This document shows, piece after piece, positions 1 to 38,068 of a stretch of DNA of 38,068 nucleotides; positions within the stretch are counted from its first letter, which is position 1; every line of letters begins with the position of its first letter. Under the pieces are notes generated by a model that ran no database searches, was not told where the DNA came from, and worked only from the letters and a program-made list of their open reading frames with translations. The stretch lies in NCBI GenBank assembly GCA_913031205.1, contig CAJWEM010000008.1, positions 1 to 38,068 of the forward strand, written 5' to 3'. The position numbers were made by a program, and so were the translations under genes. This stretch comes from an uncultured Gammaproteobacteria bacterium. Lineage in GTDB: Bacteria > Pseudomonadota > Gammaproteobacteria > Poriferisulfidales > GCA-002705445.

Positions 1-126
1 ACCAGTTTCTTCAACTTCATTAATATTTAATTTTGATTGAGGTATTAATTCAAATTTATGCTCTAAGATTTCGTTGAATTCCTTTATTTTATTAGTATTA
101 TTTGAAGCTAATAAAATTTTATCCAT
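1..126 (-). CDS. rdgB: RdgB/HAM1 dITP/XTP pyrophosphatase, N-terminal part
   Basis: This is the first 42 codons of a gene that runs off the left edge. It begins MDKILLASNNTNK and continues to a PQS...EVEETG stretch. That is the N-terminal signature of the RdgB/HAM1 family, which hydrolyses non-canonical purine triphosphates such as dITP and XTP to keep them out of DNA. The start ATG overlaps the end of rph by 8 nt, so the two are probably translationally coupled. The rph-rdgB association is common in proteobacteria. Only the substrate-pocket start is visible; the catalytic core lies outside the window. Confidence 0.85.
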   Translation of the reverse strand, partial: MDKILLASNNTNKIKEFNEILEHKFELIPQSKLNINEVEETG

Positions 127-838
127 AGCTGTTTAAGGCTTTCTTTTGAATTTCAATAATATTTTTTATTCCTTTTGACGCCAACAATACCATAGAGTCT
201 AATTCATCTTTTGAAAAAGAGCCTTTTTCAGCCGTACCCTGAATCTCAACAAATTCCTCTTTTTCGTTCATTATAAAATTCATATCTGTTTCGGCGTTTG
301 AGTCCTCTTCGTAATCTAAATCTAATAATATTTCTCCGTCAACTTTGCCAATAGATACAGATCCTGTAAACGAATCTATAACATCTGAAGAATAGAAAGA
401 TTCATCCTCTTTAGTTCTCAATGCTAGGCAAAGGGCTACGAATCCACCAGTAATTGATGCTGTCCTAGTTCCTCCATCTGCTTGAATAACATCACAGTCT
501 ACAGTAATTGTTTTTTCTCCAAGCTTTTCAAGATTAATGGCTGATCTTAATGATCTGCCAATTAATCTTTGAATTTCCATTGTTCTTCCGCTCTGTCTAC
601 TTTTAGATTCTCTTCGCATTCGATCATTGGTTGATCTTGGTAACATGCCATATTCTGCTGTAACCCATCCCGAATTTTGACCCTTGAGAAAATTTGGCAC
701 CTTGTCTTCAATAGTTGCGTTACAAATTACTTTTGTTTGCCCAAATTCGACTAAGACTGAGCCTTCAGGGTGTGATATGAAGTCCTTGATAATTTTGATA
801 TCTCTTAATTCGTTTGCTTTTCTACCGTTTTTTCTCAT
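119..838 (-). CDS. rph: Ribonuclease PH
   Basis: This 239-residue protein has the normal length for RNase PH, the phosphate-dependent 3'-5' exonuclease that trims tRNA 3' ends. The family motifs are clear: MRKNGR at the start, GSVLVEFG near residues 26-33, and the phosphate-site DGGTRTASITGG at 121-132. The reading frame stays open 23 codons further upstream, but that extension matches nothing. The ATG at 838 gives the canonical MRxxGR start, so I use it. It faces the asparaginase-like gene across a short divergent intergenic region, and its stop overlaps the rdgB start. Confidence 0.95.
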   Translation of the reverse strand: MRKNGRKANELRDIKIIKDFISHPEGSVLVEFGQTKVICNATIEDKVPNFLKGQNSGWVTAEYGMLPRSTNDRMRRESKSRQSGRTMEIQRLIGRSLRSAINLEKLGEKTITVDCDVIQADGGTRTASITGGFVALCLALRTKEDESFYSSDVIDSFTGSVSIGKVDGEILLDLDYEEDSNAETDMNFIMNEKEEFVEIQGTAEKGSFSKDELDSMVLLASKGIKNIIEIQKKALNSYG

Positions 839-889
839 ATTAGTATTCTCGAATATTCTAAAAAAAATAAATTTGCTTATTTCTTGTTT

Positions 890-917
890 TTGTGAAGAAT
901 TACACAATCAAGATAAT
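890..917 (+). promoter_or_regulatory. Candidate sigma-70 promoter for the asparaginase-degQ pair
   Basis: A TTGTGA (890-895) is followed after 16 nt by GATAAT (912-917). This sits in the divergent gap between rph and the asparaginase-like gene and would give a short 5' leader before the ATG at 951. Both boxes deviate from consensus, so this is only a candidate. Confidence 0.35.
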
Positions 918-950
918 AACACAGTATGAAAAGCATTGGGGCAAAGGATT

Positions 951-1436
951 ATGAAAGTAGCAATTTTAACTACAGGCGGGACATTCGATAAGATATATTT
1001 TGATGCAAATAGTGAGTACAGTATTGGGGAGCCATGCATCACATCTATATTAGATGAGGGTAATGTAACTTCAAACTTCCGTATTAAATCTATTCTAAAA
1101 AAAGATAGTCTAGATATAACTTCTGAAGAACGTGAAATAATTAAAAAATCTGTGGAAGAATGCGAGGAAGAAAGAATTATGATTATACATGGAACCGATA
1201 CTATGGTTGAGACAGCAAAATATTTAGAAGGTGTTATAGATAAAACTATAGTTCTAACTGGGTCAATGCAGCCAGCAAGATTTCGAAAAACAGATGCGAA
1301 CTTTAATTCCGGCTTCGCTCTTGGAGCTACAATGTGCCTTGAATTTGGAGTTTACATTGCAATGAATGGCAAGGTTTTCCAATCAAACAATGTTAAAAAA
1401 AATATTGACCTAGGTAAATTTGAAACAAAGGATTAA
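951..1436 (+). CDS. Single-domain asparaginase-like protein
   Basis: This 161-residue protein matches only the N-terminal domain of type I/II L-asparaginases, which are normally about 330 residues. Aligned by eye to E. coli AnsB, the active-site residues are present: Thr11 in TTGGTFDK, Tyr23 in SEYSIG, Thr82-Asp83 in HGTDTM, and a Lys at 149/150 in NNVKKN. An LTGSMQP segment corresponds to the family TGAMRP. The small C-terminal domain, which completes neighbouring active sites in tetrameric asparaginases, is missing. I chose the ATG at 951, behind AAAGGA, over a TTG 15 nt upstream; the spacing is short. degQ starts 4 nt after its stop. Asparaginase activity is plausible but not established for this short form. 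Confidence 0.75.
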   Translation: MKVAILTTGGTFDKIYFDANSEYSIGEPCITSILDEGNVTSNFRIKSILKKDSLDITSEEREIIKKSVEECEEERIMIIHGTDTMVETAKYLEGVIDKTIVLTGSMQPARFRKTDANFNSGFALGATMCLEFGVYIAMNGKVFQSNNVKKNIDLGKFETKD

Positions 1437-1440
1437 AGAA

Positions 1441-2808
1441 ATGAATAAACTAATTAAGACCATCCTAATATCTACAATTCTTTTATCGTCTTCTGTATTT
1501 TCAAATAATTCAAAGTTATTTAGTTCAGGAGTCCCCTCTTTAGCACCCATGCTAGAAAACGTGACCCCTGCCGTTGTTAATATTTATACAATAAGTGAGA
1601 GTGAGCAACGAAATCAACTAATTGATGACCCGTTTTTAAGAAAATTTTTTAATATTCCTAATCAGCAAAAATCACGAAAAAGAAATAGGTCTGGTTTGGG
1701 CTCTGGCGTAATAATCAATAGTAAAAAAGGATATGTTATTACAAATAATCATGTCATCGCAAAAGCAAAAGATATTAAAGTTAAACTTCACGACGGAAGA
1801 GAGTTTAAAGCAAAATTAGTTGGTGCAGATCCTGCATCTGATATTGCTATTATTCAAATCAAGCCAGAAAATTTGACAGCTATTAAGTTTTCAAACTCAG
1901 AAAAATTGAGAGTTGGGGATTTTGTTGTTGCTATAGGCAACCCATTTGGAATCGGGCAAACAGTTACATCTGGGATAGTCAGCGCTTTAGGAAGATCTGG
2001 ACTTGGTATCGAAGCTTATGAAAATTTCATACAAACTGATGCGTCAATAAACCCCGGTAATTCTGGTGGCGCCTTAGTCAATTTAAAAGGTCAGCTTGTT
2101 GGCATTAATACAGCCATTATCGGCTCAAGGGGAGCTTCAGCTGGAAGTGTGGGGATAGGTCTAGCTATTCCTGTAAATATGGCTCTAGACATTACTGATC
2201 AGTTGCTTAAGTATGGAGAGGTAAAAAGAGGTTATTTAGGAGTTTCTGCTCAAAATTTGACAGATGACCTTTCAAAAGCATTCGGAGTCGAAACAAACCG
2301 TGGAGCAATAATTACAAGAGTACAGAAAGATTCTCCTGCAGATTTATCAGGTATAAAAGTAGGAGATGTAGTAACAAAAATTAATAATAAAGCTATAGAA
2401 AATGCTGCATCTATGCGAAATAAAATTGGTCTTTTAAAAATTAATAGCACAATAACACTTCAAATTAACAGAAAAGGTAAAGTGTTAACAAAAAAAGTAC
2501 GTATTGTAGAACCTGATAAAGCGAAAATAAAGAATCTAAAATTAAATCCAAGATTATCAGGCGTTATATTCGGGGATATTAAAAAAAATATGCCAGAGTA
2601 TGGAAAAGTAAATGGTATAAAGATAATGAAAATGAGAAAGGACAGTAAAGCATTTTCAGTTGGCATCAGACCAAATGACATTGTTCTATCAATTAATAAT
2701 ATACCTGTTCAATCTTTAAAGGATTTGGAAATAGTTGCAAATAATAACGATGAACTTGTTCTTCATGTTCAAAGGCAAAATAGAACAGCTTTTATCTTAT
2801 TAAAATAA
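1441..2808 (+). CDS. degQ: Periplasmic serine protease, DegQ/DegP (HtrA) family
   Basis: This 455-residue HtrA-type protease acts in periplasmic protein quality control. Residues 1-21 form a signal peptide with a basic start and a hydrophobic core. The trypsin-like domain carries the triad His104 (TNNHVIAK), Asp134 (PASDIAII) and Ser208 (NPGNSGGA). Two PDZ domains follow, roughly 255-345 and 365-455. The length equals that of E. coli DegQ. The chosen ATG lies 8 nt after an AAGGA and directly follows the asparaginase stop; the frame is open 7 codons further upstream, but that would precede the signal peptide. DegP cannot be excluded by eye, but the shorter linker favours DegQ. Confidence 0.93.
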   Translation: MNKLIKTILISTILLSSSVFSNNSKLFSSGVPSLAPMLENVTPAVVNIYTISESEQRNQLIDDPFLRKFFNIPNQQKSRKRNRSGLGSGVIINSKKGYVITNNHVIAKAKDIKVKLHDGREFKAKLVGADPASDIAIIQIKPENLTAIKFSNSEKLRVGDFVVAIGNPFGIGQTVTSGIVSALGRSGLGIEAYENFIQTDASINPGNSGGALVNLKGQLVGINTAIIGSRGASAGSVGIGLAIPVNMALDITDQLLKYGEVKRGYLGVSAQNLTDDLSKAFGVETNRGAIITRVQKDSPADLSGIKVGDVVTKINNKAIENAASMRNKIGLLKINSTITLQINRKGKVLTKKVRIVEPDKAKIKNLKLNPRLSGVIFGDIKKNMPEYGKVNGIKIMKMRKDSKAFSVGIRPNDIVLSINNIPVQSLKDLEIVANNNDELVLHVQRQNRTAFILLK

Positions 2809-2809
2809 A

Positions 2810-3043
2810 TTAACCGCCAGTTATTGTAGGGAAAAATGCTATTTCGTCATTCTCCTTCAAAACATATTCGAAATTGGTGTGTTCAAAATTACATGCAGTA
2901 AATATTTTATATTTAAATTTGTCTAAATTTAGTTCGAAAAATAAATCTTGAATTGTTAGATTGGAATTTGGTAGGTCAAGAATCTCTTCTTTTTTACCCA
3001 TATCTTCCGAAAGTCTTGCCAAGTAAATTACTTTTATTTTCAT
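2810..3043 (-). CDS. moaD: Molybdopterin synthase small subunit MoaD
   Basis: This 77-residue ubiquitin-fold protein ends in TITGG. The terminal Gly-Gly is thiocarboxylated and donates sulfur to precursor Z during molybdopterin synthesis. The length is typical of MoaD (about 80). It converges with degQ, the stops being one base apart, and diverges from moaC over only 38 nt. The moaE partner subunit and moaA are not in this window. Confidence 0.85.
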   Translation of the reverse strand: MKIKVIYLARLSEDMGKKEEILDLPNSNLTIQDLFFELNLDKFKYKIFTACNFEHTNFEYVLKENDEIAFFPTITGG

Positions 3044-3081
3044 ATTTGATACACTATAAGCAATAATATAAATATTAACTT

Positions 3082-3564
3082 ATGAAGAAGAATCTTACAC
3101 ATTTTACTAAATCCGGTAATGCTCAAATGGTTGATGTTCAATCAAAGGATATCACAGAGAGAATAGCTGTAGCCAGTGGGAAAATATATATGTCTTCAGC
3201 ATCCTTAATTAAAATTAAAGAGGGTGGGCATAAAAAAGGTGATGTTTTAGGCGTTGCGAGAATAGCTGGTATAACTGCTGCCAAAAAAACCGCGGATTTA
3301 ATACCCTTATGCCATAACATTAATTTATCATCAGTAAATATTGATTTTAAGATTAATAAGTCAAAAAAATATGTTGAGTGCATTGCAAATGTTAAATCTA
3401 CAGGAAAAACTGGTGTTGAAATGGAGGCATTAACTGCAGTTCAAATCAGCCTACTCACAATATATGATATGTGTAAATCTATTGACAAAGGAATGGTTAT
3501 TTCGGAGATAAAACTTGAGTTAAAAAAAGGCGGTGCTTCTGGTGAGTGGAAAAGATCAAAATAA
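3082..3564 (+). CDS. moaC: Cyclic pyranopterin monophosphate synthase MoaC
   Basis: This 160-residue protein is the usual size for MoaC, which converts the MoaA product to cyclic pyranopterin monophosphate in molybdenum cofactor synthesis. The family signatures are unmistakable: MVDVQSKDIT near the start, KGDVLGVARIAGI, the LIPLCHNI block with the conserved Cys-His, and the GVEMEALTAV segment. Its 3' end overlaps the mutY frame. It is divergent from moaD, so a shared promoter region of under 40 nt would serve both. Confidence 0.95.
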   Translation: MKKNLTHFTKSGNAQMVDVQSKDITERIAVASGKIYMSSASLIKIKEGGHKKGDVLGVARIAGITAAKKTADLIPLCHNINLSSVNIDFKINKSKKYVECIANVKSTGKTGVEMEALTAVQISLLTIYDMCKSIDKGMVISEIKLELKKGGASGEWKRSK

Positions 3565-4627
3565 AGAGTATAGAAATTTTTCTAAGAATTTAATTTTATG
3601 GCAAAAGGACTTTGGTCGCCATAATCTACCATGGCAAAAGCAAACCAATCCCTATAGAGTCTGGATTTCTGAAATAATGCTACAACAAACTCAAGTAAAA
3701 ACTGTACTGCCATTTTTTGAAAAGTTTATGAAAAAGTATCCAGATATTAAAGCTCTTTCGAAATCTAAGATTGAAGACGTATTTGAGCTTTGGACTGGGT
3801 TAGGATATTACAGGAGAGCAGAAAATATATATAAATCATCTCAAATTATAAGAAATAAGCACAACCTAATTTTTCCAAGCACTTTTGAGGAAATCATAAA
3901 TTTACCAGGTATTGGAAGATCTACAGCTGGAGCGATATTATCTCTAGCTTTTAATAAGAGATATGCCATTCTAGATGGAAATGTTAAAAGAGTTTTAGAA
4001 AGATACTTTGCAATTAAAGCAGAAAAAAATATAGATAAGGAACTATGGGAATTCTCAGAGAATTTACTTCCAAAAGATAAGAATAATATTTATAGTCAAG
4101 CAATTATGGACCTTGGCGCTACAATTTGCACAAAGAAAACACCTGTCTGTGAAAAATGTCCAGTAAGCCTCGATTGTAAATCTTTAAAATTTGACTTAAC
4201 AAATGTAATCCCCATCAAGAGAAAAAAAATAATTAAAAAAGAAAAAGACTTGAATTATTTATTAGTTGTTAAAAACAAAAACTTAGTACTAATGCAAAAG
4301 AATCCTAGTAAAGGTATTTGGGCAAACTTATGGACTTTCTTAAATTTTAAAACAAGAGACGACTGTAAGAAATACTTAAAAAAAATAAATTTAACTCCGA
4401 ATATTTATAATTACGCTTCAATACAGCATAATTTAACTCATATGAAATTAAACATAAATATTTATAGGATTGATGTTAAGAATTATCCAATTTCTGAGGA
4501 ATTCTATTGGAAAAATATTTATGATAACATTGCTACAGCTAAGCCGTTTGTAGAAATTATTAAAAAACTTACTGAGGAATTAGAAAATGAGAACAGTCCA
4601 TTGTTCAAAGTTAAAAAAGGAACTTGA
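3542..4627 (+). CDS. mutY: A/G-specific adenine DNA glycosylase MutY
   Basis: This enzyme removes adenine mispaired with 8-oxoguanine. From GTG 3542 it is 361 residues, close to E. coli MutY (350). Visible parts are Glu44 in the EIMLQQTQV motif (general acid), the helix-hairpin-helix [10 protein letters not shown] at 121-130, catalytic Asp145 in ILDGNVKRV, and a 4Fe-4S cluster as Cys196-x6-Cys-x2-Cys-x5-Cys212. The C-terminal NUDIX-like domain reads 8-oxoG. No ATG is available. GTG at 3533 or 3542 are both possible; 3542 sits better behind AAGG at 3527-3530. It overlaps moaC by 23 nt and yggX by 41 nt. Confidence 0.93.
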
Positions 4628-4850
4628 GGGTTTAGAAAGACCCACCTATCCAGGAGAAATTGGCAAAAGAATCTTCGAAAACATCTCGAAAGAGGCTTGG
4701 GCCCTTTGGCTAAAGCATATGACGATGCTAATCAACGAGTATAGACTTACTCCTATAGAACCTAAGGCTAGGACCTTTCTTGAGGAAGAAATGGAAAAGT
4801 TTCTTTTCGGAGAGGGATCTGAAGTGCCAAAAGAATTTAAACCTGAATAA
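4587..4850 (+). CDS. yggX: Fe(2+)-trafficking protein YggX
   Basis: This 87-residue protein is very close to E. coli YggX (91). It has the N-terminal Cys (VHCSKL), the [10 protein letters not shown] block, [11 protein letters not shown] and TMLINE, and the acidic [11 protein letters not shown] helix. YggX protects iron-sulfur proteins from oxidative damage and may carry iron. The gene lies inside the end of mutY by 41 nt. The mutY-yggX pairing is conserved in gammaproteobacteria and makes sense because MutY carries a 4Fe-4S cluster. It converges with blh, leaving only 11 nt between stops. Confidence 0.95.
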
Positions 4851-4861
4851 AAACTAGTCCA

Positions 4862-5758
4862 CTATCTTTTTGAGGGAATCATATTAAATATCATATGAGG
4901 AAGAGTCAAGCATGCGAGTAAAATAAAAATAAATTTTATTATAGATTTACTAATTGATTCGCCCAAATAATTAGACATTAACATAACAAAAGCTGTAGAA
5001 AAAAATAGTGACGAAATTACTATCAAAAATAAGAAGCCTTTTGTTGAAAAATTACTTGGAACATTTCTTGAAACATAGATAGACTCTAAAAAATGTTTAA
5101 TAGAATGCGAGAAACAAAAATATAATATGAATGATATTAATGGCGGAAGAAGAATAAAATTTGTTAAATAAATAAGACTCTCCACTTTACCAAAAGCGTT
5201 TTCATTTTTCCCAAATAAAATATGAAAAACAGAAAGAATAATAAATAATGCCTTTTGAGTATATGAAAAGGAGAAGGTAGATAAATCATATCCTACTAAG
5301 ATAGAGAATAGATGGCTTACTTGATCATAATGAAACAGTATTGGGGAAAACACAATAATAATCCCACGAATTATCATATTTATATCATAAACAATATGGT
5401 CTGATTTATTTAAATAGTTGTATTCCTCGTATCCAAAATGATATGAAGCAATTAAAAGAAAGAAAATTAAAGCTATCCCAGGAAACTTTATCCAAATAAG
5501 AAAATAAATCATAGAAATTAAAACATATAGAACAATAAAATATATTAACCAAAGTTCTGAAAATTTCTTTAATAATTTTTTCCCAACTGAAAAATCAAAG
5601 AAACCATGAGGAATACCAATCAAAGTAACAAGAAAAAATAAAACGTAACTTTGTGATTTTAAATCTAAATTTATATTATTTAGAAAAAATATGACCAAAC
5701 TCGTTATACTTAAAAAAATAAAAAAATTTCTTCTTAACTTATCTAATTTATTGATCAT
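4862..5758 (-). CDS. blh: Beta-carotene 15,15'-dioxygenase (Brp/Blh family)
   Basis: This integral membrane enzyme cleaves beta-carotene into two retinal molecules, supplying the chromophore for the proteorhodopsin. The 298 residues are mostly hydrophobic with several membrane spans. Conserved histidines that should bind iron are visible at 51 (GIPHGFFDF), 107 (SYHFGYEE), 218 and 222 (FSHSIKH), plus His288 (LPHMIF). It is the last gene of the crtI-crtB-crtY-blh set. Its ATG overlaps the crtY stop as ATGA. The coding sequence is notably more AT-rich than the rhodopsin gene. Confidence 0.92.
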   Translation of the reverse strand: MINKLDKLRRNFFIFLSITSLVIFFLNNINLDLKSQSYVLFFLVTLIGIPHGFFDFSVGKKLLKKFSELWLIYFIVLYVLISMIYFLIWIKFPGIALIFFLLIASYHFGYEEYNYLNKSDHIVYDINMIIRGIIIVFSPILFHYDQVSHLFSILVGYDLSTFSFSYTQKALFIILSVFHILFGKNENAFGKVESLIYLTNFILLPPLISFILYFCFSHSIKHFLESIYVSRNVPSNFSTKGFLFLIVISSLFFSTAFVMLMSNYLGESISKSIIKFIFILLACLTLPHMIFNMIPSKR

Positions 5759-6891
5759 TTTTTTACTATCTTTATGAATGAGTATTTCAAAAATATTTTT
5801 TTTGGGAGTAATAGTATTATCTTCACTATATCAATAATACTCGGAATATCACTTAAAAATCTAATTTGAGCATCATTATTATTGGATGAAAAAAGCTTTA
5901 TTAATGCATTTTTCATTTGTCTTGGTTCTTCGTTTACGATTTTTAAAAATACTTCATCCATTTTCCTTAAGATATATGAATGATAATTTTTTTTAATTTT
6001 TCTTCTTTTTGATATGATATCTGGTAAATGATTAATTATATTATCAACTTGCTTTTGAATATTTATAAAAGTATATCCTGTACTGGCGCGCGTGGCACCC
6101 GAAAAAGAACCAATTTTCGTTATACTTTTTGTTGATGAATTTTTTATATTTGCATCCATAGGAATTGATCCATATTCAGTCTTTCTAATTTTAAAATTTG
6201 ATTGGCTGTAATTTTCTTTCACATATTCTTCGATATACTTTTTATCTAAATACTGGTCCTCTTTTTCTTGTGAAAAATAAGTTGATTCTATTAGAGCTTC
6301 TCTTTTCGAAAAAGGCAGAAGATAAATAAAGTGGAATTTGTCTTCAATTCCTGAAAATTCCATAAACATTGGCTTCTCATCATCGAAAATATCTTCTTCG
6401 GATTCTACATATGCTCCAAAAAATTGCTGCCACATGGATACTTTTATATTTTCAGGTCTACTGTCAAAAACATGTTTACACTTTAATTCATGATCTTTTG
6501 TCTTAACTATTACTTCTGATTTATTTGTCGATAAACTTTTAACTTTAGATGATGAAATAAAATTAATATTATCATTTTTATCTATTAAATTTAAGATAAA
6601 ATTATTAAAAACATGTGAGTCTAAAGATTTATATTTATATTTCTTGCAATTTATATTAACTAAAGAATTTTTATTTTTTATAACTAAGCTTTCCCATTCT
6701 TTTTTTATTATATGGTCATAAGGTGTTTCATAGGTGTCCCAAAATGACCACAGCTTATTTTTCAAATTTATATCAGCACTTGACTCAAGAATGCAAACTT
6801 TATAATTTTTTCCAACTAGTCTATGAGCTAAACTTAAACCTGCGCACCCTGCTCCAATTATTACTAAATCGTACTCACTTTTCGTTAACAT
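5755..6891 (-). CDS. crtY: Lycopene beta-cyclase (CrtY type)
   Basis: This 378-residue flavoprotein-like enzyme cyclises lycopene to beta-carotene. An N-terminal Rossmann signature IIGAGCAGLS (residues 11-20) is followed by the cyclase blocks WQQFFGAYVES and, near residues 265-275, GATRASTGYTFINI. These fit the bacterial CrtY group better than the plant-type CrtL group. It overlaps crtB by 17 nt upstream and blh by 4 nt downstream, indicating translational coupling. The C-terminal portion is divergent and rich in Ile/Lys, like the rest of this AT-rich operon. Confidence 0.93.
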   Translation of the reverse strand: MLTKSEYDLVIIGAGCAGLSLAHRLVGKNYKVCILESSADINLKNKLWSFWDTYETPYDHIIKKEWESLVIKNKNSLVNINCKKYKYKSLDSHVFNNFILNLIDKNDNINFISSSKVKSLSTNKSEVIVKTKDHELKCKHVFDSRPENIKVSMWQQFFGAYVESEEDIFDDEKPMFMEFSGIEDKFHFIYLLPFSKREALIESTYFSQEKEDQYLDKKYIEEYVKENYSQSNFKIRKTEYGSIPMDANIKNSSTKSITKIGSFSGATRASTGYTFINIQKQVDNIINHLPDIISKRRKIKKNYHSYILRKMDEVFLKIVNEEPRQMKNALIKLFSSNNNDAQIRFLSDIPSIIDIVKIILLLPKKIFLKYSFIKIVKK

Positions 6892-7741
6892 TAATCATAC
6901 CTTTTAGATTCTCATGCAAATAAGGGTTATGTGCTTTTCTATATACTGGAATAATAAAAAAAATTATGAATTCAAGTAATGTTCTTGCGATGATAAAAAA
7001 TTTTTCGTGATTCTTTATGTAAATATTCTCTTCTAAAAATTTTGTGCCTGAACGCTTTATTTTTAATCCTATGGCTTCGTATATTCTTAAGGCAACTAAT
7101 ATTGAGAGTCTAGATTTTATAGGGATATGTCGAAATCCGTTCAATGAACTCTTATAATAAATTTCAGATTTAAGCAAAATCTTATCCACCTCCCGCTTTA
7201 TCTTTAAATTATCTTCATAGGTTTTTGTACTCAAAGTTTCTTCTGAAATATCAGTGTCTTCAGGTAAGTATATTCTTTGATTATTAAAGTCTTGAATAAT
7301 ATCTCTAGATATATTTGTTAACTGCATCGCAATACCTAGATCTATCGCATAGAAATTGGCCTCCTCATTTTCAATTTTTAAAGCTTTGGTCATCATCAGC
7401 CCAACAACACCGGCTACTCTATAGCAGTACCTTAAAAGCTCTTTATTATTCTTATATCTTTTAAAATTTATATCTGAATTTATACCTAAAATTAATTCGG
7501 AAATAATATCTTCGCTTATTCCATATGATTTTATAACTTCTTTTAATTTTTCTATTTCAGTCTTTACTTTATTTTCAGCGCCGGTGAATTTTAAGTTTTC
7601 ATCTACTAAATCATCATGTATTCTGCAGAAAGAGTAAATGTTAATAACTTTTTGTAATACTTCAGAAGATAAAAATCTACTTGCCCAAAAGAAGGATTTA
7701 CTACTTTTGTATATAATTTCTTTATTATCAATTAATCCCAT
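6875..7741 (-). CDS. crtB: 15-cis-phytoene synthase
   Basis: This 288-residue enzyme condenses two geranylgeranyl diphosphates to phytoene. Both aspartate-rich metal motifs of the squalene/phytoene synthase family are present: DDLVD at 43-47 and the second motif NISRDIIQDF with Asp147 and Asp151. They are followed by the typical QRIYLP. The start overlaps the end of crtI by 14 nt. No GGPP synthase (crtE) accompanies it, so the substrate must come from an enzyme encoded elsewhere. Confidence 0.94.
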   Translation of the reverse strand: MGLIDNKEIIYKSSKSFFWASRFLSSEVLQKVINIYSFCRIHDDLVDENLKFTGAENKVKTEIEKLKEVIKSYGISEDIISELILGINSDINFKRYKNNKELLRYCYRVAGVVGLMMTKALKIENEEANFYAIDLGIAMQLTNISRDIIQDFNNQRIYLPEDTDISEETLSTKTYEDNLKIKREVDKILLKSEIYYKSSLNGFRHIPIKSRLSILVALRIYEAIGLKIKRSGTKFLEENIYIKNHEKFFIIARTLLEFIIFFIIPVYRKAHNPYLHENLKGMINVNEK

Positions 7742-9200
7742 AGTCTCTTAGTATAAGCTTCTCAGTAACTTTTGCTGTTGAAATAACTCCGGGGACCCCT
7801 GCACCAGGATGAGTACTCGCGCCTACAAAATATAAACCATTTGTTTCTTTCGCTTTGTTACCATATCTAAAGTAAGCTGATTGGGTGAATACAGGTTGTA
7901 TTCCAAAACCACTTCCAGCGTATGTATTTAAATCATTTTCAAAGTAATCAGGCGTAATAAAAAAACTGTCGACAATGCTATTTGATAAATCAGGCATTAT
8001 CTTTTCTTGTAGATTATTGATTATTATATTTGCCAACTCATCGCCTTTATTTTCCCATTCGATATTGCTCAAATTATTTGGAACAGGAGCAAGAACATAA
8101 AAAGTATCGTGACCATTTTGTATCATTGACGGGTCAGTTGCTCCAGGTCTATGTAAGTAAAGGCTAGGATCATTAACAAATATCTTCTTATTAAAAATAT
8201 CATTAAGTAATTCATAGTGTCTTCTACTAAATACAATGGTATGGTGTTTTACATCATCATAGATTTTTTTTGTAGCAAAATACAAAACAAATAAACTCAT
8301 TGAATGCTTTAGGTTGAATTTGTTTGATATTTTTTTTGGTTTGAATCCTAGTAAGTTCTTATAGGTATATGTAGGATCTGAGTTACAAACAACCAAATCA
8401 CAATTAATCATGCCTTTAGATGTATCGATGCCAATTACCTTGCCATTCTTTGTAATAATTTTTTTTGCCTCAGTATCTTTTTTTATTTCTATATCTTTTT
8501 TTGCAAACAGGTTCTCAAGACCGTCTACAATTTTTCCAGTTCCGCCCTCTGAGTAATGTACGCCCCATTTCCACTCAAGATATTGAATTAATAAATATAT
8601 AGAAGTTGTTGAATAAGGATTTCCTCCTACTAAAAGAGGGTGCATGCTAAGCGCTTCGTTTAAATTTTTGTCGTTTAAATATTTATCAACTGTTTTATAA
8701 ACCGATCGATCAAATCTAATTTTCATTAGTTCGGGTAAATGTTTGATCATGCTAAAAATCGACTCAAAAGGCACATCCGATAACTCAGTAAATCCTTTAT
8801 TGAATATTCTTTTGCTATGCTTTAGTAATTTTATGTAAGCTTTTGCTTTTTTGATGCCATATTTAGATTTTATCTCATGGGCGGTTGAGATTAATTTATC
8901 GCCATAATCGATATACTCGCCGCTATCAAATAAAAATCTATACCATGGTTTTACAGGGAGTAAATTTACATAATTAGTAAAGTCTTCATTATGTATTGAA
9001 AATAATTCTTCAATTAAGTAAGGAGCAGTTATTACTGTTGGGCCAGCATCATACTTATAACCATTATGAATAAAGGTCCTTGCTCTACCACCTAAATCTG
9101 CTTGTTTCTCAATTAGAGTAACTGCAAAGCCCTTGGCTTTTAACCTTGAAGCAATTGAAAGGCCTCCAAAGCCAGATCCTACTACCACAACTTTTTTCAT
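7728..9200 (-). CDS. crtI: Phytoene desaturase CrtI
   Basis: This 490-residue FAD-dependent enzyme introduces the double bonds that convert phytoene to lycopene. The FAD-binding VVGSGFGGLS lies at residues 6-15, followed by the LGGRARTF and YDAGPTVI blocks. At the C-terminus is the family signature LYFVGASTHPGAGVPG. Length and motifs are those of bacterial CrtI. An AGGA about 6 nt ahead of the ATG (9206-9210 on the opposite strand) serves as ribosome binding site. It lies immediately behind the terminator that follows proteorhodopsin, so its expression may depend on read-through. Confidence 0.95.
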   Translation of the reverse strand: MKKVVVVGSGFGGLSIASRLKAKGFAVTLIEKQADLGGRARTFIHNGYKYDAGPTVITAPYLIEELFSIHNEDFTNYVNLLPVKPWYRFLFDSGEYIDYGDKLISTAHEIKSKYGIKKAKAYIKLLKHSKRIFNKGFTELSDVPFESIFSMIKHLPELMKIRFDRSVYKTVDKYLNDKNLNEALSMHPLLVGGNPYSTTSIYLLIQYLEWKWGVHYSEGGTGKIVDGLENLFAKKDIEIKKDTEAKKIITKNGKVIGIDTSKGMINCDLVVCNSDPTYTYKNLLGFKPKKISNKFNLKHSMSLFVLYFATKKIYDDVKHHTIVFSRRHYELLNDIFNKKIFVNDPSLYLHRPGATDPSMIQNGHDTFYVLAPVPNNLSNIEWENKGDELANIIINNLQEKIMPDLSNSIVDSFFITPDYFENDLNTYAGSGFGIQPVFTQSAYFRYGNKAKETNGLYFVGASTHPGAGVPGVISTAKVTEKLILRDYGIN

Positions 9201-9215
9201 ATAAATCCTAAGAAT

Positions 9216-9247
9216 AAAAAAAGGCTCACTATTTACAGCGAGCCTTT
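9216..9247 (-). terminator. Intrinsic terminator between proteorhodopsin and crtI
   Basis: Read on the minus strand, AAAGGCTC and GAGCCTTT form a perfect 8-bp stem around a 12-nt loop, immediately followed by a run of seven T. This is a textbook Rho-independent terminator, placed 22 nt after the rhodopsin stop and about 15 nt before the crtI start. It would favour a short, abundant rhodopsin mRNA over the longer mRNA that includes the carotenoid genes. Confidence 0.85.
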
Positions 9248-9268
9248 AATCTAACGTTTTGAACTGCT

Positions 9269-10045
9269 TTAAGCAGATTCGTTAACAGCAGCTGCCCATA
9301 TAATCACACCAAATGCGATTTTGTTTACAAAGTCAGCTAAGTTGTAAACGATGTTTACTGTTGCTGGGTCTGTTCCACCAGCTAGGTAACCTAAGAAGTA
9401 TCCTAGTGGGTAAATTGCCCAACCTACTGTAACAATTAAACGCATTGCACCGAAAGCTGTTTGACAAGCTGCGCTTCCGCTTGCTGCGTTTGCTTTACTT
9501 GCTTCACCAGCAAAGATTTCATACAGAATGTATAACCAACCAATCATCCCGATGATGAAACCTGTCATCGCAGACATCATGCCTGCTTCACCAGCGAATC
9601 CACCGATAAGCATTACAAGAGTACCAATTAATAGTCTCCAGAATATGCCGGCAGAAACTGCTGTTACAGCAGCTAAGATTAAGTAGAACTCAATCATTTG
9701 TAGAGGTACTGTTAGTAACCAGTCAATGTATCTAAGTACTGTTGGTGAATCACCAGTAGATACCCATACTTCTCTCATGTAGAAGTAATGAACCGCGGCT
9801 ATTAAAGTAACTAAGCCTACAACTGTTAATGATGTTTTCCATTTGGCGCTTACTCTGTCACGTTCAATAAGAAAGAAAACAGTTGATGCAACCATTGCAA
9901 TAGAAATGATCCAGAAAGTAACTCCAACCGTATCATCAGGACTTAAACCACTACTGTGGCCACCTGCTAGCGCTATTGACGGTAAAGAGATTACTACTAG
10001 AAATGATGCAAAAAGTTTTTTGCTAAAATCTAATAATTTAATCAT
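9269..10045 (-). CDS. Proteorhodopsin, blue-light-tuned proton pump
   Basis: This 258-residue seven-helix retinal protein should pump protons out of the cell in light. Residues 1-27 look like a cleavable signal peptide ending ALA. Helix C reads RYIDWLLTVPLQMIEF. It gives Asp108 (acceptor), Thr112 and Glu119 (donor), equivalent to D97/T101/E108 of the reference protein, so the DTE pump motif is intact. His86 matches His75, and Lys242 (FVNKIAF) is the retinal Schiff-base lysine. Gln116 occupies the spectral-tuning position 105, where Gln gives blue and Leu green absorption. ATG 10045 has GAGGA at 10055-10059; a 21-codon upstream extension lacks support. Codon use is less AT-biased than its neighbours. 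Confidence 0.97.
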   Translation of the reverse strand: MIKLLDFSKKLFASFLVVISLPSIALAGGHSSGLSPDDTVGVTFWIISIAMVASTVFFLIERDRVSAKWKTSLTVVGLVTLIAAVHYFYMREVWVSTGDSPTVLRYIDWLLTVPLQMIEFYLILAAVTAVSAGIFWRLLIGTLVMLIGGFAGEAGMMSAMTGFIIGMIGWLYILYEIFAGEASKANAASGSAACQTAFGAMRLIVTVGWAIYPLGYFLGYLAGGTDPATVNIVYNLADFVNKIAFGVIIWAAAVNESA

Positions 10046-10342
10046 ATCGTTTTTTCCTCGAGTTATTATAGATATATTTTTTCTAACTACATTTGTTATT
10101 CTATTCATTTCAGTTAAAAAATAAACCCTTAATTACTCAGAAATTTTTTGTATTTTTTGATTTATAAGATATTGAAAAAATTGATTTTTTTTTCAAAAAT
10201 TTGTGAAATTTTTAATTAAAATATAATGATAATCTAATATTGTGATAAATATGGATAACTTTCCTCAAATCACAGCTACCCAATTAAAGTTAGACTTCAT
10301 CATTCAATACATTAGTGTATACTCACTTTTTCGAAATATTTT
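10046..10342. promoter_or_regulatory. Divergent promoter region of proteorhodopsin and tRNA-Phe
   Basis: This 297-nt gene-free stretch separates the rhodopsin (leftward) from tRNA-Phe (rightward). The part from about 10142 to 10213 holds a series of A/T tracts spaced at roughly helical intervals. A TATAAA at 10161-10166 on the minus strand could be a rhodopsin -10 box, but no good -35 lies at the usual distance. For the tRNA, TATACT at 10318-10323 is a convincing -10 box with a weak TTCATC about 16 nt upstream. I see no open reading frame of note here. Confidence 0.5.
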
Positions 10343-10418
10343 GGCTTGGTAGCTCAGTTGGTAGAGCAGTGGACTGAAAATCCTCGTGTCGGCAGTTCAA
10401 TTCTGCCCCAAGCCACCA
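10343..10418 (+). tRNA. tRNA-Phe (anticodon GAA)
   Basis: This 76-nt cloverleaf has a 7-bp acceptor stem GGCTTGG/CCAAGCC, D-arm GCTC...GAGC, anticodon loop CTGAAAA with anticodon GAA, T-arm GGCAG-TTCAATT-CTGCC, and an encoded CCA end. The anticodon stem GTGGA/TCCTC contains a U28-U42 mismatch; all other stems pair fully. It sits alone between the proteorhodopsin promoter region and the DUF2237/MFS genes. Confidence 0.96.
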
Positions 10419-10427
10419 GCTTTTTCA

Positions 10428-10805
10428 CTAAATTAAATCAATTGCATGCTTCTTAAGTATATCAATTTCAATAACTTCCAAAGCTAGCTCATTTGTACTC
10501 TTTGCAACGATTGGAGGTGCAACATTATCTCTTAAAGCCTCAAGCCAACGAAGCGCACAAACACACCACTTATCACCATCTTTTAAGCCAGGAAACGCGA
10601 ACTCTGGTCTCGGGGTTATTAAATCGTTTCCCTTCGTTTTTGAGTATTCTAAAAACTCATCCGTTACGATTGCGCAAACAGTGTGACTTCCAATATCATC
10701 TTTTAAAGTCTCACATGAGCCGTTTCTCAAAAAACCTGTCATTGTTTCTTTGCTGCAAGTTTCGATAACTTCTCCAAATATATTTTTATTAAATTTATCT
10801 GCCAT
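10428..10805 (-). CDS. DUF2237 family protein
   Basis: This 125-residue protein is a full-length member of the DUF2237 family of small cytoplasmic proteins of unknown function. Recognisable blocks are NIFGEVIETCS at the start, TGFLRNGSCET, the GSHTVCAIVTDEFL segment, and DGDKWCVCALRWLEAL with the conserved Trp-Cys. It overlaps the upstream MFS gene by 11 nt, so the two are probably co-transcribed. The reader should not infer enzymatic activity; nothing in the sequence shows one. Confidence 0.85.
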   Translation of the reverse strand: MADKFNKNIFGEVIETCSKETMTGFLRNGSCETLKDDIGSHTVCAIVTDEFLEYSKTKGNDLITPRPEFAFPGLKDGDKWCVCALRWLEALRDNVAPPIVAKSTNELALEVIEIDILKKHAIDLI

Positions 10806-11982
10806 ATTTTCTAATTGTTAAAATTAATATCAATGTGGATAATAATATAGAAATTGATACAAATACAAAACTTGCCTCAATATTTATCAAACTTGATACT
10901 ATACCAAGTCCAAGAGCCCCAGTGGCATAACCAGTGTCTCTCCAAAATCTATAAATTCCAATTCCAGATGCTCTCCAACTGTCTTCACAATTATCATTTA
11001 CTGCTGAGCTTATTGATGGATAAAGTAAAGCCATTCCAATTCCAAGAATAAAACTGCATATCAACCACGAAGTTAATTCCAAGCTTAATAGGCATACGGG
11101 CAATGTGATTGCACAAAGAAGCATCCCAGTAATAATCAATAGGTTTCTGCCAACAAAATCAGAATATAGACCTGAAAAAATTTGCATAACACCCCAAGTC
11201 ATAGCGTATGTTCCAACTATTAAACTAATCTCTATTAAAGTCATGCCATTATTAAACAAGTAAACTGGGAAAAATATCCAAATACATGTATCAATAAATT
11301 TCTCAACGTGTCCTGCTTGAGAATATGCAAAGAGTTTTTTATTTTTCCACGAAACATATAAGAACATATTTTCCGGATCATCTTTTTTTAAAATGTTTGC
11401 ATATTTTTTAGTATCCTCAATAAGAAAAATACAATACAAAAGCGCTATGAGTATAAAGATGGACGAAAACAAAAATAAAGCTATTTTAACGGTAAAGAGA
11501 GAGGTCATATAACTAACAAGTACACCTCCTATTGCTACGCCAAAATAACCTGAGAATTCATTTAATCCTACCGTAAAACCTCTTCTTTCGGTTTTTGTAA
11601 TATCAACACTTGATATTTGAGTTACAGACCAAGTCAAACCTTGGTTTATTCCAATGATGAATGTGGCTAAAATTATATAGTACCAGTTATCTGCGAAATA
11701 AATTATTAATGGCACTGGAAGTGCTATTAACCAGCCAATTAGAAGAACAGCCTTTCTATCATATTGATCGGCCAAAGTTCCAGCGAAATAATTTGCAATA
11801 CCCTTTACCAATCCAAAAGCTATAATGAATGTTGATAAAAATATAAATGAATCTTTCGGGACATTAAAAATACTCTCTGATAACGCGGGAATAGCTGTTC
11901 GAAATAAACCTAAAAGTATGCCAACAAACATTACCTGAAGTAGTAAATTTACTAAAAGAGAATATTTTTTTTCTGTTATCAT
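10795..11982 (-). CDS. Major facilitator superfamily transporter
   Basis: This 395-residue protein has about twelve hydrophobic segments and the MFS loop 2-3 motif as AGTLADQYDRKAVLLIG. A related motif occurs in the second half (FSGLYSDFVGRNLLII). These place it in the drug/metabolite efflux part of the superfamily. The substrate cannot be told from sequence. It overlaps DUF2237 downstream and diverges from the yrfG-like gene over only 34 nt. Its partner DUF2237 gene gives no clue to substrate. Confidence 0.85.
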   Translation of the reverse strand: MITEKKYSLLVNLLLQVMFVGILLGLFRTAIPALSESIFNVPKDSFIFLSTFIIAFGLVKGIANYFAGTLADQYDRKAVLLIGWLIALPVPLIIYFADNWYYIILATFIIGINQGLTWSVTQISSVDITKTERRGFTVGLNEFSGYFGVAIGGVLVSYMTSLFTVKIALFLFSSIFILIALLYCIFLIEDTKKYANILKKDDPENMFLYVSWKNKKLFAYSQAGHVEKFIDTCIWIFFPVYLFNNGMTLIEISLIVGTYAMTWGVMQIFSGLYSDFVGRNLLIITGMLLCAITLPVCLLSLELTSWLICSFILGIGMALLYPSISSAVNDNCEDSWRASGIGIYRFWRDTGYATGALGLGIVSSLINIEASFVFVSISILLSTLILILTIRKYGR

Positions 11983-12016
11983 ATTAATATTAAATTAATT
12001 TATATATATAGATTAG

Positions 12017-12676
12017 ATGAAATGGAACTCAATAGAAACGTTTTTTTTAGATATGGATGGAACTTTATTGGACCTTGCATTCGATAACTTTTTTTGGCAT
12101 GAACATTTACCAAAAATATATTCGGAATCAAAAAAAATTTCTTTTAATGCTGCAAAATCAGAGTTTGAGAGTATGTACAAAAAGAAGGAAAATACTATGC
12201 AGTGGTATTCTTTAAGACATTGGAGTGAAGTCCTTAAAATAGATTTACTATCAGAGCTTCTAATGACAAAAAATAAAATAAAAACGTTACCAAAAGCTAA
12301 GGGTTTTTTATCTTTACTAAAAAAAAATGATATTAAAGTTTTTCTATTAACAAACTGTCCAAGAGATATGCTTCATGTAAAGTTGAATCAAACTAAACTA
12401 TGGGGGTATTTTGATGAAATTGTATCCTCAGAGGATTTTAACTTTCCAAAAGAATCCATTGACTTTTGGGATGTATTAAACGAAAAGTATGAATATAATA
12501 ATGATACAACAGTTTTTTTAGATGACAGCAAAAACGTAATTGATTTTTCATTAAAACATGGATTAAGAAATGTTTTCTTAATAAGTAGCCCTGACTCAAG
12601 TAAAAAAGATCAAGATACTTTTGGTTATAAATCTATCAAAGGCGTGAACGAATTTAAAAAAATGATAACTAGTTAG
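12017..12676 (+). CDS. yrfG: HAD-family GMP/IMP nucleotidase, YrfG-like
   Basis: This 219-residue HAD phosphatase has motif I LDMDGTLLDL (nucleophile Asp12, Asp14), motif II LLTNCP, and motif III/IV FLDDSKNV. The stretch LLDLAFDNFFWHEHLP, with a following W-Y-S-L-R-H-W segment, closely resembles E. coli YrfG, which dephosphorylates GMP and IMP. The assignment to that subfamily rests on this resemblance and on length. Its 3' end overlaps the convergent SET-domain gene by 8 nt. Confidence 0.85.
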   Translation: MKWNSIETFFLDMDGTLLDLAFDNFFWHEHLPKIYSESKKISFNAAKSEFESMYKKKENTMQWYSLRHWSEVLKIDLLSELLMTKNKIKTLPKAKGFLSLLKKNDIKVFLLTNCPRDMLHVKLNQTKLWGYFDEIVSSEDFNFPKESIDFWDVLNEKYEYNNDTTVFLDDSKNVIDFSLKHGLRNVFLISSPDSSKKDQDTFGYKSIKGVNEFKKMITS

Positions 12677-13178
12677 CTTTCTTACAGTTTTTCACAAATC
12701 TTAATAAGTGTTTCTGAAGCTTTTTCCAATCATTTTCTGTAACTATAAAACCAACACATTTTCTTGACCCGCATTTGCACACATGGTCTCTAAAATCCTC
12801 GGGATCAAACGAAAATCCATAGTCATAAGTAAGTTCATCTCCTTTTCTTATATCTACGAAAGATCTAATCCATATTTTATCATCAATAATATCTGTGTCA
12901 CAATTTGGATTACATGAATGATTCATTAGCCTTGCTTTGTTATGTTGCACATTACCATCGATATCGTATTTATCATTTAATGTAAAAATATAAACTTGGC
13001 CCTCTTCTTTATTCTTTTGTGCTTTCTTAAGTTGAATTTCGGCGATTTTATCTGATTGTGCTTTTGTAATTTTTTTTCCAACATATTCAACAATGTTTGT
13101 TCCCGCTTTTATATGGCATTTCGCGAACAAACCTTTTCCATGTTTTTTTGAATTTTTTATAGTGTACAGCTTCTTCAT
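12669..13178 (-). CDS. SET-domain protein (putative protein lysine methyltransferase)
   Basis: This 169-residue protein is almost entirely a SET domain, the fold that moves a methyl group from SAM to lysine side chains. Key parts are the N-terminal GKGLFAK (15-20 region), NHSCNPNC at 86-93 (SAM and lysine pocket), YDYGF at 118-122 (catalytic Tyr), and a post-SET-like zinc motif Cys134-x-Cys136-x4-Cys141. I chose the ATG at 13178, behind AGGAG; the open frame upstream lies inside the DUF2384 gene. It starts 5 nt after that gene's stop, so both are one transcript. Substrate is unknown. Confidence 0.85.
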   Translation of the reverse strand: MKKLYTIKNSKKHGKGLFAKCHIKAGTNIVEYVGKKITKAQSDKIAEIQLKKAQKNKEEGQVYIFTLNDKYDIDGNVQHNKARLMNHSCNPNCDTDIIDDKIWIRSFVDIRKGDELTYDYGFSFDPEDFRDHVCKCGSRKCVGFIVTENDWKKLQKHLLRFVKNCKKAN

Positions 13179-13182
13179 ATAA

Positions 13183-13581
13183 TTAATTTTCTCCTGTTGA
13201 GTTCCAGGCAAAAGTAACATCTAACTCTGACCTTACTTTACATAATCCTTCAACACCTTCATTTAGTATTATTGCAAGCGGTGTTTCATTCTCAAACCGT
13301 CTATGCTGAGTTTTAAGCCACTTCTCAGCCATATTTGTATTTCTTGGGAAAGTTGTTCTTAAAGCATCAGAAATTCCAACGATATGGCTCAATCTTTTAA
13401 TTATCAAATCGTCCTTGGGAAATGCCTTAAGATTTCTATATTTATCTAGTTGTCTTTTTCTCGTTTGGTCGGACAAACCAAGAACGTTTACGGTTTCTTC
13501 CGTAGAAAGATTCCATCCATCTAAAACCTGCATTACTGTCTTGGTTATAAAGAGAAACTCTTCGTCAGTATAATCGTTCAT
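13183..13581 (-). CDS. DUF2384 (MbcA/ParS/Xre antitoxin C-terminal) domain protein
   Basis: This 132-residue protein combines an N-terminal helical part (LSTEETVNVLGLSDQTRKRQL, which resembles the HTH-containing half of Xre-type antitoxins) with a DUF2384 C-terminal segment (WLKTQHRRFENETPLAIIL then a short helix). Such proteins usually neutralise RES-domain NAD-consuming toxins encoded next to them. No RES gene is present here; the only partner is the SET-domain gene 4 nt downstream. It may therefore be a solitary regulator. It is divergent from the TerB-like gene. Confidence 0.75.
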   Translation of the reverse strand: MNDYTDEEFLFITKTVMQVLDGWNLSTEETVNVLGLSDQTRKRQLDKYRNLKAFPKDDLIIKRLSHIVGISDALRTTFPRNTNMAEKWLKTQHRRFENETPLAIILNEGVEGLCKVRSELDVTFAWNSTGEN

Positions 13582-13648
13582 AGTTTACCAAAAAAATTTA
13601 TGTTACTTTATATGTTAAATTGATAATTAGCAATAAGATAATATATTG

Positions 13649-13676
13649 TTGTATTGACATTTACTTAAAATATAAT
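13649..13676 (+). promoter_or_regulatory. Promoter of the TerB-like gene
   Basis: A perfect -10 TATAAT at 13671-13676 is preceded, 16 nt upstream, by TTGTAT at 13649-13654. A perfect TTGACA also lies at 13654-13659, but only 11 nt from the -10. Transcription would begin near 13683, leaving a leader of about 20 nt with an AAGGAG ribosome binding site. Confidence 0.55.
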
Positions 13677-13702
13677 TCATCAATCTAAAAAGGAGTAAAA
13701 AA

Positions 13703-14131
13703 TTGATAAGATTTATAAAAAAAATATTTTCTGCAAATGAAAAAGTTGATGAAGATATTGATGAGAATTTAGCATGCGCAATTTTACTTGTGGAAATAAG
13801 TTACTCAGATTTTGAAATTGATAAATCAGAAATTGAATCGATGACATATTTGTTCGAAAAAAATTTTAATCTTCCTAGAGAAAAATCAGAATGGTTGAGG
13901 GATAAAGCTCTTAATTTACATAAAGACACAAATTGTTTAAGACAATATATCAAAATCATAAATGAGAAATTTTCTAAAGATCAAAAAAGACAATTTATGA
14001 ATATGGCTTGGGAAATAGCTAGAGCTGATAATACAGTTGACAAACATGAAGAACATAGGATAAGAAAACTTTCTGAAATGCTATATATCGACCACAAGGA
14101 TTTCATTAAATCAAAAATTTCGACGAAATAG
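13703..14131 (+). CDS. TerB-like domain protein
   Basis: This 142-residue helical protein resembles the TerB family of stress-associated proteins. The first half has ACAILLVEISYSDFEIDKSE and the second MAWEIARADNTVDKHEEHRI. These are the paired acidic helix motifs with Asp/Glu thought to bind metal in TerB. The start codon is TTG at 13703: a strong AAGGAG (13690-13694) sits 8 nt before it and no ATG occurs until residue 47. It stands alone on the plus strand, with its own promoter. TerB proteins are linked to tellurite resistance and membrane stress; a specific role here is unknown. Confidence 0.75.
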   Translation: MIRFIKKIFSANEKVDEDIDENLACAILLVEISYSDFEIDKSEIESMTYLFEKNFNLPREKSEWLRDKALNLHKDTNCLRQYIKIINEKFSKDQKRQFMNMAWEIARADNTVDKHEEHRIRKLSEMLYIDHKDFIKSKISTK

Positions 14132-14731
14132 TCAGTTTTTTTTAAATCTATATAATGCGATTTCTCCAAAAAAATTGGGTAAAAAGTTCAAAAGCTTGTT
14201 TGAATCGTAATTGCTATTCAAAACCTTCTTATCAAGAATTGTAATACTTAAATCTTCACAAAGTCTCTCAAAATCTTTAAAAGTACAAAGATGAATGTTA
14301 GGAGTGTCAAACCAATTATTTGGCAAAGAATTAGAGATTGGCATTTTACCAAAAAGACCAAGCTGTAATCTATTTTTCCAATAACCCATGTTTGGAAATG
14401 TAACTATTCCTTCTTTGGCAATTCTTAGCATCTCTAAAATTATTTTGTCGGGATTTTTATTTTCTTGAAGAGCCTGCGTCATTACAGCGTAATCGAAAAA
14501 ATTTTGATCAAAATATTGACCCAGACCAGAATTAAAGTCAGCCTGTATTACGCTTATGTTCTTATTAATTGATTGCTGAACTTTATCAATATCTTTTTCA
14601 AAACCATAGCCTGAAACATTTTTATTTGTTCGCAGAAAATCAAGTAAGGTTGAATCTCCACAACCTAAATCAAGAACCGTGGAATCTTTTTGAATCCATT
14701 CAGATATAAATTTAAAGTCTTTTCTTTCCAT
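14132..14731 (-). CDS. metW: Methionine biosynthesis protein MetW
   Basis: This 199-residue SAM-methyltransferase-fold protein is full length for MetW. Motif I is VLDLGCGDSTLLDFL, followed by DYAVMTQALQ and the MetW-typical FPNMGYWKNRLQL and NLP-NNWFDTPNIH-CT block. MetW works with MetX in methionine synthesis, although its exact reaction is unsettled. It follows metX by 25 nt on the same strand and abuts the convergent TerB-like gene with no gap. It should share the SAM-controlled metX transcript. Confidence 0.93.
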   Translation of the reverse strand: MERKDFKFISEWIQKDSTVLDLGCGDSTLLDFLRTNKNVSGYGFEKDIDKVQQSINKNISVIQADFNSGLGQYFDQNFFDYAVMTQALQENKNPDKIILEMLRIAKEGIVTFPNMGYWKNRLQLGLFGKMPISNSLPNNWFDTPNIHLCTFKDFERLCEDLSITILDKKVLNSNYDSNKLLNFLPNFFGEIALYRFKKN

Positions 14732-14756
14732 AATATTTTCAAATAGTTTTTGTTAA

Positions 14757-15890
14757 CTAGCCTACATTCTCCATAAAATTACTTAAAACTTTTAAATAAT
14801 CTGGTATTGGCATTAAAAATGCATCGTGACCTTGGTTCGCCTCTATTTCTGCATAAGAGACGTTCTTCCTTGCTCTTACAAGAGACTTTACAATTTCATG
14901 TGATTTTGAAGATGAAAATCTCCAGTCACTTGTGAATGAAACTACTAGAAAGCGCGAATCAGTTTTTTCAAAAGCCAATGATAAATCACCATTAAAATCC
15001 GCGGCCGGATCAAAATAATCAAGGGCTTTTGTCATTAAGAGATAAGTGTTCGCATCGAATCGTTCTACAAAAGCTTGGGCTTGATACCTTAAATAACTTT
15101 CAACTTGAAAATCTACATCATAACCAAAATGTAATTTTCCTTCTCTTAGATCGCGCCCAAATTTTTGTCTCATCGAGTCGTCGGAGAGATATGTTATATG
15201 TCCTAACATTCTCGCTATGCTCAAACCTCTTTTTGGAATTACCCCATGATCATTATAACGACCATCGTGAAAATCTGGATCAGTAATGATTGCTTGTCTC
15301 GCAACCTCATTGAAGGCAATATTTTGAGCTGAGAGTTTTGCCGCGGCAGCAACAATAATTGAGTTTTTTATTTTTTCTGGATAACTAATTGCCCATTGTA
15401 AAGCTTGCATGCCGCCAAGACTTCCGCCAACGACACATGCCCAGCAGTTAATGCCAAGATAGTCCCCTAACAATTTTTGGCTATTGACCCAATCGTTAAC
15501 AGTGACAATTGGAAAATCTGGCCCAAACTCTTTTCCCGTTTTTTTATCTGTTGAGTTCGGTCCACTTGATCCTCTACAACCTCCTAAGTTATTTAATGAA
15601 ACAACAAAAAACTTATTTGTATCAAAAGGTTTTCCCGGTCCAATACATGAGTCCCACCAGCCTGGTTTTTTGTCGTCTTCATGATGATAACCCGCAGCAT
15701 GATGATCGCCAGAAAGAGCGTGGCATATTAGAATAGCATTACTTTTTTCTGAGTTTAAACTGCCATAAGTCTCGTATATTAGTTCGAAGCTATCTAGGAG
15801 CTTCCCACAGTCCAATCTTAGAGTTTCATTTATCTCAATAGTTTCTGGTTTTACTATACCAACTGAATTTTGTTTTAGTTTGCTATTCAT
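14757..15890 (-). CDS. metX: Homoserine O-acyltransferase MetX
   Basis: This 377-residue alpha/beta hydrolase-fold enzyme acylates homoserine, the first committed step of methionine synthesis. The nucleophile Ser157 lies in [13 protein letters not shown]; Asp322 (FTSDWRF) and His355 (QGHDAFL) complete the triad. [11 protein letters not shown] is the oxyanion block. In proteobacteria where metX is followed by metW, the acyl donor is usually succinyl-CoA rather than acetyl-CoA, so it may be a succinyltransferase. That cannot be settled from the motifs here. The leader carries a probable SAM-II riboswitch. The ribosome binding site (GUGGA, 6 nt upstream) is weak. Confidence 0.95.
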
Positions 15891-15949
15891 ATTTTATCCA
15901 CAATTTCAATTTGAAATCATGAATAAACAAAAGGGAATTTACGTTGCTT

Positions 15950-16006
15950 TATGATCTTCGCTTTAGCTGTATTTTCCCACCCGCAAGCTGACTTCAAATC
16001 GGTGTA
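15950..16006 (-). ncRNA. SAM-II riboswitch (SAM_alpha/metA type) in the metXW leader
   Basis: On the minus strand the RNA reads CACC-GAUUUG...GCUUGC-GGGUG...ACAGCUAAAGC. This matches the SAM-II layout piece by piece: P1 strands CACC (16001-16004) and GGUG (15978-15981); the conserved GAUUU directly after P1; UUGC before the 3' strand of P1; an A-rich segment; and the hallmark AGCUAAA (15962-15968). GCUU in the loop (15985-15988) can pair with AAGC (15960-15963) as the pseudoknot. It sits between a promoter and metX, the classic SAM-II target. Binding of SAM should lower metXW expression. P1 is short, and the aptamer ends about 60-65 nt before the ATG, farther than usual. Confidence 0.8.
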
Positions 16007-16011
16007 TTTGT

Positions 16012-16040
16012 AATATACTGTAATTTATAGAAATATACAA
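16012..16040 (-). promoter_or_regulatory. Promoter of metXW
   Basis: On the minus strand TTGTAT (16040-16035) and TATATT (16017-16012) are 17 nt apart. The predicted transcription start is near 16005, exactly at the 5' edge of the riboswitch. This coincidence supports both calls and separates metXW from the upstream yggT transcript. Confidence 0.55.
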
Positions 16041-16053
16041 ATAAGAAAGAAAT

Positions 16054-16614
16054 TTATCTGAGTAAAATATTGATAAAACTTTGAATGAAATATATTAATA
16101 TTAAAGCTATTATTACCGAGAAATCGATTATGCCAACAGAAGTTGGTATAAACCGCCTTATAAAAAATAAAATAGGATTTGATATCTGATAAATAATATC
16201 CAGAACTGGGTTTCTGTTGGATAGTGGTGATTGAACAAACCAACTTGATATCGCAAGAACTATAAATATTATTGTAAGAGCATTTAGAATACTAAAAATT
16301 GAACTCTTTATAGAATAGATAATTACCTTTTCAACGATCATATCATTTCCCAAAATTGTCCCATGAATATAAAAACTGGCAAAGTGACATAATAAAATAA
16401 CTATAAAGCTTGATAATTCAAATTTTCCAAAGTTTGGTATAAAAAAGAAAAAAGATTTTATTGGTCTAGTAATTTTTATTATTGATTGAGTAAGAGGATT
16501 AGATACGCTTGCATTACATAATGCCAAAAGAATTCTTAATGTAAATATTAAAACCAAAAATGAAAGAACTAAATCTGACGCAAAATAACCTAATTCGGAA
16601 AAAGAGTTTGACAT
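16054..16614 (-). CDS. yggT: YggT family integral membrane protein
   Basis: This 186-residue membrane protein has two copies of the YggT unit: hydrophobic segments followed by a SNPLTQ/IKITRPIKS half and by an ISNPILFFIRRFIP half. The double-unit length fits gammaproteobacterial YggT (about 190). The function is not well defined; homologues are linked to osmotic stress and to membrane protein assembly. It follows proC by 9 nt in the conserved yggS-proC-yggT order. The metX promoter begins just after its stop. Confidence 0.9.
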   Translation of the reverse strand: MSNSFSELGYFASDLVLSFLVLIFTLRILLALCNASVSNPLTQSIIKITRPIKSFFFFIPNFGKFELSSFIVILLCHFASFYIHGTILGNDMIVEKVIIYSIKSSIFSILNALTIIFIVLAISSWFVQSPLSNRNPVLDIIYQISNPILFFIRRFIPTSVGIIDFSVIIALILIYFIQSFINILLR

Positions 16615-16623
16615 TTATTCCAC

Positions 16624-17415
16624 CTACCCTGACAAATCTATAGATCTCTTTTTGGCAACTTCTATTGCCTTAGAAATAATTTTTTTGAAGTTTTTTTCTT
16701 CAAGTGATTCAATTGCGGCTTCTGTGGTACCTCCTTTTGATGCAACAGTTGATCTAAGTTTTTTCACATCTTTTGTAACAAATAACATTTTCGAAGTACT
16801 GTTTAATAAATGCATTAATAATAGAGATTTATCTTCATTAGATATGTTTTTAAAGTTTCCACACTCCATCAATGCTTCATAGAAATACATAAGATAGGCG
16901 GGTCCACTTCCAAATAGAGCTGTAAATTCATGCATCTCATCTTCGTTAATTTTTCTAACATGTCCAATACTTCGAAAAATATCTTCAATATAATTTTTTC
17001 TCTCCGTATCAGACTCATTGCTATTGCAAATTCCAGTTATACTCTCATTATAAATCGCACATAAGTTTGGCATTGCGCGGGTGATTGATACATTTTTTTT
17101 AATTATTTTTTTTAGTGAACTAATACTTACTCCTGCAGCAACCGACACAACAGATTGATTGTCACGAAAAATATTTATATTTTGATTTATAGCCTTTTCT
17201 ATATCTTTTGGCTTAACGCAAAGAAAAATAATATCAAAATAATCTTTACTTTCTGATCCAGATTCTAAAAAAATGCACTTCTCAAGATTAAACTCACTCT
17301 TTTTTTTATTATGAAAAATAGTAATGTCATTCGAATTATTGAATTTACCAGACGACAAAACACCGCTAATTAAGGCGCTTGACATATTTCCATAACCTAT
17401 AAATGCTATTTTCAT
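16624..17415 (-). CDS. proC: Pyrroline-5-carboxylate reductase
   Basis: This enzyme reduces pyrroline-5-carboxylate to proline with NAD(P)H. The 263 residues match the family length. The N-terminal Rossmann motif is IAFIGYGNMSSALISG; FLCVKPKDIEKA and VVSVAAGVSISSL follow; the dimer/active-site block is ALFGSGPAYLMYF near residues 165-178; the C-terminal signature is ASKGGTTEAAIE. It overlaps yggS by 4 nt. Confidence 0.95.
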   Translation of the reverse strand: MKIAFIGYGNMSSALISGVLSSGKFNNSNDITIFHNKKKSEFNLEKCIFLESGSESKDYFDIIFLCVKPKDIEKAINQNINIFRDNQSVVSVAAGVSISSLKKIIKKNVSITRAMPNLCAIYNESITGICNSNESDTERKNYIEDIFRSIGHVRKINEDEMHEFTALFGSGPAYLMYFYEALMECGNFKNISNEDKSLLLMHLLNSTSKMLFVTKDVKKLRSTVASKGGTTEAAIESLEEKNFKKIISKAIEVAKKRSIDLSG

Positions 17416-18098
17416 TTTTTTCTTTCACCAAAGATTGCTGTACCAATTCGAATGACTGTAGAGCCTGCTTCTATTGCAGCATTATAGTCTGAGCTCATAC
17501 CAATTGACAAAGTATCTAACTTATAACCTTTTTTTACAAGATCATCGAAGATATTTTTAATTTTTTTAAAGCTTTCTAATTGAGCAATATGAGTTTCCTC
17601 TGGTTTTGGTATAGCCATTAAGCCCCTAATATTTATCATATCAAGGTTTTTTGTTTTTTTTAAAAATTCTTCTACTTCACAAAAGCTTATTCCCGACTTG
17701 GTTTCCTCATTATCACTATTTACTTGAATACAAACATTTAATTTTTTGCCAGAGGTTTTTCTTAAAGCATTTATCTTTTTTAGTGTTTTTTCCTTATCAA
17801 TACTATGAACCCAATCAAAATTCTCAGCTATTAATTTCGCTTTGTTACTTTGTATGCTTCCAATAAAGTGCCATACAATATCTAAGTCTTTTAATTTCGA
17901 TATTTTTTCGACTGACTCTTGTAAATAATTTTCACCAAAGTCTCTTTGTCCAGCCAAATATGCAGTTTTAATTTTCTCTACACTATGAGTTTTACTAACT
18001 GCCATTAGAAGGACACTATTTTTTTTTCTTTTATATCTCTCTTCGAAATTCGAAATTTCTTTTTTTAACTGGATAATATTTTTTTCTATTTGTTCCAT
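17412..18098 (-). CDS. yggS: PLP homeostasis protein YggS
   Basis: This 228-residue member of the YggS/PLPBP family is a single-domain TIM-barrel protein that binds pyridoxal phosphate without known catalysis. It keeps free PLP and amino-acid pools in balance. The PLP lysine is Lys36 in LMAVSKTHS. FGENYLQE, WHFIGSIQSNK, the MGMSxDY-like SIGMSSDYNAAIEAGST block, and the phosphate-binding end RIGTAIFG are clear. It overlaps proC by 4 nt. An inverted repeat lies between it and the upstream pyrC-like gene. Confidence 0.95.
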   Translation of the reverse strand: MEQIEKNIIQLKKEISNFEERYKRKKNSVLLMAVSKTHSVEKIKTAYLAGQRDFGENYLQESVEKISKLKDLDIVWHFIGSIQSNKAKLIAENFDWVHSIDKEKTLKKINALRKTSGKKLNVCIQVNSDNEETKSGISFCEVEEFLKKTKNLDMINIRGLMAIPKPEETHIAQLESFKKIKNIFDDLVKKGYKLDTLSIGMSSDYNAAIEAGSTVIRIGTAIFGERKK

Positions 18099-18106
18099 AC
18101 AAGTTC

Positions 18107-18132
18107 TTTATTTATGAAAATTCGTAAATAAA
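18107..18132. repeat. AT-rich inverted repeat between pyrC-like gene and yggS
   Basis: TTTATTTA and TAAATAAA are perfect 8-nt inverted arms around a 10-nt spacer. They occupy nearly all of the short gap between these two genes. The T run lies before, not after, the hairpin in the direction of transcription, so this is not a standard terminator. It may act as an RNA end-stabilising hairpin or may just be a product of base composition. Confidence 0.4.
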
Positions 18133-18136
18133 AAAA

Positions 18137-19414
18137 CTACTTATTTTCATAAACCACTCTACCTTTGCGAATAGTTTTTTTTACTTTTGTGCTGAATTTT
18201 TTACCAATAAATGGTGTATTACGACCTGCGCTTTGAATTCTATTTTCTTCTAAAATCCATTCCTCTCTTTTGAAAATACATAAATCAGCGGGAAAATCTT
18301 TTTTTATAACCCCGCTATCAATATTTAATAATAAAGCGGGATTTCTTGTCACTTTCTCAATTGCTTTTTGCATATCAAGAACCCCTTCATCTACCAAATC
18401 TAAAATTAATGGGAGTAAAATTTCAATTGAAGAAATGCCTGGCAAAGTGCTTGAAAATGGAGCTTGCCTTGCGTCCTCATTATGTGGCTGATGATCAGAG
18501 CAAATTGCTGTTATATACCCTAAAGAAATTGCTTCTCTTAATGATATTAAATCTTCATTTGTTCTAAAAGGGGGGGTTACGTGATAGTTACTATTAAAAT
18601 TATTTATAAAACTTTCATCAAAAAATAGTTGGTGTATCGCAACATCAGACGTCACTTCGATGCCTTGTGATTGGGCATTTTTAATTAAAGTTAATGACTC
18701 TGCACATGAAATTCTACATAAATGCAACTTAACACCTGTAAGTTTACATAGCGATATTGCTTCGGCAACAGCGGCTGATTCTGCAGCAGATGGGATGCCT
18801 GGTAGGCCAAGTTTATTCGCTATTTCCCCTTCATGAACACATCCGCCGTTAGCAAGATGGTAATTTAGAGGTTGGTAAAATATCGTTATATCTTGCCCAG
18901 ATGCATACTCCATTATTCTTCTTAAAACTAAAGAATTTTTAATAGGGCTAAAACAATTTGTTAATGCTATTGCGCCAGCATGTTTTAATTCTGACATAGA
19001 GCTTAATCTTTCTCCGTCAAGTTCTCTCGTAAGTGCAGCAAGAACTTTTACATCACAAAGATCAACATTTTTAAAAATTTCTTGGACTAATTTTATTTGA
19101 GCAGGCGTGTCAATAACTGGTTGTGTATCTGGCATATAACATACAGTCGTAATTCCTGATGCTACTGCTGCTTTTGATTCACTTGAAATTGTTGCTTCTT
19201 TCTCCAAACCTGGTTCTCTAAATCTCACAGATAAATCGATTAGCCCGGGAGTAACATAGCAGTCTTGTGCATCAATAATTATTGGTGAATTTAGTTTGAC
19301 GTTATCTTCATCGATCCCACATATTTTTCCATCTTTAATATATATGTCATGAATGCCAGAAATTTCACCCGGCGGATTTATTAAGTTTGCTGATTTTATA
19401 ATCAGATCGCTCAT
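18137..19414 (-). CDS. pyrX: Dihydroorotase-like protein, non-catalytic (PyrC'/PyrX)
   Basis: This 425-residue protein has the class I dihydroorotase fold and is fused in context to pyrB (4-nt overlap). The first zinc motif, normally D-x-H-x-H-x-R, reads D60-L-S-V-R-F-R here, so both histidines are replaced, by Ser62 and Arg64. SDHQPHN near the C-terminus is retained. In Pseudomonas-type pyrimidine clusters the same kind of defective homologue is a structural subunit needed to assemble aspartate transcarbamoylase. I infer that role here. A working dihydroorotase must then be encoded elsewhere. Confidence 0.88.
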
Positions 19415-20409
19415 TTGTTATCCTGCTGGGGTTGCATTGATAAGGACAAAATAGCCATTCTAACAGCGATACCGTTTGAAACTTGTTGCAAAATTACAGA
19501 ACGGTCTCCATCTGCTACTTCAGAACTTATTTCAACTCCTCTATTTACCGGACCGGGGTGCATTATAATACCATTTTTAGCAAGAAGTTCTTGTCTTCTA
19601 GGGGTGAATCCATAGAGATTATAATATTCATTCTCATCGGGAATAAAGCTTGAATCCATTCTTTCATTTTGCAACCTTAGCATAATTACAACATTGCAAT
19701 TTTTAATACCCTCATCCATATCCACATATGGTGTTGCCCCCATCCTTTCAATTCCGCTTGGAAGAAGAGTTTTTGGACCAATGACTCTTATATCGGGAAC
19801 TTCTAAGATCCTCAGAGCGTGAATTAAAGATCGTGCGACACGAGAATGAAGAATATCGCCGACAATAGCTACCTTAATCTTTTTAAAATCTTTAAAGTAT
19901 TTTCGAATTGTAAAAATATCTAACATAGCTTGAGTTGGATGAGCATGCCTTCCATCGCCTGCATTAATTACGCTAATATTTTGCGAGACATTTTTTGATA
20001 TAAACTCTGCAGCACCTGATAAAGGATGTCGAACAATAAACATATCGCAATGCATTGCCTCGAGATTTCTCAAAGTATCCAAAAGTGTTTCTCCTTTTTT
20101 TGTTGCACTAAAATCCACATTTATGTTTAAAAAATCTGCAGATAATCTTTTTGCTGCAAGTTCGAAAGTTGTTCTTGTTCTAGTACTAGCTTCAAAAAAT
20201 AAATTTACAATAGTTTTACCTCTTAGTAGTGGAACTTTTTTAACTGGTTGACCTGAGACACCAGCAAACGATTCTGCTAAATCTAAAATATCTAAAAGTA
20301 AAGGTTGAGATAAGTATTCAATATCTAGAAAATGTCTTAATCTTTTTTGAGATACAATATCATTTTCTGCAAGCTCGCCTTTTTCTAAATTTATGTCATT
20401 TGGCTCCAC
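19411..20409 (-). CDS. pyrB: Aspartate carbamoyltransferase catalytic subunit
   Basis: This enzyme joins carbamoyl phosphate and aspartate in pyrimidine synthesis. The carbamoyl-phosphate site is [27 protein letters not shown] and [12 protein letters not shown] are the other family blocks. The 332 residues include an N-terminal extension of about 25 residues compared with E. coli PyrB, as in Pseudomonas class A enzymes that associate with a dihydroorotase-like subunit. The start is GTG 20409, behind AGAGG at 7 nt spacing. It overlaps the pyrC-like gene by 4 nt and follows pyrR by 10 nt. Confidence 0.95.
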
Positions 20410-20419
20410 AATTTACCTC

Positions 20420-20926
20420 TTATTTATCAATGATTTCTAAAAACAATGGGTCTGGTCCTTCTAATTTAATGTTCTTATCATTCGCAAGTTCTAATTTTTC
20501 TCCTACAATATCTGCTGAGATAGGAAGCTCCTTGCCATTACGCTCAACTAAGACTACTAAAGTAACTGATAAAGGTCTGCCAAAATCAAATATTTCATTA
20601 ATAGCGGCACGAGTTGTCCTTCCTGTAAATAAAACATCATCAACAAGAATTATATGTTTGTCATCAATTGAAACCGGCATATCGGTTGGCTCGACCTTAG
20701 GATTAACCCCAACCTTGCTGAAATCGTCTCTGTAAAAGCTTATATTTAAAGAGGCTGGCTTACCATCAAAATTCATCCTCTTTTGAATCCACTCAGCTAT
20801 CCAGACTCCGCCAGTATGAACTCCAATTATAATTGGATCTAAAATTTGATTTTTTAAAAGATGGTCCCTAAGAGAATTCTCAATTTTTTGAAGTAGTGCC
20901 TGTGTCTGCTCTTTTGAATATTTCAT
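20420..20926 (-). CDS. pyrR: PyrR bifunctional regulator / uracil phosphoribosyltransferase
   Basis: This 168-residue type I phosphoribosyltransferase has the PRPP motif HIILVDDVLFTGRTTRAAI and the PyrR-like IIGVHTGGVWIAEWI. In Gram-positives PyrR attenuates pyr transcription by binding mRNA; in Pseudomonas-type clusters it also influences pyr expression. I see no attenuator leader here, since the gene begins inside ruvX (47-nt overlap). The ATG at 20926 is preferred to a TTG two codons upstream. It precedes pyrB directly. Confidence 0.93.
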   Translation of the reverse strand: MKYSKEQTQALLQKIENSLRDHLLKNQILDPIIIGVHTGGVWIAEWIQKRMNFDGKPASLNISFYRDDFSKVGVNPKVEPTDMPVSIDDKHIILVDDVLFTGRTTRAAINEIFDFGRPLSVTLVVLVERNGKELPISADIVGEKLELANDKNIKLEGPDPLFLEIIDK

Positions 20927-21338
20927 TTTCAAAATAGGATTGTAATATTATTGCTGCCGCAATTCTATCTATTTCTTCTTTATTCACCTTTTTTTTTCTT
21001 CCTGCTTGCATTTGCTTTGATAGTTCGGACTTTGCATAATTTGATGAATAGTCCTCATCAAAGAAAATTACATCTAAATTACACTTTTTTTTCAGATTCG
21101 CGCCAAAATTCTTAATTTGTTTATTTATCTCCTGATCAGCATAAATTTTCGGCATACCAATAATTATTTGATTAATCTCCCATTCATTTACAAGTTCTAT
21201 AATTTTATTACAACTTATTTCACTACTCTTATTTAGAATCGTCTCAAGAGGAGAAGCAATTAGATTTTCTGAATCACCTACTGCCAAACCAATCCTTTTT
21301 TCACCAAAATCAATCGCTAAAAATCTCTTAAAACTCAT
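20880..21338 (-). CDS. ruvX: YqgF/RuvX, pre-16S rRNA nuclease
   Basis: This 152-residue RNase H-fold protein takes part in 5' maturation of 16S rRNA. It opens with the signature LAIDFGEKRIGLAVGD, whose Asp and Gly residues form the nuclease site. It has VNEWEINQIIIGMPK in the middle and DEDYSSNYAKSEL followed by a basic segment, with an essential-type Asp in EEIDRIAAAIIL near the end. It overlaps gshB by 4 nt. The gshB-ruvX-pyrR-pyrB order is conserved in many gammaproteobacteria, although yqgE is missing here. Confidence 0.93.
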   Translation of the reverse strand: MSFKRFLAIDFGEKRIGLAVGDSENLIASPLETILNKSSEISCNKIIELVNEWEINQIIIGMPKIYADQEINKQIKNFGANLKKKCNLDVIFFDEDYSSNYAKSELSKQMQAGRKKKVNKEEIDRIAAAIILQSYFENEIFKRADTGTTSKN

Positions 21339-22270
21339 TTAAGTTGATCCCAAAAAATTTTACCAATATCGACATTATGCAAAGAATTTATTTCAGCGAC
21401 ACAAGTAGGAGAAGTAATATTAATTTCTGTAATTTTATTACCAATCATATCTACCCCAGCAAAAAAAATATTTTTAGAAACTAGATATGCTGCAACTTCA
21501 CTACATATTTCTTTTTCTTTTTTTGTTAAGGTATATTTCTCTATTGACCCACCTGAGGCAATATTTGATCTATGATCTTTATTTGAAGACTTACGAATTA
21601 TTGATTGCTCGATTACTTTGCCGTTTACAATTATTATTCTTTTGTCACCATCATCAACTTCGTCAAGAAACTCTTGAGCCATAATATAATTTTTCCCCAT
21701 CTGGGTCATATCTTCGAATATAACATTGAAATTTTTATCTAAGTCCTCAAGAAAATAAATTGATCTACCTCCCATCAAATTTAGGGGTTTTAAGATTATT
21801 TTCTTATGTTTATTTTTGAAATCTTCTACATGTTTCTTATTGCATGTCACTATTGTATCAGGTATAAATTCAGGAAAATTCAATGTTATAAGTTTTTCAT
21901 TAAAGTTTCGTAATACCGCTCCTGAATTAATAACTTTCATATTATTATTTTTTATAAGGTCAAGAATAAATGTTTTATAAAAATAATTAATATCAACCGG
22001 AGGATCTTCTCTCATTAAAATGTGATCAAAGTTGGATATTTTTTGGCTTGAAAAGGATGAAAGTTTATAAAATTTATCTTCATTTTCATAAACTTCAATC
22101 TCAGATATATCACCTATAGGTTCAAGAGAGTTAATAGTAAGAGAACCTGGAGATAGGTAATATAATTTATAATTAAGTTTCATAGCAGAAAGCATTAATT
22201 GAAATGTTGTATCTTTTTTAATATTTATGGACTCTATTGGGTCCATAATTACAAGAATTTTTTTAGTCAT
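21335..22270 (-). CDS. gshB: Glutathione synthetase
   Basis: This 311-residue ATP-grasp ligase joins gamma-glutamylcysteine and glycine. It begins with the family motif ILVIMDPIESINIKKDTT. The ATP-grasp portion shows KPLNLMGGRSIYFL, DGDKRIIIVNGK, and the C-terminal metal-site segment with EINITSPT. Length is close to E. coli GshB (316). It lies 1 nt downstream of rsmE and overlaps ruvX by 4 nt. Confidence 0.95.
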   Translation of the reverse strand: MTKKILVIMDPIESINIKKDTTFQLMLSAMKLNYKLYYLSPGSLTINSLEPIGDISEIEVYENEDKFYKLSSFSSQKISNFDHILMREDPPVDINYFYKTFILDLIKNNNMKVINSGAVLRNFNEKLITLNFPEFIPDTIVTCNKKHVEDFKNKHKKIILKPLNLMGGRSIYFLEDLDKNFNVIFEDMTQMGKNYIMAQEFLDEVDDGDKRIIIVNGKVIEQSIIRKSSNKDHRSNIASGGSIEKYTLTKKEKEICSEVAAYLVSKNIFFAGVDMIGNKITEINITSPTCVAEINSLHNVDIGKIFWDQLK

Positions 22271-22271
22271 A

Positions 22272-23000
22272 TCAAGTGCTATTATAAATCATTCTTATGA
22301 ATGAAAATGCTGTTATTGCAGCAGTTTCTACTCTTAGAATATTATCACCTAAGCTTGCAGATGAAAAATTAGATTGTTCTGCTAAAGTATATTCATCATC
22401 TGTAAAATCACCCTCAGGCCCGACAAGTATTGCGCATGACTCTTGATTTGAGCTAAAAACTTTTGGTAACATTTTTTTTGTTTTTGTATTAAGAATAATT
22501 TTTTCTTTGAAAGTACAAATATCAAGGTATTCTTCAAAAGATAAAATTTCTTTTATATCTGGTAAGTACACTCTTTCAGATTGTTCACTTGAGCTAATTG
22601 CAATATTTTTCCAGTGTAAAATTTTTTTATCGGGATCAATCTTTCTTTTCTTAAATATAGAATTTTTAGATATGATAGGCTGTATTGAATTCACTCCAAG
22701 CTCTGTTAATTTTTGTACAATAAGATCCGAACATGGGTTTTTACATAAGCTAAATGCAACTTCAATTTCTAGCTTTTGTTTTTCAATAAATTTTTTATTT
22801 TCAATAAAAATGTCAAAATGCTTGTTTGAAATTTTCTTAACGAAACCATGATATTCGTTACCACTATTATTAAATAAAATTAACTTTTGATTTTCTTTAG
22901 CTCTAAGTACTTTTGTAAGATAGTGATTTGAAGATTTTTCTAATAAAATTGATGAGCCAACATTAATTGACTCATCACAATATAATCTAAAAACTCTCAC
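22272..23000 (-). CDS. rsmE: 16S rRNA m3U1498 methyltransferase RsmE
   Basis: This 242-residue SPOUT-fold enzyme methylates U1498 in 16S rRNA using SAM. The N-terminal PUA-like part contains HYLTKVLRAKENQKL. The C-terminal knot region contains ILVGPEGDFTDDE and the SLGDNILRVETAAITAFS signature that closes the SAM pocket. Length agrees with E. coli RsmE (243). It is placed between ahcY and gshB with 9 and 1 nt gaps. Confidence 0.95.
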   Translation of the reverse strand: MRVFRLYCDESINVGSSILLEKSSNHYLTKVLRAKENQKLILFNNSGNEYHGFVKKISNKHFDIFIENKKFIEKQKLEIEVAFSLCKNPCSDLIVQKLTELGVNSIQPIISKNSIFKKRKIDPDKKILHWKNIAISSSEQSERVYLPDIKEILSFEEYLDICTFKEKIILNTKTKKMLPKVFSSNQESCAILVGPEGDFTDDEYTLAEQSNFSSASLGDNILRVETAAITAFSFIRMIYNST

Positions 23001-23009
23001 TACTAAAGA

Positions 23010-24320
23010 TTAGTACCTATAAGTATCGTTTTTATATGGTCCTTTCTGTTCGACACTTATATAGTCAGCTTGCTCGCTTGATAGCTCTGTAAGTTTTGCA
23101 CCAACCTTTTCTAGATGAAGTCTAGCAACTTCTTCATCTAAAAATTTTGGAAGCACATAAACTTCTTTAGAATAATTTTTAAAATTTTTCCACAATTCTA
23201 TTTGAGCCAATACTTGATTAGTAAATGATGCGGACATTACATAACTAGGATGGCCTGTGGCGCAACCTAAGTTAATCAACCTACCTTCAGCTAATAAAAT
23301 AATTTTTTTACCATCAGGAAACTCTATATGATCAACTTGTGGTTTAATATTGTCCCAATTACATTTTTTAAGTGATTCAACATCTATTTCATTATCAAAG
23401 TGTCCTATGTTACATACTATTGCTTCATCTTTCATTTTTTCCATATGTTCGTATGTAATTACCGAAACGTTTCCTGTAGCAGTTACAAAAATATCAACTT
23501 CTGACACTACAGATTCAACAGTGACAACCTTAAAGCCTTCCATTGCAGCTTGAAGAGCGCATATAGGATCAACTTCTGTAACCCAAACAATTGCTCCTGC
23601 ATTTCTTAATGACTGAGCTGAGCCTTTTCCAACATCGCCAAAACCACATACGAGAGCTGTTTTACCAGAAATCATTACATCAGTGGCTCTTTTTATTCCA
23701 TCAACAAGTGATTCTCTACAACCGTACAAATTATCAAATTTTGATTTAGTTACAGAGTCATTTACATTAAAAGCAGGTACTTTCAATTCATTGTTTTTAA
23801 CCATTTCATGCAATCTAAGAACTCCAGTTGTAGTTTCCTCAGATAGCCCTTTGACGTTCTCTAATAGTTCTGGATACTTCTCATGCATTATTGAGGTTAA
23901 GTCTCCACCATCATCTAGAATCATATTTGGTTTCCACGTTGGATCACCAATAATTGTTTGATCGATACACCACAAATATTCTTCTTCAGTTTCACCTTTC
24001 CATGCAAAAACGGGAATACCTTTTTCTGCTATTGCTGCCGCGGCATGGTCTTGCGTTGAATAGATATTACAGGAAGACCACCTTACGCTGGCTCCAAGAC
24101 TAACTAAAGTATCAATAAGAACTGCGGTCTGTATTGTCATATGCAGACAGCCAACTATATTTGCGCCATCGAGAGGCTTCTCCTTAGAGTACTTTTCTCT
24201 TAATGCCATTAGTCCAGGCATTTCGGTTTCAGCGATTCTCATTTCTTTGTGGCCCCATTCGGCTAGAGAAATATCTGCTATTTTGTAATCTGGGCCAATT
24301 TTTTTAACAACCTTGCTCAT
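23010..24320 (-). CDS. ahcY: Adenosylhomocysteinase
   Basis: This 436-residue NAD-dependent enzyme splits S-adenosylhomocysteine into adenosine and homocysteine, clearing the product of all methyl transfers. The NAD site [14 protein letters not shown], the [17 protein letters not shown] block, [10 protein letters not shown], and a C-terminal [17 protein letters not shown] are diagnostic. The KxDxYRY-like C-terminal tail (NDTYRY) reaches the partner subunit's NAD site. It sits 12 nt after metK, so synthesis and recycling of SAM are coupled. The gene lacks the roughly 40-residue insert seen in some AhcY. Confidence 0.96.
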
Positions 24321-24332
24321 TTAAAAACTCCG

Positions 24333-25499
24333 TTATATTAAATCTTTTATTTTTGAAACTTGATCAGTCCGTTCCCAGGAAAGATCTAAATCATTCCTAC
24401 CAAAGTGACCATATGAAGCGGTTGGTTTATAGATAGGATTTAATAAGTCTAGCATATTAATTATACCCCAAGGACGCAAGTCAAAAACATCATTTATTAT
24501 ATGTACAATCTTGTCTTCCTCTTTGGTAGATGTTCCAAATGTATCTATACTGATTGAAGTGGGTTTTGCTACACCAATTGCATAAGATATTTGAATTTCA
24601 CACTTCTTTGCAAGACCAGCAGCAACTATATTCTTTGCAACATACCTAGCAGCATAAGCAGCTGATCTGTCTACCTTACTAGGGTCTTTTCCTGAAAAAG
24701 CCCCACCTCCGTGTCTTGCCATACCACCGTATGTATCGACTATTATTTTTCTGCCAGTAAGGCCGCAATCACCTACGGGACCACCAATTTCAAAAGACCC
24801 GGTAGGATTAACGTGGATTATAGTATCCTTTGTAAGGTAATTTTTTGGTAAGACTTTACTAATTACCTCTTCAACTACATATTCTTTTATTTCATTTTGA
24901 TTAACATCCGGAGAATGTTGAGTTGAAACAACAATTGTATCAATAGAATCAATTTGATCATCTATGTATTTAAATGTTACTTGACTCTTTGCGTCAGGCC
25001 TCAACCAAGCAACATCTTTGGCTTTTCTTAGCTCTGCTAATTTATGAACTAATCTATGAGAATAAGTTATTGGCGCAGGCATTAAAACGTCTGTTTCATC
25101 ATTTGCATAACCAAACATTAGTCCTTGATCTCCAGCGCCTTGATCTTCGTCATTTTGCCTATCGACACCTTGAGCAATATCTTTAGATTGCAGTCCGATT
25201 TTGTTTACAAATTCTACTGTACCTGCATCGAATCCCAAATCTTCAGAATCATAACCAATGTCTCTAATAGTCTCTCTAACCACTTCTTCATAATCAATTT
25301 TTGCGGCTGTGGTAATTTCTCCGCCAATTATTACAACTCCTTTTGAACCTTCTTCTGATTTGACAAGGCTTTCACAAGCTACTCTCGCTTTTTTATCTTG
25401 CGAAATGACAGCATCTAATATTGCATCAGAGACTTGGTCACATAATTTATCTGGATGGCCTTCAGAAACTGACTCAGATGTGAAAACTTTTGTAGTCAT
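24333..25499 (-). CDS. metK: S-adenosylmethionine synthetase
   Basis: This 388-residue enzyme makes SAM from methionine and [35 protein letters not shown] and the phosphate-binding [16 protein letters not shown] are all present. Length equals the family norm (about 384). It is followed by ahcY. The 36-nt gap upstream of it is too short to hold a SAM riboswitch, so unlike metX it is not controlled that way. In many gammaproteobacteria metK lies near gshB and rsmE, as it does here. Confidence 0.97.
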
Positions 25500-25535
25500 G
25501 TAATTTTTCCTAGTTTTATAGAAATAATATCATAA

Positions 25536-26522
25536 TCATTTTTTCTGAGCTATAAATATAGCTCTATAAAAAGAACTATAACCCTCTATCGTATTTCCAT
25601 TTGGAAGAATAAAGTCCTTTAAACTTTTGCCAGTCATCCATTTTGTTGAACGCTGCTCATTAACATCAGTTTCGGAGTAATCGACACACTCAATATTTTT
25701 GAAACCATTTTCATTTAATAAATTTAATACATTTTTCTCCTTAAAAATTACTCCGATATTTTTCATTCCTGCAAAAGTTTTTCCTTTTTCTATTCGTATA
25801 TCGGTATCACCTTTAGTAATTATAGTTTCAAGAATAGTGGTTCCATTCCTCTTCAATAATCTTCCTATGGTTTCAATATGTTGAGCGGGATTTTTTGAAT
25901 GATATAGAATACCCATTGATAAAACCAAATCAAAATCAATTTTATTATTAAAGTTTTCAACATTACTAGGTATCACTAAAATATTTTGGATCATTTTTGC
26001 ATAAATTTTAGTTGCTAAAAATTGCATTATATACAATGGTGTTTTCTCAACTCCAAGAACTATTTCGGGATTAAGCTCCAACAGCTTATATGAATAATAA
26101 CCGTTACTACAACCTATATCGCAGATTCGCATACCTTCTTTTTGTGGTAAAAAAGATTTAATTCTCTCCCATTTTTTGTCTGATCTCCATTCAGAATCGA
26201 TTTCGGTTTTAAAGATTAAAAATGGGCCCTTTCGCCAAGGAGATAATTTTAAAAGATTTTCCTCTAGGATTTTTTTTTCAGATTCAAGAATCTCATTTGG
26301 TCTTCCAATTTGAATTGCATGCCTTGAATAATCCAAAAAATTTGTCTCAATATTTGGTAATGAATTTAAAATATTGATCCAACTTTCCAAAGTTCCATGA
26401 GAATTAAAATTTACATTTTTTTGAAAACAGTCAAACAAATAATCATATTCAATCAGAGTATTCTTTGAATAAAGTTCTTTGTTTCTAAAAAATGATAATA
26501 TATTTATTTTACCAATACCCAA
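25536..26522 (-). CDS. cmoB: tRNA U34 carboxymethyltransferase CmoB
   Basis: This 328-residue enzyme transfers a carboxymethyl group from carboxy-SAM to 5-hydroxyuridine-34 of tRNAs to give cmo5U, which widens wobble decoding. LSPWRKGPF, DSEWRSDKKWERI, the Rossmann ICDIGCSNGYYSYK, GVEKTPLYIMQF and the DLVLSMGILYHSKNP block are typical CmoB, and length matches E. coli (323). The start lies inside cmoA (19-nt overlap), so substrate maker and user are co-translated. Confidence 0.95.
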   Translation of the reverse strand: MGIGKINILSFFRNKELYSKNTLIEYDYLFDCFQKNVNFNSHGTLESWINILNSLPNIETNFLDYSRHAIQIGRPNEILESEKKILEENLLKLSPWRKGPFLIFKTEIDSEWRSDKKWERIKSFLPQKEGMRICDIGCSNGYYSYKLLELNPEIVLGVEKTPLYIMQFLATKIYAKMIQNILVIPSNVENFNNKIDFDLVLSMGILYHSKNPAQHIETIGRLLKRNGTTILETIITKGDTDIRIEKGKTFAGMKNIGVIFKEKNVLNLLNENGFKNIECVDYSETDVNEQRSTKWMTGKSLKDFILPNGNTIEGYSSFYRAIFIAQKK

Positions 26523-27217
26523 GATACAAAATTATAACATTGAAACCACTTATAAAAACTATTACAGCCAATTTCCATAAATCTCTCTTCGTGCTGTTTT
26601 TCACTCTCTATCTTCATAGTATTTTTTAAAGCAATCTTTTTTCTATCAATTTCTTCCTGTGAATATCCTTTATTTTGTTTAAAAAAATCATGAAAACTTT
26701 TTGAAAAATCGTCATCGTTTTTTTTATTATTTATAATTTTTTCAGTGAGAATTATTACTCCTTTATTATTAATTTTCCTAAAAAATTCTCTTAGTAATTC
26801 TGTTCTTTTATCGATAGAAATAAATTGAAGAGTTAGGTTAAGGATTATTACTGATGAATTTATAATATCAGTGTCTAAAATATCAGATCTTATAAATTCT
26901 ATATTTTTATTATTAATATTATTCCCACAAGCTTTGATCATTGACTCTGATGAATCAATAGCAAAAATAGTGCCAGTTAAATCTTCAATCTTTTCCGAAA
27001 CTGAAATTGAGCATGCGCCAAGAGAACATCCAAGATCATAAATGTTTGAATTTGGTTGGTAAAATTTCTTTGCTATATAACCAATGTTATCAATTAAAAA
27101 TTCATATCCGGGCACAGATCTATGAACCATATCTTCAAAAACGTTGGTTACATCATTGTCGAAAATGAACTTGTGATTATTAGGAATATCTTTGTTGTAA
27201 AGGTTATCTTTTTTCAT
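26504..27217 (-). CDS. cmoA: Carboxy-SAM synthase CmoA
   Basis: This enzyme makes carboxy-S-adenosylmethionine from SAM and prephenate. The 237 residues align closely with E. coli CmoA (247): FDNDVTNVFEDMVHRSVPGY, YDLGCSLGACSISV, AIDSSESMI, LNLTLQFI, and the final FYKWFQCYNF. It overlaps cmoB by 19 nt and is 11 nt from pfk. Use of SAM links it functionally to metK three genes downstream. Confidence 0.95.
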   Translation of the reverse strand: MKKDNLYNKDIPNNHKFIFDNDVTNVFEDMVHRSVPGYEFLIDNIGYIAKKFYQPNSNIYDLGCSLGACSISVSEKIEDLTGTIFAIDSSESMIKACGNNINNKNIEFIRSDILDTDIINSSVIILNLTLQFISIDKRTELLREFFRKINNKGVIILTEKIINNKKNDDDFSKSFHDFFKQNKGYSQEEIDRKKIALKNTMKIESEKQHEERFMEIGCNSFYKWFQCYNFVSWVLVK

Positions 27218-27228
27218 TGGTTTTAAAA

Positions 27229-28482
27229 TTATAATTTTTTCTTTTTCACCATTTTATTTTTAAATTCGGAATAAACAGGCATGCCTTTGTTGAACTTTGG
27301 AAAATTTTCCCCGTCAATCAGTGGGGTTAAGTATTTTCTACAAGAGTTTGTAATATGATATCCATCTGAACTTATAAATTTTGATGGTAATTTTTTTTCA
27401 ACATTAGCAACTTTAGATAACGGTACTTTTGTTAACTTCCATTTGTAAGGATTTTCAGAAACTCTTTTTGTAGATGCCATTACTGCGTTTTCTCCTTTAA
27501 TTGCTAAGTCAACTGCATAAGCCCCTAGAGCATATGCTTGTTCTACATCAGTTTGAGACGCTATGTGACGAGCTGATCTTTGAAGATAATCTGCTACAGC
27601 CCAATGACATTTATAGCCTTTTTTTGTTTTAATCAATTCAGCAAGAAATGGTGCAACTCCGCCTAATTGAGAGTGACCAAATGCGTCTTTTAAACCACTT
27701 TCTGCAAGAAATTTTCCTTTTTTATTCTTTACCCCCTCTGAAGCAACGATTACACAAAAACCATGTTTACTGATTGTGGACTGAACATTATTTAAAAAAT
27801 TTTTCTCATCAAAAAGGATTTCGGGAAACAAAATTATATGCGGAGGTTTTTTTCGTGATTCATTTGCGAGCGCCGATGAGGCAGCAATCCATCCAGCATG
27901 ACGACCCATAACTTCCAGAATAAAAACCTTCGTTGAGGTTGCGCACATTGAGGCAACGTCTAGCCCTGCTTCAAGAGTTGATATTGCGGTATATTTGGCA
28001 ACAGAGCCAAAGCCTGGGCAAAAATCAATTAAAGGTAAATCGTTATCCACAGTCTTTGGAATTCCGATACATTGAATATCAAAATTATTTATCTGACAGA
28101 ATTTTGCAATTTTATTTGAGGTATCTTGAGAATCCCCACCTCCATTATAAAAAAAATAGCCAATGTCATGTGCCGAAAACACATCCAGAAGTTTTTTATA
28201 ATCAGTTTCATCATCATTAAAATCTTTTAACTTATATCTACAAGAGCCAAAAATTCCCCCTGGCGTATTTTTAAGATTACTTATATCAGTCTTACTCTCA
28301 TAACTTGTATCTATTAATTCTTGTTTTAGGGCCCCCAAAATTCCATTTTTGCCAGCGTATAGCTTATTAAAATATTTTTTATTTTTCCGAACGGCTTCGA
28401 TTACACCGCATGCACTCGCATTTATTACAGCTGTGACACCACCAGATTGAGCATAAAATGCGTTTCTTTTTTTCTTTTTCAT
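27229..28482 (-). CDS. pfp: Phosphofructokinase, PPi-dependent type
   Basis: This 417-residue phosphofructokinase interconverts fructose 6-phosphate and fructose 1,6-bisphosphate. The nucleotide site reads NGGGDSQDTS (113-122), and PKTVDND (142-148) carries Lys143. In this family Lys at that position and an Asp in the GGDD-like motif mark use of pyrophosphate rather than ATP. MGRHAGWIA (192-200) binds the sugar phosphate. PPi enzymes are reversible; in thiotrophic symbionts and methylotrophs they are thought to serve in a modified Calvin or ribulose monophosphate cycle. It diverges from adk. Confidence 0.9.
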   Translation of the reverse strand: MKKKKRNAFYAQSGGVTAVINASACGVIEAVRKNKKYFNKLYAGKNGILGALKQELIDTSYESKTDISNLKNTPGGIFGSCRYKLKDFNDDETDYKKLLDVFSAHDIGYFFYNGGGDSQDTSNKIAKFCQINNFDIQCIGIPKTVDNDLPLIDFCPGFGSVAKYTAISTLEAGLDVASMCATSTKVFILEVMGRHAGWIAASSALANESRKKPPHIILFPEILFDEKNFLNNVQSTISKHGFCVIVASEGVKNKKGKFLAESGLKDAFGHSQLGGVAPFLAELIKTKKGYKCHWAVADYLQRSARHIASQTDVEQAYALGAYAVDLAIKGENAVMASTKRVSENPYKWKLTKVPLSKVANVEKKLPSKFISSDGYHITNSCRKYLTPLIDGENFPKFNKGMPVYSEFKNKMVKKKKL

Positions 28483-28649
28483 TGGAATATTTTTTTATTT
28501 ATTAAGTTATTTTAACATAGTCAGGAAGTGTTGGAAGTAATCTAAAAGTGCTTTTTTTATAGGTTTATATACTTTACTTATTTGATAATTAATATTTCTA
28601 AGGTAATATCAAGTTCATAAATCATAATAAAAAATCAGAAGGCAACTAA

Positions 28650-29294
28650 ATGCAAATTATTCTATTAGGTGCTCCAGGGGCAGGTAAAGGAACACAAGCA
28701 AAATTTATCTCGGAACATTTAAATATTCCACAAATATCAACTGGCGATATGCTAAGAAATTCTGTGGCCAAAAAAACAGATCTTGGTTTAAAAGCAAAAG
28801 TTCTTATGGAAAAAGGAGAGTTAGTTCCAGACGAACTTATTCTTGATTTAGTAAAAGATAGAATAAATGAAGACGATTGTTCCAATGGTTTTTTATTTGA
28901 CGGTTTTCCACGAACTTTGGAACAAGCTAAAGCGCTGCAAATGAGAGGAGTTAAAATTGATTGTGTAATTGAGATAATGGTAGATGATAAAGAAATTATA
29001 GAAAGAATGAGCGGAAGAAGAGTTCATTCAGCATCCGGTAGGACCTACCATATAAAACACAACCCACCTAAGAAAGAGAACATTGACGATGAAACTGGGG
29101 AACCATTAATTCAAAGGGCCGATGATAATGAAGAAACGGTCAAAAAAAGGCTTGAAATTTATCATGAGCAAACTTCACCATTGATTGATTTTTATAAAAA
29201 AGCTGCCCAAATTGAAAATGGAAACAAATACGTTGAAATTAATGGTATTGGAGAAATTTTAAGTATCCAAGAGCAAATAATAAGCTCCCTTTAA
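28650..29294 (+). CDS. adk: Adenylate kinase
   Basis: This enzyme converts ATP + AMP to 2 ADP. It is 214 residues, identical to E. coli Adk. The P-loop [13 protein letters not shown] (8-20 region), AMP-site [19 protein letters not shown] and [13 protein letters not shown] with the long LID domain are visible. The LID lacks zinc cysteines and uses the hydrogen-bond network of the enteric type. It has an AAGG ribosome binding site about 10 nt upstream. It diverges from pfk. Confidence 0.97.
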
Positions 29295-29311
29295 AGATAC
29301 TAATACTTGTA

Positions 29312-29336
29312 TATGATGGTTATCTTAGCTATCATA
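29312..29336 (+). promoter_or_regulatory. Hairpin in the rplM leader (candidate L13 autoregulatory site)
   Basis: TATGATGG and CTATCATA pair over 8 bp (one G-U) around a 9-nt loop, ending about 10 nt before the AAGGA ribosome binding site of rplM. In E. coli the rplM-rpsI operon is autorepressed by L13 through a structure in its leader. This hairpin is the obvious local candidate, but the resemblance is by position, not by proven sequence match. Confidence 0.5.
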
Positions 29337-29360
29337 CGCCACCTGAAGGAATTTATTGAA

Positions 29361-29798
29361 ATGATGACAAAATCAACAATTAGTGCGAAAAAAGAAACCG
29401 TTGAAAGAGATTGGTACGTGATCGACGCAACCGATAAGGTTTTAGGACGCCTTTCGACAGAAATCGCAGATATGTTAAGGGGCAAAAAAAAGCCATGTTA
29501 CACTCCACACGTTGATACAGGTGACCATGTTGTAGTTATCAACGCTGAAAAAGTGAAAGTAACTGGTAATAAATTCAATGACAAAATGTATTACAAGCAT
29601 TCTGGATATATAGGAAATTTAAAATCTATAAACTTTTCAAAACTCCAAGCGAAGAGACCTGAACAGATTATTGAAAAAGCAGTAAAAGGAATGATGCCAA
29701 AAAATAGACTTGGCAGTGCCATGATAAAGAAACTTCATGTTTATAAAGGCCCACAACACAATCATCAAGCTCAAAAACCAATAGTAAAGGAATTATAA
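29361..29798 (+). CDS. rplM: Large ribosomal subunit protein L13
   Basis: This 145-residue early-assembly protein of the 50S subunit has [36 protein letters not shown] and [12 protein letters not shown], all L13 signatures. The frame is open 18 codons further upstream, through the leader hairpin, but the ATG at 29361 has an AAGGA at a 10-nt spacing and gives the usual 142-145 residue size. rpsI follows after 1 nt, forming the universal L13-S9 operon. Confidence 0.97.
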
Positions 29799-29799
29799 A

Positions 29800-30189
29800 G
29801 TGGAAAACGTATTTTACTCGACTGGAAGAAGAAAAGAATCAACTGCAAGAGTTTTTCTATCAAAAGGTTCTGGGAAAATTACAGTCAACGCAAATCCTTT
29901 AGAAAAGTACTTTGGAAGAAAAACCAGTATTATGGTTGTGAAGCAAGCTTTAGAACTTACTGATACATTAGATAAAACTGACATCAAAATAACTGTAAAA
30001 GGTGGCGGTTCATCTGGACAAGCTGGTGCGATAAAACTTGGAATAGCTCGGGCTCTATTGAAATTTGATGACACTCTAAGACCTCTTCTTAAAAAAAATG
30101 GATTCCTTACCAGAGACTCTAGAGTTGTCGAAAGAAAAAAAGTTGGTCTCAGAAAAGCAAGAAAAGATATTCAATACTCGAAGAGATAA
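29800..30189 (+). CDS. rpsI: Small ribosomal subunit protein S9
   Basis: This 129-residue 30S protein has the N-terminal [16 protein letters not shown], the [19 protein letters not shown] block, and the basic end [15 protein letters not shown] whose final arginine reaches the P-site tRNA. The start is GTG at 29800, with AAGGA at 29786-29791. It is the last gene of the L13 operon and meets the convergent DUF3429 gene after 3 nt; no separate terminator is evident. Confidence 0.97.
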
Positions 30190-30192
30190 TCA

Positions 30193-30609
30193 TCACATTA
30201 GATAAATATGCATGTACATTACACTTGTAGTGATTAATGTTCTCATGGCTAAGTAAACATACAAACCTTTATCTCGATACATTAATATGATGTCTATCAT
30301 CCATGCGATTAGATAACCCACAGTAAGAATCTGAAGTTGATATGGAAAGTTCGCAAACATTGCTCCAAAAGCTATCACTGAAGGCGTTACGCTCAAGATA
30401 AATACATTTGGGTCTTTTTCGTTAATGTTTCTTCCCCAATTTATTGCACCTATAAAAGATAATATAATTGCACTATAATGGACAAAAATTGCTAGACCTA
30501 CTTCAAAATCATAATTTTCAAGGTAATAAATTGCAAAAACAAATGGCACTAGCCCAGAAAGCATTAAAGCTAAGGATGTTTTACTTGAGAATTTTTGTTT
30601 AGCTAACAT
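30193..30609 (-). CDS. DUF3429 membrane protein
   Basis: This 138-residue protein has about five hydrophobic segments and carries the HYSAIILSFIGAINWGRNI block characteristic of DUF3429 proteins. It belongs to an uncharacterised family of small inner-membrane proteins. It lies alone on the minus strand between rpsI and the FmdB-like gene, so context gives no functional clue. Confidence 0.8.
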   Translation of the reverse strand: MLAKQKFSSKTSLALMLSGLVPFVFAIYYLENYDFEVGLAIFVHYSAIILSFIGAINWGRNINEKDPNVFILSVTPSVIAFGAMFANFPYQLQILTVGYLIAWMIDIILMYRDKGLYVYLAMRTLITTSVMYMHIYLM

Positions 30610-30654
30610 AGTAATTATTTTAAACTGTTAATTTTTTATTGGAAGCGAGAAATT

Positions 30655-30879
30655 ATGCCAATATATGAATATCAATGCGAAGGGTGTGGTCATCAATTCG
30701 ATATCATTCAAAAAATATCGGACGAGAAGCTCACGCTTTGTGAAGAATGTAATCAACATAAACTTAGGAAACTTGTTACCTCGGCAGGATTTAAACTAAA
30801 AGGAACCGGTTGGTATGAAACTGACTTCAAAAACAATAAAAAAAAAGAAAAGACAACGGATAAGAAGACAAAAAAATAA
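30655..30879 (+). CDS. FmdB-type zinc ribbon protein
   Basis: This 74-residue protein begins MPIYEYQCEGCGHQF and has two CxxC pairs, Cys8/Cys11 and Cys29/Cys32, making a zinc ribbon of the FmdB/CxxC_CxxC_SSSS family. The C-terminus is a lysine-rich tail (from about residue 61). The original FmdB was proposed as a regulator of formamidase, but the role in general is unknown. The next gene begins 9 nt downstream. Confidence 0.85.
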   Translation: MPIYEYQCEGCGHQFDIIQKISDEKLTLCEECNQHKLRKLVTSAGFKLKGTGWYETDFKNNKKKEKTTDKKTKK

Positions 30880-30888
30880 TTAATTATT

Positions 30889-31932
30889 ATGATTTACTCA
30901 AAGCTTGGCCATACAGATATTGAAGTTAGCAAAATATGTTTGGGAACAATGACTTTTGGTGAACAAAATACTGAAGCAGAAGCGCATGCTCAATTAGATT
31001 TCGCTTTGGACAATGGAGTTAACTTCATTGATACAGCTGAAATGTACCCTGTCCCACCCAAACAAAAAACACAAGGTTTAACTGAAAAGTTTATTGGGTC
31101 TTGGCTTAATAAAACTAAAAAAAGAGATAAGGTAATTATTGCCTCAAAAGTGACAGGCCCGGCTCCAGATTTTGATTATATTCGCAAGCCTCTAAAAATT
31201 GATAAAAAAAATATAGAAATCGCTATTGAGGAGAATCTAAAACGTTTAAACACAGATTACATTGATTTGTATCAAATCCATTGGCCCCAAAGAGAAACAA
31301 ATTATTTTGGAGAATTAAACTATAAATACTCGAAAGAAAATAAGAATATTATCATTGATAATATAAATGAAAGTTATGAAGCTCTTAACTTACTAGTTAC
31401 AAAAGGAAAAATAAGATCTATTGGTTTATCAAATGACACATCATGGGGTACTATGAAATTCATTGAAATTGCTAATTCAAAATCTTTCTCAAAGATTGTA
31501 ACTGTGCAAAATCCTTATAGTCTACTCAATAGGTTATATGAAATAAATATGGCTGAAATTGCCGAAATTGAAAATGTAAAACTTCTAGCTTATTCGCCTC
31601 TTGGGTTTGGTGTACTCACTGGAAAATATTTAAATGACTCACCAAAAAATGCAAGGCTAACCATTTGGAATAGGTTTAATAGATACAGTAATAAATATTG
31701 TAAAGAAGCAACTGTAAAATACGTTAATCTTGCAAGGAAATATGACCTAACCCCCACACAGTTAGCTTTAGCTTTTGTTAACAATCAACCGTTTGTTGCT
31801 AGCAACATAATAGGAGCAACAAATATCTCACAACTTAAGGAAAATATTGAAAGTATCAATATTAGTCTTAATGAAGAAATAAAAAACGAAATAGATGCGA
31901 TAAATTTAAGTCACCCAAATCCCGCCCCTTAA
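30889..31932 (+). CDS. tas: Aldo/keto reductase, Tas-like
   Basis: This 347-residue NADPH-dependent oxidoreductase is within one residue of E. coli Tas. The catalytic tetrad is visible: Asp and Tyr in NFIDTAEMYP, Lys in IIASKVTGP, His in YQIHWPQR. RSIGLSNDTSWG and the NPYSLLNR block also match Tas. Substrate is unknown; the E. coli protein was noted for a link to tyrosine auxotrophy suppression. It is directly followed by the pseudouridine synthase with no gap. Confidence 0.88.
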   Translation: MIYSKLGHTDIEVSKICLGTMTFGEQNTEAEAHAQLDFALDNGVNFIDTAEMYPVPPKQKTQGLTEKFIGSWLNKTKKRDKVIIASKVTGPAPDFDYIRKPLKIDKKNIEIAIEENLKRLNTDYIDLYQIHWPQRETNYFGELNYKYSKENKNIIIDNINESYEALNLLVTKGKIRSIGLSNDTSWGTMKFIEIANSKSFSKIVTVQNPYSLLNRLYEINMAEIAEIENVKLLAYSPLGFGVLTGKYLNDSPKNARLTIWNRFNRYSNKYCKEATVKYVNLARKYDLTPTQLALAFVNNQPFVASNIIGATNISQLKENIESINISLNEEIKNEIDAINLSHPNPAP

Positions 31933-32607
31933 ATGAGAATATCTAAATTCATAGCTCATACAGGATTATGCTCAAGGCGTGAAGCTGAAAAATTAATTAT
32001 TGATAGAAAGGTTAAAATAAATGAAAAGTTATGTGAGGACTTATCATATAAAGTAAAAGAAAAGGATAAAGTTTTTGTTAATGGGAGAAAAATAAATCTT
32101 CAAGGTAGCGTTGATTTGTATATTTTAAATAAACCTAGGGGATATATAACTTCAAAAGTAGGGCAAAATCAAAGGAAAACTGTATATGATCTTTTGCCAA
32201 AGAATAAACAAAATCTTATAACTATTGGGCGTCTTGATTACAACACTGAAGGTTTACTACTTTTTACTAATAATGGAGATGTTGCTAGGGAGTATGAGCT
32301 TCCAAAAAATAAAATAAAAAGAACATACAAAGTAAAAGTATTTGGGAATGTGAAGAATTCATATATCTTACAAATTCAACGTGGTGTTAAAATAAATGGT
32401 ATTTCACATCGAGTGGATAAAATTGCTTTGGTTAAAAAGCTAAAAACAAACAACTGGTTTAAAATTGAATTAAGTGAAGGCAAAAATAGAGAAATAAGAA
32501 AAATTTTTGAGAAATTTAATTTAACCGTCAACAGAATTATTAGAACGAATTACGGGGAATACTCTATTGGGAAAATTAAGTCAGGAGAGTTTAGAAAGGT
32601 AAAATAA
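31933..32607 (+). CDS. RsuA/RluB-family pseudouridine synthase
   Basis: This 224-residue enzyme isomerises uridine in rRNA. Residues 1-50 form an S4 RNA-binding domain (RISKFIAHTGLCSRREAEKLI). The catalytic domain has LNKPRGYITS and GRLDYNTEGLLLFTNNG with the catalytic Asp. The S4 start resembles RluB (23S U2605), but it lacks the long RluB C-terminus; RsuA is also 231 residues. I therefore leave the symbol open. Its start follows the tas stop directly. Confidence 0.9.
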   Translation: MRISKFIAHTGLCSRREAEKLIIDRKVKINEKLCEDLSYKVKEKDKVFVNGRKINLQGSVDLYILNKPRGYITSKVGQNQRKTVYDLLPKNKQNLITIGRLDYNTEGLLLFTNNGDVAREYELPKNKIKRTYKVKVFGNVKNSYILQIQRGVKINGISHRVDKIALVKKLKTNNWFKIELSEGKNREIRKIFEKFNLTVNRIIRTNYGEYSIGKIKSGEFRKVK

Positions 32608-32616
32608 CTTATGAAT

Positions 32617-33285
32617 TTAATTATCTTTCTTAAGCTCTGATACACCATCGTCGCTACTAATCAATACTTGGTCTGCACCTCTTTCTGCAAAGAGACCAAC
32701 TGTAACGACTCCTGGGATCTGATTTAGCTTTCTCTCAAGTTCTATTGGCTCCATAATTTCTAAATGACTTACGTCTAATATGACATTTTCATTGTCTGTT
32801 ACAAAGCCATCTCTCCAAGATGGCATGCCTTTGTGCTTAATAATTTCTCTTGCTACAAAAGATCTAGCCATTGGAAGTACTTCAATAGGGAGTGGAAATT
32901 TGCCTAAAATATTAACAATTTTTGAATCATCAACTATGCATAAAAATTTTTTTGATGCATTCGCAATTATTTTTTCTCTTGTGAGAGCACCACCACCACC
33001 TTTTATAAGTTGTAGCCTACTATTCACTTCATCTGCGCCATCAACGTATAATGGAATATCACTTACATCATTTAAGTCGTAAACCCTTATTCCATTTGCC
33101 TCTAATTTTTGTTGCGTAGATATCGAACTTGCAACTGCTCCTGAAATTTTATTTTTTATAGGTTTTAAAAGTTCAATAAAGCAGTCGACAGTTGACCCTG
33201 TGCCAACACCTAATAAGTCATCATACTCTATGAACTCGATTGCTGCTCTTGCCACAGCCTGTTTTTTTGATTCTGTTTTACTCAT
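32617..33285 (-). CDS. rpiA: Ribose-5-phosphate isomerase A
   Basis: This 222-residue enzyme interconverts ribose 5-phosphate and ribulose 5-phosphate, feeding nucleotide synthesis and the Calvin or pentose-phosphate cycles. The phosphate site [22 protein letters not shown] and [14 protein letters not shown] are diagnostic. Length matches E. coli (219). It converges with the pseudouridine synthase (9 nt) and diverges from the small conserved gene. Confidence 0.97.
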
Positions 33286-33316
33286 TAATTTTTAACCATA
33301 CAAGTCTGAAGTGTAT

Positions 33317-33322
33317 TATAAT
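33317..33322 (+). promoter_or_regulatory. -10 box suggesting a leaderless transcript
   Basis: A perfect TATAAT ends 6 nt before the ATG at 33329. A transcript started by it would begin at or next to that ATG. No convincing -35 is seen at 16-18 nt upstream, and no ribosome binding site precedes the start. Confidence 0.35.
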
Positions 33323-33328
33323 TCATAT

Positions 33329-33559
33329 ATGCCATACTTTGTATTTAAATATCAGGATAAAAAATTCAGATCGGTAGATCATATCGATACTTTTGATACG
33401 TACAAAGAGGCAAAAAATCTTGCAAAAGATCTTAGAAAAAAACACTCACCAAATAACCCAAATGCATATAAAGTTGTATTTGCCGAAGACATGCTAGAAG
33501 CTGAAATGCTTATTTTAGAGAAAAGAGACGCTCCTATTTTAAAAGAATGGGAAAAATGA
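33329..33559 (+). CDS. Small conserved protein of unknown function
   Basis: This 76-residue soluble protein begins MPYFVFKY and has the segments TFDTYKEAKNLAKDLRKK, VVFAEDMLEAEMLILEKR and PILKEW. I recognise the general type as a small conserved hypothetical found in several sulfur- and ammonia-oxidising proteobacteria, but cannot name a function. The ATG at 33329 is preferred to a GTG 6 codons upstream, because the intervening codons overlap a -10 box. It precedes chrA by 23 nt. Confidence 0.7.
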   Translation: MPYFVFKYQDKKFRSVDHIDTFDTYKEAKNLAKDLRKKHSPNNPNAYKVVFAEDMLEAEMLILEKRDAPILKEWEK

Positions 33560-33582
33560 ATCCTGTTAAAAAAAATTAAATT

Positions 33583-34842
33583 ATGAATAATAAAATTCAA
33601 CTCAAGGAAGCCATTTTATATTGGTTAAAACTAGGTTTTATTAGTTTCGGTGGGCCAGCATCTCAAATTAGTATGATGCATGAAGATATTGTTGAAAAGA
33701 AAAAATGGATAGATGATAAAAGTTTTTTTCACGCTTTAAATTTTACGATGCTTCTTCCTGGTCCAGAAGCTCAACAACTCGCTACTTACCTAGGTTGGTT
33801 GATGCATGGAAGGCTTGGTGGTCTTATAGCTGGCATATTATTTATAGTCCCCTCATTCTTCATCTTAACTGCATTGACTTATGTCTACATTAATTTTTCA
33901 GATAATGTTTGGGGGGAAGGCGTCCTATATGGAGTAAAAGCTGCTGTAATAGCAATAATCTTCTCTGCAACAATCAAAATTGCAAAAAAGGTTTTGAAAA
34001 AAATTTATTATTGGTTAACTGCAATTTGCGCACTTTTTGCAATAAATATTATAGATGCAAACTTTCCTTTGATAATAGTTTCTGCAGGTTTAATAGGATT
34101 TATATTTCATTTTAAAGAAAAAAAATTGGAGAAACAAAATTTTTTAGATTTCATAGATAATAAAGTTTTGAAAAAATCTTTCAAGACTTTTTTAATTGCA
34201 CTATCAATTTGGATAGTCGTGCTTACTTTTGTAATTCTTGCAAAAGAGGATATTTTACTAAACTTATCTTTATTTTTTAGCAAAGCTGCTTTAATTACTT
34301 TTGGAGGTGCGTATGCATTACTACCCTATGTTTTTCAAAATATTATTGAATCACACGGGTGGTTAACAAGTCAGCAAATGATTGATGGCCTTGCTTTAGG
34401 AGAATCAACTCCTGGTCCATTAATTATGATTGTCACTTATGTTGGTTTTATAGTTGGGTGGTCGAATGATATTTTGGCAATAGGAAATCCTTTAATAGGC
34501 GCTTTAATATGTGCGTTTGTGGCAACATTCTTCACATTTCTTCCATCTTTTGCATTTATTTTTATCGGAGCCCCATTGATCGAACTTAGCAAAGAAAATA
34601 AAACGCTTGATATTCCTTTAAGCTTTGTTACCTCCGCGGTTGTAGGTCTTATAGCAAACTTAGGATTCGTTCTTGCTTATAACTCATTATGGATTGATAA
34701 TAATGGTGCTGAGTATTTTGATATTAATCTTTTAGTTTTAATAGTTCTAAGTTTGCTAGCATTACAAAAGGCAAAAGTTGGTATTCTACCCTTGTTATTA
34801 ACACTTGGCTTGACGGGAATGATGATGAAACTTTACTTTTAA
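33583..34842 (+). CDS. chrA: ChrA-type chromate transporter (two-domain)
   Basis: This 419-residue inner-membrane protein has two ChrA repeats. Each carries the family GG-PA/AA and pGP motifs: first KLGFISFGGPASQISMM and LLPGPEAQQLATYLG, second ALITFGGAYALLPYV and ESTPGPLIMIVTYVG. The long bidomain form is known from chromate-efflux proteins that exploit sulfate-transport-like chemistry. Chromate as substrate is inferred from family alone; in a sulfur-oxidising bacterium another oxyanion is possible. slyD follows after 3 nt. Confidence 0.9.
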   Translation: MNNKIQLKEAILYWLKLGFISFGGPASQISMMHEDIVEKKKWIDDKSFFHALNFTMLLPGPEAQQLATYLGWLMHGRLGGLIAGILFIVPSFFILTALTYVYINFSDNVWGEGVLYGVKAAVIAIIFSATIKIAKKVLKKIYYWLTAICALFAINIIDANFPLIIVSAGLIGFIFHFKEKKLEKQNFLDFIDNKVLKKSFKTFLIALSIWIVVLTFVILAKEDILLNLSLFFSKAALITFGGAYALLPYVFQNIIESHGWLTSQQMIDGLALGESTPGPLIMIVTYVGFIVGWSNDILAIGNPLIGALICAFVATFFTFLPSFAFIFIGAPLIELSKENKTLDIPLSFVTSAVVGLIANLGFVLAYNSLWIDNNGAEYFDINLLVLIVLSLLALQKAKVGILPLLLTLGLTGMMMKLYF

Positions 34843-34845
34843 CAT

Positions 34846-35319
34846 ATGTCAGAATTTATAAAAAAAAATAAGTACGTGGAATTTACATATTCGATAATAA
34901 GTGACGAAGGTCAAATTATAGAACAGGTAGATATGCCGGTAAATTATGTGCATGGTGTAAAAATGGGCTTATGGCCAAAACTTGAAGATGCACTTGAAAA
35001 CAAAAAAGCCGATGACGAGGTTAGTGTAACTTTTGAACCAGGCGAAGTTTTTGGAGAGGAAGATAAAGATTTAATCTTTGAAGATGAAATAAAAAATGTT
35101 CCAAAAGAATATCATGAGCTTGGGAAAATTGTTGAATTTCAGAACGAGTCAGGTGACATTAAACCTTTTAGAGTAACTCAGCTGACAGATGAAAAGATTG
35201 TTTTAGATGGAAATCATCCATTATGTAATATGAAAATTAATTTTAATGTCAAGATAATGAGTGTTAGAGATGCTACGAAAACAGAAATTGATGCTCTCAA
35301 TGAGGTAACAGAGGATTAA
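34846..35319 (+). CDS. slyD: SlyD-like FKBP peptidyl-prolyl isomerase
   Basis: This 157-residue protein has the FKBP core split by an insert-in-flap domain. KYVEFTYSIISDEGQI starts the barrel and GLWPKLEDALENKKADDEV is the family signature. PGEVFGEEDKDLI begins the insert, and GNHPLCNMKINFNVK returns to the barrel. It lacks the long histidine-rich nickel-binding tail of E. coli SlyD, so it acts more likely as chaperone/isomerase than metal store. It overlaps the convergent unknown gene by 4 nt. Confidence 0.9.
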   Translation: MSEFIKKNKYVEFTYSIISDEGQIIEQVDMPVNYVHGVKMGLWPKLEDALENKKADDEVSVTFEPGEVFGEEDKDLIFEDEIKNVPKEYHELGKIVEFQNESGDIKPFRVTQLTDEKIVLDGNHPLCNMKINFNVKIMSVRDATKTEIDALNEVTED

Positions 35320-35933
35320 ATATTCTCAAATAAGCTTTCAACAAAATCCATTTCACAGACCTTAAACCATTCTATTTCTGGATAAACCTGTGATATCTTT
35401 TTAGAACACTCATAAAAACATTCACAAGTCTTATAATTTATCTTTTCATCCGTAGATAGAAATTTTTCGTCGCTATGTTGATCCCAGAAGATGATAAATT
35501 TTCTAATTAAATTTTTTTCAATAAATCTATTTGCTTTTGACTTTCCTTTTTTATTTCCGCTTGTCACTTTTTTTAATGTTTCTGACATTTTTAATAACTT
35601 ATAACTCATAGAACTAGCAGGGTGTGGCATACCTTTTAGGAGCTTGCTTGTGTGATCAAGATTAAATATTGCTTCTTTATAAAGCTTGTTCCTTTCGTCA
35701 ATAGAGTATGTATTATTTTCGCTTAAAATTAAGATAATAAAATCTGTATAAGTCTTTTCTAAACTTTCAGATATGTTTTTCGAAACAGAATTTACAAATT
35801 TATATTTTTTACTAAGATTGTCGCAAAACTTTTCATCGAAAATATTTTTTAGTTTAAATGTTGATGTCAAATTCAATACCTCTACTGTTAATGGTTTGTG
35901 TATCAACGATATGAAAAGTTGAATATTTTCCAA
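35316..35933 (-). CDS. Hypothetical protein, 205 residues
   Basis: I do not recognise this gene. The predicted protein is soluble, with no signal peptide or membrane span. It looks helical, with a basic GNKKGKSKANRFIEKNLIRK segment near the middle and several cysteines towards the end (KTCECFYECSKK and KVCEMD). The reading frame is well sized, ends overlapping the slyD stop by 4 nt, and has no better alternative frame. It is monocistronic and opposite the YRG-repeat gene. Function is unknown. Confidence 0.6.
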   Translation of the reverse strand: MENIQLFISLIHKPLTVEVLNLTSTFKLKNIFDEKFCDNLSKKYKFVNSVSKNISESLEKTYTDFIILILSENNTYSIDERNKLYKEAIFNLDHTSKLLKGMPHPASSMSYKLLKMSETLKKVTSGNKKGKSKANRFIEKNLIRKFIIFWDQHSDEKFLSTDEKINYKTCECFYECSKKISQVYPEIEWFKVCEMDFVESLFENI

Positions 35934-35959
35934 AAAATGCTATATTCAAATCTGGTTAT

Positions 35960-35998
35960 ACCACGCAAGAACCTGCGTAACAAGTTCACTACAGTGGT
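35960..35998 (+). promoter_or_regulatory. Structured leader upstream of the YRG-repeat gene
   Basis: ACCAC (35960-35964) pairs with GTGGT (35994-35998), and within it GAAC pairs with GTTC, giving a two-tier hairpin; an alternative inner hairpin ACGCA/TGCGT is also possible. It lies about 30 nt before the start of the small gene at 36027 and is followed by TTTTAG, so it might be a leader structure or a weak early terminator. Confidence 0.4.
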
Positions 35999-36026
35999 TT
36001 TAGATTTAATTGATGGTGAAAAAGTT

Positions 36027-36212
36027 ATGCAAAATCAAGTATATAGAGGTATTTTTCATTCAGGGAATTCAGACCCCTCTGACATCTATTTAAATAAGAT
36101 AGCTCTTATCTATCGCGGCTTATATTTTATTAAGTCTAGCTATAAAAAAGATATAAAAAACAAGCATCAATTAAATTACCGGGGTACAAGCTACACCAAA
36201 TGTGTTGGTTGA
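36027..36212 (+). CDS. Small protein with three YRG repeats (DUF4278-like)
   Basis: This 61-residue protein holds three short repeats of the form aromatic-R-G-x-x-aromatic/His: VYRGIFH, IYRGLYF and NYRGTSY. The last two resemble the xLxYRGxxY core of DUF4278 proteins, small proteins of unknown function known from cyanobacteria and marine proteobacteria. The frame is open upstream to about 35898, but that part overlaps the divergent gene; the ATG at 36027 is the most sensible start. It has a private leader hairpin and a downstream terminator, which supports real expression. No function can be named. Confidence 0.55.
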   Translation: MQNQVYRGIFHSGNSDPSDIYLNKIALIYRGLYFIKSSYKKDIKNKHQLNYRGTSYTKCVG

Positions 36213-36232
36213 GTGTGAGGTAAAAGTTGGGG

Positions 36233-36286
36233 TGCTATTTACGATTTAGTTCGCTCCTTTATCAAAATAGCATCTCGATTTTTTTT
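36233..36286 (+). terminator. Intrinsic terminator after the YRG-repeat gene
   Basis: TGCTATTT (36233-36240) and AAATAGCA (36265-36272) form a perfect 8-bp stem with a 24-nt apical part that contains its own small CGA/TCG hairpin, followed 6 nt later by a run of eight T. The T run reaches the end of the convergent cbbQ-like gene. Oriented for plus-strand transcripts. Confidence 0.65.
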
Positions 36287-37097
36287 AAAATAAAGCAGAA
36301 CTTAATTCATTTACAGCTTTCAGCATATCAGGATCATCAGTAATTGCTTCCGAAATAGAACATCTGCAAGCTGTTGTTGGATTTACACCTGAAACAATTA
36401 ACTTTGCAGCATGAACTAAAAGTCTTGTGCTAGCTCCTTCGTCCAAACCATTACCTTTTAAGTTTCTTGTCATATGCGCGAATTTAACTAAAGCGGTACT
36501 CAATTCTTTGTCAGCACCAGTTTCACTTTCAATAATTGATTGTTCGATATTTGCTTCGGGATAATCAAATTCTAAGGCAACAAATCTTTGTCTTGTACTC
36601 TGCTTTAGATCTTTAAGAATACTTTGATATCCAGGATTATAAGATATAGCCATACAAAAATCTGACGTAGCTTCCAAAACTTCACCAACTTTTTCAATAG
36701 GGAGTACTCTTCTATCGTCGCATAAAGGGTGTATCACAACAGTTGTATCTTTTCTTGCTTCGACTATTTCATCTAAATAGCATATTGCGCCAACACGCAC
36801 CGCTCTTGCTAGTGGGCCGTCAATCCAAACAGTGTCAGAGCCCTGAATCAAGTATCTTCCTACGAGATCCGATGCTGTTAGATCATCATGACAGGATACA
36901 GTAATTAATGGTCTTTTAAGGCGCCAACTCATATGTTCCATAAATCTTGTTTTACCACAACCCGTTGGGCCCTTTAATAAAACTGGTAACTGATTTTTAT
37001 AAGCGCTTTCGAAAACTTCGATTTCATCCCTTACTGGATAATAAAAAGGTTCTTCTTCAATTATGTAGTTTTCAGATTTAAACGAGGTAGCGTCCAT
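36285..37097 (-). CDS. cbbQ: CbbQ/NirQ/NorQ-family AAA+ ATPase
   Basis: This 270-residue MoxR-type AAA+ protein has Walker A GPTGCGKT (43-50), Walker B ICYLDE (Asp109-Glu110), sensor 1 SYNPGYQS, and the arginine-finger region RQRFVALEFD, followed by a CbbQ C-terminal domain (ASTRLLVHAAKLI). CbbQ with CbbO reactivates Rubisco; close relatives NorQ and NirQ mature nitric oxide and nitrite reductases. No cbbO, norD or Rubisco gene is in the window. Its genomic partner is aprA two genes upstream, with an unknown 116-residue gene between. It could thus serve another enzyme. Confidence 0.85.
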   Translation of the reverse strand: MDATSFKSENYIIEEEPFYYPVRDEIEVFESAYKNQLPVLLKGPTGCGKTRFMEHMSWRLKRPLITVSCHDDLTASDLVGRYLIQGSDTVWIDGPLARAVRVGAICYLDEIVEARKDTTVVIHPLCDDRRVLPIEKVGEVLEATSDFCMAISYNPGYQSILKDLKQSTRQRFVALEFDYPEANIEQSIIESETGADKELSTALVKFAHMTRNLKGNGLDEGASTRLLVHAAKLIVSGVNPTTACRCSISEAITDDPDMLKAVNELSSALF

Positions 37098-37241
37098 TTT
37101 TTTCTCTAATTAATTTTATATTTTAAAATTATATTACAAATTATATAGAAGCAAGTTGTTTATTATATATATCTTGAATGATATGAAAAAATCAAATTAA
37201 ATTAATAAGTTAGATACAATAATACTGGAACAATATTTTAT
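37098..37241 (-). promoter_or_regulatory. AT-rich gap between the 116-residue gene and cbbQ
   Basis: This 144-nt gap is almost purely A/T. Several TATAAT-like boxes occur on the minus strand (for example in the stretch near 37110-37165) but none pairs with a good -35 at the normal distance. It probably holds the cbbQ promoter; I cannot fix its position. No hairpin terminator for the apr transcript is apparent. Confidence 0.3.
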
Positions 37242-37592
37242 TTAAAAAATGGTGGCGCCAAAAATCTTTACAGCCTCATATTCCATTCCCAATACTAATC
37301 TACCCAAGTAGTCACCGGGGAATTCAGTGCTTTTTTGTTTGTATATTACTGTTATATGCTCGTCACGCCTTAAGCACCCGATTGGGTTTGCTTCTTCTTT
37401 TAATGTTGATAATAGTTTATTATTGGCCCACTGTTTTCCAATCTCAACTTCGTTTGCGCCCATAAGAAAAGTTTCTGAAAAGTTTTTTGTAAAACCTCCA
37501 TAGTCATTCTTGTTTGAGGATTTAACTAAGTCTAGCCATAATGGATTTGCAATATCAAATATATCTTTATCAGATTTTTCTATAAATTCCAT
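37242..37592 (-). CDS. Hypothetical protein downstream of aprA
   Basis: I do not recognise this 116-residue protein. It is soluble, with no signal peptide, membrane span or repeated motif. Distinct segments are IANPLWLDLVKSS, FLMGANEVEIGKQWANNKLL, NPIGCLRRDEHITVIYKQ with one cysteine, and FPGDYLGRLVLGMEYEA. It begins directly at the aprA stop with no intergenic base, so it is almost certainly translated with aprA and belongs to the apr operon. A role as accessory or electron-transfer helper of adenylylsulfate reductase would be guesswork. Confidence 0.75.
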   Translation of the reverse strand: MEFIEKSDKDIFDIANPLWLDLVKSSNKNDYGGFTKNFSETFLMGANEVEIGKQWANNKLLSTLKEEANPIGCLRRDEHITVIYKQKSTEFPGDYLGRLVLGMEYEAVKIFGATIF

Positions 37593-38068
37593 TTAACCAG
37601 CCTTTTTTTGCTCCTCGTCAACGATATGATAAAGCGGAGCCTTTTCCATAGTAAACTTTCCTGTTTCAGGATCCCTTCTAGACAATGTTAAACAATGCCA
37701 ATTATCATCATCTAACTTTTTAAAATCTGAACGATAGTAATATCCTGGCCAACGCGTTTCTTCTCTAAACAATGTATGCTCTGTTACGCACTGTGAAACA
37801 AGCGCACGATGTTTTAACTCCCATGCTCGCATTAATTGATGAAGGTCTTCAGCACCAATATTTTCTAAATCCTCTTGAAGAATACTTAAATCTTTTAATC
37901 CTTTCTTCAATTGATGCTCGTTACACTGATAACCGACTGTGATACCTCCACAATATTCATCCATAATTTTTTGCAATCTCTGCAACCCTTGGATTGGTAG
38001 CAAGTAACTCGGAGAAACAGTTCCAGAAGTAATTTCATTTCGACCTACAGTGAAATTTTCTAATGGTT
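37593..38068 (-). CDS. aprA: Adenylylsulfate reductase alpha subunit, C-terminal part
   Basis: The gene runs off the right edge; about 158 C-terminal codons are present. The stretch NFTVGRNEITSGTVSPSYLL leads into GLQRLQKIMDEYCGG, then ELKHRALVSQ, HTLFREETRWPGYYYRSDF and DDDNWHCLT. These blocks are near-identical in pattern to known AprA. AprAB, with its FAD and iron-sulfur centres, oxidises sulfite plus AMP to adenylylsulfate in sulfur oxidisers, or runs the reverse in sulfate reducers. An open frame continues through the window edge, so no start is seen; a TTG inside it is not the true start. aprB should lie upstream, outside the window. Confidence 0.93.
   Translation of the reverse strand, partial: PLENFTVGRNEITSGTVSPSYLLPIQGLQRLQKIMDEYCGGITVGYQCNEHQLKKGLKDLSILQEDLENIGAEDLHQLMRAWELKHRALVSQCVTEHTLFREETRWPGYYYRSDFKKLDDDNWHCLTLSRRDPETGKFTMEKAPLYHIVDEEQKKAG

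Follow-up and report, generated by a model that had tools for sequence, protein, structure and literature searches.

Proteorhodopsin photosystem cassettes, in which the opsin gene is followed by crtI, crtB, crtY and blh, are known in marine bacteria. The absorption of these proteins depends on residue 105, described as a colour switch in PMC10807816. In this regard, PMC5864233 gives Q105 as the commonest type, accounting in the North Pacific gyre for about 80% of the proteorhodopsins at depths of 25-125 m, and mentions blue types affiliated with SUP05. A related issue was raised by Rusch et al. in 2007, who asked (PMC1821060) why blue and green tuning is lineage-restricted despite lateral transfer of proteorhodopsin and few colour-switch mutations. 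Here we describe a proteorhodopsin locus in a window of 38,068 nucleotides (the whole stretch of DNA analysed) from an uncultured gammaproteobacterium. What is worth following at this locus are colour alleles that do not track neighbour genes, an exceptional codon optimisation and an upstream element found only at the opsin. The gene and its immediate surroundings are arranged as follows:

4862..5758, minus strand: blh, beta-carotene 15,15'-dioxygenase (TIGR03753 162 bits, cut-off 95)
5755..6891, minus strand: crtY, lycopene cyclase (Lycopene_cycl 170 bits; TIGR01789 below cut-off)
6875..7741, minus strand: crtB, phytoene synthase (SQS_PSY 158 bits; equivalog models below their cut-offs)
7728..9200, minus strand: crtI, phytoene desaturase (TIGR02734 483 bits)
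9269..10045, minus strand: proteorhodopsin gene, 258 amino acids, DTE motif, Q at tuning position 105 (Pfam, alignment, structure matches)
10343..10418, plus strand: tRNA-Phe (gaa), opposite in strand to the opsin and upstream of it (conserved in sequence across 9 aligned genomes)

A preliminary description of this DNA had taken positions 9269-10045 for a proteorhodopsin, and the identification holds: the product matches Pfam Bac_rhodopsin with 158 bits (E 2.6e-46, cut-off 24.6), and its closest relatives in the PDB by sequence, 4jq6 and 4kly, are both blue proteorhodopsins. A model predicted from 17 sequences (pLDDT 78.8, pTM 0.75) retrieved proteorhodopsins and the related PsFAR/PsPR as top PDB matches in Foldseek, and aligned with the chains of 4kly at TM 0.78-0.81 by query length. 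Together with a type-1 rhodopsin domain and the seven-helix fold, alignment to green proteorhodopsin revealed H75, D97, T101, Q105, E108, D227 and K231, which in the numbering of the protein itself are H86, D108, T112, Q116, E119, D238 and K242. The Asp, Thr and Glu previously read in helix C as a pump motif are therefore confirmed as D97, T101 and E108, and so is the glutamine at position 105 that characterises blue proteorhodopsins, encoded here by CAA. No other rhodopsin was found in the genome to which the window belongs (908,312 bases, 93.6% complete). Counted from the most upstream ATG, the longest frame spans 9269..10108 on the minus strand. The start at 10045, as originally annotated, is the better one, because indels between genomes break the frame of the 21 preceding codons in relatives, the 5' end from this ATG is nearly invariant in DNA across them, and a GAGGA box precedes it.

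The four genes for retinal supply adjoin the opsin on the same strand, beginning 68 bases past its stop codon and overlapping each other end to start, while no crtE was recognised within the window. Altogether, the gene almost certainly encodes an ordinary, standard blue-absorbing proteorhodopsin, whose retinal would be made by the downstream genes, and in this sense it adds one more species to a well-known picture. The earlier proposal of a blue-tuned proton pump thus gains support from the DTE motif, from Q105 and from the retinal genes alongside, from which we infer colour and pumping by analogy with the family. According to the family scheme, light would isomerise the retinal bound to K231, the proton of the Schiff base would move to D97 (with H75) and then outwards, and E108 would re-protonate the Schiff base from the inside, with Q105 expected to shift absorption to about 490-500 nm. 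The genes crtB-crtI-crtY-blh directly downstream would supply the retinal, and probably form one transcript with the opsin under a strong promoter located before it, judging from the family. Finally, the proton gradient would add to what this streamlined gammaproteobacterium, in which no RuBisCO was detected, gains by oxidising sulfur (apr, dsr).

The region preceding the opsin contains a set of conserved short sequences:

10055..10059, minus strand: GAGGA, ribosome-binding-like box, 9 bases before the ATG (read from the sequence)
10098..10103, minus strand: TAGAAT, -10-like box with a putative promoter role, invariant in 9 aligned genomes (alignment)
10117..10134, minus strand: AATTAAGGGTTTATTTTT, 18 bases with a putative activator or promoter role, invariant in 9 aligned genomes (alignment)

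In the 9 aligned genomes AATTAAGGGTTTATTTTT ends 13 bases before TAGAAT, and the stretch around the GAGGA box reads ACTCGAGGA, shifted by the alignment in one of them (G004). The 16-mer TTAAGGGTTTATTTTT, which is the core of AATTAAGGGTTTATTTTT, occurs once per genome in all 10 opsin-bearing members of the genus, 78-89 bases before the opsin ATG, and is absent from the remaining member, G007; a reversed control pattern was found in 0 of the 11 genomes. Within the window, a search allowing up to 3 mismatches gave, apart from the exact copy, 6 sites against 3.8 expected, a chance number. Outside the genus, the best site in each of 76 rows, searched over upstream stretches of at most about 400 bases, had 3 or more mismatches (L031 and L128 among them are the same contig, and a few loci hold less upstream DNA), so that TTAAGGGTTTATTTTT looks genus-specific and its candidacy as a general marine element is discarded. 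The element is likely an opsin-specific promoter or activator site.

Codon usage sets the opsin apart from the rest of the locus. Its fraction of NNC codons is the highest of the 43 genes in the window (0.60, followed by S9 with 0.43 and L13 with 0.41), and it also tops the ranking of 126 ORFs from 118 kb of its own genome, where the longer frame reaches 0.55 and the next ORF 0.44, above an ORF with 0.39 that we take to be ATP synthase beta. Across the ten genus genomes with the gene, the fraction goes from 0.33 (G002) to 0.60. The opsins of the genus prefer AAC (0.79 vs 0.17 in neighbours), TAC (0.62 vs 0.20) and TTC (0.50 vs 0.15), as well as CGT (0.26 vs 0.05) and GGT (0.59 vs 0.35), whereas C-ending codons are fewer than in neighbours in the Ala, Gly, Val, Thr and Pro boxes (e.g. 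ACC 0.00 vs 0.08). This pattern is what translational selection would leave, and not what a GC-richer donor would. Beyond the genus, where the loci of other groups were hand-picked, mostly for long flanks, and group names come from record titles and tree reading, the opsin exceeded all its neighbours in 45 of 45 marine-clade loci (9/9 for the genus plus its sister genus, and 6/6, 12/12, 11/11 and 7/7), in contrast to 0/3 for Polaromonas and 1/5 for other loci labelled Comamonadaceae, Burkholderiales or Paucibacter, in all of which the neighbours are already high in NNC (median 0.50-0.55). Such a strong bias is a sign of high opsin expression, and predicts a very high one in a sulfur oxidizer. 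Among the literature matches listed there was no prior report of codon bias in proteorhodopsins, which is weak evidence of absence, as subscription papers were mostly outside the search.

Both colour types are found within the genus. An opsin is present in 10 of its 11 genomes, of which eight carry Q105 (blue: G000-G003, G006 and G008-G010, with the G008 gene split over two contigs and the Q of G009, which has masked letters, taken from the alignment) and two L105 (green: G004 and G005). In G007 (98% complete) the opsin was not found, and the neighbouring genes were not found there as orthologs either. In a wider context, an 84-row opsin tree built without column 105 implies a minimum of 4 changes between Q and L, of which starred branches enforce 2, although this is a quick tree with long branches that omits L067 (wrong frame), L014, L015, one copy per duplicated genome and L025 (Q105).

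The opsin DNA tree joins G004 with G005 (99/98) and G003 with G006 and G009 (97/96). In tests that were numerous, comprised 9-10 genomes and used clades named after the identity tables had been seen, both groups were rejected by the eight flanking genes joined (p 2.8e-5 and 0.017, respectively) and by the four carotenoid genes (p 0.02 and 0.002). The opsin, for its part, contradicts the carotenoid tree by rejecting G002+G005 (p 5e-7) and the flank tree by rejecting G002+G004 (p 3e-5), while its rejection of G002+G004+G005+G009 is less strong (p 0.01; 0.04 without the outgroup). On G000+G001+G010 (73/94, not starred) opsin and flanks concur. Among 15 single genes, the opsin is the only one grouping G004 with G005; degQ and metX, which lie on opposite sides of it, each group G002+G004, a clade that among single genes only the opsin and crtI reject. 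Since the flanks also reject the carotenoid-tree group G002+G005 (p 1.6e-4), crtI likewise has its own history, and exchange is not confined to the opsin. Several of these genomes are metagenome assemblies, where a conserved gene could join wrong contigs, a concern that is tempered by the agreement of degQ and metX across the opsin, and synonymous sites of the flanks are near saturation. The conflict between opsin and flanking genes suggests that the opsin was exchanged between species. On these grounds, and with a confidence that falls somewhat short of an even chance, we propose that the opsin is a swappable colour allele: homologous recombination would move it between species of the genus, independently of the carotenoid cassette and neighbours, and tuning by Q105 (CAA) or L105 (TTA) would follow the opsin genealogy and not the organism, in a gene that is the most codon-optimised seen in the genome and lies behind an opsin-only promoter element. 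No prior report of opsin-only recombination with colour change appeared among the literature matches listed, again weak evidence of absence given that subscription papers were mostly outside that search.

Exchange of the opsin has to be weighed against constraint alone, in which protein conservation plus codon or mRNA selection for very high expression keep opsin divergence low, no exchange takes place, and the odd tree results from noise or from convergence between proteins of the L105 and Q105 types. We regard this explanation as quite possible, if on the doubtful side, and several observations speak for it. Most neighbour genes, taken singly, lack the power to contradict the opsin tree, as G004+G005 is rejected by 5 of the other 14 (degQ, blh, crtI, Xre and metX) and not by 9, while G003+G006+G009 is rejected at 0.05 by none. 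Identity, as a mean of all pairs, climbs to 0.75-0.92 in the windows of the opsin CDS and drops directly beyond its stop codon, compared with 0.53-0.78 in intergenic windows other than those of the tRNA, and this rise and fall favours constraint, to which the strong NNC bias of the opsin can be added. Moreover, low synonymous divergence of the opsin is also seen in other groups. Within the genus, opsin pS relative to the genome of the window is 0.32-0.52 for seven other members (0.16 for the sister G001), compared with 0.57-0.86 in 19 neighbouring genes for the same seven, and in the 35 of 36 genus pairs with a neighbour median above 0.45 the opsin was below every neighbour in 31. Under the same criterion, and with loci hand-picked as above, it was below all neighbours in 11/13 pairs of mixed gammas (15 pairs in all), 38/48 of SAR116 (66), 32/34 of Pelagibacter (55), 14/14 of a HIMB59-like group (21) and 0/2 of Polaromonas (3).

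Other results are harder to explain by constraint alone. The genes for ribosomal proteins L13 and S9, metK, adk and the aprA fragment, for which high expression would be expected, do not show such a reduction, their pS being 0.47-0.85 in the five pairs other than G000-G001, in which the opsin has 0.35-0.52. Relative to the saturation expected from its own codon usage, codon mismatch in the opsin is equally reduced at 4-fold (0.67) and 2-fold (0.66) sites, in comparison with 0.89-1.07 for 15 neighbours, even though the NNC bias concerns 2-fold codons, and this equality favours a younger common ancestor of the opsin. Finally, third codon positions alone recover the same opsin groups with weaker support (83/75, not strong, for the two L105 species; 85/89 for the other) and reject G002+G004 (p 0.0024). 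Altogether, we read the data as strong selection on the opsin and exchange of alleles acting both, the two being not fully separated.

Uneven divergence, as recombination would give, is common here. When G000, the genome of the window, is compared with its sister G001, the segment that runs from metW to the aprA fragment (window 14132..38066) has pS values of 0.00-0.21, and the one from rph to TerB (119..14131) mostly 0.21-0.46, with the opsin (0.14) and DUF2237 (0.15) as low islands. The change between the two segments perhaps marks a recombination boundary near 14.1-14.7 kb. Around dsrA, in another region, pS goes from 0.07 to 0.37.

A different history, with the cassette recently inserted next to tRNA-Phe, seems very improbable. 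The tRNA gene does sit about 300 bases upstream of the opsin, followed by DUF2237 and an MFS transporter, and G007 has no match to opsin, blh or crtI. However, the order opsin-crtI-crtB-crtY-blh-mutY-moaC-degQ, the last three genes on the other strand, is identical in locus L031 of the sister genus and in 5/5 of the named contigs of the genus that have flanks of 8 kb, which indicates that the cassette is old in the family. Nor does G007 offer a clean empty site, as orthologs of the neighbours are missing there too (best matches elsewhere are mutY 30%, metX 34% and degQ 45%), and its lack of the cassette may be due to an assembly gap or a larger rearrangement. A phage origin was likewise discarded, with no match at E 1e-5 among 50,697 phage records. 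Also in this region, a SET-domain gene overlaps an Xre/ParS-type antitoxin-like gene (12669..13581, minus strand), both present in 8/8 other genus loci examined. A role other than proton pumping (sensory or flotillin-associated), or a carotenoid antenna of the xanthorhodopsin type, is scarcely credible, for although the flotillin-associated rhodopsin PsFAR (double mutant, 9r23) was the first structure match, the proton donor E108 and D97/T101 are retained, the genes next to the opsin serve retinal synthesis, none of those annotated in the window encodes a flotillin or a transducer, and F152 (green-proteorhodopsin numbering) replaces the helix-5 glycine that presumably opens the antenna site.

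The metabolic context of the standard proteorhodopsin proposed here comes from the end of the window:

37593..38066, minus strand: C-terminal part of aprA, 157 codons, truncated at the contig end (TIGR02061)

The aprA noted in the preliminary description is indeed present, as a fragment of 215 bits over profile positions 468-616 of TIGR02061 (37620..38066, minus strand), which stays below the whole-protein cut-off because the contig end cuts the gene. In its own genome aprA is found only as this fragment, whereas full genes above the curated cut-off occur in 9/11 genus members, and dsrA is above cut-off in 10/11, own genome included, giving the combination of aprA and dsrA expected of a dissimilatory sulfur oxidizer. 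The suggested pairing of sulfur oxidation with light energy is supported by these counts. The oligotrophic or offshore setting that was also suggested is no more than a possibility, Q105 being the most frequent type in any case. The RuBisCO large subunit was found in 0/11 genus genomes with a search that was positive in 5/14 control genomes, so Calvin-cycle carbon fixation is not indicated. The data fit a light-assisted sulfur-oxidizing heterotroph or mixotroph, where the direction of the sulfur pathway is presumed from the family and the carbon source is a conjecture. Adjoining aprA are genes for an AAA ATPase of the CbbQ/NorQ type and for a protein of 116 aa with no Pfam match (36285..37592, minus strand), kept in 5/5 other genus members examined despite no RuBisCO being found in the genus, and G009 has two full-length aprA genes above cut-off (contigs C8 and C17). 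The closest records with a name belong to uncultured genomes, labelled either Thiothrix sp. or Gammaproteobacteria.

With both colours in one genus, a conserved synteny and a conflicting opsin tree, the question of Rusch et al. becomes testable. If the exchange proposed above is general, colour tuning in marine proteorhodopsins would evolve as a module under strong selection that species can exchange. When compared with known systems, the locus resembles the marine proteorhodopsin cassette in having an opsin with adjacent carotenoid and retinal genes, and differs in that no crtE is recognised in the window and a genus-specific conserved element precedes the opsin. The blue proteorhodopsins Med12 BPR (4jq6) and HOT75 BPR (4kly and 4knf, solved as mutants) share with it the fold, the helix C Thr-Gln-Glu and the Schiff-base lysine; in structure alignments it is 54-61% identical to them, and it comes from an uncultured gammaproteobacterium bearing apr and dsr. 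At the level of the organism, the SUP05/Arctic96BD-19 (Thioglobus) group are likewise Gammaproteobacteria combining sulfur oxidation with proteorhodopsin, but the named relatives found here are labelled uncultured Thiothrix sp. and uncultured Gammaproteobacteria, and the genus has RuBisCO in none of its 11 genomes, whereas Arctic96BD-19 was reported with RuBisCO in PMC3463544.

Follow-up and report, generated by a model that had tools for sequence, protein, structure and literature searches.

We found a SAM-II aptamer on the minus strand directly ahead of metX in a small-genome marine gammaproteobacterium (908-kb genome), and its sequence makes the metXW leader very probably a SAM-II riboswitch of the usual beta-/gammaproteobacterial type. 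The identity of the aptamer, its conservation, the covariation of its P1 helix and the position of its promoter were each shown by computation, and the first-pass annotation, which had placed SAM-II ahead of metXW, was borne out: all landmarks lie on the minus strand, and ten orthologous leaders carry the core. The element lies in the window (the whole stretch of DNA analysed, 38,068 nt), upstream of metX (14757–15890, minus strand, ATG at 15890), a homoserine O-acyltransferase gene assigned by a succinyl-type model (NCBIfam NF047916, 647.8 bits), and metW (14132–14731, minus strand; TIGR02081, 230.3 bits). The nearest relatives of this metX are gammaproteobacterial. Where records of the lineage are named, they are assemblies from marine single cells or metagenomes, and several were deposited as 'uncultured Thiothrix sp.'.

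Aptamer and promoter

Read from 16005 to 15958 on the minus strand, which carries every feature described here, the metX leader runs ACACC-GAUUUG-AAGUCAGCUUGC-G-GGUG-GGAAAAUACA-GCUAAAGCGA. P1 joins a 5′ strand, (A)CACC (16001–16005, with CACC at 16004–16001), to a 3′ strand, GGUG(G) (15977–15981, with GGUG at 15981–15978). Because A16005 faces G15977, P1 has four standard pairs, in keeping with the short P1 already remarked on, and the related leader L010 has five. L1, GAUUUG (15995–16000), would by homology serve as third strand in the P2 triplex (PMC6061858). In the P2 pseudoknot, UCAGCUUGC (15983–15991), which includes the landmark CAGCUUGC (15990–15983), pairs with GCUAAAGCGA (15967–15958), which includes the landmark GCUAAAGCG (15967–15959). 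L3, GGAAAAUACA (15968–15977), is an A-rich stretch of 10 nt without a P3 stem. In the structures of SAM-V and SAM-II, SAM is held by the same P2 pairs and the same unpaired U and A (PMC6061858); by homology, U15965 and A15962 would be the counterparts of U47 and A50, which contact SAM in SAM-V.

The leader thus shares with SAM_alpha (RF00521) its P1, GAUUUG strand, P2 pseudoknot, GCUAAA, L3, promoter at the 5′ edge and methionine gene, whereas RF00521 members typically have a P1 of five to six pairs, against four standard pairs in the host genus, and a terminator, which is not seen in the metX leader. A four-pair P1 and the ligand-binding core, which is common to SAM-II and SAM-V (PMC6061858), are also found in SAM-V (RF01826), and the element could in principle be a related pseudoknot riboswitch other than SAM-II, either SAM-V or a variant for another ligand. 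We consider this highly improbable, since the element matches class SAM-II nearly letter for letter, with all ligand-contacting bases unchanged. SAM-V itself was rejected: a P3 stem-loop separates its P1 from its second P2 strand, where the metX leader has only the 10 nt of L3, and a permissive scan of 15860–16100 gave no Rfam SAM-V match at E<=10.

A promoter with a −35 box TTGTAT (16035–16040) and a −10 box TATATT (16012–16017), both kept in relatives, lies at the 5′ edge of the aptamer with the 17-bp spacing noted at first pass. The end of the −10 box is 7 nt from CACC, and transcription of metXW is predicted to start near A16005.

Model matches and conservation

Rfam at curated thresholds found no riboswitch in the window; its sole match was an ordinary tRNA gene (10343–10415, plus strand). 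Likewise, no match was reported when the host genome was searched with RF00521. In a permissive search of the leader, SAM_alpha was the best match, at 15.1 bits (E=0.34 over all families), short of its curated cut-off of 36 bits. This model was the check proposed beforehand, and Rfam taken alone would have had the SAM-II identification struck off by it. The low score stems from a curated model that represents alphaproteobacterial copies. We turn to a model, R1, built from 31 SAM-II aptamers of the host's class (hereafter the class), all taken from RF00521 matches, all with the core motif and none from the host's family, in which P1 is the only structure encoded. R1 matched the aptamer (15958–16005) at 48.9 bits (E=6.5e-11 over the whole 908-kb genome) and the elements of the ten relatives at 41.3–49.9 bits. 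In the host this was the sole significant match (next best 15.2 bits), and no significant second SAM-II copy was found genome-wide. The host genome also encodes a second MetX paralogue (G000:C5:8777-9817) and a single full-length Cys/Met-metabolism PLP enzyme (PF01053, G000:C7:22598-23851), and neither locus has a SAM-II match.

The element precedes metX in nine genomes of the same genus (G001–G006 and G008–G010) and in one from a second genus of the family (G011). When the 11 aptamers were aligned, 39 of the 57 positions were invariant, and the downstream linker had diverged. In a joint alignment across the class, all five P1 pairs showed changes on both sides; 94.2% of the P1 pair cells were formed, whereas sliding the register left no more than 54%. 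At the third P1 pair, the ten lineage rows all have A-U and the others G-C. P2 and its GAUUU third strand behaved differently: UUGC and its partner GC(U)AA, like GAUUU and GCUAAA, were invariant in 40 aligned sequences, and so were the nucleotides of the pseudoknot that hold SAM. The conservation expected of AGCUAAA and GAUUU was thus observed for GCUAAA and GAUUU, and the covariation sought in relatives was found for P1; the near invariance of P2 means that covariation gives the pseudoknot no support.

An element that is nearly invariant in the lineage and sits directly downstream of a promoter might instead act as DNA and not RNA, as a conserved operator bound by a methionine repressor. The covariation of P1 across the class, the register of the pseudoknot and the match to a structurally characterized RNA family make this scarcely credible. 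The motif was absent from the more distant metX leaders examined across the class, and thus SAM-II is not a general feature of metX there. In one genome of the host's genus, G007 (98% complete), the metXW-type metX and the riboswitch are both missing, and the metX paralogue alone is retained.

A candidate expression platform

How might the aptamer control metXW? From the GCG that ends at 15959 to the metX ATG, the linker measures 68 nt, slightly more than the 60–65 nt first given. The Shine-Dalgarno-like GGA (15897–15899), of which GG(A) is kept in most leaders, lies next to the ATG. The earlier view that the aptamer may not mask the ribosome-binding site directly is supported. Two pairings had been put forward as the platform. 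The AUCAU/AUGAU pairing is not conserved, AUCAU being missing from most relatives. The AUUUCA/UGAAAU hairpin does exist, but as the core of a larger hairpin of 16 bp (15893–15927; −13.3 kcal/mol for the local stretch, z=−4.07), which contains the Shine-Dalgarno GGA and which we propose as a sequestering hairpin over the ribosome-binding site.

One arm of this region, UGAUUUCAAAUU (15908–15919), is a putative anti-aptamer. It is complementary to the aptamer strand GAUUUGAAGUCA (16000–15989), with a duplex energy of −12.5 kcal/mol that was matched by 5 of 1000 shuffles. The segment that pairs best with the aptamer strand lies 16–23 nt before the start codon in each of the 11 leaders, and in nine of them no more than 13 of 1000 shuffled linkers pair as well, although the leaders are related and the shuffles are not independent tests. 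In L003 the aptamer strand carries A instead of G, and in L005 the partner carries C instead of U; each change turns a G-U into a Watson-Crick pair. Upstream, GGGAA (15974–15978) has the potential to pair with UUCCC (15933–15937) in the SAM-free fold, as judged from leader comparison and from minimum-energy folds of most leaders of the genus. The counterparts are AGGAA/UUCCU in L009 and GGGAAAU/AUUUCCC in L006, and the helix is absent in L010.

When the aptamer bases were blocked, the UGAUUUCAAAUU segment folded onto the ribosome site, and in the metX leader the 16-bp hairpin buried the GGA. Blocking lowered the accessibility of the ribosome site by 0.10–0.55 in seven of the 11 leaders, a reduction reached by 0 to 10 of 100 shuffles, and hardly changed it in L002, L003, L008 and L010. 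Since this nested-fold calculation mimics the pseudoknot only by means of blocked bases, it amounts to support and not proof.

We infer from sequence that the leader binds SAM, as well as the direction of control. Transcription of metXW would begin at the 5′ edge of P1. With abundant SAM, the H-type pseudoknot, made up of P1, P2 and the third strand GAUUUG, would be locked, which would leave UGAUUUCAAAUU free to form the hairpin over the ribosome-binding site and turn metXW off. With scarce SAM, UGAUUUCAAAUU would pair with the empty aptamer strand GAUUUGAAGUCA, aided by GGGAA:UUCCC, and the ribosome-binding site would be released, turning metXW on. We favour this anti-aptamer and sequester switch, as drawn, with moderate confidence. 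That metXW is controlled in translation rather than transcription seems likely.

Alternatively, a SAM-II riboswitch could act by a simpler coupling, in which the folded aptamer, acting from afar, impedes ribosome loading or mRNA stability, and the downstream hairpin has no role. Control at a distance has been reported for one SAM-II riboswitch, that of Sinorhizobium meliloti metA (PMC9373788), which has translational control and a start codon far downstream in common with the metX leader; there, a Shine-Dalgarno sequence located at the aptamer works over a distance, whereas in metX it lies beside the ATG and would be hidden by a separate hairpin. The four leaders without an accessibility change also fit a simpler coupling, but the complement of the aptamer strand occupies the same place in every one of the 11 leaders despite linker divergence, and we regard this explanation as possible but rather unlikely. 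A third possibility is a transcription-terminating platform like that of most class copies, in which GCUAAAGC is usually opposed by a GCUUUAGC-like segment with a terminator after it, commonly with a U tract. In the metX leader, inspection of the linker by eye revealed neither such an opposing segment nor a terminator, and across the lineage no GC-rich hairpin with a U tract and no GCUUUAGC segment were visible between aptamer and ATG, which renders a terminator very doubtful here. In the literature searched, we found no description for SAM-II of a platform with an anti-aptamer that captures the ligand-binding strand. For the question of how a single aptamer class comes to be coupled to different expression platforms, the lineage offers a compact natural case.

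Distribution and probable relation to other elements

We searched 369 genomes of the class, from 271 genera, with RF00521. SAM-II matches at E<=0.01 occurred in 135 genomes and 101 genera, and only 30 genomes exceeded the curated cut-off; the standard model, labelled alphaproteobacterial, therefore misses most SAM-II of the class. SAM-II being common in the class, the find is solid and not exotic. A second model, R2, was made from twenty SAM-II aptamers of another class in the same phylum, taken as alphaproteobacterial from sequence. It gave 13.1 bits for the metX element and 29.5–43.1 bits for six class copies; thus, the metX element is of the beta/gamma type. The lateral transfer suggested at first pass is not supported, given this abundance in the class and the fit to the class model and not to the alphaproteobacterial type, and an alphaproteobacterial origin, for which the score was about 13 bits, was rejected. 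The companion suggestion of an overlooked distribution holds only in that the Rfam cut-off misses most copies; SAM-II in beta- and gammaproteobacteria had already been stated (PMC2258182, PMC2704228), and therefore the distribution is not new.

One large family of the class, f109 (26 genera sampled), is betaproteobacterial by inference. R1 matched 24 of its genomes, and at 12 of 12 loci examined SAM-II stands ahead of metX on the same strand, with a U-tract terminator in most. Elsewhere in the class, the target is mostly a metZ-type PLP gene or metK. Because f109 loci have SAM-II ahead of metX and beta/gamma SAM-II is published, the SAM-II-metX arrangement of the present locus is an already known one. 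SAM-II is thus a routine regulator of methionine synthesis in beta- and gammaproteobacteria, streamlined ocean bacteria included.

Two other elements may belong here as well. PMC4239095 reports SAM_alpha only in Rhizobiales and Rhodobacterales, and describes in words an orphan betaproteobacterial metXZ element that lies ahead of metXW or metZ, has a terminator and contains helices that cross (regions 1-4 and 2-6). Compared by that wording, the metXZ element shares its targets and crossed helices with the metX leader, but has a terminator platform where none is seen in the metX leader. The SAM-II copies of f109 (L206–L217 and L155) have the topology, targets and placement described for it. On these three features, as that text words them, the metXZ element appears to be SAM-II missed by the Rfam cut-off. 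The other candidate, RF02424 (Bp2_287), is an sRNA of Burkholderia that was reported to lie upstream of methionine genes (PMC3521395). Its matches coincide with SAM-II elements, but it is modelled on the opposite strand: 20 matches were found in the class sample, all below cut-off, and 17 of the 20 fall on listed RF00521 matches in the opposite orientation. One RF02424 match lies on the reverse strand of the metX-leader SAM-II (15927–16002, plus strand), and others lie likewise at G174:C56:69434-69573 and 16 further places. We give slightly better than even odds to the joint proposition that the lineage swapped the SAM-II terminator for a translational switch with an anti-aptamer and a distant Shine-Dalgarno sequence, that the metXZ element is SAM-II and that RF02424 is the reverse strand of SAM-II. 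Retraining the SAM-II model would probably settle both what the metXZ element is and which strand RF02424 belongs on.

Several further matches were noticed in the class. In G005, a second SAM-II-like element (L204, G005:C14, 3843–3897, minus strand; R1 30.7 bits, Rfam 30.0 bits) lies about 45 nt ahead of a gene for an alkB-type membrane oxygenase, an unusual target, with a ferredoxin gene next to it downstream. The contig, just 5.2 kb long, may derive from a contaminant, and recurrence of SAM-II ahead of alkB genes was not confirmed beyond G005. Five SAM-II matches occur in G264. In G160, a match of 39.5 bits (L223, 578–631) is followed by a clear terminator and then by a short ORF without obvious methionine function. 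Finally, two unrelated genomes of the class have tandem SAM-II-like aptamers about 100 nt apart (L122, 1417–1479 and 1514–1572; L147, 1397–1454 and 1511–1567), and the genes downstream of them do not look methionine-related.
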